Source: an uncultured Phycisphaerales bacterium
GTDB lineage: Bacteria; Planctomycetota; Phycisphaerae; Phycisphaerales; UBA1924
DNA length: 64,000 bases
Assembly (NCBI GenBank): GCA_903929885.1
Contig: CAIYWI010000023.1
Coordinates: 1 to 64,000, forward strand
Reading direction: 5' to 3'
Part shown: positions 1 to 64,000 of the stretch, one piece after another
How positions within the stretch are numbered: position 1 is the first letter of the stretch
Layout: each line of letters opens with the position of its first letter
The notes under the pieces: model-generated
What the model was told of the DNA's origin: nothing
The model's database searches: none
What the model saw: the letters and a program-made list of their open reading frames with translations, nothing else
Position numbers and translations under genes: made by a program

Positions 1-240
<240 letters not shown>

Positions 241-422
241 CGACCACCAACCACGCGTCGTCGCGTCAGCGACGGCCTGGATGGTCGAGGGCTTGACAGT
301 CTTCGGCGCTGCATGACCGCAGCCTGCTTCTTCCGCCGCCCGCAAGGGCGTTGAGATTCGTCGTTCCGGTTGGCCGCCTCCGCGGCTCAGCCGGCACCGC
401 GGCCGAAAGGCCGTCGTGTCGG

Positions 423-535
423 ATTGTCGGTGTACATGAGCGAAGGGAAACACCTGTTCCCATCCCGAACACAGCAGTTAAGCCTTCGCTGCCGATGATA
501 CTTCTCCGAGGGAAAGTAGGTCATCGCCGACTCTT
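423..535 (+). rRNA. 5S ribosomal RNA
   Basis: Contains 'CCTGTTCCCATCCCGAACACAGCAGTTAAGCC...GCCGATGATACT...GAAAGTAGGTCATCGCCGAC', canonical 5S; terminal stem gtcggtg/catcgccgac. Boundaries approximate. Confidence 0.95.
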
Positions 536-575
536 GAACCCCGTCAGGTAAACCTGGCGGGGTTCTTTCGTTTTT
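536..575 (+). terminator. Rho-independent terminator of rRNA operon
   Basis: GAACCCCGTCAGGTAAACCTGGCGGGGTTC followed by TTTCGTTTTT directly after 5S. Confidence 0.9.
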
Positions 576-705
576 GCCCCTGCCTTTCGTGTAACGCCCG
601 TGTCGCCGCCACGTACCACCTGCGAGAGATCTCGCGTCCATGCCCCGTTCGCGCCCGGGTGTTCCGGTGCGCCTCCAGGCCGTCGTGGTGCGATCGGAGG
701 TTCTC

Positions 706-2046
706 ATGCTTCGATTGGCTTCAGTCGTCTGTGCGTCCGCCCTCGCGTTCTCGGCCGGCGCGCAGTGCGTGCCCGCGTGGGACTATTCCCTGTCCGTGCC
801 GGGCGCTCCGAGCGGGTATGTCGGCGCACTCGCCACATTCCAGGGCGATCTGATCGCGAGCGGTTCGTTCACCTCCATGGGCGGAGTCGCCAACACGCAG
901 TACCTTGCCCGATTCAACCGCTCGGCGGGCGCCTGGGAACCCATGGGCGGCGGCATCGGCGCGGGCATCAGCAACGCCTTCGGCACTTCCTTCGCCGAAT
1001 TCGGCGGTGACTTGTACGTCGGCGGATTCTTCGCCGAGACTGTCGGCGTTCCCGGCACCAAGAGCATCGCCCGTTGGGACGGCACCGACTTCCATTCCCT
1101 CGGCACCGGATGGGGCTTCGAGACCGTGAACGCCGTGTGGTCGCTTCTGGCCACCGATGCCATCGGCGGGCAGAATCGCCTCTACATCGGTGGCGGGTTC
1201 GATGCCATCGCAGGCCAGCCCGCGGGCTGCATCGCCTCATGGGACGGGACCACCCTCACCCCGCTCGCCTCCTCCATGACGCTGGTGGGCATCAACCCGC
1301 TGGTCACGTGCATGGCGGTCTTCGATGACGAGCAGGGCGGCGGACCACAACTCTACATCGGCGGACGCTTCTCGGCGGTCAACGGCGTGCCGGCCAACAT
1401 GATCGCCCGCTGGAACGGTTCGACCTGGTCCGCCGTCGGCACCAACCTTGCACCTCGAAATGCCGCAGCCGAGATCGATGCCATGCTCGTCCACGATGAT
1501 GGCACCGGCGCTGCGCTGTACGTCGGCGGGACCAATCTTCGCCTCAACGGCGACGGCATCAATCGCGCCACCGCCAAGTGGAACGGAACCACATGGACCG
1601 CTGTCGGGCAGCCCTTGACCGGCCGAACCTGGTCGCTCGTTTCCTTCGATGACGGCACAGGCTCCCGGCTCTACGCGGGCGGCACGCAGGCCGCCGTCGG
1701 CTACTTCTACCGCCTCGAGGGTGGTACATGGACCGCTGTCGGCGGCGGCGCCGGCGCCCAGGTCGTCAAGTTGCTCGTCGAGGGCAACCGCATGCACATG
1801 GGCGGCTCGTTCACCACCGCGGGCGGCCAGACCGCCAACCGCATCGCCGCTCGAACCTCCTGCATCGTCGTGTGCGGCTGCGCGGCGGACTTCAACGACG
1901 ACGGCGGCGTCGATGGTGCCGATGTGTCCGCCTTCTTCGAGGCCTGGGAGTCCTCCACCGGTTGCTCGGATGTCAACGACGACGGCGGCATCGACGGAAG
2001 CGACGTCAGCGAGTTCTTCTCGCTGTGGGAGTCCGGCGGCTGCTGA
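706..2046 (+). CDS. Secreted beta-propeller-like protein with C-terminal GC-type dockerin domain
   Basis: Signal peptide MLRLASVVCASALAFSAGAQ; repeated 'LYIGG.F....G..A..IA.WDG..W..' blades; C-term CAADFNDDGGVDGADVSAFFEAW...SDVNDDGGIDGSDVSEFFSLWESGGC. Confidence 0.85.
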   Translation: MLRLASVVCASALAFSAGAQCVPAWDYSLSVPGAPSGYVGALATFQGDLIASGSFTSMGGVANTQYLARFNRSAGAWEPMGGGIGAGISNAFGTSFAEFGGDLYVGGFFAETVGVPGTKSIARWDGTDFHSLGTGWGFETVNAVWSLLATDAIGGQNRLYIGGGFDAIAGQPAGCIASWDGTTLTPLASSMTLVGINPLVTCMAVFDDEQGGGPQLYIGGRFSAVNGVPANMIARWNGSTWSAVGTNLAPRNAAAEIDAMLVHDDGTGAALYVGGTNLRLNGDGINRATAKWNGTTWTAVGQPLTGRTWSLVSFDDGTGSRLYAGGTQAAVGYFYRLEGGTWTAVGGGAGAQVVKLLVEGNRMHMGGSFTTAGGQTANRIAARTSCIVVCGCAADFNDDGGVDGADVSAFFEAWESSTGCSDVNDDGGIDGSDVSEFFSLWESGGC

Positions 2047-2123
2047 ACTCGCCCGACGGGCGCTCATGGTCGCCCGGTGCGGCGACTGTCCAGACCCTCG
2101 CGAGATGCAACGTTCCGACATGC

Positions 2124-2157
2124 ACAACGCCCCGGCGACTGGTCGCCGGGGCGTTGT
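2124..2157. terminator. Bidirectional stem-loop between convergent genes
   Basis: ACAACGCCCCGGCGAC-TG-GTCGCCGGGGCGTTGT, perfect inverted repeat between the stops of the + and - genes. Confidence 0.75.
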
Positions 2158-2184
2158 CGTGTGCACGTGGAGCGAATCGACCTT

Positions 2185-2850
2185 TCAGCGCCGACGACGC
2201 GTGGCGGCCAGCCCGCCCAGCCCAAGAAGCGCCAACGACGACGGGGAGGGGATGAACGTGTACTCATAGCACACGCGCACGCTGGCCGAGGCAAACGTCT
2301 CGAAGAGCAGCAGCAGGTTGCCGGCTCCCGAGCCCGAACTCGTGCCCGTCGCGCTGACCGGCAGCGAAATCGTGTCTCCCGGCGCCGAGGCGGTGAAGAG
2401 CGCGATGTCGGCCGCGGCAGCCGACGAACTGGTCGCCAGCGCACTGCCCGACAGGCCCGTGTACGACTTGCCGGAACTCCCGCCGAAGTCGACGATGCCG
2501 TCGTACGCCGCGACCGTGTCGATGTTGTTGACCACGGGAATCGCGACGCTCAGCAGTGACGCATCCGGCCGCGTGAGCGCGATCGAGGCCGAGAGCGAGG
2601 TCGTGATCGTGGTGCTTGCGGCATCGAGACTCTCGAACGACACGTTGCCACTCACCTGGCCGATGATCCGCCACCGAACGCGGACCAAATTGCCCACGGT
2701 CGGATCGAACTTGGGGATGGTCACCGAGGCGCCCCAGTTCGTCCGCTGGGACGAGAGCGACACGTCATGGCATACTTGGCCGCCGGGACTCGCCAACGCC
2801 GGTGCGGCAAGCAACAACGCCGCGAACGCGGCAGGCATCTTCGTCTTCAT
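2185..2850 (-). CDS. Secreted protein with PEP-CTERM-type sorting signal (possibly choice-of-anchor E domain)
   Basis: Signal peptide MKTKMPAAFAALLLAAPALA; C-terminus IPSPSSLALLGLGGLAATRRRR resembles a PEP-CTERM anchor. Confidence 0.75.
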   Translation of the reverse strand: MKTKMPAAFAALLLAAPALASPGGQVCHDVSLSSQRTNWGASVTIPKFDPTVGNLVRVRWRIIGQVSGNVSFESLDAASTTITTSLSASIALTRPDASLLSVAIPVVNNIDTVAAYDGIVDFGGSSGKSYTGLSGSALATSSSAAAADIALFTASAPGDTISLPVSATGTSSGSGAGNLLLLFETFASASVRVCYEYTFIPSPSSLALLGLGGLAATRRRR

Positions 2851-3204
2851 CTCTCGTCTCCTCCGCAACCCGCCTTGTCGCAGCATGCGCCGCGCCGGTG
2901 CGTCGGGGGCCTCCGTGCCGCTCGGAAACGAGCGATCGAGCCGCCGTCGTGGCGAAGCGCAAGATGCTGGAAAATAGCGTCTTGCAGGCGGAGCATAAAT
3001 GCGAACGTCCTCCCTGTCAATCCGGGACGGATCGGAATGGCCGAAATTGGCAGACGCGACGCCGTCTCCTCGCCCGCTAACGTGGCCGGTGTCGAACGCG
3101 CGGTTCTCGGTCGTCCGGCGCCGAGCCGCGGCGAACCCGCGACCAGCCGACTCGCGGTCGACCGTGCGTTGTGATTCGCGGACCCGTCCCTATTCTCACG
3201 CCAG

Positions 3205-4920
3205 ATGATCCCCGCGTCTCTCGCCGTGGCTTCCATCCTCCTCGCGACCGGCGGCGGTCCGTGGGACGAACGCATCACCGCGCTGGCGACAGCCCGCGCC
3301 GGCGTGGTCGTCGAGACCCTGGGTGACAGCACTGGCGGTACGCCACTACGCGTGGTCCGCGTCGGGCCTGCATCGGGCACCGGTGATTCGGTTCTGCCCA
3401 TGTTGCTGGTGGTCGCCGGTGCCGACGCGAGCCACGCCACCGGCGTCGAGGTGGCCGTGGGGCTTGCCGAATCGCTCGCGGCCAATCCGCCGGCATGGCT
3501 CAATGAAATGGAAGTGGCGATCGTTCCGTGCCTCAACCCTGATGCATTCGCCGCTCGCTCCCCGCTGATCGAGGGCGGACGCCTGCCGCAACCTGTCGAC
3601 GCCGACAAGGATGGTCGTGTCGACGAGGATGGAGGCGATGATCTTGACGGGGACGGGATGGTGCTCGCGATGCGGGTGCGAACCCCATCGCCCGCCACCG
3701 GATTGACCGCGACGCTTTGCGACGATCCGGAGTGGCCCGGATTGATGCGAGGCCCCGATGCGACCAAGGGCGAAGTGGCGACGTGGGCCGTGCTCGTCGA
3801 GGGGCGAGACGACGACGGCGACGGTCGCTTCAACGAGGACGGGCGAGGCGGTGCGGCGGGCGGAGGAATCGACCTCGATCGGCAGTGGCCGGCCTCGTGG
3901 CCCGAGTTCGAGGACGGCGCGGGCCGCCGCCCGCTTCAAACGCCCGAAACCCGCTTGCTTGCGGAATGGTGCCTGGGGCGGGGCCAACTCGCGGGCGTCT
4001 TGGTCTTCGGTCGCCATGACACGCTGGTCTCGATTCCGGAACCGGGCAAGATGGAGGTGTCGGGAAGCGTGCCTCAAGGCATTGCGGAGGCCGACAAGTG
4101 GATCTGGGAACTCCTGAGCGGCCGCTTCAAGGACGTGAGCGGCATCAACGAGTCGCCTACCGCCGACCTGCGAGGATCGTTCGTGCTTTGGGCATCGTCG
4201 CATCTGGGACTGATCTCGATGGGCACGCCGGTGTGGGTGCGCCCCGATCTGGTGAAGCCCGAGCGACGCGGCGAGAAGACCCCGCCCCCCGAGACGTTGC
4301 CCGTCCCGGCGGAAGTGACGCCGCCGAAGCCCGACGTTCCTGAAGCCAAGACGGATGAAGCCCGGTGGTTGCGTCACTTCGCCGAGCGTGCATCGCGGGG
4401 CGGCGGTCCCGGCTTCGTGGCGTGGAAACCCTTCACCCATCCGCAACTCGGACCGGTGGAGATCGGCGGGTTCGTTCCCGGCGCGAAGGCGAATGCGCCT
4501 GCGACGGAGGTGCCGAGACTGGTGGCCCAGCAGGCCACGTTCATCGGCGAATATGCCTCGCTGTTGCCCAGGATCAACGAGCGGGCTTGGGCCACGCGCC
4601 TCGCGCCGGGGCTGTGGAGGATCGATGCGAGGGTGACCAACGAGGGGCGTTTGCCGACGCGAACGTCGATGGGCGTCAAGGCGAGGTGGCGACCGCCGAC
4701 GCTTGTGGCCATCGATGTCGACGTGGCGTCGCTGCTTTCGGGCCCGCGCGTGCACCGGCTGGAGACGATCGCCGCGGGCGGCTTCGCCGACGCATCGTGG
4801 ACGGTGCGGGCCGACGATGGGGGGGTGCTGAAGGTGAAGGTGTCGGACCCCGTCCGGGGTGAGCGAGTGATCGAGGTGTCCCTGTCCGCGGCGGCGGCTG
4901 AAACCGGAGGCAGGCCATGA
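3205..4920 (+). CDS. M14 carboxypeptidase-like protein, probably catalytically degenerate
   Basis: Parallel layout to the following M14 gene (NPDA, DADKDGRVDEDGGDDLDGDG insert, DLDRQWPASWPEFE) but the HxxE zinc motif reads HATG and the C-terminal catalytic Glu region reads GTPVW. Confidence 0.7.
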   Translation: MIPASLAVASILLATGGGPWDERITALATARAGVVVETLGDSTGGTPLRVVRVGPASGTGDSVLPMLLVVAGADASHATGVEVAVGLAESLAANPPAWLNEMEVAIVPCLNPDAFAARSPLIEGGRLPQPVDADKDGRVDEDGGDDLDGDGMVLAMRVRTPSPATGLTATLCDDPEWPGLMRGPDATKGEVATWAVLVEGRDDDGDGRFNEDGRGGAAGGGIDLDRQWPASWPEFEDGAGRRPLQTPETRLLAEWCLGRGQLAGVLVFGRHDTLVSIPEPGKMEVSGSVPQGIAEADKWIWELLSGRFKDVSGINESPTADLRGSFVLWASSHLGLISMGTPVWVRPDLVKPERRGEKTPPPETLPVPAEVTPPKPDVPEAKTDEARWLRHFAERASRGGGPGFVAWKPFTHPQLGPVEIGGFVPGAKANAPATEVPRLVAQQATFIGEYASLLPRINERAWATRLAPGLWRIDARVTNEGRLPTRTSMGVKARWRPPTLVAIDVDVASLLSGPRVHRLETIAAGGFADASWTVRADDGGVLKVKVSDPVRGERVIEVSLSAAAAETGGRP

Positions 4921-6650
4921 AGTTCGTCGAGCGTCTGGCGTCGTGCCTCGTGCTGACCGCGTCGGCGGCCTCGGCCTGGTCGCAGCCCGACCTGCCGTCG
5001 AAGGTGCCGCTGAACTTCGATCGATACCGCTCGGTGGAGGAGATCAACCGGGCGATGAGGGACATCGCGGCGGCCTACCCGGATCTGTGCGTGCTGACCC
5101 GCATCGGCGTCAGTCTCGAGGGGCGCGACCTTCTTGTGCTCACGATCGGGAACTCGAAGCAAGCGTCGATGTCCGACAAGCCGGCGATGTGGATCGACGG
5201 CGCGGTTCACGCCAACGAGATCCAGGCGGCGGAGACGGTGCTTTACACGGCGTGGTACCTGACCAAGGCGTATGGATCGAACCGACCGCTGACGGAGTTG
5301 GTCGATCGCTGCTCGTTCCACTTGATGCCGCTGGTGAATCCCGACAATCGCGACGTGTGGCTCGAGGGGCCCGCCACGCCGAACACGCAGCGATCGAACC
5401 GTCGTCCGGTCGACCAGGATCGGGACGGGCAGATCGACGAGGACGGCCCGGACGATCTCGACGGGGACGGCAGCATCACGCAGATGTGGAAGCGCGACCC
5501 GCTGGGTCGGTGGGAGCGAGACGTCGCCGACCCGCGGATCTTCCGACGCGTGAACGCCGATCGGCCCGCGGGGGGGTGGACGCTGCTGGGCGAGGAGGGG
5601 CTCGACAACGACGGCGACGGCGCGATCAACGAGGATCCGGCGGGCGGCGACGACATGAATCGCAACTGGCCGGCGGGCTGGCTTCCGGAGTTCGTGCAGG
5701 GTGGCGCGGGGCCCTTCCCGCTCTCGGCGCCCGAGACGCGGGCGGTGGCGGACTTCATCGAGCAGCGTCCCAACATCGTGGCGGTGCAGTCGTACCACAA
5801 CACCGGTGGCATGATCCTCCGCGGCCCCGGCGCGGAGCATCGAAACTGGGCATATCCGGCCGCGGACGTTCGCGTCTACGACCAACTGGCAGCGGTGGGG
5901 GAGCAACTGCTCCCGTACTACCGCTCCATGGTGATTCATCGCGACCTGTACACGGTGCACGGCGGGTTCGTCAACTGGACCGCCGAATCGCTCGGCATCT
6001 ACTCCTTCACGAACGAGTTGTGGACGCCGGCGAAGTTCTTCCAGCGTGACCGCACGCAGCCCGACGAGACGCAGCAATGGCTCTGGCGCGATCGGATGGC
6101 CTTCGGCCAGCTCTTCACCGAGCATCGCGAGATCGAGCACCCGACGCTGGGCGCGGTGCTGGTGGGCGGGTTGAACAAGTGGTCGAGCCGCGTCACGCCC
6201 ACCTTCATGCTGTCCGAGGAGTGTCACCGCAACTTCGCCTTCACGATGTTCCATGCGGATCACGCCCCCAGACTGTCGCTGGCGAGGCATGAGGTCAAGG
6301 CCGTCGGTCCTTCGCTCTGGCAACTCACCGTCGAGATCGTCAACGATCGCATCATGCCCACCCGCAGCGAAGTCGCTCGCGACAAGGGCATCGGCACGCC
6401 CGATCTCGTGACGGTCTCGCCTCGTGGCGGGCGCGTCGCGGCGGCCTTCGTCATGGACGGCTGGTTCGATCGCTCGCCCTCGCCCGTTCGCAGCGAGCCG
6501 GCGCGAGTGCAACTGCCCGGCGGCGTCCCGGGCCGGGGCGGCGTCACGCTTCGGTTCCTGGTCGAGGGCGAGTCGAGCCTGCCCGTCGAGGTGCGGCATG
6601 TCTCGGAGAAGGCGACCGATCTGGTCGCCACCCTGACGCTCGCGCCGTGA
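4917..6650 (+). CDS. M14 family zinc carboxypeptidase, secreted
   Basis: HANE zinc motif, NPDN, MNRNWPAGW, SYHNTGG, FTNELW; N-terminal signal peptide; ATGA overlap with upstream gene. Confidence 0.85.
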   Translation: MKFVERLASCLVLTASAASAWSQPDLPSKVPLNFDRYRSVEEINRAMRDIAAAYPDLCVLTRIGVSLEGRDLLVLTIGNSKQASMSDKPAMWIDGAVHANEIQAAETVLYTAWYLTKAYGSNRPLTELVDRCSFHLMPLVNPDNRDVWLEGPATPNTQRSNRRPVDQDRDGQIDEDGPDDLDGDGSITQMWKRDPLGRWERDVADPRIFRRVNADRPAGGWTLLGEEGLDNDGDGAINEDPAGGDDMNRNWPAGWLPEFVQGGAGPFPLSAPETRAVADFIEQRPNIVAVQSYHNTGGMILRGPGAEHRNWAYPAADVRVYDQLAAVGEQLLPYYRSMVIHRDLYTVHGGFVNWTAESLGIYSFTNELWTPAKFFQRDRTQPDETQQWLWRDRMAFGQLFTEHREIEHPTLGAVLVGGLNKWSSRVTPTFMLSEECHRNFAFTMFHADHAPRLSLARHEVKAVGPSLWQLTVEIVNDRIMPTRSEVARDKGIGTPDLVTVSPRGGRVAAAFVMDGWFDRSPSPVRSEPARVQLPGGVPGRGGVTLRFLVEGESSLPVEVRHVSEKATDLVATLTLAP

Positions 6651-6687
6651 TCGGGGCGGGGCCCGACACCCCGCCGGGCCGCTACGC

Positions 6688-7722
6688 TTGGTCGTGACCA
6701 CCGACCCCACGGTCGACGATCAGGCGCGGCGGACTCGCCCTCCCGAGGCGGACGCCTCGATCTATCTCCACCCGCAGACGCTCGCTCGCCTCGCGAGCTT
6801 CGAGCTTCGCGCCAAGATGATCGTCGAGGGACTCTCGACGGGCACGCACCGATCGCCGTTTCAGGGCTTGAGCGTCGAGTTCGCCCAGCACCGCGCCTAT
6901 GCGCCCGGCGACGACCTTCGCCACCTCGACTGGAAGGTCTTCGCCCGCACCGACAAGCTCCAGATCAAGCAGCACCAGCAGGAGACCAACCTCGATCTCG
7001 TCGTGCTGGTCGACGCCTCCGGATCGATGGCCTACGGCTCTCGCTCGTTCGAGGACGCCAGCGGCGAGGGCATCAAGACCAGTTACGACGGCCGTGCGCA
7101 GTGGAGCAAGTTCGATCACGCCACCGCCGTCGCCGCCGCCATCGCCTACATCACGCTCAAGCAGGGCGATCGCGTGGGGCTGGCGGTCTACGCGGACGAG
7201 ATCCGGGCTCTGGTGCGAAGGTCCAGCAGTCAAGGCACCTGGCGGCAGATCGTCGGCGCGCTGAGCGTCCATCCCGTCGACCCCCAGAACAGGTCCCGCC
7301 AGACGCACCTGGCTCGCACCGTCGATCAGGTGCTCGGCAAGATCACCAACCGCTGCATCATCGCCATCGTGTCGGACTTCTTCGTCGAGGTCGACGAGTT
7401 CCGCGACGCGCTGGCGAGGTTCAAGCACGCGGGGCACGACGTCATCGCCTTCCAGGTGCTCGATCGCGACGAGGAGGAGTTCGACTTCGCCGACGCGGCC
7501 CCCTTCGAGGGGCTCGAGGGCGAGGCCGCCCTCCGCATCGATCCCCGTTCGCTTCGCGCCGCGTATCTCGAGGCCTTCAGGTCGCACCAGTCCGCCATCG
7601 AACGCATCGCTCGCGGCATGGGGTTCGACTACCAGCGAGTCAGCACCCATGAATGGCTGGGGCCCACGCTCGCCGCCTTCGTCGCTCGCCGCAATGCGGT
7701 GATGAAGCACAAGGGACGCTGA
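6688..7722 (+). CDS. DUF58 domain-containing protein (VWA-like)
   Basis: GLSVEFAQHRAYAPGDDLRHLDWKVFARTDKLQIKQHQQETNLDLVVLVDASGSM is typical of DUF58; TTG or downstream GTG start. Confidence 0.9.
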   Translation: MVVTTDPTVDDQARRTRPPEADASIYLHPQTLARLASFELRAKMIVEGLSTGTHRSPFQGLSVEFAQHRAYAPGDDLRHLDWKVFARTDKLQIKQHQQETNLDLVVLVDASGSMAYGSRSFEDASGEGIKTSYDGRAQWSKFDHATAVAAAIAYITLKQGDRVGLAVYADEIRALVRRSSSQGTWRQIVGALSVHPVDPQNRSRQTHLARTVDQVLGKITNRCIIAIVSDFFVEVDEFRDALARFKHAGHDVIAFQVLDRDEEEFDFADAAPFEGLEGEAALRIDPRSLRAAYLEAFRSHQSAIERIARGMGFDYQRVSTHEWLGPTLAAFVARRNAVMKHKGR

Positions 7723-7762
7723 CGCTCGCTCCCTGCACCCGCGCCCGAACTACCATCGTCCG

Positions 7763-10156
7763 GTGTCGTTCCTGAATCCCACCCTCGCCTGGGCAGGGCT
7801 GCTGTGCGTGATGATCCCCATCATCATCCACCTGCTCATGCGCCGCCGCCGTCGGCCGGTGCCGTGGGCCGCCATGCGATTCATCATCGAGGCCTACCGC
7901 CGCCAGCGGCGCAGGATGAATCTCGAGCAGTTCCTGCTGCTGGCCGCGAGGTGCCTGCTGGTGGCCCTCGTCGCGGTCGCCGTCGGCAAGCCCGTGCTCG
8001 GCGAGGTCGGCACGATCGGCGCCCGCGGGCCTCGCACGCTGCACCTGCTGGTCGACACCAGTCTGGCGGCGGGCGTGACGCCCGTGGAAAGCCAGAAGCC
8101 CGAGTCGGCCTTGATCAAGGAGTCGGCCCTCGCCGCGATCGACGAACTCGATGCCGCCCGCGGCGATCGGGTGTCGATCATCGCCGTCGGCGCTCCGGCG
8201 CAGGCGATCGTCCTGCCGCCGACTTCCGAAATGGCCGCCGCTCGCCAGATCATCAAGGACTTGCCCCAGACCCACGCCAGGGCGGACTGGTCCGAGGCGA
8301 TGCGAGTGCTCCGCGACGCCCTCGCGCGGCCCGAGGCCGCCGGGTCGGAGCAGGTCGTCGGCTTGATCAGTTCGTGGCGGTCCGGGTGCTTCGACGCCGA
8401 CTCCACCTTGCCGTCGTTGGGCACCGAGGCCGCACCCGCGCCGCTCGTGCTGGCGACCCCTCCGGCATCGACCGTCGTCGACAATGTCGGCATCGTCGCC
8501 GTGGAGCCCGCGCGGGCCGTCATGATGGCGGCCGCCGCCGGCGGGGGTGGTGCAGAGCCCGGCGGCATGCCCGTCCGCGTCCTGCTCCGCCGCACCGGTC
8601 CGGGCGCCGCGTCGACCGCCACCACCATGCTCTCGGTTCGTGCCGTGCCCGCCTCGGGTCGAGGCGTCCCCGGCGAAGAGGCCAGGCAGGTGGTTCAGTG
8701 GAACGCGGGTCAGGACGAAGTGCAGACGTTCGTCACGATCTCGCCGCCCCCGGTCGATCGTTCCACGTCCGAGGAGCGGCCCGGCGTCTTCGTCGTTGCC
8801 TCGATCGATGCCGACTCGCTCCCGCCCGACAACCGAGCGATCGCCGCCGTGCAGATTCGCGAGCGGCTCGACGTGGCCTTGGTCGTGCCGCCGGGCGGCA
8901 ACGCGTCGCTGGCCGCCGGCGGCGACCTGAGTTCGTACCAGCCCCACGACTGGATCGCCCTGGCCCTTTCGCCGCGAGGCGACTTTTCGCTGCGTCGTCG
9001 CCAGTCCGGCGAACTTCGCGTGCAGATCGTTGATCCGCAGCAGGGCATCGCCCCGAGCGTGAAGGCCGGCGGCGCAGGACGCGGTGCGGGGGTGCTGGGC
9101 GGCATCGACGCCGTGATCCTGCCCAGGCCGGACCTGCTCGAACCGGCCGCATGGCGAGCCGTTCGCGAAGCGCTTGACGCGGGGGCGTTGGTCGTGCTCA
9201 CGCCGCCCATCGGCGAGGCGACCCAGCGATGGACCGAGGAGGTGCGATCCTCGCTCGGCATCGATTGGTCGATCGCCCGCGACGTGACGTTGCTGGAGAC
9301 GCCGTCGACTTGTGCGCCCGGCAGCGCGTCGGCGGGCCTGCTCGGGCAGATCGCCTCGGAACTCCCCGAACTGGCGAGGTCGGTCACCGTCACCCGCCTG
9401 CTCGAGGTGCGACCGGGCTCCGAAGGAATGGACACGCTCTTGGTCGACGCGTCGGGGCGTCCGCTGGTGGTCGCCACGGTCGCGGGCGCGGCCGGCGAGG
9501 CGACGCCGCGTCGAGGCACCCTCGTGCTCTTCGCCTCGGCCGTGGATCTCGCATGGACGGATCTCCCCGCCCGCCCGCTCATGGTGCCGCTGCTGCAGGA
9601 ATTGGTTCGGCAAGGCATCAGCCGCGGCGTGGGCATGCCAGCGATGGCGGCAGGCATGCCACTGTCGGCCCTGATGCCTGCCGAGGCCGCCGATCTTGAG
9701 CGGGTGCCGGCGGTGTCGGGCGAGACCGAGGGACCGCGGGTGGTGGGCATTCCCGCACGAGGGGCGACTCCGACGCCGCTCCGCACCGCGGGCGGTTGGC
9801 TCGTCCGATCGGCCGCCGGCGTCACGCTGGGGACGTTGGCGGTCAACGCGGACGCCGATGCTTCGTCGGTGGCGGTCGCCACGCGGGAACAACTGGCCAA
9901 GTGGCTGGAGCCAAGCTCGTCCCGAGTTGAATGGGCCACGTGGGGTCAGGCGAGCGGGTCGGAAGGGGCGGTGGCGGGCGGCCGCGTCGCCGGATCGGCG
10001 GCCTCGGATCGCTCGCCGCCCGTGAGTCTGCCCTTGCTGCTGGCCGCCGGCGTGATCGGTCTCTTGGAACTGGCCTTTGCGAGGTGGTTCAGCCACGCCA
10101 ACCGCGATGCCTTTGGCACGCGAGGTGGTCCGTCGAAGGGAGCGACACCCGCGTGA
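7763..10156 (+). CDS. BatA (aerotolerance N-terminal) domain membrane protein
   Basis: N-terminus SFLNPTLAWAGLLCVMIPIIIHLLMRRRRRPVPWAAMRFI; VWA-like region; C-terminal TM segment. Confidence 0.85.
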   Translation: MSFLNPTLAWAGLLCVMIPIIIHLLMRRRRRPVPWAAMRFIIEAYRRQRRRMNLEQFLLLAARCLLVALVAVAVGKPVLGEVGTIGARGPRTLHLLVDTSLAAGVTPVESQKPESALIKESALAAIDELDAARGDRVSIIAVGAPAQAIVLPPTSEMAAARQIIKDLPQTHARADWSEAMRVLRDALARPEAAGSEQVVGLISSWRSGCFDADSTLPSLGTEAAPAPLVLATPPASTVVDNVGIVAVEPARAVMMAAAAGGGGAEPGGMPVRVLLRRTGPGAASTATTMLSVRAVPASGRGVPGEEARQVVQWNAGQDEVQTFVTISPPPVDRSTSEERPGVFVVASIDADSLPPDNRAIAAVQIRERLDVALVVPPGGNASLAAGGDLSSYQPHDWIALALSPRGDFSLRRRQSGELRVQIVDPQQGIAPSVKAGGAGRGAGVLGGIDAVILPRPDLLEPAAWRAVREALDAGALVVLTPPIGEATQRWTEEVRSSLGIDWSIARDVTLLETPSTCAPGSASAGLLGQIASELPELARSVTVTRLLEVRPGSEGMDTLLVDASGRPLVVATVAGAAGEATPRRGTLVLFASAVDLAWTDLPARPLMVPLLQELVRQGISRGVGMPAMAAGMPLSALMPAEAADLERVPAVSGETEGPRVVGIPARGATPTPLRTAGGWLVRSAAGVTLGTLAVNADADASSVAVATREQLAKWLEPSSSRVEWATWGQASGSEGAVAGGRVAGSAASDRSPPVSLPLLLAAGVIGLLELAFARWFSHANRDAFGTRGGPSKGATPA

Positions 10157-12546
10157 ACGCGCCGCTGCTCGACTGGCTGTTCGATCTCAACACCCTGAGC
10201 ACGCAGGGGGCGGATGTCGAGTGGCGATTCGCCCGCCCGCTGCCGGCCTGGGTTTGGGTCGGGGTCGTGGTCGCGTGCTTCGTCGTGGCCGCGTGGAGCT
10301 ACAGCCGCCTGCTCGGATCGCGCCAGGCCCGGACCGCCTTGGCGATCCTTCGAGGGTGTTCGCTCGTGGTGCTTGCGTTGGTGATCGCGGGTCCCGAGTT
10401 GGTGAGGCAGAACGAACGCGTGACCCGCGACTGGGTCGTGGTGATGTCCGACCGCTCGGCATCGATGGGCGTGGCCGACGCGCCCGTGGCCTCGGGCGGC
10501 TCGGGCACTCGAGAGTCGCAGTTGCGGGAGGCCCTGGCGGGCGCGGCGGCCCAACTTGATCGCCTTGGCGCCGAACGCAATCTGCTCCACATCGGCTTCG
10601 ACGCGGCGGCGTTCGAGCTTCCGGCCGCCGCCGGCGCCAAGTCCGGGGAGCTGCCCGTGGAGTTGGGCGAGCCCTTGGGACGTCGCACGCTGCTGGCCCA
10701 GTCGCTCGAGCAGACCTTGCGTCGCGTGGCGGCACGCCCCGTCGCGGGCGTGGTGCTCCTGACCGACGGCCGCAGTCCTGATCAGCCCGGACGCACCTTG
10801 TTGCGAGAGTTCCAGGGCCGTCGCATCCCGGTTTTCCCGGTGCCGCTGGGCAACGCCCAGTCGCTGCCCGATCTGGCCATCACGCGGGCCGAAGCCCCCG
10901 CCGCCGCGTTCATGGGCGACAAGTTGCCCGTGACGGTCGAGATCGAGTCGCTCGGCGGGGAACCCGGCGCTCGCGTGGGCGCCCGCATGCAGCTGGTCGA
11001 CGACGCGACGGGGCTGGCCATCGAGGAGCGTCGGATCGATGCCGTGGGCGGCGGGCGCCACACGATGCTGGTCACTCCCCGCGCCGCCGGCGACCAGTCG
11101 TACACGGTGCGGCTGATTCCCGACGGCCGCGATCTGTCGGACCAGAACAACGTGGCGAAGGTGGCCGTGGCGGTGGCCGATCGGCCCATTCGAGTGGCCT
11201 ACTTCGACGGCTACCCGCGGTGGGAGTATCGATACCTCAAGAACATCCTCGTGCGTGAGGAGTCGATCCGCACTTCGGCGATGCTGCTTTCGTCGGAGCG
11301 TCGGTCGATCCAGGACGGCAACGAGATCCTCGACGTCCTGCCCCGCACGGCGAAGGACTGGCAGCAGTTCGACGTGGTGGTGATGGGAGACGTCCGGCCC
11401 GAGGTGTTCAGTGTCGAGCAGATCGCACAGGTGCGGGATCTGATCGCCGAGCGAGGCGCGGGCCTGCTCTGGATCGGCGGTTCCGGGTCGACGCCCGGTG
11501 CATGGCGGGGAACGCCCTTGGCCGATCTCGTGCCCTTCGCCATTCCCGCCCAAGGCACGCCCGGGGTCGAACGCTCGGGCGTCGAGGCATGGCTGAACCC
11601 CGTGCTCGTCAAGCCCGGCGCCGCGGCGGATCGGTACGGCGTTCTTCGATTGTCGGATGATCCGGCCAATCCGTGGCCCGGCGAACTGCTCAGCGGCGAC
11701 CTTGGCTGGCCCATGATGCGATGGGCGCAGCGGATCACCCCTTCCATGCTCAAGCCCACGGCCGAGGTGCTCGCGACGGCGACTCCCGCGAGCGATGCCT
11801 CCGCCGCCGACGCCTTCCCGTTGGTGATGTCGATGCGGTACGGCGCAGGCCGGGTGATCTACGTCGCCACCGACGAGACCTGGCGGTACCGCTATTGCCG
11901 AGGCGAGGTGCTCACCGAGCGGTTCTGGATCCCGATGGTGCGGCTGCTGGCCCGCGAGAGTCTGGGGCGCGCCGGGTTGCCCGCGGTCATCGCGGCCGCG
12001 CCCGAGCAGGTGCAGGTGGGAAGGCCCGTGCGACTGGCCGTGCGGTTGCTGGACCAGAGTCTGATCGAGCGGAGGCCCGACGCCTTGCGAGTTCGCCTGC
12101 TGCGGCAGGGCGAGGGAGGCGTCGCCTCGGGGCGTGCCGTCGAGGTGACGCTCTCGCCGGAGAGCGCCGAGCAGTCCGAGGCCGCGGTGTCGTACGCCGC
12201 GTCGTGGGTCGCCTCTGAACCGGGGCGGTATGTGATCGAGCCGGCCGACGCGTTGCTGGCCGGACTCGACATCGCGACTCGACTCGAGGTGATCGCGCCC
12301 GATGACGAACTCCGGTTCCCCCAGGCCGATCACGCCTCCCTCGAGGCGATCGCGTCCGAGACGGGCGGCCGCGTCCTGGACGCCGCCGCGTTGCGGGACC
12401 TGTCCTCGCTCCTGCCCAACCGCGAGATTCGGGTGCTGGGCACGCCCGACATCGAGACCCTGTGGGACAAGCCGATCGTGTTCATCCTGTTGCTCGCGCT
12501 GCTCGCGATCGAGTGGATCGGTCGCCGCCTCATCAAGCTCGCCTGA
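10153..12546 (+). CDS. VWA / glutamine-amidotransferase-like membrane protein
   Basis: TM segments near N-terminus, VVVMSDRSASMGVAD (MIDAS-like), C-terminal TM; GTGA start/stop overlap with the upstream gene. Confidence 0.8.
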   Translation: MNAPLLDWLFDLNTLSTQGADVEWRFARPLPAWVWVGVVVACFVVAAWSYSRLLGSRQARTALAILRGCSLVVLALVIAGPELVRQNERVTRDWVVVMSDRSASMGVADAPVASGGSGTRESQLREALAGAAAQLDRLGAERNLLHIGFDAAAFELPAAAGAKSGELPVELGEPLGRRTLLAQSLEQTLRRVAARPVAGVVLLTDGRSPDQPGRTLLREFQGRRIPVFPVPLGNAQSLPDLAITRAEAPAAAFMGDKLPVTVEIESLGGEPGARVGARMQLVDDATGLAIEERRIDAVGGGRHTMLVTPRAAGDQSYTVRLIPDGRDLSDQNNVAKVAVAVADRPIRVAYFDGYPRWEYRYLKNILVREESIRTSAMLLSSERRSIQDGNEILDVLPRTAKDWQQFDVVVMGDVRPEVFSVEQIAQVRDLIAERGAGLLWIGGSGSTPGAWRGTPLADLVPFAIPAQGTPGVERSGVEAWLNPVLVKPGAAADRYGVLRLSDDPANPWPGELLSGDLGWPMMRWAQRITPSMLKPTAEVLATATPASDASAADAFPLVMSMRYGAGRVIYVATDETWRYRYCRGEVLTERFWIPMVRLLARESLGRAGLPAVIAAAPEQVQVGRPVRLAVRLLDQSLIERRPDALRVRLLRQGEGGVASGRAVEVTLSPESAEQSEAAVSYAASWVASEPGRYVIEPADALLAGLDIATRLEVIAPDDELRFPQADHASLEAIASETGGRVLDAAALRDLSSLLPNREIRVLGTPDIETLWDKPIVFILLLALLAIEWIGRRLIKLA

Positions 12547-12556
12547 ACGACCGCCC

Positions 12557-13387
12557 ATGCAGACGCTCTCCGAGATCAAGGCCATCCTCGCGGGCGCGGG
12601 CCTCTCGCCCCGCAAGGCGTTGGGCCAGAACTTCCTGGTCGACCACAACCTCATCCGCAAGCTCGTCGACGCCTCGGGCGTGACGCCGGGCGAGACGGTG
12701 CTCGAGATCGGGCCGGGCACGGGCACGATGACCGAGGAACTGCTCGACCGGGGGTGTCGCGTGGTGGCGTCTGAACTCGACGGCGGGCTGGCCGCGATGC
12801 TGCGAGCGAGGTTCGCCTCCCGCGGCGAGGCCTTCCGGCTCGTCGAGGGCGACTGCCTCGCCGGCAAGCACTCGCTCAATCCCGACGTGCTCGAGGCGGT
12901 GGGGCGAGGGCCGTTCGTGCTCGTGTCGAACCTTCCGTACGGGGCGGCGACGCCCGTGATGAACCTGTTGCTTGCCGAGGTTCCGGCCTGCCGCGGCTTG
13001 TTCGTGACGATCCAACTCGAGGTGGCCCAGCGCCTGATGGCGCGACCCTCCACGCGAGACTACGGATCGATCAGCATCTTGGCGCAGGCGACGGCGACCT
13101 TGGAACTGGTCGCCAAGGCGCCCCCCGAGTGTTTCTGGCCCCGCCCCGACGTGCACAGCGCCATGCTCGCGGCGAGGCGACTTTCGATCCCTCGGTGCGA
13201 GTCGCCGGGGGCGATGGCCAAGTGGTGCCAGTCGCTCTTCGAGAAACGACGCAAGCAACTCGGCGCGGTGTTGGGACGGGACCTGGCGTGGCCCGACGGC
13301 ATCCGGCCCGAGCAGCGGGCCGAGGAACTCGACCTCGATCAGCTCATCGCCCTGTGGCGGGTGGTCAAGGCGAGTGTCGCTTCCTGA
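12557..13387 (+). CDS. rsmA: 16S rRNA (adenine(1518)-N(6)/adenine(1519)-N(6))-dimethyltransferase
   Basis: KALGQNFLVDHNLIRKLVDASG, VLEIGPGTGTMTEELL, LVSNLPYGAATPVM. Confidence 0.95.
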   Translation: MQTLSEIKAILAGAGLSPRKALGQNFLVDHNLIRKLVDASGVTPGETVLEIGPGTGTMTEELLDRGCRVVASELDGGLAAMLRARFASRGEAFRLVEGDCLAGKHSLNPDVLEAVGRGPFVLVSNLPYGAATPVMNLLLAEVPACRGLFVTIQLEVAQRLMARPSTRDYGSISILAQATATLELVAKAPPECFWPRPDVHSAMLAARRLSIPRCESPGAMAKWCQSLFEKRRKQLGAVLGRDLAWPDGIRPEQRAEELDLDQLIALWRVVKASVAS

Positions 13388-13414
13388 TCGGTCCGCCCGC
13401 CACTATCATGGCGC

Positions 13415-14428
13415 GTGTCCCAGCCGCCCCACGCATCCGGAGGCGATCACCACGGTCTTGCGGTCGCGTTGGCGCCGGTCATTCGACAGGTCACCGGCGA
13501 CCGGCTCGGCCCCATTTCGTGGTTCAGGTGCCGCTGGCAGCGAGGCGGTGCGGCCACCGGCCTCTCGACGTGGCGTCGCGACGATGGGCGGGTGATCGAG
13601 GTGTTCGTCAAGCTGCCGGTGGGCTTCGTCGAGTATCGGTGGACCACCCGACTCGGGTGCGTGGACGAGTCGTCGTGGGAGTCCGCCTCGGCCCTGCGCA
13701 TGCCCGTGCCGCGCGTGGTCGCCCACGGCACGGAACTCGGGGGCTACGACTTGGCGTGGCTCGTCACCGAGCGTCTGCCGGGCCAGCCGCTGGCATCGCG
13801 TCTCGACCATGACGGCCTGGTCGACCTGATCGACGCGGCGGCCGAGTTTCAGGCCTCGGCGATGCACGTCGCGCCGCCGGGGTCGCCCCCGCCAAGTCCC
13901 GATTGGGATCATCTGCTCGATCGCTCGAAGGCGGTGCTCCGCGACCACGACCTGCCCGAGACGCCCAAGTGGAAGGACGCGCTCCGCCACGTGCACAAGG
14001 TCCTGCCCTTGCTCAAGGCCGCGTGGCACGCCCGCGCCGTCAACGCGTGGTGCCACGGCGACCTGCACGCGGGCAACTGCATGCGGCGCGACGCGGGCGA
14101 GGGGTTGAAGCCGTGCGTGCTCATCGATCTGGCCCTCGTTCATCCAGGGCACTGGCTCGAAGACGCCATCTACCTCGAGCGACAGCACTGGGGGCACGCC
14201 GACCTGCTCCACGGGGTCAAGCCCTTGAGCGAACTCGCCAGGCAGCGACGGGCGCGAGGCCTGCCGGTCGACGATCAATACCCGCGGCTTGCCAACATCC
14301 GTCGCGTGCTGATGGCGTCGTGCGCCCCGGCGATGATCGATCGCGAGGGAGACAAGGCGTATCTGCACGCGGCGCTCGACGTGCTCCAACGGTTCCTGCC
14401 CCAGGTGGTCAGGGAGTTCGATCTCTGA
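13415..14428 (+). CDS. Phosphotransferase (APH/lipopolysaccharide kinase-like)
   Basis: WCHGDLHAGNCM and CVLIDLALVHPG kinase-like catalytic motifs; GTG start. Confidence 0.75.
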   Translation: MSQPPHASGGDHHGLAVALAPVIRQVTGDRLGPISWFRCRWQRGGAATGLSTWRRDDGRVIEVFVKLPVGFVEYRWTTRLGCVDESSWESASALRMPVPRVVAHGTELGGYDLAWLVTERLPGQPLASRLDHDGLVDLIDAAAEFQASAMHVAPPGSPPPSPDWDHLLDRSKAVLRDHDLPETPKWKDALRHVHKVLPLLKAAWHARAVNAWCHGDLHAGNCMRRDAGEGLKPCVLIDLALVHPGHWLEDAIYLERQHWGHADLLHGVKPLSELARQRRARGLPVDDQYPRLANIRRVLMASCAPAMIDREGDKAYLHAALDVLQRFLPQVVREFDL

Positions 14429-14518
14429 TCGCATGATCGGACCAGAGGAGCCCGGCGGGACGGCCGGATGCCCGCGGGACGGCCCGGTCCGTCAGGGTCC
14501 GTACCATTGACCCGCGTC

Positions 14519-17272
14519 ATGCCCGACCCCCGCGAAACCCCCGCGATGCAGCAGTACTACCGCTTCAAGCGGCAGCACCCCGCCTGCGTCCTGATGTTCC
14601 GCATCGGCGACTTCTACGAGATGTTCGACGAGGATGCCGTCAAGGTCTCCAAGGCCATCGGCCTCACCCTGACGCAACGCACCGAGGGCATGCCGATGTG
14701 CGGCGTGCCCCATCACCAACTCGAGACCTACCTGCGTCGGCTCATTCAGGCCGGATTCCGCGTGGCGGTCTGCGAGCAGCTCGCCGACGCCAGCCAGGTG
14801 AAGGGGCTGGTGCCCCGAGGCGTCACGCGCGTCGTCACGCCCGGCACCGCCGTCGACGAGTCGTTGCTGCGGGGCGACGCGGTCAACACGCTGGCCGCGA
14901 TCCTCTTCACCGGCAGCGGCGACGACTCTCCGGCCTCGCTGGCCGTGGTGGAGGTCTCCACCGGCGAGTTCGTGGTCGCCGACGCCGATGCGACGTCGAT
15001 CATCGACGAGCTCGCCCGTCGCGGCGTGCGGGAGCTCCTCTACGCCGATCACGGACAGAACGCCCCACCGGCTCGGGTCAAGCGGCTGCTCGACGGGCTC
15101 GGCATCGCCGGCACGGCGCGGCCCGCGTGGCAGTTCCGACCCTCCGAGTCCATCGAGGCGCTCCGGGAGCACTTCGGCGTGTCGACCTTCGCGGGCTTCG
15201 GCATCGGCGATCAGGAGCCGGTGCTGCAGGCCGCGGGCGCGGTGGTGCGATATCTCAAGGAGACGCAGACGCTCGGCGAGGAGGAGGCCAAGCTCGCGGC
15301 GAGCGTCATGACGGGGCTGGCCACGCTGCGACACCTTCGCGCTCCGCGCCGCGAGGATGCGGGCGACGTGTGCATCGTCGACGCGGTGAGTCTGCGATCG
15401 CTGGAGATCGAGCGCACCATCCGCGGGCAGGGAACCACCGAGGGGTCGCTCCTGGGCGTCTTTCTCGAGGCGGGCGTGGTGCGGACGCCGATGGGCAAGC
15501 GGCTGCTTCGGTCGTGGCTGTGCCGCCCGCTGCGTCGGGCCGACCGCATCATCGAGCGTCAGCGGTGCGTGCAGGCGTTGGTCGACGATCGCGCGTTGGC
15601 CGAGCAGGTGGATCAGCCCCTGGCGGAGGTGCAGGACGTGGCTCGCATCGCGGGGCGCGTCGCGCTCGCGAGGTGCACGCCTCGCGATGCGGTGGGGTTG
15701 GCGCAGTCGATCCGGGCGGCGTCGCGAGTGGCGGCGGCGTTCGAGGGTTCGTCCGCGTTCGAGTCGCGGCGAGAGCCGCTGGCGAGGGCGTGCGAGCGGT
15801 GCGTTGCGCTGGCGGATCGCGTGCTGGCGTGGTGCGTCGAGGATCCGCCGCCGCACCTGCGCGAAGGCGGCGTCTTCCGCGACGGGGTGGATGCGGAACT
15901 CGACGAGGCGCGCGGGCTGCAGCGGGACGCGGGCGACTGGCTGAGTCGCTATCAGGCGAGACTCGTGGCCGAGCACGACCTGCCGGGCCTCAAGGTCGGA
16001 TACAACAGCGTGTCGGGGTATTACATCGAGTTGCCGATGGCGCAGGCCCGCCACGCTCCGGCATCGATGGTGCGCAAGCAGACGCTCAGGAACGCGGAGC
16101 GTTTCACGACCCCCGAGCTTCGCGAGTACGAGGGCAAGGTGATGCACGCCGAGCAGCGCGCGCTCGAGCGGGAACGGGCGATGTTCGCCGAGTTGTGCGC
16201 ATCGGCGTCGGCGTTGCTGGGCGACATCGCGGTGATGGCCGACCAGACGGCCGAGATCGACGTGCTGGCGGGCCTGGCCGCCAAGGCGGTGCGTCGAGGC
16301 TGGAAGCGTCCGGAGATCGTCGAGGAGCCGGTGCTGGTGGTGCACGCGGGCCGTCACCCGGTGCTCGACGAATCGCTGGGGTCGAACTTCGTGCCCAACG
16401 ACGTGGAACTGGGGCGGCGATCGGAGGCGGGACCGGAGGCGAGCCGGGGCGCGAGACTCGCCTTGATCACCGGGCCCAACATGGCGGGCAAGAGCACCTT
16501 CATTCGGCAGACAGCGCTCATCACGCTCCTGGCGCACACGGGCAGCTTCGTGCCCGCCGACCGGGCGACGGTGGGGGTGACCGATCGCATCTTCACCCGC
16601 ATCGGCGCCGACGACGCGCTGCACGCGGGGCAGTCGACCTTCATGGTGGAGATGATCGAGACGGCCAACATCCTCAACCACTTCACGGAGCGGAGTCTGG
16701 TGGTGCTCGACGAAGTGGGGCGAGGCACGAGCACGCTCGACGGGCTGAGTCTGGCCTGGGCCATCGCCGAGCATCTCGCCAGGCCCGCCGCGGGGGGCGA
16801 GGGGCCGCGAACCCTTTTCGCCACGCACTACCACGAGTTGACCGAACTCGAGGGACGGCTCGAGGGGCCGCACGGAGGGTTGGTGCGGAACCTGCACGTG
16901 GCCGTCCGCGAGTGGCCCGCGGGCGACGGTCAGGCCGACATCGTCTTCCTTCACCGAATCCTTCCCGGCCGAACCGACCAGAGCTACGGGCTGCACGTCG
17001 CGAGACTGGCGGGCATGCCCGGCGCGGTGGTGGCCCGGGGCCGCGAGGTGCTCGCCTCGCTGGCGGTGCACCACGGGCCCGCAGCGTCCTCGCCCGCGGC
17101 GATTCCCGAGGCGCGTCCCCGCAAGACCGACCCCGGCGCCCAGTTGTCGCTCTTCACCGAGTTCGTCGATCATCCCGCCCTGTCGGTGCTCCGCGAGACC
17201 AAGCTCGACTCGATGTCGCCGCTGCAGGCCTTCGACGCGCTGCGACGGCTCAAGGAGATGGCCGATGCGTGA
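14519..17272 (+). CDS. mutS: DNA mismatch repair protein MutS
   Basis: MQQYYRFKRQHPACVLMFRIGDFYEMF; Walker A TGPNMAGKSTFIRQ; VLDEVGRGTSTLDGLSLAWA; FATHYHELTELE. Confidence 0.98.
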   Translation: MPDPRETPAMQQYYRFKRQHPACVLMFRIGDFYEMFDEDAVKVSKAIGLTLTQRTEGMPMCGVPHHQLETYLRRLIQAGFRVAVCEQLADASQVKGLVPRGVTRVVTPGTAVDESLLRGDAVNTLAAILFTGSGDDSPASLAVVEVSTGEFVVADADATSIIDELARRGVRELLYADHGQNAPPARVKRLLDGLGIAGTARPAWQFRPSESIEALREHFGVSTFAGFGIGDQEPVLQAAGAVVRYLKETQTLGEEEAKLAASVMTGLATLRHLRAPRREDAGDVCIVDAVSLRSLEIERTIRGQGTTEGSLLGVFLEAGVVRTPMGKRLLRSWLCRPLRRADRIIERQRCVQALVDDRALAEQVDQPLAEVQDVARIAGRVALARCTPRDAVGLAQSIRAASRVAAAFEGSSAFESRREPLARACERCVALADRVLAWCVEDPPPHLREGGVFRDGVDAELDEARGLQRDAGDWLSRYQARLVAEHDLPGLKVGYNSVSGYYIELPMAQARHAPASMVRKQTLRNAERFTTPELREYEGKVMHAEQRALERERAMFAELCASASALLGDIAVMADQTAEIDVLAGLAAKAVRRGWKRPEIVEEPVLVVHAGRHPVLDESLGSNFVPNDVELGRRSEAGPEASRGARLALITGPNMAGKSTFIRQTALITLLAHTGSFVPADRATVGVTDRIFTRIGADDALHAGQSTFMVEMIETANILNHFTERSLVVLDEVGRGTSTLDGLSLAWAIAEHLARPAAGGEGPRTLFATHYHELTELEGRLEGPHGGLVRNLHVAVREWPAGDGQADIVFLHRILPGRTDQSYGLHVARLAGMPGAVVARGREVLASLAVHHGPAASSPAAIPEARPRKTDPGAQLSLFTEFVDHPALSVLRETKLDSMSPLQAFDALRRLKEMADA

Positions 17273-17879
17273 CCGACTCGACGTCGCGCGGCGGCGGGCG
17301 CGCGGGGCGATGACGCTGGCGGCCTGCACGCTCGTCTTCGGCGCGTGCGAGACGCGCGTGGTCAGCCACAACAGCTTTCTCACCGGCCTGCAGGGGGCCG
17401 AGCAGCAACTCCCGAGCAATCGCAAGATGGGCGACTACGCCGACCCGACGCTCGTGCGGGAGGACCTGCTGGTGAAGGAGGATCCGGGGACGGGCGAGCG
17501 CACGCTCACCGCCCGCAGCGGACGCCACCTCATGATCCACATCTACACCTGCGTCGACGCCGACGATGCCGACCTCTTCGTGAGCGAGGTGCTCAGCGAG
17601 CGCACCCGTCGCGAGTTCGCCGAGCGAGGCATCGATCCGCGAGAGGGATTCAGGCGACTTCAGGACCATCAGGAGGACCTTCAGAAGCTCTTCAGCCAGA
17701 TGCCCGCCGGCGAGTACACGCCCGGGCTCTTCCTCAAGCCCATGGGCGGGGGCGTGCAACGCGTCGAGCTCGACGGCCTGGCGGCCAAGGGCCTCTTCTG
17801 GACCGGCTTCGACATGGTGCAGGAGCGCGGAAGTTGGCGATTGCGATGGATGGTGGGGCCCGAGCGCTACGATCAGTGA
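17265..17879 (+). CDS. Hypothetical lipoprotein
   Basis: Lipobox-like LVFGAC; ATG overlaps the mutS stop codon. Confidence 0.6.
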   Translation: MRDRLDVARRRARGAMTLAACTLVFGACETRVVSHNSFLTGLQGAEQQLPSNRKMGDYADPTLVREDLLVKEDPGTGERTLTARSGRHLMIHIYTCVDADDADLFVSEVLSERTRREFAERGIDPREGFRRLQDHQEDLQKLFSQMPAGEYTPGLFLKPMGGGVQRVELDGLAAKGLFWTGFDMVQERGSWRLRWMVGPERYDQ

Positions 17880-17897
17880 ACGCGTCTCCCTCGGGCG

Positions 17898-18398
17898 ATG
17901 CGTCGGAGCCCCGCACCCGTGGCGAAGAAGAAGGACGAAAGCACGCAGTCGCCCACCATCGAGAACCGCCGGGCGCGGTTCGACTATCACATCGAGGACA
18001 CGCTCGAGTGCGGCATCGCCCTGATGGGCAGCGAGATCAAGTCGGTTCGCGCCTCGCAGGTCTCCCTCAACGAGGGGTACGTGCACGTGGGACGCATGCC
18101 CCTCTCGCTCACGCTGCTCAACGTCAACATCGGCGAGTACGCCCCCGCCGGCGCGCTCGGGCACCGGCCGCTGCGAGCCAGGACGCTCCTGGCGCATCGA
18201 CGCGAGATGCTCAAGATCGCCCGCGCCACCGAACGCAAGGGCATGACCGTGGTGCCCCTCAAGCTGTACTTCAAGGACGGGTGGGCCAAGATCCTCATCG
18301 GCGTCGCCAAGGGCAAGGACAAGGCCGACAAGCGCCGCAGCATCGGCGAGCGCGAGGTCAAGCGGGACATCGACCGGGCCATGTCGCGGCGACGCTGA
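17898..18398 (+). CDS. smpB: SsrA-binding protein SmpB
   Basis: TIENRRARFDYHIEDTLECGIALMGSEIKSVRASQVSLNEGYV...RKGMTVVPLKLYFKDGWAKI...KRRSIGEREVKRDI. An internal GTG start is also possible. Confidence 0.96.
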   Translation: MRRSPAPVAKKKDESTQSPTIENRRARFDYHIEDTLECGIALMGSEIKSVRASQVSLNEGYVHVGRMPLSLTLLNVNIGEYAPAGALGHRPLRARTLLAHRREMLKIARATERKGMTVVPLKLYFKDGWAKILIGVAKGKDKADKRRSIGEREVKRDIDRAMSRRR

Positions 18399-18479
18399 CC
18401 CGCCTCGTTGCGAGGCGATGCCGCCATCCCCGCGACGGGCGGGGGCGAACTCCGGCACGCCATTCGCGTGCGTCGCGGC

Positions 18480-19562
18480 ATGAACGCGCTGCGCGCCCTC
18501 TCGATGCTCCCGGTTCTCGCCGCCATGCTGATGCCGGCCGTCGCCACGGCGGGCCTGACGGTCCGCGACGTGGCCCGGGTGCGCGGCCAAGGCGAGGTTC
18601 GCATCGGCGGGTTGGGCTATGTCACGGGCCTCAAGGGCACCGGCGATGACGCCAAGGAAGCCCTCGTGGCCCGCCCGCTGGCCCAGATCTTCAAGGAATC
18701 GGGGAACGAGCCGGGCAGCCTCAAGGAGTTCACCAAGGGCAAGGCCGTCGCGGTGGTGTGGGTCTCGTGCACCATCCCCGAGCGAGGGGCGCCGGCGGAC
18801 GAGAAGCTCGACGTGCAGGTGACGACGCTCCTGGGGGCTTCGAGTCTCGCGGGCGGGCGACTGCTCTCGACCGCCTTGTCGGGCGTGCTGCCCGGCCAGC
18901 CGGTGGTGGCGATGGCCGAGGGCGCTCTCGACCTCGAGGATCCGGCGACGCCCACCGTGGCTCGCGTGCGAGAGGGCGCGGTGATGCTCGCCGACGTCCT
19001 CGGGCCCGAACTGCTCGACGAGTTCGACCTGCTGCTGTACGCCCCGTATGTGGGATGGTCGGCGGTCAATCAGGTCGCCGTCACCATCAACGCCAAGGCC
19101 GACCCGATCAACAACGCCGTCGCCCGCGTGGTCGATGAACGGACCATCCGCGTCTCGATCCCCAAGGCCGAGCTCTCGAATCGGGCCGCCTTCCTCGCGG
19201 ACGTCTTCAATGCCGAGGTCAACGCGTCGCTGCTCGACCTGCCTCCCCAGGTCGTGGTGAACAGCCGCACCGGGGCCATCGTCGTGACCGGCGAGGTGCA
19301 GCTTCGGGTGTCGGGGGTGACGCACCGCAACCTCACCATCACCACCGTCACCCCGCCGCAGACGGGCACGCCGCTCAATCCCCTGGTCAAGCGCGAGTCG
19401 TGGACGGGGCTGGGCCAGGACGGCCTTCCCAACGAACTGGCCAAGGTCAACGACCTCATCAACGCCTTCAAGCAGCTCAACATGCCGGTTCAGGACCAGA
19501 TCTCGCTCCTCTCCATGCTTCACAAGAGCGGGAGCCTGCAGTGTCGTCTCGTGATCGACTGA
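18480..19562 (+). CDS. flgI: Flagellar basal body P-ring protein FlgI
   Basis: DVARVRGQGEVRIGGLGYVTGLKGTGDD, NSRTGAIVVTGEVQLRV, signal peptide. Confidence 0.95.
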   Translation: MNALRALSMLPVLAAMLMPAVATAGLTVRDVARVRGQGEVRIGGLGYVTGLKGTGDDAKEALVARPLAQIFKESGNEPGSLKEFTKGKAVAVVWVSCTIPERGAPADEKLDVQVTTLLGASSLAGGRLLSTALSGVLPGQPVVAMAEGALDLEDPATPTVARVREGAVMLADVLGPELLDEFDLLLYAPYVGWSAVNQVAVTINAKADPINNAVARVVDERTIRVSIPKAELSNRAAFLADVFNAEVNASLLDLPPQVVVNSRTGAIVVTGEVQLRVSGVTHRNLTITTVTPPQTGTPLNPLVKRESWTGLGQDGLPNELAKVNDLINAFKQLNMPVQDQISLLSMLHKSGSLQCRLVID

Positions 19563-19578
19563 CCCATCCGGGCCCGCC

Positions 19579-20013
19579 ATGAAGATCGCCGACGCCTCCA
19601 TCCTGTCGCCCCGCTCCGTCCGGCTGCCCGCCGGGGCCGGGCCGCAGACTCGCTCGGCCGAGTTCGCCTCGGTGCTCGGTCGCATCGATGCCGAATCGAT
19701 GACCGCCGAGGAGCGGGCCGCGCAAGGCGCTCGCGACCTGGTGAGCGTGGCCCTGGTTCAGCCCGCCCTCAAGGCCTTCCGGCAGTCCAACGGCGCGAGC
19801 GGGCCCTTCGCCCCCAATCAGGCGGAGCGCACCTTTCGGGGCATGATGGATGCAACGTTTGCGCAGCGGCTCGTGCAGGGAGGCCGATGGCCATTGGTCG
19901 ATCGCGTGGCACGAACGTTGCTGCGTCAGGGACAGGAGGCCTCGGTGGCGGCTGCGGAGCCGCCCGTGCAGGATGCTCCCCCCGCGTCGGGGGAAGGGTT
20001 GAAGCGATCGTGA
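19579..20013 (+). CDS. Rod-binding protein (FlgJ N-terminal-like)
   Basis: AARDLVSVALVQPALKAFR..FRGMMDATFAQRLV pattern, position after flgI. Confidence 0.65.
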   Translation: MKIADASILSPRSVRLPAGAGPQTRSAEFASVLGRIDAESMTAEERAAQGARDLVSVALVQPALKAFRQSNGASGPFAPNQAERTFRGMMDATFAQRLVQGGRWPLVDRVARTLLRQGQEASVAAAEPPVQDAPPASGEGLKRS

Positions 20014-20049
20014 TCGTCGCGGCGGAGTCCGCGGAGCAAGGAGTGGCGC

Positions 20050-20646
20050 ATGGAGGCGACCAGACAGTCGGGAACCGATGGCCGGGCGTCGACGGGCGGC
20101 TCGGGCGAACGGGGCCGCCAGCCCTGGACGGCGAGGCGAGTCGCCGTCGAGCTGCGAGAGGTGCTTGACGGCCTCGCGGCCGAGTACGGCTCGCTGGTCC
20201 GGATCCTGACCGAGCATGCCGAGGCGATTCGCGGCGCGGATGCGCCGGGCATCGGACGTTGCGTCGCGGCGCAGGAGGAGACGCTCGCGAGGGTGAGTCG
20301 CCTCGATCAGCGACGACGCGAGGTGGTGGCGGGCGCGTGCTCGTGCATTCCCGGGCTTGCGGAGCAGGCGAGGCGGGCGACGCTGACGGTGACCAACGTC
20401 GCCGCGGCGCTTCCCGGCGGCGAGGGCGGCGCGATGGTCGAGCGTTGCGAGCGCGTCAAGGCGCTCGTGGAGCAGTCCAAGGCGCTGACCGAGGCCGTCC
20501 GGATCAGCACCGTCTCGCTGATGCAGCACGTCGAGGGCGTGATGCGGCAGGTGAGTCGCAAGCTCAGCCACGCCGGCACCTACGGACGCCGGGGCGTGGT
20601 GGAGACGACGCAGCAGGTGGTGACGAGTCTGGACATGCGGAGTTGA
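20050..20646 (+). CDS. FlgN-like flagellar export chaperone
   Basis: Helical protein between rod-binding protein and flgK; C-term GRRGVVETTQQVVTSLDMRS. Confidence 0.65.
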   Translation: MEATRQSGTDGRASTGGSGERGRQPWTARRVAVELREVLDGLAAEYGSLVRILTEHAEAIRGADAPGIGRCVAAQEETLARVSRLDQRRREVVAGACSCIPGLAEQARRATLTVTNVAAALPGGEGGAMVERCERVKALVEQSKALTEAVRISTVSLMQHVEGVMRQVSRKLSHAGTYGRRGVVETTQQVVTSLDMRS

Positions 20647-20682
20647 TCGGGAGGCAGGACGCCGCCCGCGAGGAACACGCCC

Positions 20683-22422
20683 ATGAGTCTTTCGGCAGCC
20701 TTGAGCATCGGACGTTCGGCCCTCTCGGCCAGTCAGCTGGGCATCCAGGTGACCAGCAACAACATGGCCAACGCCTCGACGCCGGGCTACTCGCGTCAGC
20801 GGGCCATCATCGAATCCATCTCGGGCGACCGCTCGATCGGCGGCGGCGGCGCGGGCCGCGGCGTGCGGGTGGGCGTCGTCCGGCGCGACGTGGACGCCGC
20901 CATCAACTCGCGACTGACCGCCGCGGGCGCCGACGCGGCGGCGGCGGCGGTGCAGGAGCGCATCTTCCGCCAACTCGAGTCGGCGCTGGGCGAGCTGGGC
21001 GAGAACGACCTCTCGAACGAGCTGTCGGGCTTCTTCCGCGTGTGGAGCGAACGAGCCAACGAGACCAAGTCGAGCAGTTCCGTGATCCAGCAGGCCGACC
21101 GCATGGCGAGGTTCTGCGGCAAGCTCCGAGGCGACCTGACGGACCAGCGGGCTCAGATCGACGAGTCGGTGGCGGTGACGGTCGAGCGGGCCAATCAGCT
21201 GATCGCCAACATCGCCGAGCTCAACAAGGTGATCTCGACGTCCGAGAGCGGCGGGTCGCCCGCCAACAGTCTCCGCGACCAGCGAGAGCAGGCCATCGAC
21301 GAGCTCTCGACGCTCGTCGACGTGTCGACCATCGACCGCGGCCTGGGCGGCTTCGACGTCATGGTGGGTTCGGCGCCCGTGGTGCTTGGCGACCGTTCCA
21401 AGAGTCTCGAGGTGGGCAAGATCAGCACGCCCGAGGGGACGCGGATCGTCGTGCAGACCGTCGGCGACGACTCCCAGCAGCTTGAAGTCCGCGCGGGCGA
21501 GCTCGGTTCGCTGCTGCTCAATCGCACGGGCGTGCTCGAGACGACGATCGGCCGGCTCGATCGCCTCGTCTCGCAGATGATCTTCGAGGTCAACCGCCTC
21601 CACAGCACCGGCACCAACGCCACCGGCCTGCGGGCCTCGTCGGGCACCGTGGCCTTCGCCGTCGATCAGCGGACGCGATCGCTCAACGACCCGACCAACG
21701 ACGTGACCAATCTCCAGCCCTTCAAGGCCTCCAACGGCGGCTTCATGGTCAACGTGCGCGATCGCGCCACCGGCGGGATGCAGACCGTCCGCGTCAACGT
21801 GGACCTCGATGGCATCGACGCCACCGGCGCGACGGGCACCGGCGACGACACCAGCGTCGAGGACATCCGCGCGGCCCTGGCGGCCATCCCCGGCCTGTCG
21901 GCCGAGTTCGGGCCCGACGGCAAGCTCCGCGTCACCGCCGCCGAGGGCTTCGACTTCTCCTTCTCCGACGACACCTCCGGCGCCCTGGCGGTGCTGGGCA
22001 TGAACGCCTTCTTCACCGGCAACGACGCCGCCGATGTCGCGGTCAACGCCGAGCTCATGGCCGACTCGAGCAAGCTGCTGACCGGACGCATGGTCAACGG
22101 CTCGTTCGTCGAGAACGGCACCGCGCTCGAGCTGGCTCGCCTGCAGGAGCGGGCGGCCACCGGGCTGGGGGGCCTGACCTTCGCCGATCACTGGCGCGAC
22201 ACGTCGCAGATGGTCGGCGGCGGCGCCGCCGAGTCGGCGATCAACGCCACGGCGCGGGCCATGGTCCGCGACTCGCTCCAGAGCCAGCGCGACGCCATCA
22301 GCGGCGTCAACATCGACGAGGAGTCGATCGGGCTGCTCGACTTCCAGCGCCAGTACCAGGCCGCCGCCAGGGTCATCTCCACCGTCGACCAGATGACCCA
22401 GACGCTGCTGGGCATGATCTGA
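20683..22422 (+). CDS. flgK: Flagellar hook-associated protein FlgK
   Basis: LSIGRSALSASQLGIQVTSNNMANASTPGYSRQRA; C-term SGVNIDEESIGLLDFQRQYQAAARVISTVDQMTQTLLGMI. Confidence 0.95.
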   Translation: MSLSAALSIGRSALSASQLGIQVTSNNMANASTPGYSRQRAIIESISGDRSIGGGGAGRGVRVGVVRRDVDAAINSRLTAAGADAAAAAVQERIFRQLESALGELGENDLSNELSGFFRVWSERANETKSSSSVIQQADRMARFCGKLRGDLTDQRAQIDESVAVTVERANQLIANIAELNKVISTSESGGSPANSLRDQREQAIDELSTLVDVSTIDRGLGGFDVMVGSAPVVLGDRSKSLEVGKISTPEGTRIVVQTVGDDSQQLEVRAGELGSLLLNRTGVLETTIGRLDRLVSQMIFEVNRLHSTGTNATGLRASSGTVAFAVDQRTRSLNDPTNDVTNLQPFKASNGGFMVNVRDRATGGMQTVRVNVDLDGIDATGATGTGDDTSVEDIRAALAAIPGLSAEFGPDGKLRVTAAEGFDFSFSDDTSGALAVLGMNAFFTGNDAADVAVNAELMADSSKLLTGRMVNGSFVENGTALELARLQERAATGLGGLTFADHWRDTSQMVGGGAAESAINATARAMVRDSLQSQRDAISGVNIDEESIGLLDFQRQYQAAARVISTVDQMTQTLLGMI

Positions 22423-22450
22423 GCGGGCCCCCGTTCGCGGGGATTCCGCG

Positions 22451-22465
22451 TGGCACGCGGGTTGC
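22451..22465 (+). promoter_or_regulatory. Candidate sigma-54 promoter (-24/-12) upstream of flgL
   Basis: TGGCAC-GCGGG-TTGC, near-consensus TGGCAC-N5-TTGC; placed just before the likely flgL ATG at 22502. Confidence 0.5.
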
Positions 22466-24520
22466 GTGACGTCGGGCGTGATCGACCGAGTCACCAACCA
22501 GATGAACTCACGCGTCTCGCTCGCCACGCTGGGGAGGACCAATCTGGCCCTCTTCGCGCTGCAGCAGCAGATCTCGACGGGACGCTCCATCCTGCGATCC
22601 AGCGACGACGTCGTCAAGGCCGCCACCATCGGCGTCCTCGACGATCGCCTGCTCCGATCGGGACAGATCACCCGCAACCTGCAGCATGCCGACAGCGCGC
22701 TCTCCGTGGCCGACACGACGCTGGAGGAGGCCGTCAACGTCGCCCAGCAGGCCAAGAGCATCGCCTCCGGCCAGGTCGGCGCCACGGTCACCGCCGCCGA
22801 ACGTGCGGGCCAGTCGCGCGTCGTCGACAGTCTTCTTCTCGGGTTGTTCAACATCGCCAACCAGGAGGGCGTCGCCGGCTACATCCTCGGCGCGTCGCAG
22901 TCCGCCTCGAGGGCCCCCGTCGAGGCCCTCCGCGGCGGCTATCGCTACCGAGGTCGCGGCGACGGGCTGCTCACCGATCTGGGCTCGGCCACCGCCGTTC
23001 CCCTGACGCTGGGAGAGCGCAACCCCATCGCGAGCGTCTCGCAGCGAACGGGCGGACAGGTCGATCTCGACCCGGTCCTGACCGACGACACGCGACTGGC
23101 CGACCTGGGCGGAGCCCGGGGCATGGGCGTGGCCACCGGCGTGATCCGGATGAGCATCAACAACGCCGCCGCCGTCGACGTGGATCTCTCCGGCATCGAC
23201 ACCGCGGGCGAGGCCCGCGTTCGCATCGAGCGGGCCGTTCGCGCCCACGAGCAGCAGACGGGCGTCACCGTCCTGGGCCCCGGCGGCGTCACCTTTTCCG
23301 GCGGTCGATTCTCCTTCGACGTTCAGGGCGCGGCCACCACCATCGTCTTCTCCGATCCGGGCAGCGGCGTCACCGCCCGCGACCTCGGGCTGGCCCGCAT
23401 TCCCGCCGTTCCCGTCGCGGTCGCCCAGAACCAGGGCCTCGACCTCTCGCCGCGGCTCACCATGCGGACCCCGCTCTCGGCCATGGCCGGTCTGGCCGGC
23501 CCGCTGGGCCGCATCGTGATCTCCAACGTCGGCCAGGCGGTCGAGGTCGACCTTTCCGGCGCCACCACCCTGCAAGACCTGCGCAACCTCATCGAGGGGG
23601 CCGACCTGGGCGTGCGCGTCGAGATCAGCGCCGACGGTCGCGGCGTCGAGATCCGCAACGAACTCGCGGGCCGCAGCAGCCAGTCCCTCTCGATCGGGGA
23701 GGCCGCCGGCGGCAACACCGCCACCCTGCTGGGCATCCGCACGATGTCCCCCGCCACGCGACTGGCGTCCTTCAACTTCGGCAAGGGCGTCACGATCGTC
23801 GACGGCGCGGCCGACCCCATCACCGGTCTCGTCGATCCCGATCGGAACGTCGACTTCGAGATTCGCCTGGGCGACGCGGCCGGGACCGTCGTTCCCGTCG
23901 ACCTGCGGCCTCAGGACGTCGTCTCGGTGCAGACGTTGCTCGATCGAATCAACGCCGAGATCCAGCCCCGCCTGGCGGCGGCCGGGTTGCCCGCCGACGC
24001 CCTGGTCGCCGGCCTGACCCCGCACGGCAACGGTCTCACGCTCGTCCAGGGGAGTTCCTTCGCCGGGCCGATCCAGGTCGGCGTGCGCAACAACTCGCAG
24101 GCGGCGCACGACCTGGGCCTGACCGGCGGCACGTACGACACGACCACCTCGACGCTGACCGGCGAAGATCGCGCCAAGGTGCGCGTCGAGTGCCTGTTCA
24201 CCCACCTGCTGGACCTTCGCCACGCCCTCACGGTCAACGACGTTTCTGGCATCCAGTTTGCGAGTGGTGACATCGAGTCCGCCATCACGCGGCTGGCGGA
24301 GGCCAGGGGCGTGGTGGGCGGATACGGACAGTTGATCGAGTCGGCCACCGAGCGTGAGGCCGACAGGGCCTTGATGGACGAGACGGTCCGCAGCCAACTG
24401 CGCGACATCGACTTCACCGAGGCGGCATCGAGGTTCACGCTGCTGCAGACGCAGCTCGAGGCCGGCCTGCGGACGACCGCGATGGCCTCGCAGCGGAGTC
24501 TGCTCGACTTCCTTGGCTGA
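22466..24520 (+). CDS. flgL: Flagellar hook-associated protein FlgL, expanded
   Basis: MNSRVSLATLGRTNLALFALQQQISTGRSILRSSDDVVKAATI; C-term RDIDFTEAASRFTLLQTQLEAGLRTTAMASQRSLLDFLG. Likely start ATG 22502; 22466 is a GTG. Confidence 0.88.
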   Translation: MTSGVIDRVTNQMNSRVSLATLGRTNLALFALQQQISTGRSILRSSDDVVKAATIGVLDDRLLRSGQITRNLQHADSALSVADTTLEEAVNVAQQAKSIASGQVGATVTAAERAGQSRVVDSLLLGLFNIANQEGVAGYILGASQSASRAPVEALRGGYRYRGRGDGLLTDLGSATAVPLTLGERNPIASVSQRTGGQVDLDPVLTDDTRLADLGGARGMGVATGVIRMSINNAAAVDVDLSGIDTAGEARVRIERAVRAHEQQTGVTVLGPGGVTFSGGRFSFDVQGAATTIVFSDPGSGVTARDLGLARIPAVPVAVAQNQGLDLSPRLTMRTPLSAMAGLAGPLGRIVISNVGQAVEVDLSGATTLQDLRNLIEGADLGVRVEISADGRGVEIRNELAGRSSQSLSIGEAAGGNTATLLGIRTMSPATRLASFNFGKGVTIVDGAADPITGLVDPDRNVDFEIRLGDAAGTVVPVDLRPQDVVSVQTLLDRINAEIQPRLAAAGLPADALVAGLTPHGNGLTLVQGSSFAGPIQVGVRNNSQAAHDLGLTGGTYDTTTSTLTGEDRAKVRVECLFTHLLDLRHALTVNDVSGIQFASGDIESAITRLAEARGVVGGYGQLIESATEREADRALMDETVRSQLRDIDFTEAASRFTLLQTQLEAGLRTTAMASQRSLLDFLG

Positions 24521-24648
24521 TCTCGTCCCGGGAACGGGAAGGGATCGAACGAAATGCGGCGGACGCGCGTGCGTCCGCCGGGAACGGGCGGGTCGACCGC
24601 CGCTCCGTTCCGGGACGCATCGACGGTCGGCGAAGCTGGAGCGCACGC

Positions 24649-25101
24649 ATGCAAGTGCGAACGACAAGGTTCGGCCTGGTGGAGATCGCGGAGGACCGCG
24701 TCATCACCTTCCCCAAGGGACTGCTGGGGTTCTCGAAGCAGACCGACTACTGCCTGCTGGAGCCCGGCGAAGACGCCTGCTTCTTCTGGCTCCAGTCCCT
24801 CGACGAGCCCGACCTGGCGTTCGTCGTCACCGACCCGAGCATGTTCGTGCCCGAGTACTCGGTGCCCATCCGCGCCGAGCAGATGGAGGAACTGGGGCTC
24901 GCCCAGTTGCAGGACGCCCAGGTGTTCTGCATCGTCAACAAGGTCGACGACATGCTGACCGGCAACCTCCAGGGGCCGCTGGTCATCAACACGCTGACCC
25001 GCGGGGGCGAGCAGATCGTGCTGGCCGACCGTCGCTGGACCACCAGGCATCCCCTGGTCAAGGTCGGCGTCGGCCTCTCCCGCAAGGCCCAGTCGGCCTG
25101 A
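24649..25101 (+). CDS. fliW: Flagellar assembly factor FliW
   Basis: TTRFGLVEIAEDRVITFPKGLLGFSKQTDYCLLE...FFWLQSLDEPDLAFVVTDP. Confidence 0.95.
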   Translation: MQVRTTRFGLVEIAEDRVITFPKGLLGFSKQTDYCLLEPGEDACFFWLQSLDEPDLAFVVTDPSMFVPEYSVPIRAEQMEELGLAQLQDAQVFCIVNKVDDMLTGNLQGPLVINTLTRGGEQIVLADRRWTTRHPLVKVGVGLSRKAQSA

Positions 25102-25300
25102 CCGGAGCGAGCCGTTTCGATCAAGCCCACTCGCGGACCTCGCGGGCGGGCATGCAGCAGACAACGTCATCCCGCGTCGCGCGGGACCGACGGGCCGTCC
25201 CGCGAGGACGCCGCCCCGGACGGTCTCCCGTCGTGCGCACGGGATGTCACAGGCCGGACCAGGGACGACCGCGGGCGTGCCGCGGAGCAAGGAGCTACTG

Positions 25301-25696
25301 ATGCTGGTGCTGTCCCGGCAGCGAGACGAGACGATCATGATCGGTGACGACATCGAGATCACCGTGGTGGACATCCGGGGCGACAAGGTTCGCCTCGGCA
25401 TCGCGGCCCCCTCGAGGATCGCCGTTCACCGCAAGGAAGTGTACGAATCCATCAGGCGGGAGAACGAGGCGGCGGCGCAGGTGAGCCGCGACGTCGACAT
25501 CAGCCCGCTTCACGAGATCAAGCCAGGAGCCCGGCCCATCGCCGGGATCTCCCCGGGCCCCGAGCGGCTCCGGGTGTCCAAGGCCCAACCGACCGGATCC
25601 GGCAACGTCGCCAGGCTCCTCTCGGGACGGGGCGGCCCCCAGCGGGGAGGAGCGCCGGGCGGCAGGCCGCCCGACGGCCTTCGCAAGGCGGTGTGA
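25301..25696 (+). CDS. csrA: Carbon storage regulator CsrA with long C-terminal extension
   Basis: MLVLSRQRDETIMIGDDIEITVVDIRGDKVRLGIAAPSRIAVHRKEVYESIRREN followed by ~70 extra residues. Confidence 0.93.
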   Translation: MLVLSRQRDETIMIGDDIEITVVDIRGDKVRLGIAAPSRIAVHRKEVYESIRRENEAAAQVSRDVDISPLHEIKPGARPIAGISPGPERLRVSKAQPTGSGNVARLLSGRGGPQRGGAPGGRPPDGLRKAV

Positions 25697-25813
25697 CGGA
25701 GCGACGGAGCCGGAGGGAGACGGGATCGGGCGGATGCCCGGACCCGATGGTGCGAAGGCCGACGCGGCAGAGCCGCGGGCACTTCGCGAAGGCAGGAACA
25801 CGCAGGTACGCCT

Positions 25814-25829
25814 CAATCATGGAGGATTG
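25814..25829 (+). promoter_or_regulatory. Candidate CsrA-binding hairpin over the Shine-Dalgarno of flagellin 1
   Basis: CAATC-ATGGAG-GATTG: 5-bp stem presenting ANGGA in a hexaloop that overlaps the SD, 2 nt before the ATG at 25832. Confidence 0.6.
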
Positions 25830-25831
25830 TC

Positions 25832-27388
25832 ATGGCACGTATCAACTCGAACATTCCCAGTCTGGTGGCGCAGGAAAAGCTGAACCGCTCGCAGCGTGAG
25901 ATGGGCGTCCGTCTCGAACGCCTCTCCAGCGGTCTCAAGATCAACCGAGGCAAGGACGACCCCGCGGGCCTCATCATCTCGGAGCGCATCCGCTCCAACA
26001 TCCGCGGCATCGAGAACGGCGTCAAGAACGCCGAACGCGCCTCGGCCATGCTCTCCACCACGGAAGCGGCCCTCAGCGAGGTCAACGACCTGCTGAACTC
26101 CATCCGCGGCCTGATGGTCGAGTCCGCCAACACCGGCGGCAACTCCAAGGCCGAACGCGACGCCAACCAGCTGCAGATCGACTCGGCCATCGAGTCCATC
26201 ACGCGTATCAGCAACACCGCGTCGTTCGGCTCGCTCAAGCTCCTCAACGGCTCGCTCGACTACACCCTCTCGGGCGTTCGCACCAGCGCGGTGAGCATCG
26301 CCCAGGTCGGCAACGCCACCTTCGTGGGATCCACCTCGCTGCAGGTCGAGGTCGACGTCACCGCCTCGGCCCAGGTCGGCGCCCTCTACTACAACGGCGT
26401 CAACTCCGCCGCGGGCGTCACCCTGTCGGCCATGACCATCGAGATCGCCGGCCCCGCCGGCGTGCAGGTGCTCACCATCGCCAGCGGTCAGCCCCTCGCC
26501 AAGCTCGTCGCGGCGGTCAACAGCGTCGCTCCCTTGACCGGCGTCAAGGCCGACCTCATCAACAACTCGCCCTCGTCGGGCATGGTCTTCAAGTCCGAGG
26601 ACTACGGCGCCAACGCCTTCGTCTCGGTGAAGCGACTCGGCGGCCCCGGCGCGGTGGGGGACTCCTTCCGCCTCTACGCCTCCGTCAACGACGCGGCTCC
26701 GCCCGTCGGAAGCCCCTTCCCATGGTCGAGTCTCATCAGCTCGGGCGCCATGGCCACCGCCGAACGCGACAACGGACGCGACGTGCAGGCCATCATCAAC
26801 GGCAACCTCGCCAGCGGCAACGGTCTCAAGCTCAAGGTCAACTCGCCGTCGCTGAGTCTCGACATCACCCTGACCGAGGCGGCCGCGACCAGGCCCAGCT
26901 CCGCCGCGAGCGTCTTCCACGTCACCGGCGGCGGCTCGCTCTTCCAGCTCGGCCCCGACGTCATCGCCGCCCAGCAGGTGGGCATGGGCATCCCGTCGGT
27001 CGCGGCCTCGCGACTGGGGGCCACCCTGGTCAACGGCTCGGTGCAGTACCTCAACGCCCTCAAGTCGGGTCAGGCCTACAGCATCGCCTCCAACGTGCGG
27101 TCGGGCGACTTCACCGCCGCCACCAACATTCTCACCGCGGCCATCGACCAGGTCACCGAACTCCGCGGACGACTGGGCGCCTTCGAGCTCAACGTGCTCG
27201 AAACCACCCAGCGATCGCTCAGCAGCCAGTTCGAGAACCTGACGGCCAGCGACTCGGCCATCCGCGACGCCGACTTCGCGTATGAAACCAGCCGCCTGAC
27301 CCGTGCGCAGATCCTCACCAGCGCGGGCACCTCGACGTTGCAGCTGGCCAACCAGCAGAGTCAGCAGGTGCTCCAGCTCCTGGGCTGA
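25832..27388 (+). CDS. Flagellin
   Basis: MARINSNIPSLVAQEKLNRSQREMGVRLERLSSGLKINRGKDDPAGLIISERIRS; C-term flagellin helices. Confidence 0.96.
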   Translation: MARINSNIPSLVAQEKLNRSQREMGVRLERLSSGLKINRGKDDPAGLIISERIRSNIRGIENGVKNAERASAMLSTTEAALSEVNDLLNSIRGLMVESANTGGNSKAERDANQLQIDSAIESITRISNTASFGSLKLLNGSLDYTLSGVRTSAVSIAQVGNATFVGSTSLQVEVDVTASAQVGALYYNGVNSAAGVTLSAMTIEIAGPAGVQVLTIASGQPLAKLVAAVNSVAPLTGVKADLINNSPSSGMVFKSEDYGANAFVSVKRLGGPGAVGDSFRLYASVNDAAPPVGSPFPWSSLISSGAMATAERDNGRDVQAIINGNLASGNGLKLKVNSPSLSLDITLTEAAATRPSSAASVFHVTGGGSLFQLGPDVIAAQQVGMGIPSVAASRLGATLVNGSVQYLNALKSGQAYSIASNVRSGDFTAATNILTAAIDQVTELRGRLGAFELNVLETTQRSLSSQFENLTASDSAIRDADFAYETSRLTRAQILTSAGTSTLQLANQQSQQVLQLLG

Positions 27389-27436
27389 TCCTGATCCCCT
27401 CCCTCGAGGGGCTCGCCATCCGATAACGCCCTCCAT

Positions 27437-27470
27437 GCGCCCGCGGCCTGTGCCGCGGGCGCGTTCTTTT
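27437..27470 (+). terminator. Rho-independent terminator after flagellin 1
   Basis: GCGCCCGCGGC-CTGT-GCCGCGGGCGC-GTTCTTTT. Confidence 0.88.
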
Positions 27471-27643
27471 CCGCCGTCGGTGCCGCGCATGCGGGCTGGA
27501 TGGCATGCGCAGGGGGGGCGACGGAGGAAAATCTTCGTGAAAGACGCGATTTCGCTCGTCTCGACGCGCTTGCGATGAAGACGCACCCCGGGAGTTCCGA
27601 TTGTTCCGGCTGTAAGCCCCTTGCGTTCTACGACGCGAGGGGA

Positions 27644-27675
27644 GTGACGGACGGAACGGAATCCCAGTCCGTCAC
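27644..27675 (+). promoter_or_regulatory. Candidate CsrA-binding hairpin in flagellin 2 leader
   Basis: GTGACGGAC-GGA-ACGGAA-TCC-CA-GTCCGTCAC: 9+3 bp stem with small bulge, hexaloop ACGGAA (ANGGA). Confidence 0.6.
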
Positions 27676-27788
27676 ATGCCCCGGGCCGCGTCGGTTCGGG
27701 TGGTTGTAAGCAGCCGAAGGAGACGGGCGTCGTCCCGCATCCCCCGGCGGCTTGGGCATCGCAGTCTCTCAATGCACGGAGGATTTCC

Positions 27789-29333
27789 ATGGGTCGGATT
27801 AACAGCAATGTTCAGTCGATGATCGCCCAACGGGTGCTCTCGCAGAACAACGCCACGCTCTCGACGTCGCTCGAGCGCCTCAGCACGGGTCTCAAGATCA
27901 ACCGCGGCAAGGACGATCCCGCCGGCCTCATCGCCAGCGAGAACCTCCGCTCCGAGGCCAAGGCGACCAACTCGGCCATCTCCAACGCCGATCGCGCCGA
28001 CCAGGTCGTGAACATCGCCGAGGGCGGCCTTCAGGAAATCAGCAGCATGCTCAGCGAGCTGCAGGGCCTGATCACCAACACCGCCAGCCGCGCCGGCCTC
28101 TCCAACGAGGAGAAGAGCGCGAACCAGCTGCAGGTCGACTCGATCCTTCAGACCATCGATCGCGTCTCGGCCTCCACCAACTTCCAGGGCATCAAGCTCC
28201 TCAACGGCAACTTCGACTTCAAGACCTCCGGCGTCCAGTCCGGAGTCGCCGACTACCGCGTCAACGCCGCCAAGTACACCGGCGCGGCCCTCGCCGTCGA
28301 CGTTCAGGTCACGGCCTCGGCCCAGCAGGGCGGCCTCTTCCTCTCCCTGGGCGGCACCAGCATCAACATCGGCACCGGCTCCTCCTTCGTCGTCGAGATC
28401 GCCGGCAGCCGCGGCTCCCGCGAGTTGACCTTCGCCTCGGGCACCACGCTCGAGAAGATGGTCTCCACCATCAACACCTTCACCGACGTCACCGGCGTCC
28501 AGGCCAGCCTCTCCGCCGGAGCCACCCGCATCGGCATCAACAGCAAGGACTTCGGCTCCTCCGAGTTCGTGAACGTCAAGGTCCTCGATTCCGCCGGCAT
28601 CAACTCCACCGCCAACGGCGACGCCGGCACGCCCGTCCGAGGGATCTACAGCCGAGCCTCCGGCGACTTCCTCGGCTCCGGTTCCATGCTGAGCTCCTTC
28701 GTCAACGCCAACAACGGCATCATCGACTACGGCCAGGATCTCCGTGGCACGATCAACGGCATCCCGACCACCTCTCGCGGAAAGACCATCCGCATCAACA
28801 CCGACTTCCTCGACATCGAGCTCACCCTCTCCACCGCCCAATCGCAGCAGCTCGGCAACGTGGGCGCCGGCGGGAACCCGGCCATGATGATCACCGGCGG
28901 CGGCGCCGACTTCCAGCTCGCCGGCAAGGTCGACATCGCGGGCAAGGTCTCCCTGGGCATCCGCGACGTCGCCGTCCGCAAGCTCGGCGACAGCTCGGTG
29001 GGCTTCCTCGACCGTCTCGCCAGCGGCAAGTCCAACAACGTCGCCAACGGCGATCTCAGCGGAGCCCAGAAGATCGTCGCCGAGGCGATCACCCAGGTCT
29101 CCGCCCTCCGAGGACGCCTCGGTGCCTTCCAGAAGAACACCATCGGCGCCACCGTCCGCAGCCTCAACGTCAGCGTCGAGAACACCTCGGCCGCCCAGAG
29201 CGTGATCCGCGACTCCGACTTCGCGAGCGAGACCGCGGCACTCACCCGCTCGCAGATCCTGGTGTCCGCCTCGACCAACATCCTCTCGCTGGCCAACCAG
29301 GCCCCCAACTCCGCCCTTCAGCTCCTGGGCTGA
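27789..29333 (+). CDS. Flagellin (second copy)
   Basis: MGRINSNVQSMIAQRVLSQNNATLSTSLERLSTGLKINRGKDDPAGLIASENLRSE; C-term QILVSASTNILSLANQAPNSALQLLG. Confidence 0.96.
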   Translation: MGRINSNVQSMIAQRVLSQNNATLSTSLERLSTGLKINRGKDDPAGLIASENLRSEAKATNSAISNADRADQVVNIAEGGLQEISSMLSELQGLITNTASRAGLSNEEKSANQLQVDSILQTIDRVSASTNFQGIKLLNGNFDFKTSGVQSGVADYRVNAAKYTGAALAVDVQVTASAQQGGLFLSLGGTSINIGTGSSFVVEIAGSRGSRELTFASGTTLEKMVSTINTFTDVTGVQASLSAGATRIGINSKDFGSSEFVNVKVLDSAGINSTANGDAGTPVRGIYSRASGDFLGSGSMLSSFVNANNGIIDYGQDLRGTINGIPTTSRGKTIRINTDFLDIELTLSTAQSQQLGNVGAGGNPAMMITGGGADFQLAGKVDIAGKVSLGIRDVAVRKLGDSSVGFLDRLASGKSNNVANGDLSGAQKIVAEAITQVSALRGRLGAFQKNTIGATVRSLNVSVENTSAAQSVIRDSDFASETAALTRSQILVSASTNILSLANQAPNSALQLLG

Positions 29334-29361
29334 TCCAGCCCCCCTGATCCCGACACCACCC

Positions 29362-29394
29362 ACGCCCTTCCTCCGCAAGGAGGGGGGCGTTTTT
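29362..29394 (+). terminator. Rho-independent terminator after flagellin 2
   Basis: ACGCCCTTCCTCCGCAAGGAGGGGGGCGTTTTT. Confidence 0.85.
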
Positions 29395-29478
29395 CATTTG
29401 GGGCGCCGACGATCCGCCGCTCGAGGCCCCCAGGCCCTCAGCGGATAAACTCCGGCTCCCTCCACCCCATTCCTTCAC

Positions 29479-30672
29479 GTGGCCACCTTCCGATACACCG
29501 CCATCTCCGCCTCCGGCGAACGCATCGAGGGCACCCTCGTCGGGGACTCCGAGCAGGCGGTCCTTGCCGAACTCGATTCGCGACAACTCACCCCCGTCTC
29601 GGTCGCTCCCGCCGCGGGGGGCTCCGACGCCTCCTCGGGACGGCTGCCCGCCCGCCAACTCGGCGAGTCGTACGGCCAACTCGCCGACCTGCTTCGTGCA
29701 GGCGTCCCCCTGCTGCGGGGCCTCAAGCTGCTCGGGGGTCGTCGCAGCCGCCCCCGCGTCAGCCGCGTCTTCGCCTCGCTCGCCCAGGAAGTGGAGAAGG
29801 GCTCCGATCTGGCCGCCGCCATGGAGCGGCGCAGCGACTCGTTCCCGACCCTGCACATCGCCATGGTCAGGGCGGGCGAACGGGGCGGCTTCCTCGAGTC
29901 GGTCCTCGCCCAACTCGGCGGCTTGGTCATCAAGCAAGCCGAACTGACCGGCAAGATCCTGGGCAACATGATCTATCCGGCGGTGCTGATCGTCTTCGGG
30001 CTGGGCATCGCCGCCGTGATCTTCGGGATCTTCGTTCCCCAGTTCCGCCCCATGTTCGCCCGAATCGAGGGGGGCCTCCCCCTCGTGACCTCGGTCGTCT
30101 TCGTCGTCAGCGACGCCATCACCACCTACGGGGTGGTGTCGCTCGCCGTGCTTGGAGTCGTCGGAGCGGGCATCGTCGCGGCCATGCGACGCCCCGACGT
30201 CAAGGCCCGCATCGATCAGGCGCGACTCCGCCTCCCCGTGCTGGGGCCCATCCAACGGGGCATCGCCACCGCCCGACTCTGCCGTCTGCTCGGGTCCATG
30301 CTCGCCAACGGCGTGCCGATGCTGGCCGCGCTCCGCATCTCGCGAGACGCCGTCGGCAACCCCGTGATGCAGCGGGCCATCGACGCGGCGGCCGAGGCGG
30401 TCCAATCGGGCGCGGCGCTCGCCCCGCCCCTCGAGGCCTCGGGCCTCTTCGACGACGACATCGTCGAGATGATCCGGGTGGGCGAGTCCGCCAACAACCT
30501 CAGCGAAGTGCTGCTCACGATCGCCGACACCATCGAGGCGCGTCTCGATCGACTCCTCAATGTCGCGATCCGCCTCATCGAACCGCTGCTGCTCGTGCTC
30601 ATCGCCGGTCTGGTCGGCCTCGTCGCCGCCGGCCTGCTCCTGCCCCTGACCAAGCTCAGTCAAGCCGTCTGA
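29479..30672 (+). CDS. gspF: Type II secretion system F family protein
   Basis: ATFRYTAISASGERIEGTLVGDSEQAVLAELDSRQLTPVSV, two T2SSF repeats, TM segments; GTG start. Confidence 0.92.
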   Translation: MATFRYTAISASGERIEGTLVGDSEQAVLAELDSRQLTPVSVAPAAGGSDASSGRLPARQLGESYGQLADLLRAGVPLLRGLKLLGGRRSRPRVSRVFASLAQEVEKGSDLAAAMERRSDSFPTLHIAMVRAGERGGFLESVLAQLGGLVIKQAELTGKILGNMIYPAVLIVFGLGIAAVIFGIFVPQFRPMFARIEGGLPLVTSVVFVVSDAITTYGVVSLAVLGVVGAGIVAAMRRPDVKARIDQARLRLPVLGPIQRGIATARLCRLLGSMLANGVPMLAALRISRDAVGNPVMQRAIDAAAEAVQSGAALAPPLEASGLFDDDIVEMIRVGESANNLSEVLLTIADTIEARLDRLLNVAIRLIEPLLLVLIAGLVGLVAAGLLLPLTKLSQAV

Positions 30673-30772
30673 GCTCCCGCCGAATTCCGTCTGCTCCCCC
30701 TCGGTCGCTCACTACCATGGGGTGTCCGGCGAGGCGGGTGTGCCCGCCGGTGTCGTTCCACGGAGAAGCCCC

Positions 30773-31297
30773 ATGCCCATGTCCGCAGCCAATCCCGCCC
30801 GTCGAATCCTCCGCCGCCGCGTCGGCTTCACGCTCATCGAGGTGATGATCGTCATCCTCATCGTCCTCGCGCTGGGAGGACTGGTCGCGTACAACCTCAT
30901 GGGCACCAAGGAGGACGCCGAGAACAAGCTCTGCAAGATCGACATGAACACGCTCGAGCAGGCGCTCAAGCAGTTCCGCTTCGATCACGGTCGCTACCCC
31001 ACCGACGAGGAGGGCCTCGAAGTCCTGTGGAACAAGGAGAAGATGCAGGACGAGGAGGAGGCCAAGAAGTGGCGCAAGCTGCTCGAGCAGCCCATGCCCA
31101 ACGACCGATTCGGCAACCCCTGGGGGTACCGTCAGGCCAGCGAGAACGGCGAGGAGGACAAGTACGACCTCTGGTCGCCGGGCCGCGACAAGCAGGAAGG
31201 CACCGCCGACGACGTCAACTCCTGGAAGGCCGACGAGGCCTCGGGCGCTTCGGGGACTTCCGGTTCCGGCGCGGGATCGACCACGGGCGGCAACTGA
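30773..31297 (+). CDS. gspG: Type II secretion major pseudopilin GspG
   Basis: RRRVGFTLIEVMIVILIVLALGGLVAYNLMGTKEDAENKLCKIDMNTLEQALKQFRFDHGRYPTDEEGLEVLW; NPWGY. Confidence 0.95.
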   Translation: MPMSAANPARRILRRRVGFTLIEVMIVILIVLALGGLVAYNLMGTKEDAENKLCKIDMNTLEQALKQFRFDHGRYPTDEEGLEVLWNKEKMQDEEEAKKWRKLLEQPMPNDRFGNPWGYRQASENGEEDKYDLWSPGRDKQEGTADDVNSWKADEASGASGTSGSGAGSTTGGN

Positions 31298-31348
31298 CGC
31301 CCGTTCGGGTTCGCCGCCGCTCAGGCCCGATCGCGTGGACGCTCCGTC

Positions 31349-32125
31349 ATGAAGTCAGGGCACGCCGCGATCCCGCACGCTCCACCCCGCGTCACCGCCG
31401 CGAGGGGATTCTCGTTGCTCGAGGTGGCCGTGGTGATCCTGCTGGTGCTCGCGATGGCCGCCATCACCCTTCCGGTGGCCGCAAGCTGGTTCTCCGACGC
31501 CGCCGATGAGCGGATGCTCGATTCGATCGTCTTGGCCATCCGCGATGAGCAGCGCGAGGCCATGCTCACTCGCACGCCTCGCGCACTCTGGATCGACGCC
31601 GACGCCGACGCCGACGCTGGGGCTGGGGCCGGGGCCGGGGCCGGGGTGGATCCTTCCCCGTCCGAGTCCGCATCGCCGCCCAGAGGCCGATCCGACGCCG
31701 CGGCTCGGTGGTCGCTCGGCGGCGAGACGCTCGGTTCGCGGGGACCCGCAGAGGGTGCATCCTCCGCGGGCGAGGTGGCGATTCGGCCTCGCCGCGCCGC
31801 CATCGACCTTCCCCGCGGGTGGTCGCTTGCGATCGATTCCGCCGCTCCCCCTTCCTCTGCGGAGACGCCGGTCGAGGCCGCCGCGCTCGATGTCGCCGCC
31901 GGATCGCGGGATGACGACCAGTCGCGGTTCGCGGTCTTCTGGCCCGGCGGCCAAGTCGATGTGCTCGGCATTCTGCAGGTGCGAAATGGCCGAGGCGCGA
32001 TGTGGTCCGTCGAGATCGATCCATGGACGGGCGTCCCCGCGTGGCGAGTTCGGACGTCGCAGGCGGACAGGGCGACGGCCGTCGGCCGACCATCCTCCCC
32101 TTCGCCCACGGAAGCATGGCCATGA
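31349..32125 (+). CDS. Pseudopilin (GspH-like)
   Basis: ARGFSLLEVAVVILLVLAMAAITLPVAASW prepilin motif. Confidence 0.8.
   Translation: MKSGHAAIPHAPPRVTAARGFSLLEVAVVILLVLAMAAITLPVAASWFSDAADERMLDSIVLAIRDEQREAMLTRTPRALWIDADADADAGAGAGAGAGVDPSPSESASPPRGRSDAAARWSLGGETLGSRGPAEGASSAGEVAIRPRRAAIDLPRGWSLAIDSAAPPSSAETPVEAAALDVAAGSRDDDQSRFAVFWPGGQVDVLGILQVRNGRGAMWSVEIDPWTGVPAWRVRTSQADRATAVGRPSSPSPTEAWP
31595..31646 (+). repeat. Compound hexanucleotide microsatellite inside pseudopilin gene
   Basis: (GACGCC)n followed by (GGGGCY)n, encoding DADADADAGAGAGAGAG. Confidence 0.85.
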
Positions 32126-32598
32126 TGGCACGATGCCGCTCGATCAGGCGCTCGGCCGCCCTCTCGCCGCGTCGCCCCGGAGCGATGCTGCTCGAGTGCC
32201 TGTTGGCGCTCGCGCTGCTCGTCGCTGCGGGCGTCACCGTGCTGGCCTGTCTCGATCGGGCGGCCGATTCGGTCGCGCGACGCACGCAGGAGGTGGTCGC
32301 GTCGCAGGTGGCCGCCGCCGCGATGGCGCTCATCGATTCGGGCGCGATGACGCCCGAGACGGTGCAGGGGCCCGCCTCTCGGTTGCGCGACGGCGTGTCG
32401 GTGGCCGGGAACTGGAACATCGCCGTCGACACCGAACCCTCCGAGTTCGGATCCCTCGTGCTCGTGACCATCCGCGTGTTCGACGCCGGCCGTTCGGCGG
32501 GTGGCGATCAGCAGGCGCTCGCGCAGGCGAGGAAGCTGGTCGACCTTGGCGCGGTGCGTGATCGCGTCGTCGCTCCGACGCAGGAGGCGGCGAGATGA
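32116..32598 (+). CDS. Prepilin-type protein (GspI-like)
   Basis: RRPGAMLLECLLALALLVAAGVTVLACLDRAADSVARR; position in operon. Confidence 0.7.
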   Translation: MAMMARCRSIRRSAALSPRRPGAMLLECLLALALLVAAGVTVLACLDRAADSVARRTQEVVASQVAAAAMALIDSGAMTPETVQGPASRLRDGVSVAGNWNIAVDTEPSEFGSLVLVTIRVFDAGRSAGGDQQALAQARKLVDLGAVRDRVVAPTQEAAR

Positions 32599-33254
32599 AG
32601 GTCCGTCGGTTCCATCGCGCCTTCACGCTCCTCGAGGTGCTGGTGGCTCTCATGCTCATCGCCGCCATCGCCGCGGGCGGCTTTGCGCTCTTCCGCGGCG
32701 CGATGTCCACCAAGGAGCGGCTGCACGCCGACTCGCGTCGCGCCCTCGAGGTCGCCACGCTCGAGAGCATGCTTCGTCAGGCGGTGCTCGCCAGCGAGGC
32801 GGGATCGGACGCCGGCGACTTCGCCGTCTCCTCTCGCTCGGTGTCGATTCCCTGTCGCGTGATGCGGGTCTCCTCCCGAGCCGAGCGGCCGGGGGCCTTC
32901 GCGAGACGGTTTTCCCTCTTCTTCGACGAGCAGCAGTCCGCCCTCCTCGCGGCATGGGATGATGAACCTGCCGTCCCGATTCTCCACGGTCTTGCCGACG
33001 TCTCGTTCCGCGCCTTCGACGGACGGACATGGCTCGAGGACTTCAGCGCGTCGCGCGACCGCGGCCTTCCGCTCGCCGTCGAACTCTCGCTTCGCTGGCG
33101 GCGGCCGGGCGATCCGATGTCGGCGGCCACCGCCGCATCCGATCCATCGGTCGATCCGGTCGACGCTCCCGAGGGCCCGGTCGACGCCATCATCGCCGTG
33201 GCTGTTCCCGATGCCGCGCCCGAGACCGGCGATTCCGGGGAGTCGAGGCCGTGA
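32595..33254 (+). CDS. Pseudopilin (GspJ-like)
   Basis: HRAFTLLEVLVALMLIAAIAAGGFALFRGAM; overlaps the upstream stop. Confidence 0.8.
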   Translation: MKVRRFHRAFTLLEVLVALMLIAAIAAGGFALFRGAMSTKERLHADSRRALEVATLESMLRQAVLASEAGSDAGDFAVSSRSVSIPCRVMRVSSRAERPGAFARRFSLFFDEQQSALLAAWDDEPAVPILHGLADVSFRAFDGRTWLEDFSASRDRGLPLAVELSLRWRRPGDPMSAATAASDPSVDPVDAPEGPVDAIIAVAVPDAAPETGDSGESRP

Positions 33255-34711
33255 TTCGTCGACGAGGATCCATCCTGCTGGCGGTCAGCCTGCTGGTCGT
33301 GATCGCTGCGCTCGTCGCCGCGGGCGTGCTCTGGAGCGTCGAAGCCGACGGCGCTGCCGAACGGATGCGTCGACGCGACGACGAACTTCGATCGCTCGCG
33401 CTCGACGGGGTTCGCATCGCCATCGTCTCGCTCGAGTCCCAGCGAGACGCGGTGCTTGCGGGCGCCGACTTTCAGCCGCCGGCTCAGGCCGTGGTCTACG
33501 AGGACGAGGACACTGGTCGCCGCGCCGTCGTTCGCTTCGAACCCTCGGCCGGCGAGGTCGACGCTCCCGAGCGTCGCGCCGTGGCGATGGCCGCCCTGTG
33601 CCCGCTCAATGACAGCGACGCGGCCGCGCTCGTGACCCTCGGATTCGACGAGGCTGTCGCGAGCGACATCATCGCCCGGCGGCCTTCCGGTGGCTATGCG
33701 CTGCCGGAAGACGCCCCGACCTCGACCGCACCGACGCAGGCCGCCTCGGGCTCCGACGCCGATGCCTCCGTCACTGTCGAGGCATCGCCCGTCGACCTGC
33801 TCACGACCACCTCGTGGGATTGCGACCGACCCGCCGCGTCGTCTCTTCCGCCTCGTCAGGGGTCGCGGCCTCGACGTCTCGTGCTCGGGGCGGGATTGCA
33901 GGACCAGGACCTCGCCTGGCTGGACGAGTCGCTGGATCCGCAGCTTGGCCAGATGGTCGCGCCGCTTGTCAGGGACTCGGCATGGAAGGGCCGCACGCTG
34001 GGCGACGCTGCCGCCGCGTTGACGGGCGCCGGGCTGACCCCTCGAGAGCTCGGACGAGCTCTCGACCTGCTCGCCGCCACCGATGAGGCCTTTCCCAAGG
34101 GTCGTATCGACGTCGGTCGCGCGCCCGTTCGCGTGCTCATGACGCTGCCGGGCGTTGACGAGGCCGTCGCGCAGCGGTTCGTCGCCGCTCGCGGTTCGCT
34201 CGACGACCAGGCCCGCGCCGGAATCGCGTGGCCGCTTGAACAGGACGTGCTCGACGCCGCCCGCTTCAACGCCATCGTCGATCGAATCACGGGTCGGTCG
34301 CTCCAATGGCGGCTGCGGATCAGGGCCGAGTTCGAATCCGCGGGCGGATCGCGGGCCGCGCCCGGGCCCGACGCCCAAGCCGTGCAGGATCGTCGTCCCT
34401 CCGTCACGCTCGATGTCATCCTCGATGCCGCAGGCGAGTCCGTTCGCATCGTCGCGATGCACGAGACCACATGGGCCGGGGCGGCCCGGGTCGCGTGGAG
34501 CGGCCTCCCGGGCGGGCGGGCGGCGAGCGAGCCGGATCGCGACCCGATCCAAACTTCACCCGAAATCGATGCCCAGGGGGGTCCGCCGCCCTCCCAACCC
34601 TTTATAATCAAGGAAGAGCCCGAGTCGGCCCAAGCGGATCGTCCCGCGGCTTCTTCTCCCGAGCGAAACCGCGCGACCGGGGGACGTACTGGGCGGTGGC
34701 GGCCACGGTGA
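33251..34711 (+). CDS. GspK-like minor pseudopilin
   Basis: IRRRGSILLAVSLLVVIAALVAAGVLWSVEADGAAERMRRR; helix-hairpin-helix-like LGFDEAVASDIIARRP and LPGVDEAVAQRFVAARG; GTGA overlap with upstream gene. Confidence 0.75.
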   Translation: MIRRRGSILLAVSLLVVIAALVAAGVLWSVEADGAAERMRRRDDELRSLALDGVRIAIVSLESQRDAVLAGADFQPPAQAVVYEDEDTGRRAVVRFEPSAGEVDAPERRAVAMAALCPLNDSDAAALVTLGFDEAVASDIIARRPSGGYALPEDAPTSTAPTQAASGSDADASVTVEASPVDLLTTTSWDCDRPAASSLPPRQGSRPRRLVLGAGLQDQDLAWLDESLDPQLGQMVAPLVRDSAWKGRTLGDAAAALTGAGLTPRELGRALDLLAATDEAFPKGRIDVGRAPVRVLMTLPGVDEAVAQRFVAARGSLDDQARAGIAWPLEQDVLDAARFNAIVDRITGRSLQWRLRIRAEFESAGGSRAAPGPDAQAVQDRRPSVTLDVILDAAGESVRIVAMHETTWAGAARVAWSGLPGGRAASEPDRDPIQTSPEIDAQGGPPPSQPFIIKEEPESAQADRPAASSPERNRATGGRTGRWRPR

Positions 34712-34814
34712 GTTCGGGAGCAGCGCCCACGCTCACCCGCAGCCGCGAAGGAGGTTGAGTACCGGCACGATCAGACCGCCATCGACCGGGGCGGTGAGGG
34801 CATCCAGGAGCACC

Positions 34815-36446
34815 ATGGCCGTAGGACGCGAGTACAGCGTGCTTGAGATCGACGGACCCCGGCTTGCCGCGGTGAGTGCGGCAGTGACGGGCGACCGCAT
34901 CGCCATCCGGCGATGGCTGATTTCGCACCGCCCCGAGTCGCTCGCCGGTGATCAGCCCGATGCGGTGGGTGCGTGGGTGGGGGGCGAGTTCGGTCGCGGG
35001 CAACTCAGCCGCGCGAGGACGATTCTGGCCGTGTCGCGAGGCGATGTGGTCCTCAAGCAACTGGCGTTGCCGGCCTCGTCGACGCTTCGGCCTCACGAAC
35101 TCGCAGGCGTGGTTCGCTTGCAGATGGTGCGTCAGTTGGCGATGCAGGTCGACGGGGCGGCCATCGACTACCTGCCGCCGGTGCCCCACCCCGGCGAACC
35201 TGCAACGCCGTCGATTCACGTGATGGCCGGAGCCATGCCCGCCGATCGCGTCGAGTGGTCTCGTCGCATGGCGCAGGGCGCCGGCCTGAAGCTGGGTCGC
35301 ATCGGCTTGCGGTGCTTCGGCGCCGCCGCGCTGCTCTCGGACGTCTCGCAGCGACGTCACGGCCCGGTGCTGGGCATCGCCATCGGGGCCGGCTCGGTCG
35401 AGTTCGTCGTCGTGGAGGATGGGCAGTTGGCTTTCGCCCGAGCGGTCGATGCGCCGCGACCCGCCGACGGCGAGCAGCAGCCCTTTGCCGAACGTCTGGC
35501 CGTCGAGGCCAAGCGGACGTGGATGAGCTTCCGGGCGGTGCGGGCCGGTGGCGAGCCCGAACTGGTGGCGGTGATCGGCGAACCCGAACTGGGCAAGCTT
35601 GTCGGCGAGCGGGCCGCCGCTTCGCTTGCGTGCGCGTGGGATCTGGTCGGCATGCCCGGCTTCGTCGAAGTCCCTTCGACCATGACGCAGGCCGAGCGAG
35701 CGCTGCTCGCGCCGCTCGTCGGACTGCTGTGTGAGACGCTTCTTGGCCGGCCCTCGCTCGACTTTGCCAACCCCCGCAAGGTGCCCGACCCCGGCGCGAG
35801 GCAGCGACAAGTCGCGCTGGTCGGGACGCTGTGCCTGATCGTCGTCGGCGGCGGGGGCACCATCGTCGCCGATCGCCTCCTGGGCGACCTGAGATCGCAG
35901 CAGGCCGACCTGCAGGTCAGGGAAGTGGCGCTCCGCAAGGAGTTCGAGGCCTTCCAGGTCGAGCACGCCCGCGTGTCCCACGCCGAGCGGTGGGTGTCCG
36001 CGAAGGCCGACTGGATCGGTCATCTGCATGCGATCGCCCGAACGCTGCCGGATCCGACCTCCGGCGTGCTCGACGGCATGTCCGGGCGGCTCAACTCCTC
36101 CACGACATTCACCATGGCCTCGGGGGGCTACCTGAACGGCCGATGGACGCAGCCTGCCCAAGTCTCGTTCGACGTCTCGGGCAAGGTCGACGCTCGTCAG
36201 ACCGCCTCCGACCTCCGCGAGCGACTCCTCGAGATCGACGGCTACGGCGTCGAAAGTCAGGGGCCTGACGCCCCGGATCGATTCGATTTTGCGGTCACCA
36301 CCGCGAGATTGACCCCTGCCGACGGCAAGACGCCCTCGCAACCCGACCCCAAGAGCAAGTCCTCGGGTTCGTCACGCACCTCCGCCTCGCAGAAGCCGGG
36401 TCCGAAGTCGGCTCCGACTCCGGTCTCGAAGGAGGGCGGTTCGTGA
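34815..36446 (+). CDS. GspL/PilM-like actin-fold inner-membrane platform protein
   Basis: MAVGREYSVLEIDGPRLAAVSAAV...VVLKQLALP...; C-terminal TM LVGTLCLIVVGGGGTIVADRLL; operon position. Confidence 0.7.
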   Translation: MAVGREYSVLEIDGPRLAAVSAAVTGDRIAIRRWLISHRPESLAGDQPDAVGAWVGGEFGRGQLSRARTILAVSRGDVVLKQLALPASSTLRPHELAGVVRLQMVRQLAMQVDGAAIDYLPPVPHPGEPATPSIHVMAGAMPADRVEWSRRMAQGAGLKLGRIGLRCFGAAALLSDVSQRRHGPVLGIAIGAGSVEFVVVEDGQLAFARAVDAPRPADGEQQPFAERLAVEAKRTWMSFRAVRAGGEPELVAVIGEPELGKLVGERAAASLACAWDLVGMPGFVEVPSTMTQAERALLAPLVGLLCETLLGRPSLDFANPRKVPDPGARQRQVALVGTLCLIVVGGGGTIVADRLLGDLRSQQADLQVREVALRKEFEAFQVEHARVSHAERWVSAKADWIGHLHAIARTLPDPTSGVLDGMSGRLNSSTTFTMASGGYLNGRWTQPAQVSFDVSGKVDARQTASDLRERLLEIDGYGVESQGPDAPDRFDFAVTTARLTPADGKTPSQPDPKSKSSGSSRTSASQKPGPKSAPTPVSKEGGS

Positions 36447-37471
36447 AGCCCTCGTTCTCGCGACTGTCGGTCCTCCGCCTTTCCCGTCAGGGGGCGATTC
36501 GTCTCGCCGTCGTCGCCCTCCTGACCATCGGCGCGTGGTACGCCTATCGAACCGTGTACGCCTCGAAGCGTGACGCGCTCTTGGCAACCATGGAATCGAC
36601 GCGAAACGGAATCGCCACCTTCGAACGCCAACTCAAGGGACAGTTCGAGATCGCCGACCGGGCCAAGGCCTTCACAAGCACCACCTTGGGCACGCGACTC
36701 GACGAGGTCAGCGCTCGCTTTCGAGATGGTCTCTCGCGGCTTGCCGAGACGGCGGGGCTCGTCGGCGTCATCGTCGATCACGGGGAGCCGCAAGAGGTCA
36801 AGAGCCCCTTGCTGGTGGCCAAGTCGGTTCCGAGCCCGATCAAGGCATCGCTGCGATCCTCGAGCGACTTCAGCGTGTTGCGGGGCACGGTGCGAGGATC
36901 CGGCACGGTCGAGCAGGCCCTTGCCGCCCTGGCGGCGATGGAGGCCCAGCCGTGGATCCATCGCGTCGAGGGATTCACCATCACGCCCGGGGGCAAGGGG
37001 CCCGACCGCTGCGAGATCCGCATCGAGGCCGCCACGGTGCTTGCGCCCGGTCTGCGTCAGGGCACGCCCGTCGAGTTGCGGCTTGCGCCGCCCGCCGAGC
37101 GGTCGCTCGCGCTGGCGCAGGAGATCGCCGGCCGGAAGTCCTTCGCCAAGGCGCTCGCCAAGCGAGACGCCGCCGCCCCCGTCGTGACCTTGGCCTCGCC
37201 CCCCGGCCCCGGCGTCGCGACGCCACCGGCGCAGGCCTTCGCGCCGTACGAAGAGTGGCGACTGACCGGCATCTTCTCGGGACGCGCCGGGCCCGAGGCC
37301 TTCTTGGTCAATGTGCGGAGCGGCGAACGTCGGACCGTGCAGCGAGGCGGCGTCGTGCTCGACGCCGTGCTCATCGACGCCGCTGGAGAACGGGCCCTCT
37401 TCGAGATCGCGGGCAAGCGTTTCGAGGTCTTCAACGGGCAGGTCCTCTCGGCGCGCAAACCGGTCGGCTAG
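36443..37471 (+). CDS. GspM/PilO-like protein with C-terminal GspC homology-region/PilP-like domain
   Basis: N-terminal single TM (AIRLAVVALLTIGAWYAYRTV) plus coiled coil; C-term EEWRLTGIFSGRAGPEAFLVNVRSGERRTVQRGGVVLDAVLIDAAGERALFEIAGKRFEV. Confidence 0.65.
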   Translation: MKPSFSRLSVLRLSRQGAIRLAVVALLTIGAWYAYRTVYASKRDALLATMESTRNGIATFERQLKGQFEIADRAKAFTSTTLGTRLDEVSARFRDGLSRLAETAGLVGVIVDHGEPQEVKSPLLVAKSVPSPIKASLRSSSDFSVLRGTVRGSGTVEQALAALAAMEAQPWIHRVEGFTITPGGKGPDRCEIRIEAATVLAPGLRQGTPVELRLAPPAERSLALAQEIAGRKSFAKALAKRDAAAPVVTLASPPGPGVATPPAQAFAPYEEWRLTGIFSGRAGPEAFLVNVRSGERRTVQRGGVVLDAVLIDAAGERALFEIAGKRFEVFNGQVLSARKPVG

Positions 37472-37604
37472 GCGGGGCACGAGTCGTCGTGGAGCGGTTG
37501 GAGGGTTGGACGTCGCGGGGCGTCGTGGAGTGGACGGTGTCGCGGGCTGGTGGTCGCGGCGTTCGGAACTCGCAGTTGGTTGGAGCGGCTTGGAGGTCTT
37601 GTTC

Positions 37605-40600
37605 ATGAATCGTCTTCGCACGCATCGCCCCGAACTGATCGCCTCCCTGACGGCATGCGCCGGGCTGGCGGTTGGCGCCTGGGCGGGGCAGCCCCCTGCC
37701 CCCGAGACCCAGCCGCCTGCGCAGCCGGCGACGAACGACCGGTCGCCGCCGGTCGCCCCTCCGGCCAACGCGCCTGCCGCCGAACCGGGTCTCGTGCGGT
37801 TCAACTTCAAGGACGCGCCCATCGATCAGGTGCTCGACGCCTTCACCCGCGAGAGCGGCGTGCCGATCATCTACGAGGCGGCCATTCCGCAGGGCACCAT
37901 CAGCTTCATCAGCCCCGGCGGCTACGCCATGGCCGACGCGATGTCGATCCTGAACCTCAACCTCGCGAGGTTCGGCGTGCACCTTCGTCGTCAGGACCAG
38001 TACCTCTACCTCGCGACCATCCAGGACGCGATGAAGAAGCCCCTTCCCGTCACCGACGCCAAGGGGGTCGATGCCATGACGCCCGACCAGATCGTCACGG
38101 TGAGTCTCCCGCTCGACAACGCCCGCGCCGAACTCGTGGCCGAACAGATCAAGCCCATGCTCGGGGCGTACGGCGGCGTGCTCGCGGTGCCGGCGCAGAA
38201 CATGGTGGTGGTGGTCGAATCGGCGGCCCAGGTGCGACGCATCCGCGACATCGTGCAAGCCATCGATGCCGTGCGACCGGTCGATTCCGCCTTCCGCATC
38301 TTCCCCCTCCGCAACGCGCAGGCCGATGCGGTGCTCGCCGCCCTCCGCGGGCTGGTGGGCGAGCGCGTCACCACGGTGATCGTCGACGCCGACGGCAAGA
38401 AGCGCACGCTCCAGGAGCAGCAGGTCGCCGGCCTCCAGTTGGCCTCCGACCCTCGCACCAACTCCATCATCGCCGTGGGCACGGCCTCGCGGATCAAGAC
38501 CGTCGAGGAGCTCATTTCGCTGCTCGACACGCCCGATTCCGGCGGCGTCGACCGCCAGATGCAGACCTTCGTCGTGGCGGGCACCACGCCCGAAGCCGCG
38601 GCCCAGCAACTCAAGGCGCTCTTCGCCGGCGAAGATCCCAAGCAACTTCCGACGATCATCCCGCTGACCGAGGTGGGCAAGGTCACGGTGGTCGCGGCGA
38701 TGCCCCAGCTCGCCAGAGCCACCGCGCTGCTCGCGCAGCTCGATCCCGGCGTCACCACGTCGCAGGGGGGCGGCCAGGCGACCGGCGGCTCCAAGCTGGA
38801 GCGTCGCGCCGCGTTCGTGCCCCTCAAGTACGCCACCGCGGCGAGCGTCGAGGCCATCGCCTCCAAGCTCCTGCCTCCGAAGATGAATCAGGTGGTCAAG
38901 GTCGTGGCCGGTCCCGACGGCAAGAGCGTCGTCATCGCCGGGCCCGATGGCGAGGTGGCGAATCTCGAACGCACCATCGCCGCCCTGGACGTGCAGAACG
39001 CCAGCGAGCAGGAGATCCGCATCGTCCAAGTGACCGACGCCGATCCCGCCGCGGTGCTGGCCCAGGCGCAGGAGCTCTACGCCAAGGCCGGCAAGGCCGA
39101 GCATGCGCCCGTCGCCGCGACGGTCGATGCCGTGGCACGCACCATCACGCTCATCGCCCCCAGGCTCACGCTCAGGGACTTCGAGACCGTGCTCGCCGGC
39201 GTGCGTGCGGCGAGCGCAGGCGCGGTCGAGACGCGAACCTTCACCTTGGCGGCCAGCCGCCCGACCGTGCTGGCGGCACGGCTGACGCGACTGCTCGGCG
39301 TCATGATGCCCGCCTCGGGCACGGCCGAGATTCCCGACGTGCCGCCGCAGGTCGACGCCGTGGACGAGCTTGGCCTCCTGGTGGTTCGGGCCCGGGCGCA
39401 GCAGCTGGGCGCCATCGCGCAGCTGGTCGAGAAGCTCGACGGTCGCGACGGCACGCCCCGCGAGCTTCGCGTGGTGCCCGTGACCGAGGGCAAGGCCGCC
39501 GCGCTCAAGGATCGCGCCATGCCCCTGTACCTGCAGCAGGTGGAGAAGGCCGGTCCCGTCGAGGCGCTGGCCGTCACCGTCGACGAGCAGACCAACTCGC
39601 TGCTGGTGGTGGCCGCTCGCGCCGAGATCGATCGCTTCTCGCGGATCCTCGAGGAGCTGCAGAAGCAGTCGGGCCCGGCCCGCGAGGTGCGGCTCTTCGA
39701 GATCAAGATGGCCAAGGCCCAGGACATCGTGACCTTCCTGGCCGACATGGCGTCGTCCAGCCGCACGCTCACCGCCAAGGGCGGCGTCGAGCCGGCCTTC
39801 GAGGTGATCGAGGCCACCAACAGCGTGATGGTCGCGGCACGCCCCGACCAGATGCCCATCATCGACTCGCTCATCCGCAGTCTCGATGGTCGTCAGGCCG
39901 CCGATCGGCCGCCGGTGCGCATCCTCAAGCTCCGATCGACCGACGCGGCCAACCTCGCGTCGATCCTCCAGAAGGAGTTCGACAAGCGATCGCCCGACCA
40001 GCGAAGCCGCGACCCGGTGAGCATCGAGGCCGATCCGGGCACCAATACGCTGATCATCTCCGCCAGCGAAGCGGCCCTGACCGAGATCGAGTCGGTGGTC
40101 GCCAAGCTCAACGAGACGGAGGCGGCGGGGGCGGACGGTCGCGAGATTCGCATCTTCCCGCTCAAGGTGGCCAGGGCCGAGGATCTCGCCCAGACCATCG
40201 ATCAGATGTTCCCCGACCCGCCGGTGCCGCTCGACCCCAGGACGCGTCAGCCGCGGCTTGATCTCAAGCAACCGCGGGAGGTGGTGGTGCGGGCGGACCG
40301 CGCGACCAACTCGCTGATCGTCGATGCGCCGGTGCAGCGACTGGCCGGCTTCGAGCAGATCGTTCGCAGTCTCGACCAGGCCAAGGTCGCCGCCGACGTG
40401 GTCTTCCGCACGTACCGCATCGAGCGGGCCGAGATCAACAACCTGGCCCGCACCATCCGCGACCTCGCCTCCTCCGGCACGCTCGCGAGCATCGGCAAAG
40501 TCTCGACCGCGCCCATCAGCGTCTCGGTCGACGCGCCCACGCGCATGCTGGTGGTGAGCGGTCACGCCGACGCCTTCCCCGCCATCGAGGAACTCATCAA

Positions 40601-43600
40601 GAAGGTCGACTCGCTTCCCGAGACGTCGCCCACGGATCTCAAGCTGTACCCGCTCGCCAAGGCCCGAGCCGAACGACTCGCTCCGATCGTCCAGCGACTC
40701 CTGGCCTCGCGCGTGCGAGAGGCCAGGCTCGCCGCCGGCAAGGCCCGGCCCGACGACGACCGGCTCGTCGAGGTCACGGCCGACGCCGCGTCGAATACGC
40801 TGATCGTCTCCGCGCCCGCCGAGGGCATCGCCGTGGCCGACGGCATCATCAAGGCCCTCGACGCCGACAGCGTGGCCACCGCCACCGAGGTGCGAGTCTT
40901 CCGCCTGGGCAAGGGCGCCGCCGAGACCGCCGCCCAGACGCTCCGTCAGACCCTCAAGGCCCAGTCCTCGCCCGGCGAGCCCGAGGCCGTCGTGACGCCC
41001 GAAGCCACCAGCAACACCATCACCGTCGTGGGGACGTCGACGCAACTCGAGCGGGCCGCCAAGCTCATCGAGTCGCTCGACGTCGCCGTCGACATCGAGG
41101 GGCTGGGCGTCCGCACCGTGTCCCTCAAGCATGCCCGGGCCGAGGCCCTCGCGCCCGTGATGGAGCAGGTCCTCAAGACTGAATCCGGTCTCGATCGACT
41201 GCCCCAATGGGCCCGCCAGCAGGCCATCGCCCGCGGCGCGGTCGAGCAACCCCGCATCCGCGTCGCAGCCGAACCTCGGATCAACGCCCTCATCGTGAGC
41301 GGGCCGCGTTCCGTGCTCGACATGGCCGAGGAGGTCGCCGCCCAGCTCGACGTCGAGGGCGACGAGGCCCGCTCCGATGCGCAGCGACGCCTCGTGCGAG
41401 TCATCACGCTGCAGAACTCCGATGCCGCCCAGTTGGCCACCAACATCTCGGCCGTCTTCGCCGAGGAACGCTCCGCCGAGCCCGCGCCGCTCGTCCGGGT
41501 CGACCCGCAGGCCAACGCGATCATCGTCCGCGGCACCCAACGCCAGATGGAGCTCATCGAGCAGCTCACCACCAGTCTCGACAAGGCCGCTGCCGCCACG
41601 AGCCGCCAGATGCGGACCATCGCCGTCGACAAGTCCCGCGTCGACGCCGAGATGCTCGCCCGCATGCTCGAGCGACTCATGCGCCAGCAGGGCGGTGGCA
41701 AGGTCGAAGTCATCTCCGCAGAGGAACTCCTCAAGCGCCACGGCGGCCAGTCCGCCGAGCAGCCGGTCAGCCCGCCGGCCCCGCAGGAAGGCGACAAGCC
41801 CGCCGAGCCCAAGAAGACCGGCGCTCTGCACGTCATCCCGCTTCATCACCTGGCCTGCGGCCCCGTCCGCGGCTCGAGCGTCCTCTTCTCTCCGGCCGAA
41901 CCGCGACAGGACGCGCCCGCGTGGATGGCCTTCATCGCCGCCGCCGCGGTGGGCGTCGCGCCCGCGTCCGCCTCGCAGCCCCAGCCCGACGCCCAGCCCC
42001 CCGCGGCGGCCGCCGCCGGCGAGGACGACGACCAGCCGGTGACCATCGCCGTCGACAAGGCGACCAACTCCATCGTGGTCGTGGGCTCGCCTCGCCAGAC
42101 CGACCGCGTGGCCAGGCTCGCCGACCAACTCTCGACGCAACTGCCGGCGCAGCCCGGCCAGGTGCGTGTGGTCACGATGCCCCCCGCGTCGGACGTCGTG
42201 GCGATGTCGCAGGTCATCAACCAGACCATTGCGCAGCTCTCGTCGACGGCGCAGGGCCGCCGCAGCGCGTTCAGCGGTCCCGTCACCGTGACGCCCGACC
42301 CCGCGGGTTCGGCGCTCATCGTCTTCGCCAACGACATCGACTTCGAGACCGTCGGCGGCGTCATCGCGGGCGTATCCCGCCTCGACAACCCGGTTCGCAC
42401 GACCATCAAGGTCTATCCGCTGGTCAACATCAACGCCTTTCGCGCGTTGCAGGCGGTGCGGGACCTCTTCAACCCGACGGGTTCGGGGGCTCAAGCCCGG
42501 CGCGTGCGGAGCATGGACGTCTCGATCATGCCGCGGGGCGCAGGGGCCGCCGAGCAGCCGTCGCCCGCCTCGGTTCGCATCGATCCAACGACGGTTCGGG
42601 TGACGGCCGATCCGACGGGCACCTCGCTGCTGGTGGCCGCCCCCGTCGAGGCCTTTCCGCTCATCGACGCGCTGCTCGAGACCCTCGATCAGAATCCCGC
42701 GAGGGATCGGCTGGCCATTCGCCGATATCCGCTGACGCACGCCAAGGCCGATCAGCTCGCCGGCACCTTCCAGCAGCTCTTCGATCGTCAGCGACAGGGG
42801 GCCGGCGCGGCCGATGCCCCGCAGACGGCCTTCATCGCCGACGCCCGCACGAACGCCCTGCTGGTCACCGGCAGCAGCACGCAGCATCAGGAGGTCGAGC
42901 GGCTGCTCGCCGCGGCCGACGCCACGGCCGAGTCGCCCGATTCGTCGATGGAGATCCTGACGCTCAAGCAGGCCGCCGCCACGACGGTGCAACGCATCGT
43001 CGAGCAGGTGGTGGTGGGCAACGACCCCGGGCGGCGAGAGAAGGTTCGCATCTTCGCGCAGGACGGCTCCAACATGCTCGTCGTGCGGGCGCCCAGGGAG
43101 CAACTCGAGCAGATCAAGGAGCTCGTCGCCCGCATCGACACCGCCGAGACCGGCGGCCTGCCGGTGCACTCGATCAAGCTCGAACGCGCCGACGCCGATG
43201 CCGTGGCCGCCGCGTTGCAGCGGTTCTTCGCCGAGCGAGCCCAGGTCTCATCGCGTCCCGGCCGTCCCGCCCCGAATCGCGTGGCGGTGGTGGGGGACAA
43301 GCGCACCGGCACCATCATCGTCACCGCCGCCGACGCCGACTTCGAGCAGGTCAAGACGCTGGTGGCCACGTTCGACAGCCCCAGCCCCACGGCGGACATG
43401 GTCTTCCGCATCGTGCCCCTCCGCAACGCCAGCGTGACGGAGATCGGCGACACGGTCCGCAACATGGTGGAGGAGATCCGCTGGACGGCCATGACCAGCG
43501 GCAACGCCGAGGGGGCGGATCGTCAGGTCTTCATCCAGCTCAACGACGCCTCGAACAGCGTCGTGCTCATGGGCAAGGCGGAGCAGATCGCCACCATCGA

Positions 43601-46600
43601 GAAACTGCTGTCGGCCCTGGACGTGGCCCCGGAGCAGCGGGCCGCGATGGCGGTCCGCAGCGTGCCGGTGACCAACGCCGACATGGTCGCGGTCAAGTCG
43701 GTGCTCGAGAAGGCCTTCTCGACGCCCAACTGGCGCCCGTGGCGAGGTCCCGATCCCGCCGCCGTGACCGTGCAGGTCGATCGTCTCCGCAAGAGTCTCA
43801 TCCTGGTCGGCAAGGTGGAGCAACTCGACAAGGCGCAGGCCTACATCAAGGAACTCGACACGTCGCCGGCGGGCAAGGAGCGTCGCGTCGAGGCCATCGC
43901 GCTCAACCACGCCCGTGCCGAGCGAGCGGCCAACAACCTGCGTCAGTTCTTCACCGATCGCGCCCGCGGGCAGGGCGTCGACTCCTCGGGCGTGAGCATC
44001 ATCGGCTCGCCCGACGGCAACGCCATCGTCGTCTCCGCCGAGGAGACGGATCTGGCGATGGTGAAGGAGCTCGTCGCCCAGCTCGACCAGCCCGACGCGG
44101 GCAAGGATCGCCGCATCGAGCTCTTCGTGCTCCGCAACGGCGTGGCGAGGGAGACGGCCGACGTGCTGCGCTCCATGTTCACCAAGGCCGATTCGCCGAG
44201 CGAACGCGTGGTGATCACCCCCCAGGTCGCGACCAACTCGCTGGTCATCTCGGCGCCCGAGACGATTTTCGAGGAGGTGGCGGGGCTGCTCAAGCAGCTC
44301 GACGCCCCGCCGACCGCTGATGCCGCCAACATCGAGACCATCGCGCTCTCGACGGCCCGGGCGCAGGACGTGGCCACGGCCCTCAAGTCGGCGTTGCCGG
44401 CCAACGTGAAGGTGGTGGTCACGCCGGTGACGCGGAGCAACTCGCTCCTGCTCACGGGCAGCAAGGAGGCCATCGCGCTGGTGATCGAGCAGGTGAAGAA
44501 GATCGACACCGAGCCGGTGCGATCGGGGCAGGTCTTCCGCCGCTACAAGCTCGCCAACGCCGACGCCATGAGCGTCGCCGACACGCTCGAGCAGGTGATC
44601 CGGGCCCGTCCCCGCAACCCCACCGACGCCGAGACCTCGATCGATTACGCCCGCGCCGAGAACACGCTCACGGTCTACGCCCCGTCGGATGAGGTGGAGG
44701 AGATCGAGCGGATCATCCAGGAACTCGACAAGCCCAGCGAGGTCGAGCGGACCACCGAGTTCGTCAAGCTCGACTTCGCCAACGCCGAGCAGACCGCCAG
44801 CGCGCTCAAGCTCTTCTACGGCCGCACCGCCTCGGAGGTCACCGACCCCGCCGCCCGCAACGTCACCATCCTGGCCGATCCGCTCTCCAACTCGCTGGTG
44901 ATCCGCGCGGATGCCTCGCAGTGGGAGGGCATCCGGGCCCTGCTCGCCAAGCTCGACACCAAGGAGTACGACACGCGCCGCCAGTTGGCCGTCGTCCCGC
45001 TGGCCTACGCCGACGCCGCGAGCATCGCCCGAGCGCTCAACGAGGGCTTCCGCGCCCCGCTCGAGGAGCAGCGGCGGCTCGCGCAGGCCCGCGCGCAGAC
45101 GCAGCGTCCGCAAGGTCAGGGGCGACAGTCGGCGCAGAACGAGCCTTCGTCGCTGGTCGATCCCGAGGGGTTGCCCACCGTCTCCGCCGAGACGCAGACC
45201 AACTCGCTGATCATCTTCGCCGGCGCGGCCGAGCTCGAACGCATCCAGCAGGTCATCAGGCAGCTCGACGTCTCGGGCTTCGCCGACATGCCCGCCGCCC
45301 GGATCATCCCCCTCAAGAGCGGCAAGCCCTCGCAGGTCGCCTCGATGATCCGCGAGCTCTACCTCAACAAGAACGATCGCTCCTCGCAGGCCATCGGGCC
45401 CCGAAGCGTGCTGGTGATCGGCGACGACACCAGCGGCTCGCTCATCGTCCGCGCCGACGACGAGAAGTACGCGCAGATCCTCGCGCTGGCCCGCACCCTC
45501 GAGGAGCAGGGCCAGTTGGGACGCGTGCAGCCGCACGTCGTCAAGCTCCGCACCGTCGCCGCCGGCCGCCTGCGTCAGACCCTCCTGAGCACCTTCACGC
45601 CCACGGCCCGCGCCCAGGGCGAGACGCTGGCCGTCGAGATCGACCGCTCCAGCAACTCGCTGGTGATCGCGTGCAGCGATCGCCTGCTCCAGGAGATCCG
45701 CAAGGTCATCGACGAACTTGATGCGCCCCCGGCCGCGCAGGGGCAGGACGCGGGCAACGGGCTGCCTCCCTCGCTGAGCCAGAGCGTCTTCATCATCGAC
45801 GTGGCCAACAACGATCCTGCGCAGGTGAGGCAGATGCTCGAGAGCATGGGCGTGACCGGGCCGCAGGATCCGACGGCGCCCGGGGTGGTGGCCGAACCGG
45901 TGACGATCGTCCCGATGACCAGCCGCCGCGCCATCGCCGTGCTCGCCTCCGCGGGCGACGGCCGCACCATCGAGGCGCTGGTCAAGGCGATGGACGCGGC
46001 CCCCGCCGAGGCCGACCAGATCGTCGCGATGGTGCCCCTCAAGCTGGCCTCCGCCAAGACGCTCGCGGCCACGCTCAGCGCGATGCTCCAGCCCTCCGAG
46101 GGGGTCGTGGGCGCCACCCCCGGCAAGGCCCTCGCCGAGCACGTGCGGCGGCTGGGCATCTCTCGCACGGGCGTCGACCAGAGCGATCGCAAGATCGATC
46201 TGACGCGAGCCATCCGGGTGTTGGCCGACGAGGAGTCCAACTCGCTGGTGATCGCCAGCACGCAGGCCAACGTCGACGCGCTTCGCGATCTCGTCAGGCT
46301 CATGGACACGCTTCCCGCGGGCGACGCCGTGATGGTCCGCATCTTCCCCCTGGCCAACGCCTCGGCCGTTCGAGTCAAGCAGGTGGTCGAGCAGCTGTTC
46401 GCGCAGGGCGAGTCGCTGCGTCGCCTCCCCGGCACCGATCGTCAGGGGTTGCCACCGACCGCCGTCGGCCAGGCGCTGGCGGGCGAGATCGCCGCGACGG
46501 TCGACGAACGCACCAACACGCTCATCGTCGCCGGCCGCGAGGAGGGCGTCGCGCTCGTTGAGGTGCTCATCAAGGATCTCGACAGCGACCGCGCCGCCAA

Positions 46601-49529
46601 CTGGATCGAGCCGCTGATCATCCCTCTCAAGTTCGCCGACGCCTCGACGCTGGCTCGCACGCTTGACGAGGTGCTCGTGAAGGGCGCGACGCTCACGCCC
46701 GAGGCGATGGGCCTGCAGAAGCAGTTCGGCCGCCTTCGCGTGAGCATCGACGGCAAGCCCGTCGACCCCGAGAACCCGCAGGCCGTGGTGCAGGCCGATC
46801 TCTTCGCGCCCGTGACGGGCCTGGTGATCACCTCCGACGCCGTGATGAACTCGCTCATCGTCGTGGGCACGCCGTCCAACAACAAGGTCGTGCAGGCGAT
46901 GGTGGCGCAGCTCGACGTCGAGGCCGCCTCGGCCGCCAACGCCGTTCGCGTCTTCCCGCTCGTGCACGCCTCGAGCGACCGCGTCGCGGGCATGATCCGC
47001 GATCTCTTCCGTCAGCGAGAGTCCCTGCCCGACATGCGCCCGCAGGACAAGGTCATCATCACCTCCGACGTGCGGACCAACTCGCTGATCGTCGCCACCA
47101 GCCCCAAGAGCGTCGCCATCATCGAGGGCCTCATCAAGACCCTCGACGGCGAGAAGACCAACTACTCCGTGGGCCTGCACGTCGTTCCCGTGCCCGGTTC
47201 CGACGTGCGGCAGCTCGCCCCTCGCATCGACCGGCTCATGAAGGAACGCATCGCCGCCGCCTCGCGGGGCGTCGAGATCAAGAGCCCCCTCGATGCCTTC
47301 AGCATCGAGCCCGAGCCCGTGAGCAACCTGCTCATCGTGGCCTGCAGCCAGGAGAACCTGGTGGTCGTCAAGGAACTCGTGGCAGCCCTCACCGAGGACG
47401 CCGCCAAGGTCGCTGCCGGGCAGCGGACCGATCTCGTGCAGCTCACGCGTGCCCGCGCCGCCGAGGCCGCGCAGTCGCTGGCGGCCCTGTACGTCGACCG
47501 CGAGAACCAGAAGCGCGGCCGCGAGGCCGTGACCGTCACGCCCAACGAGCGGCTCAACGCCCTCGTGATCGCCGGCAACGAGCAGGACATCATCGAGTTG
47601 CGGGCCCTCGCCACGAGGATCGACTCGGCCGAGGTCGCCGCCCGCCAGCAGATCAAGGCCATCGAACTCCGCAGCGCGAACGCTCGCGAGGTCGTGCGGC
47701 TCGTCGAGGCCGTCATCGCCGGCCGGCCGGTCGGCGGCGGCCGAGGCGTCGCCGCACGCCAGGCCACGCGGCTGCAGTTCCTCCGCGAGGCCCTCACGGG
47801 CCAGGTCGTGGCCGAGTCGGGCCGCAAGCCCACCGAGGCCGAGATCGACGGGGCCATCAAGGACCTCGTGATGCTCACGGCCGACCCCCGCACCAACTCG
47901 ATCTGGATCACGGCCCCCGAGTCGATGGTGGCCCTGCTCTCCGAGATGATCGAGGACATCGAGAAGTCCAACGCCGGCGCCCGCAAGATCGAGAAGTTCA
48001 CCCTCGTCAATGCCGACGCGAGGCAGATGGCCCAACTCCTCAAGGAGACCTTCCGACTCGAGCAGCAGGGCGGCGCGCTGGTGCTGCTCCCCGCCGCCGA
48101 GGAGCCCGAGGGCGACGGTGCGTCGCCTGCCGACGCCGCCGCGCCCGCGGGGACACTGCCCACCGTCACCGCCGTGCCCGACGAGCGCCAACAACTCTCC
48201 ATCGCCGTCGACGCCCGCACCAACACGCTCATCGTCAGCGGCACCGACGAATACCTCTCGCTGGTGCGCAAGGTCATCACCGACCTCGACTCCATCGAGG
48301 CCAACGAGCGAGAGCGTCGCGTCTATTCGCTTCGCAACGCCAAGGCCCGCGAGATCGAGACCACGCTTCGGTCCTACTTCAAGGGCGAGAACGACTCCGA
48401 GCGCGCCACGCTGGGCCCGCAGCTCTCGGGCAGTCTCATGCGACGCCTTGAGCAGGAGGTCACCGTCGTCGGCGACGAGAAGTCCAACAAGCTCGTCATC
48501 TCCACCTCGCCCCGATACATGGAGACGGTGCTCAGCATCGTCAACGAGCTCGACACGCCCCCGCCCCAGGTCATGATCCAGGTCCTTCTCGCCGAGGTCA
48601 CGCTCGATTCGACGGAGCAGTGGGGCATGGACATCAGCGTCGGCCCCTTCGGCGGCGAGGGATACAAGATCGGTTCGCTCGCCGGCGGCAGCGGCGTCGC
48701 CACCGCCCTCGGCGTGCCCAACCTCTCCGTCTCCTCCGCCGACTTCGGCATCCTCGTGCGTTCGCTCGAGGCCCAAGGCAAGCTGGAGGTGCTCTCCAAC
48801 CCGCAGGTCACCGTCAACAACAACCAAAAGGCCGAGATCAACGTCGGCGACGACATCGGCGTGGCGGGCAACACCGAGCGGAGCAGTCTCGGCACGCTCA
48901 TCTCCTCCGTCAGTCGAATCCCCGTGGGCATCATCATGAACGTGACGCCCGCCATCAGCGAGGACGGCTTCGTTCGCATGGAGATCACCCCCGAGATCTC
49001 CCAGCTCACCAACCGAACCACGCAGATCAACCGCGACCAGACCTCCCCGGTCATCGCCAAGCGCCGCGTCGACACCGTCGTCACCGTGCGCGACGGTCAG
49101 AGCGTCGTGATCGGCGGGCTCATCCAGACCACGCAGGAGGAACGCCGCTCCAAGGTGCCGATCTTGGGCGACATCCCCGTGCTCGGCCTGCCCTTCCGCA
49201 CCAAGCTCGAAGAGGCCAAGAAGACCGAACTGCTCGTCATCGTCACGCCTCGTGTCATTCCCGGCGTGCCCGGGCAGGGACATGGCATGGCCGAGGACGT
49301 CTCCGAGCAGACCGTCAATCGCATGGAGGATTCCAGCCGCGTGCTGGACTACCTCGAGACGATCAAGGCCGACATCAAGGCCGCTCGCGACCGCGCACGT
49401 CGTCGCCAGCAGGAGGAGGCGGACGGCAACCTCGTCCCCGACGCGGACACCGACCGGTTGCCCGAGCCCGCCACGGTCATTCCGGCGCCCGAACGCCCGC
49501 AGCCGACGTACGTGCAGCCCAAGCAGTGA
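37605..49529 (+). CDS. gspD: Giant secretin (type II secretion GspD-like) with ~41 tandem N1-type domains, ~3974 aa
   Basis: Signal peptide; N0-like VRFNFKDAPIDQVLDAFTRESGVPIIYE; repeated 'xFPLxxAxAxxLxxxLxxxF...D.RTNSLIVxGxxxxxxxIxxLIxxLD' modules; C-terminal secretin QVMIQVLLAEVTLDSTEQWGMD...VLSNPQVTVNNNQKAEINVGDDI...VIGGLIQTTQEERRSKVPILGDIPVLGLPFR...LLVIVTPRVIP. Start ATG 37605 chosen for the signal peptide. Confidence 0.93.
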   Translation: MNRLRTHRPELIASLTACAGLAVGAWAGQPPAPETQPPAQPATNDRSPPVAPPANAPAAEPGLVRFNFKDAPIDQVLDAFTRESGVPIIYEAAIPQGTISFISPGGYAMADAMSILNLNLARFGVHLRRQDQYLYLATIQDAMKKPLPVTDAKGVDAMTPDQIVTVSLPLDNARAELVAEQIKPMLGAYGGVLAVPAQNMVVVVESAAQVRRIRDIVQAIDAVRPVDSAFRIFPLRNAQADAVLAALRGLVGERVTTVIVDADGKKRTLQEQQVAGLQLASDPRTNSIIAVGTASRIKTVEELISLLDTPDSGGVDRQMQTFVVAGTTPEAAAQQLKALFAGEDPKQLPTIIPLTEVGKVTVVAAMPQLARATALLAQLDPGVTTSQGGGQATGGSKLERRAAFVPLKYATAASVEAIASKLLPPKMNQVVKVVAGPDGKSVVIAGPDGEVANLERTIAALDVQNASEQEIRIVQVTDADPAAVLAQAQELYAKAGKAEHAPVAATVDAVARTITLIAPRLTLRDFETVLAGVRAASAGAVETRTFTLAASRPTVLAARLTRLLGVMMPASGTAEIPDVPPQVDAVDELGLLVVRARAQQLGAIAQLVEKLDGRDGTPRELRVVPVTEGKAAALKDRAMPLYLQQVEKAGPVEALAVTVDEQTNSLLVVAARAEIDRFSRILEELQKQSGPAREVRLFEIKMAKAQDIVTFLADMASSSRTLTAKGGVEPAFEVIEATNSVMVAARPDQMPIIDSLIRSLDGRQAADRPPVRILKLRSTDAANLASILQKEFDKRSPDQRSRDPVSIEADPGTNTLIISASEAALTEIESVVAKLNETEAAGADGREIRIFPLKVARAEDLAQTIDQMFPDPPVPLDPRTRQPRLDLKQPREVVVRADRATNSLIVDAPVQRLAGFEQIVRSLDQAKVAADVVFRTYRIERAEINNLARTIRDLASSGTLASIGKVSTAPISVSVDAPTRMLVVSGHADAFPAIEELIKKVDSLPETSPTDLKLYPLAKARAERLAPIVQRLLASRVREARLAAGKARPDDDRLVEVTADAASNTLIVSAPAEGIAVADGIIKALDADSVATATEVRVFRLGKGAAETAAQTLRQTLKAQSSPGEPEAVVTPEATSNTITVVGTSTQLERAAKLIESLDVAVDIEGLGVRTVSLKHARAEALAPVMEQVLKTESGLDRLPQWARQQAIARGAVEQPRIRVAAEPRINALIVSGPRSVLDMAEEVAAQLDVEGDEARSDAQRRLVRVITLQNSDAAQLATNISAVFAEERSAEPAPLVRVDPQANAIIVRGTQRQMELIEQLTTSLDKAAAATSRQMRTIAVDKSRVDAEMLARMLERLMRQQGGGKVEVISAEELLKRHGGQSAEQPVSPPAPQEGDKPAEPKKTGALHVIPLHHLACGPVRGSSVLFSPAEPRQDAPAWMAFIAAAAVGVAPASASQPQPDAQPPAAAAAGEDDDQPVTIAVDKATNSIVVVGSPRQTDRVARLADQLSTQLPAQPGQVRVVTMPPASDVVAMSQVINQTIAQLSSTAQGRRSAFSGPVTVTPDPAGSALIVFANDIDFETVGGVIAGVSRLDNPVRTTIKVYPLVNINAFRALQAVRDLFNPTGSGAQARRVRSMDVSIMPRGAGAAEQPSPASVRIDPTTVRVTADPTGTSLLVAAPVEAFPLIDALLETLDQNPARDRLAIRRYPLTHAKADQLAGTFQQLFDRQRQGAGAADAPQTAFIADARTNALLVTGSSTQHQEVERLLAAADATAESPDSSMEILTLKQAAATTVQRIVEQVVVGNDPGRREKVRIFAQDGSNMLVVRAPREQLEQIKELVARIDTAETGGLPVHSIKLERADADAVAAALQRFFAERAQVSSRPGRPAPNRVAVVGDKRTGTIIVTAADADFEQVKTLVATFDSPSPTADMVFRIVPLRNASVTEIGDTVRNMVEEIRWTAMTSGNAEGADRQVFIQLNDASNSVVLMGKAEQIATIEKLLSALDVAPEQRAAMAVRSVPVTNADMVAVKSVLEKAFSTPNWRPWRGPDPAAVTVQVDRLRKSLILVGKVEQLDKAQAYIKELDTSPAGKERRVEAIALNHARAERAANNLRQFFTDRARGQGVDSSGVSIIGSPDGNAIVVSAEETDLAMVKELVAQLDQPDAGKDRRIELFVLRNGVARETADVLRSMFTKADSPSERVVITPQVATNSLVISAPETIFEEVAGLLKQLDAPPTADAANIETIALSTARAQDVATALKSALPANVKVVVTPVTRSNSLLLTGSKEAIALVIEQVKKIDTEPVRSGQVFRRYKLANADAMSVADTLEQVIRARPRNPTDAETSIDYARAENTLTVYAPSDEVEEIERIIQELDKPSEVERTTEFVKLDFANAEQTASALKLFYGRTASEVTDPAARNVTILADPLSNSLVIRADASQWEGIRALLAKLDTKEYDTRRQLAVVPLAYADAASIARALNEGFRAPLEEQRRLAQARAQTQRPQGQGRQSAQNEPSSLVDPEGLPTVSAETQTNSLIIFAGAAELERIQQVIRQLDVSGFADMPAARIIPLKSGKPSQVASMIRELYLNKNDRSSQAIGPRSVLVIGDDTSGSLIVRADDEKYAQILALARTLEEQGQLGRVQPHVVKLRTVAAGRLRQTLLSTFTPTARAQGETLAVEIDRSSNSLVIACSDRLLQEIRKVIDELDAPPAAQGQDAGNGLPPSLSQSVFIIDVANNDPAQVRQMLESMGVTGPQDPTAPGVVAEPVTIVPMTSRRAIAVLASAGDGRTIEALVKAMDAAPAEADQIVAMVPLKLASAKTLAATLSAMLQPSEGVVGATPGKALAEHVRRLGISRTGVDQSDRKIDLTRAIRVLADEESNSLVIASTQANVDALRDLVRLMDTLPAGDAVMVRIFPLANASAVRVKQVVEQLFAQGESLRRLPGTDRQGLPPTAVGQALAGEIAATVDERTNTLIVAGREEGVALVEVLIKDLDSDRAANWIEPLIIPLKFADASTLARTLDEVLVKGATLTPEAMGLQKQFGRLRVSIDGKPVDPENPQAVVQADLFAPVTGLVITSDAVMNSLIVVGTPSNNKVVQAMVAQLDVEAASAANAVRVFPLVHASSDRVAGMIRDLFRQRESLPDMRPQDKVIITSDVRTNSLIVATSPKSVAIIEGLIKTLDGEKTNYSVGLHVVPVPGSDVRQLAPRIDRLMKERIAAASRGVEIKSPLDAFSIEPEPVSNLLIVACSQENLVVVKELVAALTEDAAKVAAGQRTDLVQLTRARAAEAAQSLAALYVDRENQKRGREAVTVTPNERLNALVIAGNEQDIIELRALATRIDSAEVAARQQIKAIELRSANAREVVRLVEAVIAGRPVGGGRGVAARQATRLQFLREALTGQVVAESGRKPTEAEIDGAIKDLVMLTADPRTNSIWITAPESMVALLSEMIEDIEKSNAGARKIEKFTLVNADARQMAQLLKETFRLEQQGGALVLLPAAEEPEGDGASPADAAAPAGTLPTVTAVPDERQQLSIAVDARTNTLIVSGTDEYLSLVRKVITDLDSIEANERERRVYSLRNAKAREIETTLRSYFKGENDSERATLGPQLSGSLMRRLEQEVTVVGDEKSNKLVISTSPRYMETVLSIVNELDTPPPQVMIQVLLAEVTLDSTEQWGMDISVGPFGGEGYKIGSLAGGSGVATALGVPNLSVSSADFGILVRSLEAQGKLEVLSNPQVTVNNNQKAEINVGDDIGVAGNTERSSLGTLISSVSRIPVGIIMNVTPAISEDGFVRMEITPEISQLTNRTTQINRDQTSPVIAKRRVDTVVTVRDGQSVVIGGLIQTTQEERRSKVPILGDIPVLGLPFRTKLEEAKKTELLVIVTPRVIPGVPGQGHGMAEDVSEQTVNRMEDSSRVLDYLETIKADIKAARDRARRRQQEEADGNLVPDADTDRLPEPATVIPAPERPQPTYVQPKQ
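38091..48560 (+). repeat. Tandem diverged secretin N1-type modules (~41, ~85 aa each)
   Basis: 41 modules counted by eye from the paired motifs PL-xxA.. and (T/S)N(S/T/A)LIV...; modules 3-6 are the most degenerate. Confidence 0.85.
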
Positions 49530-49553
49530 TTTCCCGCCGCGGCGCGATCCTCG

Positions 49554-50117
49554 ATGCGTCGACGCGGTCGTTGTCGCATACCCTCTCCCGCCGTGCTGAA
49601 GGCGACCTGGTCATCATGCTGCCGGTGCATCGGGTGGCTTTTCATGGCCGCCGCATTGGCCGTTCATCTTGGCGGATGTGTCGCCGACGACGGCAAACGG
49701 CCGGCCGTCGGCAAGCCCCCGGCCAATGCCCGTCCCGGCACCATGTTTCTCGCCGCCCAGGCCTTCCGCGACACCAACGCCAACGGCTGTCTCGATTCCG
49801 GCCTCCTGACGGTCTACATCTTCCCGCCCAACTACCCCCGCTCCGTGCAGATCCCCGGCACCTTCGACCTCAAGCTCGTCGGTCGCGGCGGCGTCCTCAT
49901 CCGCGAATGGACGCTCGAGGCCCCCGGCCCCGATGTCGCCCCCGTCAATGCCGGTGTCGGTCCCGGCTACGTCATCCGCCTGAGTCTGCTCGACAAGGAG
50001 GGAAGCGATCAACTTCCCTGGCAGTCGGTTGACATCCTCTCCAGATTCACCGACCGCCAAGGGCAGTCTGTCGAGGCTTCGCCTACCTCCGTGCAAGTAG
50101 GTAGAACAAACCCCTGA
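49554..50117 (+). CDS. Hypothetical lipoprotein
   Basis: MAAALAVHLGGC lipobox; likely start ATG 49644 rather than 49554. Confidence 0.6.
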   Translation: MRRRGRCRIPSPAVLKATWSSCCRCIGWLFMAAALAVHLGGCVADDGKRPAVGKPPANARPGTMFLAAQAFRDTNANGCLDSGLLTVYIFPPNYPRSVQIPGTFDLKLVGRGGVLIREWTLEAPGPDVAPVNAGVGPGYVIRLSLLDKEGSDQLPWQSVDILSRFTDRQGQSVEASPTSVQVGRTNP

Positions 50118-50274
50118 CGACACGGCGCAACGCCGCGTCGGGGCTGCCCTCTCGCATGGGTGCTTAGCGCACTCTTATCCGAATCTTCGGACCGGGCGAC
50201 AACAATCATGCATCGCGGCAGGCACCTGGGCTGTCGTTCAGGCTGTGCCCTCGCCCCTCCCGGAGTCGCTCCAG

Positions 50275-51321
50275 ATGAAGAACCTCGTCGCCCCCTTGGC
50301 CCTCACCCTCCTCTCCGCCGCCTCCATCGCCGCCCCGTCGGCCGACGTTCGCCTCCAGGGCGCGGGCGCCACCTTCCCCAACCCCCTCTATCAACGCTGG
50401 GTGAGCGAGTTCCAGAAGACCAATCCCACCGTCAAGATCGACTACCAGTCGATCGGGTCGGGTGGCGGCATCAAGGCCATCACCGAGAAGACGGTCCATT
50501 TCGCCGGCAGCGACGCCCCCCTCAACAAGAAGGAACTCACCGCGCTCGGCGAGACCAACGTCGTGCAGATCCCCACCTGCGCCGGCGCCGTGGTTCCCGC
50601 GTACAACCTGCCCGACGTCAAGGAAGCCATCAACTTCACCGGCGAGATCCTCGCCGACATCTACGCCGGCAAGATCTCCAAGTGGAATGACGCCCGGATC
50701 GCCGAGGTCAATCCGGGCGTGAAGCTCCCCGAGATGGCCATCACCCCGGCGTGGCGCTCCGACGGTTCGGGCACCACCTACGTCTTCACCAACTTCCTGG
50801 CCACCCAGAGCGAGGCCTTCAAGGGCTCGATCGGCGCGGGCAAGCAGGTGCAGTGGCCGATGGGCCAGGGCGGCAAGGGCAACGAGGGTGTCGCCGCCGC
50901 GGTGCAGGGCACCACCGGCGCCGTCGGTTACATCGAGCTCAACTACGCCTTGGCCAACAAGATCAGCTTCGGCGCGGTCCGCAACAAGGCCGGAAAGTTC
51001 ATCAAGGCCAGCAACGAGAGCGTTTCGGCCGCCGGAGCGGGTGCCGCCGCGTCGCTGCAGGGCAGCGTCCTGGCCGCCAACATCTGGAACCAGCCCGGCG
51101 ACAACGCCTATCCCATCGCGTCGTTCACCTACATGATCTTCCACAAGGACATCAACACCGCCAAGAACGCCGACGAGGCCAAGGCCCTGCTCGACTTCCT
51201 GACCTGGTGCATCAACGACGGGCAGAAGGTCGCCGCCACCATGGACTACGCCCCGCTCGATCCCGCCGTCAAGGCCAAGGTCGAGGAGGCCCTCAAGACC
51301 GCCTCCTTCAAGGCCAAGTGA
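50275..51321 (+). CDS. pstS: Phosphate ABC transporter substrate-binding protein PstS
   Basis: LQGAGATFPNPLYQRWVSEFQKTNPTVKIDYQSIGSGGGIKAITEKTVHFAGSDAPLN; RSDGSGTTYVFTNFL. Confidence 0.96.
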   Translation: MKNLVAPLALTLLSAASIAAPSADVRLQGAGATFPNPLYQRWVSEFQKTNPTVKIDYQSIGSGGGIKAITEKTVHFAGSDAPLNKKELTALGETNVVQIPTCAGAVVPAYNLPDVKEAINFTGEILADIYAGKISKWNDARIAEVNPGVKLPEMAITPAWRSDGSGTTYVFTNFLATQSEAFKGSIGAGKQVQWPMGQGGKGNEGVAAAVQGTTGAVGYIELNYALANKISFGAVRNKAGKFIKASNESVSAAGAGAAASLQGSVLAANIWNQPGDNAYPIASFTYMIFHKDINTAKNADEAKALLDFLTWCINDGQKVAATMDYAPLDPAVKAKVEEALKTASFKAK

Positions 51322-51401
51322 TTGGCGGCTGGGGGCGACGGGCCTTGCGTTTCGTCCTTGCCCCCCCTCCCCGTCGCTGGATACGCTCCAACCCGGTCCA
51401 G

Positions 51402-51431
51402 AACGCCGCGATCCGTCATCGCGGCGTTTTT
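51402..51431 (+). terminator. Stem-loop terminator between pstS and pstC
   Basis: AACGCCGCGAT-CCGTC-ATCGCGGCGTTTTTG; may be partial (attenuation inside pst operon). Confidence 0.85.
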
Positions 51432-51450
51432 GTTCCCGCCGTCATCCCTC

Positions 51451-52554
51451 ATGGACGATTCCTCCACTTCCCTCTCCGACGATGGCAGCCGCCGGTCTCG
51501 CCGGCGACGACTGCTCACGTTCGCGGATGGAGCGCTCCTCTGGGGAGCCAGGTCCAGCGGCGTGCTCGTCCTGCTGATGCTGGCCAGCCTCGTCGTGGTG
51601 CTCGCCGCGGCTGCATGGCCCAGCTTCCGGGCCTTCGGGCCGGGATTCCTCACCTCCTCCGAGTGGCGACCCAACGAACTCGAGCGGCCCATGCGAAACG
51701 AGGCGGGCCAACTCGTCATCGAGGACGGCGAGACGGTCATGGAGGTCGTGCCCCCCGAGTTCGGCGCACTGCCTGTCGTCTATGGCACGCTGGTGAGTTC
51801 CGTGCTCGCGCTGGTCTTCGCGGTTCCGCTCAGTCTGGGCGCCGCGGTCTTCCTGGTTCGAGTCGCGCCCAAGTGGCGGATCGCCGGACCGCTCTCGTTC
51901 CTCGTCGAGTTCCTCGCCGCGATCCCGAGTCTGGCGTACGGCGTCTGGGGGCTCTTCGTCCTCGCTCCCTTGCTGCAGGATCGCGTCGAGCCGCTGCTGC
52001 GGTCGGTCTTGGGGCCGGTGCCGGGCTTGGGCTGGCTCTTCCGCGAAACCGTCGAGGTCGGCGGCCAGGTTGTCACTCGCGACATTCCCCTCACCGGCCG
52101 CGACATGCTGTGCGGCAGTCTGATCCTGGCCATCATGATCGTGCCGATCATCACCGCCATCAGCCGCGACGTGCTCAAGGCCGTGCCTCGAGTCCAGATC
52201 GAGGGGTCGATCGCGATGGGGGCCACGTGGTGGCAGAGCACTTGGTCGATGCTCCGCTACAGCCGCAGCGGGCTGGCCGGGGCGATCATGCTCGGGCTTG
52301 CCCGCGCCGCCGGCGAGACGATGGCCGTCACGATGGTGATCGGCAACAACAATCGGATCTCGCCGTCGCCGTTCGCCCCCGCCCAGACCATGGCGAGCCT
52401 GCTCGCCAACGAGTTCGCCGAGGCCAGTTCCACCCTCCATCGTTCCGCGCTCCTTCAGGTGGCGCTCATCCTGCTGGTCATGTCCCTGTTCATCAACATT
52501 CTGGCCCGGTGGCTGGTGGGGGGCTCGCAGGCCCACGCCGCCGCCGCACATTGA
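51451..52554 (+). CDS. pstC: Phosphate ABC transporter permease PstC
   Basis: PVVYGTLVSSVLALVFAVPLSLGAAVFL...FLAAIPSLAYGVWGLFVLAP...GLARAAGETMAVTMVIGN. Confidence 0.94.
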   Translation: MDDSSTSLSDDGSRRSRRRRLLTFADGALLWGARSSGVLVLLMLASLVVVLAAAAWPSFRAFGPGFLTSSEWRPNELERPMRNEAGQLVIEDGETVMEVVPPEFGALPVVYGTLVSSVLALVFAVPLSLGAAVFLVRVAPKWRIAGPLSFLVEFLAAIPSLAYGVWGLFVLAPLLQDRVEPLLRSVLGPVPGLGWLFRETVEVGGQVVTRDIPLTGRDMLCGSLILAIMIVPIITAISRDVLKAVPRVQIEGSIAMGATWWQSTWSMLRYSRSGLAGAIMLGLARAAGETMAVTMVIGNNNRISPSPFAPAQTMASLLANEFAEASSTLHRSALLQVALILLVMSLFINILARWLVGGSQAHAAAAH

Positions 52555-52578
52555 CCCCGCGATTTCCCCCGACCCCGC

Positions 52579-53439
52579 ATGCGACGAACCGCCTACGACC
52601 TGTATCGCCGCTCGCTCAGCGCCCTGATCTTCGCCGGGTGCGTCGGGTGCGCCGTGCTCATCGTCGGCGTGCTGGGCTGGGTGATCGGCTACCTCTCGTC
52701 CATCGGCGCCAGTTCCCTATCCATCGGATTCTTCACCGAACTGCCAAGCGGTGACGTCGCCAATCCCGGCGGCATGAAGCACGCCATCCTCGGCACGCTC
52801 GCCCTGGTCGCCATGGCCGGCGTGATCGGCGTTCCGCTCGGCGTCGCCACCGGGATCTACCTCGCCGAGTTCAAGCAGGATCGCTACATCCTCGCGCCCG
52901 TTCGTTTCACCGCAGACGTGCTCGCCGGCGTGCCCAGCATCGTCATCGGCATCCTCGGCTACGAACTCGTGGTCGTGCCCATGGGCAGCTACAACGGCTG
53001 GGCGGGTGCCTTCGCGCTGGCCTTCATCATGGTCCCGATTGTCGCCCGCACCAGCGAAGAGATGCTCCGTCTGGTGCCGGACAGCTACCGGGCCGCGTCC
53101 CTCGCGTTGGGGGCCACCAAGGCACAGACCATCACCCGCGTCGTCCTGCCCGCGGCCACCGGCAGTCTCATCACCGGCATCATGCTCGCGTTGGCCCGGA
53201 TCTGCGGCGAGACCGCCCCCCTGCTTTTCACCGCGCTGGGCAGCCGCCTGCTCACGCTTGACCCCAACAAGCCCTTCCCCTCGCTCACCGTCCAGATCTA
53301 CACATACGCTACCGGCCCGTATCCTGAACAGAAGCGTCTTGCCTGGGCCGGCATTCTCGTCCTCGTCGCCTTGCTGCTGGCCCTCAATGCCCTGATTCGC
53401 TACGTGGCCAGTCGGTCGATCACCCGGAGCATCGCGTGA
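52579..53439 (+). CDS. pstA: Phosphate ABC transporter permease PstA
   Basis: [35 protein letters not shown]...[21 protein letters not shown]...[18 protein letters not shown]. Confidence 0.95.
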
Positions 53440-54362
53440 ACGAGACCCCATCGAAGCCCGCCATGTCGCCGGTCAAGGTCGAGGCCATCGATCCGCTCGA
53501 TTCCGCGGTGCTCGACATGCCCCGGCAGGCCCCGCGGTTCAACGTCCTGTCCGCCATCCAGAACGATCAGCCGCACGCGCCGGCGATTCACCCCTCCGTC
53601 GCCCACGGCAAGGGCATCGTCGAGATCAAGGACTTCTCGCTCTACTACGGGCCCAAGAAGACCGTTCACTCCGTGTCGCTCTCGATTCCCGTGGGGCATG
53701 TCACCGCGCTCATCGGCCCTTCGGGCTGCGGCAAGTCGACGCTCCTGCGCTCGGTCAACCGCCTCAACGACCTGGTCGACGGCGTGCGTACCACCGGCGA
53801 CATTCTCGTCGGCGGCGAGAGCGTCTACGCCCCCGGCACCGACGTCATCGACCTTCGCCGTCGCGTGGGCATGGTCTTTCAGAAGTCCAATCCCTTCCCG
53901 ATGTCCATCTTCGACAACGTGGTCTACGGGCTTCGCATCCACGGCGAACGCCGCCGCAGCGTGCTGGAAGAGGTGTGCGAACGGAGTCTCCGCGGCGCAG
54001 CGCTGTGGGACGAGGTGAAGGATCGACTGCAATCCTCCGCCATGGGCCTGTCGGGCGGGCAGCAGCAGCGGTTGTGCATCGCCCGTGCCATCGCCGTCGA
54101 ACCTCAGGTGCTGCTGATGGATGAGCCCTGCTCGGCGCTCGACCCCATCGCCACCCTCAAGATCGAGGAACTCATCCTCGAGATCTCCCAGAAGTACACG
54201 GTGCTCATCGTCACCCACAACATGGGTCAGGCCTCCCGCGTCAGCGACTACACCGCCTTCATGTACCTGGGCCGCCTCGTCGAGTACGGGCCCACCTCCC
54301 ACATCTTCCAGACGCCCACCCTCCCCGAAACCGAGCAGTACATCACCGGCAAGTTCGGGTGA
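53436..54362 (+). CDS. pstB: Phosphate ABC transporter ATP-binding protein PstB
   Basis: [87 protein letters not shown]. Confidence 0.97.
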
Positions 54363-54512
54363 GTAGCTGAAGCCGTTTTCACCATGTGAAATCATGTTCG
54401 ACGTGCTTTCCGGGGCAGGGTGGCACGGCGATCGCGTATCATCACGCGGCCGGTCGAGGCGATCTTTGTTCGCATGATGGTTGGTTTCGCCCATCGGTCG
54501 TTCGAGCATCCC

Positions 54513-57302
54513 ATGACCACCACTTCCTCCTCCTCCCGCGCCGCCCGCACGCTCGCCCCATCCGTGAACTCATGGCAGGGCGAGTATCTCGAAGGCCAGT
54601 ACAACGCGTGGAAGGCCGACCCCGAGTCGGTCCCGGCTGATCTGGCCGCCTTCTTCCGCGGCTTTGACCTGGGACTGGCGGGCGGCACGCCTCCCGAGCC
54701 GTTGGGTGGCGAGGCGTCGCCGTACCAGCGGGCCGTCGACGAACTCATCAACGCCTACCGCGAGCAGGGCCACTTGGCGGCTCAACTGGATCCGTTCGGG
54801 CGGCCCCGCCCGCGGCCCGAGGCCCTCAACCCCGTTCGCTACGGGCTGACGCCCTCCGATCTCGCCAAGCCCGCCCAGGCGGCCCTGAGCGGCATCTCGG
54901 GCGAGGCGACGCTGGCCGAGGTGATCTCGCACCTCGAGGACACGTATTGCCGCTCGGTGGGCATCGAGTTCATGCACATCCAGAGCGTCGAGGAGCGTCA
55001 GTGGTTCCTCGAGCGGTTCGAGCACGTGCGGGGCGTGGTGGCGATGAGCAGCCCGGAGAAGATCTCGGTGCTCGAGGATCTCTCCCGCGGCGAGCTCTTC
55101 GAGGCCTTCCTCGCCAAGCGTTACGGCTCAGAGAAGCGGTTCAGTCTCGAGGGCGGCATCTCGCTGATCCCGATGATGAACCAGGCCATCGACCACGCCG
55201 GCGCCCAGGGCGTCCGCGAAGTGGTCATCGGCATGGCCCACCGCGGCCGCCTCAACGTGCTCATCAACGTCATGGGCAAGACCTATGCCCAGGTCTTCAC
55301 CGAGTTCGAGGACAACTGGGAGGCCGGCTTCGCCGACGGCGGCGGCGACGTGAAGTACCACCGCGGCTACTCGGGTGATCGCACCACCACGAGCGGCGCG
55401 TCGGTGCACCTCACCCTCGCCAACAACCCCAGCCACCTCGAGAGCGTCAACGCGGTGGTGGCGGGTCGCGCCCGTGCCAAGCAGCGGCTCGCCGGCGACA
55501 CCGCCCGCACCACCGTGCTCCCCGTCGTCATGCACGGCGACGGCGCGGTGGCCGGCCAGGGCGTCGTGGCCGAGTGCCTCAACATGAGCCGCCTCGAGGG
55601 GTACACCGTCGGCGGCACGCTGCACATCGTCATCAACAACCTCGTGGCCTTCACCACGCTCCCCGAGGACGGTCGCAGCACCACCTACTGCACCGACATC
55701 GCCAAGAGCGCGGACTGCCCGATCATCCACGTCAACGGCGAGGACCCCGAGGCGTGCGCCCAGGTCGCCCGCCTGGCCGTCGAGTATCGCCAGCGCTTCG
55801 GCAAGGACGTCTTCATCGACATGTGGTGCTACCGCAAGTACGGCCACAACGAGGGCGACGAGCAGTCCTTCACGCAGCCCACGCTCGCCGCGCTGATCAA
55901 GTCGAAGCAGCCCGCGTTGCACCACTACACGCAGAAGCTGCTCGACACTCGCGTCATCACCCCCGAGCGTGCCAAGGCCATCGCCGACGACCTCGACGCC
56001 AACCTCGACCAGGCGCAGGCCAAGGCCAAGAGCGGGCCCGTGACGCCCACCATCAGCCCCGGCGAGGTGCTCTGGAAGGGCATCGACAACAAGTTCAGCT
56101 TCGAGCCCGTCAAGACCGCGGTCTCCCTCGAGGCGATCAAGACGGTCTGCGAGGCCCTGGGTCGCACGCCCGAGGGCTTTGCCGTCAATCCCAAGCTCAA
56201 GGCGCTGCTCGAGGAGCGGGCCGCCATGCCCGTCAACGGGCAGGTGAGCCACGCCCACGGCGAACTGCTCGCCTACGGCACGCTCATGCTCGAGGGGGCG
56301 CCCGTGCGACTCAGCGGGCAGGACTGCCGCCGCGGCACCTTCACGCAGCGTCACGCCGTGCTCCGCGACGTCAACAGCGGCACGCCGTACGTGAGTCTCA
56401 ACCACATGCGGCCGGGTTCGCAGGCCCAACTCGAGGTCTACGACTCGCCCCTCTCCGAGTACTCGGTGCTCGGCTTCGATTACGGGTGCAGCCTGGTCGA
56501 CCCCTCCTCGCTGGTCCTGTGGGAGGCGCAGTTCGGCGACTTCGCCAACGGCGCGCAGGTGATGATCGACCAGTACATCGCCAGCAGCGAGATCAAGTGG
56601 GCCCGCTGGTCGGGCCTGGTCATGCTCCTGCCTCACGGCTACGAGGGCGCGGGTCCCGAGCACAGCTCGGCCCGCCTCGAGCGATTCCTCACCCTCTGCG
56701 CCGACGACAACATGCTGGTGATCAACCCGACCACCGGCGCTCAGATCTTCCACGCCCTGCGCCGTCAGGTGAAGGCCACCTATCGCAAGCCTCTCATCGT
56801 GATGGCTCCCAAGAGCCTGCTCCGCACGCCCACCGCGACCGTCGACGAGCTCGTCAACGGCTCCTTCCAGGAGCTCATCGACGACCCCGCCTTCTCCGGC
56901 AAGGAGGCGTGGAAGCGCTCCGACGTCAAGCGCGTCGTCTTCTGCTGCGGCAAGGTCTACTACGAACTCCTCGAGCGTCGCAAGCTCCTCGGCCGCCGCG
57001 ACGTGGCGATCGTCCGCATCGAGCAGCCCTACCCGTTCCACGCGTCGCTCGCCAAGCGGATCCTCGAGTCGTACCCCGCGTCGACCGAGCGGCTCTTCGC
57101 TCAGGAAGAGCCCCGCAACGCCGGCGCGTACATCTTCGTCGCCGACGCCTTCCGGCGTCACTTGGGCGTCGAACTGACCTTCATGGGCCGGCACGAGAGC
57201 GCGACGCCCGCCGTGGGCAGCAAGCGGGCCGACAAGCTCCAGCAGGAGGGCGTCCTGACCGGCGCCATCGGCGCCAAGCCCAAGGACGCCGCGAAGAAGT
57301 GA
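54513..57302 (+). CDS. sucA: 2-oxoglutarate dehydrogenase E1 component
   Basis: NSWQGEYLEGQYNAWKADPESVPADLAAFFRGFD; EFMHIQSVEERQWFLERFE; HRGRLNVLINVMGK; YHRGYSGDR. Confidence 0.97.
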   Translation: MTTTSSSSRAARTLAPSVNSWQGEYLEGQYNAWKADPESVPADLAAFFRGFDLGLAGGTPPEPLGGEASPYQRAVDELINAYREQGHLAAQLDPFGRPRPRPEALNPVRYGLTPSDLAKPAQAALSGISGEATLAEVISHLEDTYCRSVGIEFMHIQSVEERQWFLERFEHVRGVVAMSSPEKISVLEDLSRGELFEAFLAKRYGSEKRFSLEGGISLIPMMNQAIDHAGAQGVREVVIGMAHRGRLNVLINVMGKTYAQVFTEFEDNWEAGFADGGGDVKYHRGYSGDRTTTSGASVHLTLANNPSHLESVNAVVAGRARAKQRLAGDTARTTVLPVVMHGDGAVAGQGVVAECLNMSRLEGYTVGGTLHIVINNLVAFTTLPEDGRSTTYCTDIAKSADCPIIHVNGEDPEACAQVARLAVEYRQRFGKDVFIDMWCYRKYGHNEGDEQSFTQPTLAALIKSKQPALHHYTQKLLDTRVITPERAKAIADDLDANLDQAQAKAKSGPVTPTISPGEVLWKGIDNKFSFEPVKTAVSLEAIKTVCEALGRTPEGFAVNPKLKALLEERAAMPVNGQVSHAHGELLAYGTLMLEGAPVRLSGQDCRRGTFTQRHAVLRDVNSGTPYVSLNHMRPGSQAQLEVYDSPLSEYSVLGFDYGCSLVDPSSLVLWEAQFGDFANGAQVMIDQYIASSEIKWARWSGLVMLLPHGYEGAGPEHSSARLERFLTLCADDNMLVINPTTGAQIFHALRRQVKATYRKPLIVMAPKSLLRTPTATVDELVNGSFQELIDDPAFSGKEAWKRSDVKRVVFCCGKVYYELLERRKLLGRRDVAIVRIEQPYPFHASLAKRILESYPASTERLFAQEEPRNAGAYIFVADAFRRHLGVELTFMGRHESATPAVGSKRADKLQQEGVLTGAIGAKPKDAAKK

Positions 57303-57338
57303 TCCCTCACGTCAAGCACCACCGCGAGTCACCCACCC

Positions 57339-58595
57339 ATGGCCGTTGACATCATCATCCCCAGCGTCGGCGAATCAGTCACCAGCGGCACCCTCACCCG
57401 CTGGACGGTCAAGAACGGCCAGAGCGTCCGCAAGGACGACGTCGTCGCCGAACTCGAGACCGACAAGGTCACCCTCGAGATCCGTGCGCCCGAGAGCGGC
57501 ACGCTTCGCACGGTGGCCGCCGAGGGCGCGACGGTGCAGGTGGGCGAGGTGGTGGGGGCCGTCGAGGCCGGCGCCGCCGCGCCTGCAGCATCCGCCGCCG
57601 CTCCGGTCGCCGCCGTTGCGGCCGCCGCCACGCCCGCGGTCGCCGTCGCGGCAGGTGCCGACGTGCGTGCCACGCCTCTGGCCGAGAAGCTGGCGAAGGA
57701 GCATGGCGTCGACCTGTCGAAGGTCGCCGCCACGGGCGCGGGTGGCCGCGTCCGCGAGCAGGACGTGCTGGCCTTCATCGAGTCGTCCAAGGGCGGCACG
57801 GCCAAGCCCGCGGCCGTCGAGCCCAAGCCCGCCGCCCCGGCCAAGCCCGCGACGGTGGTCGTCGGCGCCGCTCGCGGCTCGACCCGCGAGAAGATGACCC
57901 CCCTGCGTCAACGCATCGCGGCACGCCTGGTGCAGGCCCAGCACACCGCGGCGATGCTGACGACCTTCAACGAGTGCGACATGTCGGCGGTCATCGAGCT
58001 CCGCAAGACCTACAAGGAGGACTTCGAGAAGAAGCACGGCGTGGGCCTGGGCTTCATGTCCTTCTTCGTGAAGGCGGCGGTGACCGCCCTTCGCAAGTTC
58101 CCGCTCGTCAACGCCTCGATCGTCGAGGACGAGTCGGGCACCCCGTGGATCGAGCGTCACGAGCATCAGGACATCGCCGTGGCCGTGGGCACCCCCAAGG
58201 GCCTGGTGGTCCCGGTGGTCCGCAACTGCGAGCAGCTCTCCTTCGCGCAGATCGAGTCCACCATCAAGGACCTCGCCACCCGCGCCCGCGACGGCAAGCT
58301 CGGCCTCGACGAGATGCAGGGCGGCACCTTCACCATCACCAACGGCGGCATCTACGGCAGCCTGATGAGCACGCCCATCCTCAACCCGCCCCAGAGCGGC
58401 ATCCTGGGCATGCACGCCACCAAGCCCCGCGCGGTGGAGTTCCCCGCCGGCAGCGGCCAGATCGCCCTGCGGCCCATGATGTACCTGGCCCTCTCCTACG
58501 ACCACCGCATCATCGACGGCGCGGAGGCCGTGCAGTTCCTCGTGAGCATCAAGCAGTCGATCGAGGATCCCCAGCGCCTGCTGCTCGGACTTTGA
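57339..58595 (+). CDS. sucB: Dihydrolipoyllysine-residue succinyltransferase (E2)
   Basis: [51 protein letters not shown] (lipoyl domain); [44 protein letters not shown]. Confidence 0.97.
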
Positions 58596-59062
58596 TTCGT
58601 CCCCGGGCCGGACGTCCTTGAGGGCCGATCCGTCCCGGCGAACCGTGCGCCCTCACGACGGCTCTCGCGGCGACAGGGCTTTCGTCCCCATGACGCGAGC
58701 ATCTCACGCGCGTGGCGGCCAACTCGTGCCGCCTCTGCACTGCACCCTCAGCGTGGTCGACGCAACTTCTCGTCGGCGACGGCTGGCGGGCGGGGATCGC
58801 GGCGGCAACCGCCCGGGTCCGGCGATGTGAGGTGAGGTGGGGTTGGTTCCGGAGGTGCTCGGGTCCGTGATGATGCGCCACGAACGTGTCGTCGCCGCGA
58901 TGCGGCACCGCGGGGCCGGATTCGAGCGCACGGAAGTGTCCGGCAGCCGCGCGCGATTCCCCGCCGGGACGGACACCCCGATCACCCAAGCGATCGAGGT
59001 TCGCCGAATCGGAGGCAAGGCCGGGGTCGCGGACGAGGTTGCGTGCCACGTCACCGGTGGCC

Positions 59063-59093
59063 CCCCATGGGGCCCTCCCGCAGGGCCATGGGG
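59063..59093. other. Strong stem-loop in the sucB-SET intergenic region
   Basis: CCCCATGGGGCCCT-CCCGC-AGGGCCATGGGG, 12-bp stem with a 2-nt bulge. Confidence 0.6.
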
Positions 59094-59241
59094 TCGACTT
59101 CGCGGAGCGTTGGGGTGCGGAGGTCGCGAATATCGCTCCTCAAGGGCAATACGCCCTTCTGCCATGCGTTCCGCCATCGGCAACGTCCGGGGCGGGATCG
59201 CGATGGCATGGCACTCGCGGGCAGGCAAGAGGATCAATCCA

Positions 59242-59766
59242 ATGGCTGATGACGCACGGGTGACGTCCATCGGGACTGTCGGAGCAGGCGGAACACGTCG
59301 CGTGGGGATCGTCTTGAAGGACGGCGTGCATGGCGTCATCGCCACCGAACCGATCGGCATCGGCGAGACGATCCTCGAGATCCGGGGCGTGGTCGTCGAT
59401 CGACCCTCGCGATATTCCGTGCAGGTCGAGGACAACCTGCACGTCGAGCTTCCGGGAGTCGAGGGGTTGACCGGGAGTCCGGATGACCATCCTTGGCGCT
59501 ACCTGAATCACTCATGCGCCCCCAATGCGGTCGTGTCGGGGCTCGCGCTTGTCGCCATCAAGCCGATCGGACGGTGGGAAGAGGTCACGTTCGACTACAA
59601 CACCACCGAGTTCGAGCTGTCGACGCCCTTCGCATGCCGATGCGGGCACTGCGGCGGGACCGTGATTCGCGGCTTCAAGTTTCTCGAGGCCGACCGCCAA
59701 CGCGGGCTCTATTCTCGGCTTGCCGCCCACTTGCGTCGCAAGCTGCCGGCACCCGAGGTGCCCTGA
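59242..59766 (+). CDS. SET domain-containing protein (putative lysine methyltransferase)
   Basis: GVIATEPIGIGETILEIRG...RYLNHSCAPNAVV...WEEVTFDYNTTEFELSTPFACRCGHCGGTVIRGF (NHSC, FDY, post-SET CRCGHC). Confidence 0.85.
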   Translation: MADDARVTSIGTVGAGGTRRVGIVLKDGVHGVIATEPIGIGETILEIRGVVVDRPSRYSVQVEDNLHVELPGVEGLTGSPDDHPWRYLNHSCAPNAVVSGLALVAIKPIGRWEEVTFDYNTTEFELSTPFACRCGHCGGTVIRGFKFLEADRQRGLYSRLAAHLRRKLPAPEVP

Positions 59767-59769
59767 CCA

Positions 59770-62700
59770 ATGGCCGACGCGAGCCCGCCGCAACTGCTCC
59801 ATCAGTTCTTCGATCGCACCGCGAGAGAACACCCGCATCGGATCGCCGTCGACGTTCCGCCCGGGCCCGGCAGGCCCGAGCGCGTCCTGACGACCTACGG
59901 GGAACTGCTCGCGCAGGTCGACGCCTTGGCCGACGCGATCCGTCCCCTGGCCTCGCCCGACAGCGTGCTTGGCATTCTCCTGCCCCGCGACTCCAGACTG
60001 CTCTACGTCGCCCAACTCGCGGCGCTCAAGGCCGGCGGCGCGTTCACCTGCATCGACCCGGTCTTCCCGGACGCGCACGTGCATGCCGTGCTTGACGACA
60101 TCGACAGGTCGGTGCTGCTGACCGATCGCGACGGCATGCGACGAATCGAGGACATCGGGGCGAGCGTCGACCACCTCATCGATGTCGCCGCCCCGCGTGT
60201 CGCCTCGGCTCCGAGCGGCGTCACGAGCCCCACTCGGCCTGAGCACTTGGCGTACGTGATCTACACGTCCGGCACGACCGGAACTCCCAAGGGAGTGATG
60301 ATCGAGCATCGATCGATCGTCAATCTGGTCGCGTCCGACGTCGAGGAGTTCGCGCTGACGCCCGGCGACCGCGTCGCACAGGGTTCTTCGGCGGCATACG
60401 ACTCCTCGATCGAGGAGATCTGGCTCGCATTCGCCTCCGGCGCGACGCTCGTCGTGATGGATGATCACGCCAGCCGAATGGGGCCGGATCTGGTCCAGTG
60501 GCTGAGGCACGAACGCATCGGCGTCTTTTGTCCGCCGCCCACGCTGCTCCGCACCACGGGCTGCGCAGACCCGGCGAGCGAGCTGCCCGACCTGAAGCTG
60601 CTCTATGTCGGCGGCGAGGCGCTCACCGAGGACTTGGCGGATCGATGGGGACGAGGGCGACGCCTGGTCAACGGCTACGGCCCGACCGAGTGCACCGTCA
60701 CGGCCGTGCGAGGCGACGTGCTGCCCGGCCGCCCGGTGACCATCGGTCGGCCCGTGCCCGGGCTCGAGGCGTTGGTGGTCGATTCGAGAATGACGCCGGT
60801 CGCCGACGGCGAGTCCGGCGAGCTCTGCCTCGCCGGCGCTGGCCTGGCGCGCGGGTATCGACATCGAGAGGATCTCACGCGAGAGAAGTTCCCCCTGCTC
60901 CCCGGCTTCGGCCGCGTCTATCGCACCGGCGATCTCGTGAGGGCAGACTCCGGGGGCGACCTCGTCTACCTTGGCCGCATCGACGCGCAGGTCAAGCTCC
61001 GGGGCTATCGCGTGGAGTTGGAGGCGATCGAGGCCTGCCTCGCTCGATGCGACGGCGTGCGCGAAGCGGCGTGCCGCGTGCAGGGCGACGGGAGCAATGC
61101 CGTGCTGGTCGCGCACATCGTGCCGGCACGCGACGACGCAGCGCTGGACTTCGCGTCCATCAAGGAATCGCTCCGAAAGGTCCTCCCCGCCTACATGGTC
61201 CCGGCCCGCCTCGGATTGGTCGAGTCCCTCCCCCGCAGCATCGGCGGCAAGATCGACCGCAAGCGACTGCCCGACATCGCCTCCGATCCGCGGGAGCACG
61301 CCAGTGAGGTCGTCGCGCCGTCCAACGAGCTCGAGGACGTCATCCTCCGGGCCTTCGCCTCCGCCCTGCGCCTCGAGACGCCCATCTCGACACGAGACGA
61401 CTTCTTCGTCGATCTTGGCGGCGACTCGCTGTCGGCTGTCGGCGTCGTCTGCGAGTTGCGCGCCGACGCCGCGACGGCTGCGGTCACCACGCGCGATCTC
61501 TACGAGACCCGTACCGCCGCCGCGCTCGCGGAGCGCCTGGGCGAGGTTTGCATGCGACGGTCTGCGGCACGGCCCTTGTCCCGGCCGTCGGCTGGAGTCG
61601 CGGAGGGAGGGGCCGCCCGTCACGCCCTGACGACGGCGGCACAGGGCGCGTGGATCCTGCTCCAACTGCTCGTCGTCGGCGCGGCGCAATACGCCGCCGT
61701 CTTCGGCCTCTTTCCGTCGCTGCTCGATCGATTCGGCATTCTGGGTTCGATCCTGATCGAGATCCCCTTGGTCATCGGCTCGATCTTCTGCTACGTGGCG
61801 GCGACGGTCCTCTTGACGGTCGTCCTGAAGTTGGCGTTGATCGGCGAGTACCGGCCGATCAGGACGCCGGTCTGGAGCGGCCACTACCTGCGACACTGGA
61901 TCGTCCAGAATGCCGCGCGCACCATCCCGTGGAACCTGCTCGCGGGAACGTCCGCGTGCGCCGTCGTGCTCCGGTTGCTGGGCGCGAAGGTGGGACGCCG
62001 CGTGCACATCCACAAGGGCGTCAACCTGCAGCAGGGCGGCTGGGATCTGCTCACGATCGGGGATGACGTGACGATCGGTCGAGATGCGCACCTTGGGCTG
62101 ATCTCGCTCGACGACGGATATCTGTGCATCGCTCCCGTTCACCTTCACGATGCCGCCACGCTCGAAACCCGAGCGAGCGTGAGCGGCCATGCCACCGTCG
62201 AGGCGGGCGGCTTCCTGACCGAGCTCTCCTGGCTTCCGGAGGGCGAACGCATCCCCGCGGGCGAGCGGTGGGACGGGGTGCCGGCCGTGCCGCAGGGACG
62301 CGCTCCCGACGCGCCCACGCCGCCGACGTCGGGCCGGATTCACCCGACCCTGTACTCGGCGATCCATCTGTCGGTCGCAGCGCTTGCGTGGGCGTTGGCG
62401 CCCATGCCGCTCCTGGCGGCGCTCGCCGTGGTCGCGAGCGTGAGCGGCGCCTCGGCCGAGAGACTGTCGGGCTGGCTGGCCGACCCTTCGTGGTCCATGG
62501 AGGCGGTGGCGGCCGTGACGGGGGTATCCATCCTGTCGGTGCCGATCGGATTGGCGATGATGGCGATTGGCCTGCGGTGCATGGGGCGAGTTCGTCCGTC
62601 GGTCATCGACCGCTGGAGTCTCGCCTATGTGCGAGTGTGGTTCAAGGCCGCCGCGGTGGAGTCCGCGGGCCTGTGGCTGACGGGCACGCTCTTCTGGCCG

Positions 62701-64000
62701 CTCTGGTTGCGGCTCGCGGGCATGCGCATCGGGCGGGGGTGCGAGATCAGCACGATCGCCGACGTCGTCCCGGAGACCATCACGATCGGCGAGGAGAGCT
62801 TCTTCGCCGACGGCATCTATCTCGGAGGACCGATCATCCACCGAGGGACGGTGACCGTCGGCGACACCTCGCTCGGACGCGGCACCTTCCTGGGGAACCA
62901 CGTCGTCATTCCCGCCGGTGCATCGCTCCCCGACGGGCTCTTCGTCGGCGTCTGCACGGTGGCCGACGCGACGCAAGCTCGCGTCGACACCTCCTGGTTC
63001 GGAAATCCCCCGCTCGAACTGCCGCGGCGCGACGTCGTCACGGTCGATCCTCGCTTGACGCACCGTCCCGGCGCGGTGCGGTACGTCAATCGGCTCATGT
63101 GGGAATCGCTTCGATTCGCGTTGCCGATCCTGCCGCTGGCCGTCGCCTCGCTCTGGATGTGGGGGGTCACGCTCGCCGACGTCGCGTGGCCGGTGGCCCT
63201 CTTCGTGGTGGCGCCCGCGATGACCATGGTCGCCATCGCCGCCGAGTGTCTCGCCGTCGTGGCGCTCAAGTGGCTGCTGCTGGGGCGAGCGCGGGCCGGA
63301 CAGCATCCCCTGTGGTCGTGCTGGTGCAGCCGCTGGGACTTCCTCTACGTCGCGTGGCAGTTTTGCGCGTTGCGTCCGTTGGCCGCGCTCGAGGGAACGC
63401 TCTTCCTGGCCGTGTACCTGAGGATGATGGGCGTGCGGATCGGGCGGCGCGTCGTGCTCGGACCGGGCATGGCGCAGCTCGCGGACCCGGACATGATCGT
63501 CATCGAGGACGACGCGACCGTCAACGCCAACTACCAGGCCCACAGCTTCGAGGACCGCGTGCTCAAGCTTGCGCCCGTGGTCGTTCGTCGAGGCGCGACC
63601 GTCGGCGAGTCGGCCGTCGTGTTCTACGGGACCGATGTCGGCGAGAAGGCGTGGGTTGCGCCCAACAGCGTCGTCATGAAAAACGAACGGCTCGATGCCG
63701 ATCGGTCGTACGGCGGCTGCCCTGTGCAGGCGCTGGAGGCGACCGAGGACGGTGGCCGCGAACACGAGCCGCTCCCGTCGCCAGGACTCGCGAGTTCGCC
63801 GGTCTCTCGCACGGGTCGCCTGGTGTTCCTCGACGTTGCTCGCGGACTCGCCGTGGTCGGCATGATCTTCATGCACTTCGTGCCCGCCGAAGGGGTCGAA
63901 GGCGGCGTCGGCCAGACGTGGACGGCCATGGCCGCCTTTCTCGAGGGCAAGGCCGCCGCGCTCTTCTGCGTGCTCGCCGGGATCGCGTGGGAGATTCAAG
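59770..64000 (+). CDS. NRPS-like Pls/PosA-type synthetase (adenylation + carrier + multi-TM terminal domains), continues past window end
   Basis: Not in the supplied ORF track because no stop occurs before the edge. Manual translation from ATG 59770: A-domain YVIYTSGTTGTPKGVMIEH, NGYGPTE, YRTGD, GRIDAQVKLRGYRVE; carrier DDFFVDLGGDSLSAVG; then TM segments with YLRHWIVQN..LGAKVGRRVHIH and further hexapeptide/C-domain-like repeats. Confidence 0.85.
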   Translation, partial: MADASPPQLLHQFFDRTAREHPHRIAVDVPPGPGRPERVLTTYGELLAQVDALADAIRPLASPDSVLGILLPRDSRLLYVAQLAALKAGGAFTCIDPVFPDAHVHAVLDDIDRSVLLTDRDGMRRIEDIGASVDHLIDVAAPRVASAPSGVTSPTRPEHLAYVIYTSGTTGTPKGVMIEHRSIVNLVASDVEEFALTPGDRVAQGSSAAYDSSIEEIWLAFASGATLVVMDDHASRMGPDLVQWLRHERIGVFCPPPTLLRTTGCADPASELPDLKLLYVGGEALTEDLADRWGRGRRLVNGYGPTECTVTAVRGDVLPGRPVTIGRPVPGLEALVVDSRMTPVADGESGELCLAGAGLARGYRHREDLTREKFPLLPGFGRVYRTGDLVRADSGGDLVYLGRIDAQVKLRGYRVELEAIEACLARCDGVREAACRVQGDGSNAVLVAHIVPARDDAALDFASIKESLRKVLPAYMVPARLGLVESLPRSIGGKIDRKRLPDIASDPREHASEVVAPSNELEDVILRAFASALRLETPISTRDDFFVDLGGDSLSAVGVVCELRADAATAAVTTRDLYETRTAAALAERLGEVCMRRSAARPLSRPSAGVAEGGAARHALTTAAQGAWILLQLLVVGAAQYAAVFGLFPSLLDRFGILGSILIEIPLVIGSIFCYVAATVLLTVVLKLALIGEYRPIRTPVWSGHYLRHWIVQNAARTIPWNLLAGTSACAVVLRLLGAKVGRRVHIHKGVNLQQGGWDLLTIGDDVTIGRDAHLGLISLDDGYLCIAPVHLHDAATLETRASVSGHATVEAGGFLTELSWLPEGERIPAGERWDGVPAVPQGRAPDAPTPPTSGRIHPTLYSAIHLSVAALAWALAPMPLLAALAVVASVSGASAERLSGWLADPSWSMEAVAAVTGVSILSVPIGLAMMAIGLRCMGRVRPSVIDRWSLAYVRVWFKAAAVESAGLWLTGTLFWPLWLRLAGMRIGRGCEISTIADVVPETITIGEESFFADGIYLGGPIIHRGTVTVGDTSLGRGTFLGNHVVIPAGASLPDGLFVGVCTVADATQARVDTSWFGNPPLELPRRDVVTVDPRLTHRPGAVRYVNRLMWESLRFALPILPLAVASLWMWGVTLADVAWPVALFVVAPAMTMVAIAAECLAVVALKWLLLGRARAGQHPLWSCWCSRWDFLYVAWQFCALRPLAALEGTLFLAVYLRMMGVRIGRRVVLGPGMAQLADPDMIVIEDDATVNANYQAHSFEDRVLKLAPVVVRRGATVGESAVVFYGTDVGEKAWVAPNSVVMKNERLDADRSYGGCPVQALEATEDGGREHEPLPSPGLASSPVSRTGRLVFLDVARGLAVVGMIFMHFVPAEGVEGGVGQTWTAMAAFLEGKAAALFCVLAGIAWEIQ

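Follow-up and report, generated by a model that had tools for sequence, protein, structure and literature searches.

A predicted GspD-type secretin with 41 N1-type modules, encoded in a type II secretion operon of an uncultured Phycisphaerales bacterium

Background

The secretin of the type II secretion system (T2SS), GspD, is usually a protein of ~550-750 amino acids (aa) with three N1-type domains, which assembles into outer-membrane rings of 12-15 subunits. Known secretin pores carry three to six copies of the ring-forming domain. The mean length of the secretin family has been given as 555 +/- 151 aa (PMC4827864). PulD has four N-rings and is 20 nm long (PMC6882859). The PilQ of Thermus thermophilus is a 13-mer with six stacked rings (N0-N5), which is 35 nm long and reaches across most of a wide periplasm (PMC5745081), and this six-ring, periplasm-spanning length has been described as setting it apart from all other secretins (PMC8578077).

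In this study, we analyzed a stretch of 64,000 nucleotides (hereafter the window) from an uncultured Phycisphaerales bacterium, in which a first-pass annotation had pointed to a giant secretin gene. Profile searches, structure prediction, genome surveys and phylogeny reconstruction were employed to examine its reading frame, domain architecture, distribution and evolution.

Results

The giant gspD gene and its operon

The giant gspD gene (37605-49529, + strand) is a single intact open reading frame of ~11.9 kb. The frame is uninterrupted from 37311, the earliest possible start, to the stop codon at 49527-49529, and translation from the ATG at 37605 gives 3974 aa, with a mature protein of ~421 kDa. 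The gene has a single Shine-Dalgarno (SD) sequence, GGAGG (37592-37596, +), located 8 nt 5' of this ATG, and codon-position G+C is even across all 11.9 kb. The open frame, the SD and the uniform coding G+C thus agree with the coordinates and the uninterrupted frame that had been proposed for the gene. Searches within it found neither an internal terminator on the sense strand nor tandem DNA repeats. Two antisense ORFs lie over the gene on the - strand (37431-43169 and 43248-49283; 1912 and 2011 aa) and were rejected as genes, because the high third-position G+C (GC3) accounts for both.

A + strand T2SS operon with the order F-G-H-I-J-K-L-M-D ends, as far as large genes are concerned, with the giant gspD. 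The first two genes are gspF (29479-30672; PF00482) and gspG, encoding the major pseudopilin (30722-31297; PF08334). They are followed by four genes for putative pseudopilins: gspH-like (31349-32125; prepilin motif GFSLLE) and gspI-like (32002-32598), both assigned by sequence and synteny, gspJ-like (32595-33254; PF07963 and a sub-threshold PF11612 match) and gspK-like (33251-34711; likely GTG start at 33251, sub-threshold T2SS_GspK match and synteny). The gspL-like gene (34755-36446) has a weak PilM_2 match and co-occurs with the giant gspD, and the gspM-like gene (36443-37471) encodes an extra C-terminal domain of ~65 aa, which follows a Pro-rich linker and is kept in relatives. A profile of this domain matched nothing in the PDB, and Pfam gave a sub-threshold T2SSB match to the C-terminus in one relative and none above the cutoff. 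GspC was not recognised, and the GspM-like C-terminal domain may be akin to the HR domain of GspC/GspB (HR/T2SSB-like) and take the place of GspC in meeting N0. The operon also lacks gspE; 13 matches to T2SSE-family ATPases were found elsewhere in the genome. Directly after gspD lies a small conserved ORF (49554-50117, +) with a lipobox (LGGC), homologs of which were found in most relatives; a lipobox could be recognised in 11 of 16. Its lipoprotein-like product is a candidate pilotin or outer-membrane accessory protein. Genes for FliW, CsrA and two flagellins are located at 24649-29333, directly upstream of the operon.

Domain architecture

The predicted signal peptide (37605-37685, +; aa 1-27, ending in GAWA before G) is followed by a Pro-rich linker, and the N-termini of relatives are alike. 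An N0 domain was assigned to 37794-38084 (~aa 64-160) by two lines of evidence, namely the alignment of residues 65-311 with solved XcpQ/GspD N0-N1-N2 fragments of the 4e9j/3ezj type (E 2.4e-9) and an N0 profile made from ordinary-size PVC GspDs, which matches all 32 complete giants. The Pfam N0 model PF21305, suggested for this purpose by the first-pass annotation, missed the domain at E<=10, whereas the alignment and the PVC profile found it.

The other two models suggested there gave clear results: PF03958 (Secretin_N) matched 38 stretches of the 3974-aa protein with 1097.5 bits, and PF00263 (Secretin) matched once (aa 3721-3885, E 8.9e-48). No other family was convincing in the Pfam scan beyond the secretin domains. 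Iterative profile building from the protein's own sequence identified 41 modules, which were reported as 42 stretches because module 16 (41607-42140) is interrupted by a low-complexity loop; in three relatives an insert of different sequence occupies the same position. Fifty shuffled copies of the protein together gave a single match, compared with the 42 stretches of the true sequence. The array of N1-type (Secretin_N) modules thus delimited by Pfam, profile and structure prediction covers 38106-48563 (aa 168-3653), and across the giants the modules have a median length of 69 aa, a pitch of 78 and linkers with a median of 8 aa.

Structure alignment and GspD profiles point to module 1 (38106-38270) as the canonical N1 and to module 41 (48315-48563), which adjoins the pore, as the canonical N3. 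The N1 profile of ordinary GspDs matched the first module best in 26 of the 32 complete giants, with modules 33 and 1 scoring nearly equal in the window protein; the N3 profile matched the last module best in 10 of 32, the window protein included; and the N2 profile found its best matches in several internal modules. The secretin pore occupies 48567-49304 (Pfam core 48765-49259), and together with the last module it aligns with the N3 and pore of PulD/GspD (6hcg, E 1.3e-59). Since N1 lies at the first module and N3 at the last, the extra modules, ~38-39 by these sequence comparisons, are assigned to the space between them and are N1/N2-like. The profile count, the N0 evidence and the single PF00263 match accordingly bear out the architecture first proposed, of about 41 modules, one N0 and one pore.

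In AlphaFold2 (AF2), six mid-array modules (30 sequences) were modelled as six beta-alpha-beta-beta-alpha units, with a mean pLDDT of 75 (mostly 75-88 outside loops) and a pTM of 0.42. The best PDB matches of this model in Foldseek are GspD secretins (E 1.2e-8), and a C-terminal model matched GspD at E 4.9e-29. With HMM, AF2 and Foldseek in agreement that the repeats are genuine N-domains, as had been claimed, we regard their predicted fold as settled. The models, with pTM of 0.39-0.42, do not define module-to-module geometry, and straight ring stacking is therefore not established by AF2.

The best solved-structure matches to the pore are T2SS GspDs, and by homology and gene context the giant is assigned to the GspD-type T2SS secretins. 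Of the two types named at first, GspD or PilQ, the former is thus upheld by the GspD-type pore, the N0/N1/N3 order and the T2SS operon, whereas PilQ identity was rejected on both pore similarity (E 5e-36 to PilQ vs 1e-59 to GspD) and operon; AMIN domains, a PilQ trait, had no Pfam match in the protein. The other secretins of this genome served as a control: of five, four have 1-4 Secretin_N domains and one has none. A second long secretin (G000:C62; L134:5013-10076) has 1687 aa without Secretin_N and with weak TPR-like matches only, and secretin frames of ~1300-1630 aa, possibly of the same kind, recur across the order.

Distribution of giant secretins

When 40 relatives were searched, open frames of 3100-5000 aa often held the best pore match. 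Complete relatives have 3.1-5.1 kaa, and the 20 giant genes that were taken in full encode 30-52 modules each. In four further giants, whose assemblies consist of one or two contigs, 39-50 modules were counted. Intact frames in dozens of genomes, single-contig assemblies included, establish the giant gene as real and conserved. In some MAGs the giant genes are split by frameshifts or stops (L065/L126 and L082/L127), probably as a result of sequencing errors, and the '17xx aa' secretins of L065 and L082, considered as intermediates, proved to be frameshifted giants instead.

Within the window's family, the giant pore was found in 67 of 120 sampled genomes (~56%) and the GspL of the operon in 69; both were present in 65, so the system is gained or lost as one unit. 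The 201 genomes sampled across the phylum yielded giants solely within the family and order to which the window belongs. A scan of named genomes recorded them in Phycisphaerales, in other Planctomycetota MAGs and in Verrucomicrobiota-labelled MAGs, where phylum labels are those of the depositors and some titles (Leptolyngbya, Akkermansia) are doubtful. The longer giant frames of the Verrucomicrobiota-labelled MAGs measure ~3900-4290 aa and are preceded by the same F-G-...-K-L-M gene order, and the operon is likewise conserved in the window's relatives. Around one of these MAGs the giant is rare, since the query itself was the only giant match in 196 genomes.

Evolution of the array

Modules within the window protein share ~22% mutual identity. 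When compared with a genus-mate (L020), each module matches one counterpart at 42-89% identity, reciprocally and in order. Differences in array length consist of blocks of 4-5 modules, for example five after module 6 in L020, and in L020 and L026 the members of the five-module block have their closest counterparts five positions later in the array. This block would therefore represent a tandem duplication in the relatives or a loss in the window's line. In all 41 modules pN is lower than pS in comparison with L020 (overall dN 0.27, dS 0.93, dN/dS ~0.29); the modules are under purifying selection, and modules 10, 26, 34 and 41 evolve at a notably slow rate.

A careful pore tree grouped all 32 giants, those of Planctomycetota as well as those of Verrucomicrobiota, to one side of a single branch (support 100/99), and a quicker tree with more rows agrees (support 76). 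This topology is consistent with giant secretins that arose once and then spread or were transferred. Moderate expansions occur in other planctomycetes, with 7 modules in the 1347-aa protein of L158 and 4 in the 1341-aa protein of L149. The natural series of 3, 4, 7 and then 30-52 modules offers a way to study how a homomeric tube is lengthened.

Discussion

A proposed periplasmic conduit

On balance we favour the reading that the locus encodes the GspD of a seemingly complete T2SS, whose N-ring stack is ~10-fold longer than usual and forms a periplasmic conduit of ~100-125 nm. By analogy with other secretins, 13-15 subunits would assemble into a complex of ~5.5-6.3 MDa (13-15 copies of 421 kDa), each module level closing into a ring and the ~41 rings stacking into a tube; our own estimate of ~2.5-3 nm per ring gives a length of ~100-125 nm plus the pore, which makes the ~100 nm of the first-pass annotation a reasonable figure. 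The pore would be placed in the outer membrane, and the N0 ring would contact the inner-membrane platform of GspL/GspM, perhaps via the GspM C-terminal domain and not GspC. Export of folded enzymes through the tube would be driven by a long pseudopilus. Module blocks, duplicated or lost, would set the length of the array, presumably to fit the local distance between the membranes. For the strictest version, in which ~41 homomeric rings form one continuous stack of ~100-125 nm and ~6 MDa, acting as a block-tuned ruler of membrane distance and being the longest secretin known, we consider the chances to be about even.

Another possible arrangement, to which we attach clearly less weight, has rings only near N0 and beside the pore, with the middle modules as beads on a string that serve as a flexible tether or sieve. 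The AF2 models, in which individual modules are confident and their relative orientation is not fixed, fit such a tether, as does the PilQ of T. thermophilus, where ring-to-ring distances vary and a hinge lies near N4/N5 (PMC5745081). However, the linkers are short, as expected if the N-rings are packed; module order is kept over large evolutionary distances, beyond the needs of a passive spacer; and the N1-N3 rings of PulD pack tightly (PMC6882859).

It is improbable that the modules are mainly binding sites for substrate, peptidoglycan or periplasmic enzymes, making the protein a loading or storage scaffold with its length as a by-product. The divergence of modules within the protein and their conservation across species would suit this idea, as would the four slow-evolving modules, but no known binding domain is inserted among the secretin domains, and diversification would be expected as well in an ancient stack whose rings each have different neighbours. 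Least probable of all, in spite of the frameshifted copies in L065 and L082, is that the ORF does not represent one protein: the modules are too diverged for misassembly, tandem DNA repeats are lacking and numerous independent genomes carry the gene, which speaks against an assembly artefact, and the SD, terminator and coding-signature checks gave no signal for cutting or expression as several shorter N-domain proteins.

Secretins are thought to have few N-rings, and the six of T. thermophilus PilQ have been called exceptional. If the modules do stack as in the favoured conduit, a conserved family with 30-52 such domains would exceed the length of every described conduit across the envelope several times over. 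We are not aware of any requirement for a channel as long as 100 nm. The first-pass annotation had connected the length with the expanded or invaginated periplasm of planctomycetes, a link that is weak. An enlarged periplasm and crateriform structures are known from Planctopirus and Gemmata of the Planctomycetia (PMC5394234), which in the 201-genome sample lie outside the order that holds the giants, and elsewhere in the phylum giants are rare. Crateriform structures are absent from cultured Phycisphaeraceae, which divide by binary fission (PMC8882080). The distribution of the giants therefore does not follow the planctomycete envelope known from textbooks. A literature search found no published periplasm width for the window's family. 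The giants raise two testable questions about these mostly uncultured bacteria, namely the width of their periplasm and whether the number of secretin rings varies with it.

Comparison with known systems

Secretins go unmentioned in a survey of huge proteins (PMC11573180), and no report of such giants was found in a search of the open-access literature. What is new here is a GspD outside the usual description of three N1-type domains and ~550-750 aa, with 41 modules in 3974 aa, and conserved in relatives with 30-52 modules. The closest described systems are the T2SS GspDs (PulD, XcpQ, EpsD, ExeD), with which the giant shares N0, N1...N3 and the pore (6hcg, E 1e-59) as well as an operon of T2SS pseudopilin and platform genes (GspF, GspL/M), and from which it differs in having 41 instead of 3 N1-type modules and an operon without gspC and gspE. 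The PilQ of T. thermophilus resembles it in the lengthened stack of beta-alpha-beta-beta-alpha N-rings, but is a 757-aa secretin of type IV pili and DNA uptake with six rings, ~sevenfold fewer. Ordinary-size PVC GspDs such as that of L112 (702 aa, 3 modules) belong to the same operon type and are 37% identical in the pore, but they are unexpanded, and in the pore tree the well-supported branch separates them from the giants.

Follow-up and report, generated by a model that had tools for sequence, protein, structure and literature searches.

The window studied here, a 64,000-nucleotide stretch of DNA from an uncultured bacterium of the order Phycisphaerales, contains one very long gene whose product consists mostly of repeated modules. 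The locus raises the questions of what this protein is, whether its repeat array is genuine and old, and what so long an array might be for. The open reading frame spans 37266-49529 on the forward strand from stop to stop, with a first ATG at 37311. The ATG at 37605 is the likelier start because it clears the upstream gspM gene and opens a signal peptide, and the giant gspD gene was placed accordingly at 37605-49529. The predicted N-terminal signal peptide MNRLRTHRPELIASLTACAGLAVGAWAG (37605-37688), recognized by eye from the sequence, is followed by an N0 domain (37800-38090), 41 N1-type Secretin_N modules (38103-48563) and a C-terminal secretin domain (48765-49259; PF00263, E 9.3e-48) corresponding to the outer-membrane pore. 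The GspD model TIGR02517 matched both ends of the protein with 123 bits for the N-terminal piece and 325 bits for the C-terminal piece against a cut-off of 351, values that apply to two fragments and not to the whole protein. As the alignment of the N-terminal 465 residues (E 1.4e-35) began at model position 1, the N0 domain was taken to be present; the N0 model PF21305 alone matched weakly (E 0.022). The PilQ model TIGR02515 scored only 180 bits, compared to the 325 bits of the GspD model, so that PilQ was not the best match, and a profile of the C-terminal region matched the chains of GspD solved by cryo-electron microscopy (PDB 5wln, E 4e-48). The modules belong to PF03958, and an AF2 model of modules 9-15 comprised seven beta-alpha-beta-beta-alpha units (pLDDT 72) for which Foldseek returned the N domains of GspD, XcpQ and EpsD. 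No reliable module-module arrangement emerged from this model of modules 9-15 (pTM 0.25). Long antisense frames of 1912 and 2011 aa opposite the giant gene (37431-49283, minus strand) most likely are a by-product of high GC content and codon bias.

Upstream of the giant, forward-strand genes follow the order gspF-G-H-I-J-K-L-M, which is kept beside the giant in the genomes of relatives. The gspF gene (29449-30672) matched PF00482 (E 4.7e-48) and TIGR02120 (E 8.5e-91, below the equivalog cut-off), and the major pseudopilin gene gspG (30722-31297) scored 106 bits with TIGR01710, above the cut-off of 88.85. The gspJ pseudopilin gene (32595-33254; TIGR01711, E 8e-8) and a conserved-position gspL-like gene of PilM_2 type (34755-36446; PF11104, E 3e-4) matched below cut-off, as did the probable pseudopilin gene gspI (32002-32598; TIGR01707, E 5e-4) for which tblastn matches were present at the equivalent place in relatives. 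A probable gspH pseudopilin gene (31349-32125) is assigned tentatively from weak pilin matches (E 0.001-0.02) and position, and a probable gspK gene (33029-34711), the true start of which is downstream of 33029, from its conserved position and from matches only to T2SSK (E 0.06) and GspK (E 0.08). The probable gspM gene (36443-37471) had no family match and is assigned by position only, being conserved beside the giant in relatives. No gspE gene was found in the operon, and 13 T2SSE-type matches are located elsewhere in the genome. The region immediately preceding the secretion operon (17880-29333) carries flagellar genes, for FlgI, FlgK and three flagellin-type proteins. A phosphate-type ABC transporter (PstS, two permeases and an ATPase; 50101-54362) is encoded just downstream of the giant, and Pst homologs also adjoin the giant in three relatives (G001, G002 and G018); a phosphate-linked role for the secretion system is conceivable.

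From the GspD matches, the fold of the modules and the upstream gsp genes, the product of the giant gene is, as judged by sequence, a type II secretion secretin GspD with a greatly expanded N-domain region. It shares with GspD proteins (XcpQ, EpsD, PulD; TIGR02517) the signal peptide, the N0 domain, N1-type modules, the C-terminal secretin domain and the accompaniment of gspF-to-gspM genes, together with module fold and pore sequence. It differs in possessing 41 N1-type modules rather than about three (N1-N3), a number that does not define the family, and in the interruption of one module by a linker with a signal peptide-like stretch, at which some relatives have two genes.

The module count was established with an HMM that was started from Pfam Secretin_N hits and iterated over orthologs. 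Exactly 41 modules were recovered at residues 265-3751 (38103-48563), which agrees with an earlier note on this DNA that had described ~41 modules at 38091-48560; the refined HMM listed 42 entries because module 16 was then matched as two halves. Pfam alone detected 34 PF03958 stretches (1096 bits) and one PF00263 domain. Pairwise module identity averaged 26% with a maximum of 46%, and was independent of distance along the array. The best non-self match in a DNA self-BLAST of the giant was 87 bp at 74% identity, self-comparison detected no exact repeat of at least 24 bp, and TRF reported no tandem repeats within the array. Recent tandem expansion in the window's giant was rejected on account of this strong divergence and the lack of near-identical DNA copies. 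The earlier reading of the array as old, strongly diverged and devoid of long identical DNA blocks thus is borne out.

Misassembly, or a repeat collapsed or expanded during metagenome assembly, nevertheless merits attention as the window's genome is a 170-contig assembly. Relatives carry homologous single open reading frames of 3.1-5.0 kaa, and numerous independent assemblies contain uninterrupted homologous frames of 3.1-6.2 kaa; among them are the one-contig genomes G071, G196 and G077, whose giants have 50, 52 and 38 modules, and the pair G042/G252. The DNA self-match also revealed no near-identical copies that could collapse. Equivalent single frames in closed genomes and the absence of such copies refute an assembly artefact, in agreement with the earlier note, which had argued against one, and this explanation can be given practically no weight.

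The relationships among modules across genomes disclosed how the array has changed. All 41 window modules had collinear reciprocal best hits in the congener G001 (65% identity), and also in G005 and G013, so that modules cluster by orthologous position and not with their neighbors. A common module register covers families f1, f2 and f4; beyond the order (G029, G042, G082, G111, G252) module alignment resolves the register only at the joints described below and in the last modules. Copy number is not fixed, the window having 41 modules compared to 46 and 45 in two congeners (G001 and G002), yet was identical within some genera (37/37/37, and 40/40 in the part of the array covered). Whole blocks differ among relatives: five modules between window modules 6 and 7, four between modules 12 and 13, and two near the pore, the last separating families. 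The site of the missing five-module block is at 39447-39470 in the window. Within the proteins of about ten relatives, modules i and i+5 resembled each other more than any other pairs did, and their DNA still is 66-72% alike, which identifies the block as an old tandem duplication. The duplication is kept in most relatives, and window modules 7 onward match cleanly the second copy of the duplicated block. As the window is sister to G001 and G002, both of which retain the block, it most simply was lost in the window's lineage after the split from these congeners, as read from the sequences. Younger duplications of two-module and many-module blocks were evident in G029 and G082. The latter (L107; 6169 aa, 63 modules) includes copies with 74% DNA identity over 2.9 kb, such that growth of the array still is visible in some lineages. 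Orthology and block history together indicate that the array is old in sequence with a copy number that evolves by block recombination, and old tandem duplications of blocks account for at least part of the expansion of the N-domain region from about three modules to 41. The argument against unequal crossing-over in the earlier note consequently holds for recent events in the window's gene, but not for the family with its block duplications and the five-module loss in the window's own lineage.

Across 248 Phycisphaerae genomes, the shortest homolog frames had a few hundred residues and the longest 6,169 aa; some were split or cut by contig ends. Short forms possess 3-6 modules, and the giants 21-22, 30-31, 36-53 or 63. 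The named matches were MAGs of Phycisphaerales or Planctomycetota apart from one labeled Leptolyngbya, which probably is misnamed. No giants were detected outside the class among the phylum genomes sampled, where the longest frames were 1.3 kaa. A branch with 91/91 support separated giants from short forms in the secretin-domain tree, and the giants accordingly are placed by this phylogeny in one class-wide clade in the Phycisphaerae. One apparently misplaced short form (G203) proved to be a frameshifted giant. The short GspD-like homologs of the class (G032, G033, G036 and G058) have a related secretin domain, and gspF and gspG precede them by a similar distance, but they carry three modules and lie across the giant/short branch. 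Several family members had no giant match in the genomes searched, and the giant therefore is neither universal nor essential; the apparent absence from G024 was discounted as it coincides with a contig end. The window's genome (G000) also encodes secretin-like proteins of ordinary size on contigs C49, C72, C74 and C121, four in all and 790-941 aa long.

The array is under purifying selection throughout. The dN/dS ratio was 0.04 for the pair PLA1/SJ502 and 0.10 for G027/G031, with every module at or below 0.23, per-module values being rough since dS was 0.7-0.9 in both close pairs. These ratios bear on the proposal that the array reflects neutral or run-away expansion with no function related to length. 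Copy numbers that span 30-63 among the giants counted and differ by five between congeners, as well as the blocks recently duplicated in G029 and G082, might be expected of such expansion; low dN/dS in every region, conservation of positional identity across families and persistence in one class-wide clade run counter to it and render it very unlikely. Selection on length itself, suggested in the earlier note, is favored indirectly by the identical counts within some genera, but not by the range of 30-63 modules among the order- and class-level giants counted.

Conservation is uneven along the array. Modules 3-6 (38562-39446) matched the module HMM most weakly (23 bits versus 45, P=8e-5) and were least conserved (0.41), as the earlier note had anticipated. 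Its companion claim that modules 33-41 near the pore are the most canonical was contradicted by mean scores of 45.4 bits for these modules and 45.7 for modules 7-32 (P=0.87). There was a weak increase in conservation in the direction of the pore (rho 0.38, P=0.013), with peaks at modules 10 (0.78), 34 (0.73) and 41 (0.66). Modules 10 (40149-40382) and 34 (46338-46589) display 78% and 73% mean ortholog identity, far above their neighbors, and possibly are gates or partner sites. Functional zoning therefore exists in the weak modules 3-6 and in these peaks, although not as the zones originally were drawn, and the clearest boundary, the interrupted module 16, had been missed.

In module 16 (41613-42140), a linker of 100 residues (41739-42038) breaks the module behind the first strand and helix and separates halves at 41613-41738 and 42039-42140; a Pfam Secretin_N match spans the insert (E 6.5e-8). 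The linker contains an Ala-rich, signal peptide-like hydrophobic stretch, MAFIAAAAVGVAPASAS (41925-41975), with a hydropathy of 1.83. Nearly every order-level ortholog checked is interrupted at this position. The maximum hydropathy of the linkers averaged 1.54 in the window and 19 orthologs, compared to 0.18 for 100 other long inserts from the same proteins (P=1e-12), the orthologs not being independent even though their linkers are dissimilar in sequence. Many of the stretches resemble signal peptidase sites by eye, with A-x-A then QPE. Moreover, the module 16 joint is precisely where the gene is divided in two in G190 and G265, and the second open reading frame opens with a signal peptide; the two frames of G265 overlap by ATGA. 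A second joint, judged homologous from the half modules on either side of it, is fused in families f8 and f22; in f17 and f19 it is split, and the second frame again has its own signal peptide. In family f19 (L116, L117, L118, L120 and L105) a pair of neighboring genes separated by about 160-300 nt makes up the giant, and a signal peptide was recognized by eye in each. The chains from a split gene divide one module between them, its initial part closing the first chain and its remainder opening the second: HMM positions were 5-26 and 20-64 in G190, 6-28 and 24-66 in G265, and 7-37 and 33-68 in G052, several half-module matches being individually weak and some f19 halves recognized by eye only. 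Three overlapping frames in G039 resemble frameshifts and were left out of the split count.

The hydrophobic stretch may be no more than a remnant of an ancient fusion of genes, the mature protein being a single chain. Most members of the order have a single open reading frame, the stretch is only moderately hydrophobic in some orthologs (minimum 0.95), and no consistent start codon or Shine-Dalgarno sequence was found at the joint of fused forms, nor any close to it in G013, G006, G023 or CAJPFG. An internal translation start consequently is not favored; initiation signals in planctomycetes may be weak. Retention of the stretch in 20 strongly diverged linkers, unlike in other inserts, and recurrence of the same pattern at a second joint in other families are not readily accommodated by a relic, which is a serious possibility that falls a little short of an even chance.

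The periplasmic tower of a secretin usually comprises three to six ring-forming units. The best overall explanation of the giant, and probably the correct one, is a type II GspD whose 41 modules stack as the rings of a jointed tunnel that crosses the periplasm. By analogy with solved GspD and PilQ, each module would form one oligomeric ring, and the rings would build a tunnel from the inner-membrane platform, contacted via N0, to the pore. Assuming 2.5-4 nm per ring, our estimate for 41 rings is roughly 100-160 nm, which might span an unusually wide periplasm. The tower would be segmented at the joints, where one module would be shared by an inner, N0-side part and an outer, pore-side part that are separate genes in some families and one frame in the window; the putative signal peptide-like stretch of the latter may be cleaved. 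We infer the stacking of rings, the length of the tower, how well it fits the width of the periplasm and the cleavage of its joint. More specifically, and tentatively, a tower of >100 nm might consist of two chains, inner and pore, that meet at a ring to which each contributes half a module. Two genes would encode these chains in some families, and in the window's family they would come from one polyprotein cut at the internal signal peptide. The graded series of 3-63 modules is consistent with the tower, as is the coincidence of gene boundaries with the joint, where the half modules complement each other. Degenerate modules 3-6 count against it, as do the apparent lack of the gene in several family members, the unreliable AF2 arrangement of modules and the fact that we know of no secretin structure with more than six rings.

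Thermus PilQ, described as one of the largest secretins characterized, forms six stacked rings in a particle of 350 Å, and its extra N rings have been linked to a wide periplasm (PMC5745081). No account of giant secretins like those of the Phycisphaerae was encountered in the literature searched, which included few subscription papers. The giant resembles Thermus thermophilus PilQ as a secretin with extra N units but has ~7-fold more modules and a type II secretion operon with a GspG-type pseudopilin instead of the pil operon of a type IV pilus. Planctomycetes can have a greatly enlarged periplasm, as shown in another class, the Planctomycetia (PMC5394234). A link between the giant and crateriform structures was not adopted because isolates of Phycisphaerae are reported to be without them (PMC8882080).

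Stacking need not involve the whole array. Only the last few modules might form rings, with the others acting as flexible beads that tether the inner-membrane platform or capture substrates. The N domains of solved GspD are poorly ordered near the inner membrane (PMC5646249), modules 3-6 are degenerate, and AF2 assigned no confident relative orientation to the modules, all of which would suit flexible beads. Purifying selection acts on all modules, including those far from the pore, the inter-module linkers are short and compact, and where genes are split the break falls precisely within a single module, which points to a defined packing of the joint. Set against this evidence, flexible beads are rather unlikely and the jointed tunnel is preferred.

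The natural series of 3-63 modules makes it testable whether secretin towers match periplasm width. The giants bear on how a pseudopilus might work across >100 nm and on how planctomycetes secrete across an enlarged periplasm, and the joint, split in some families and fused in others, offers a way to study what holds N rings together. The giant of the window possibly is a bacterial polyprotein that is processed at an internal signal peptide.
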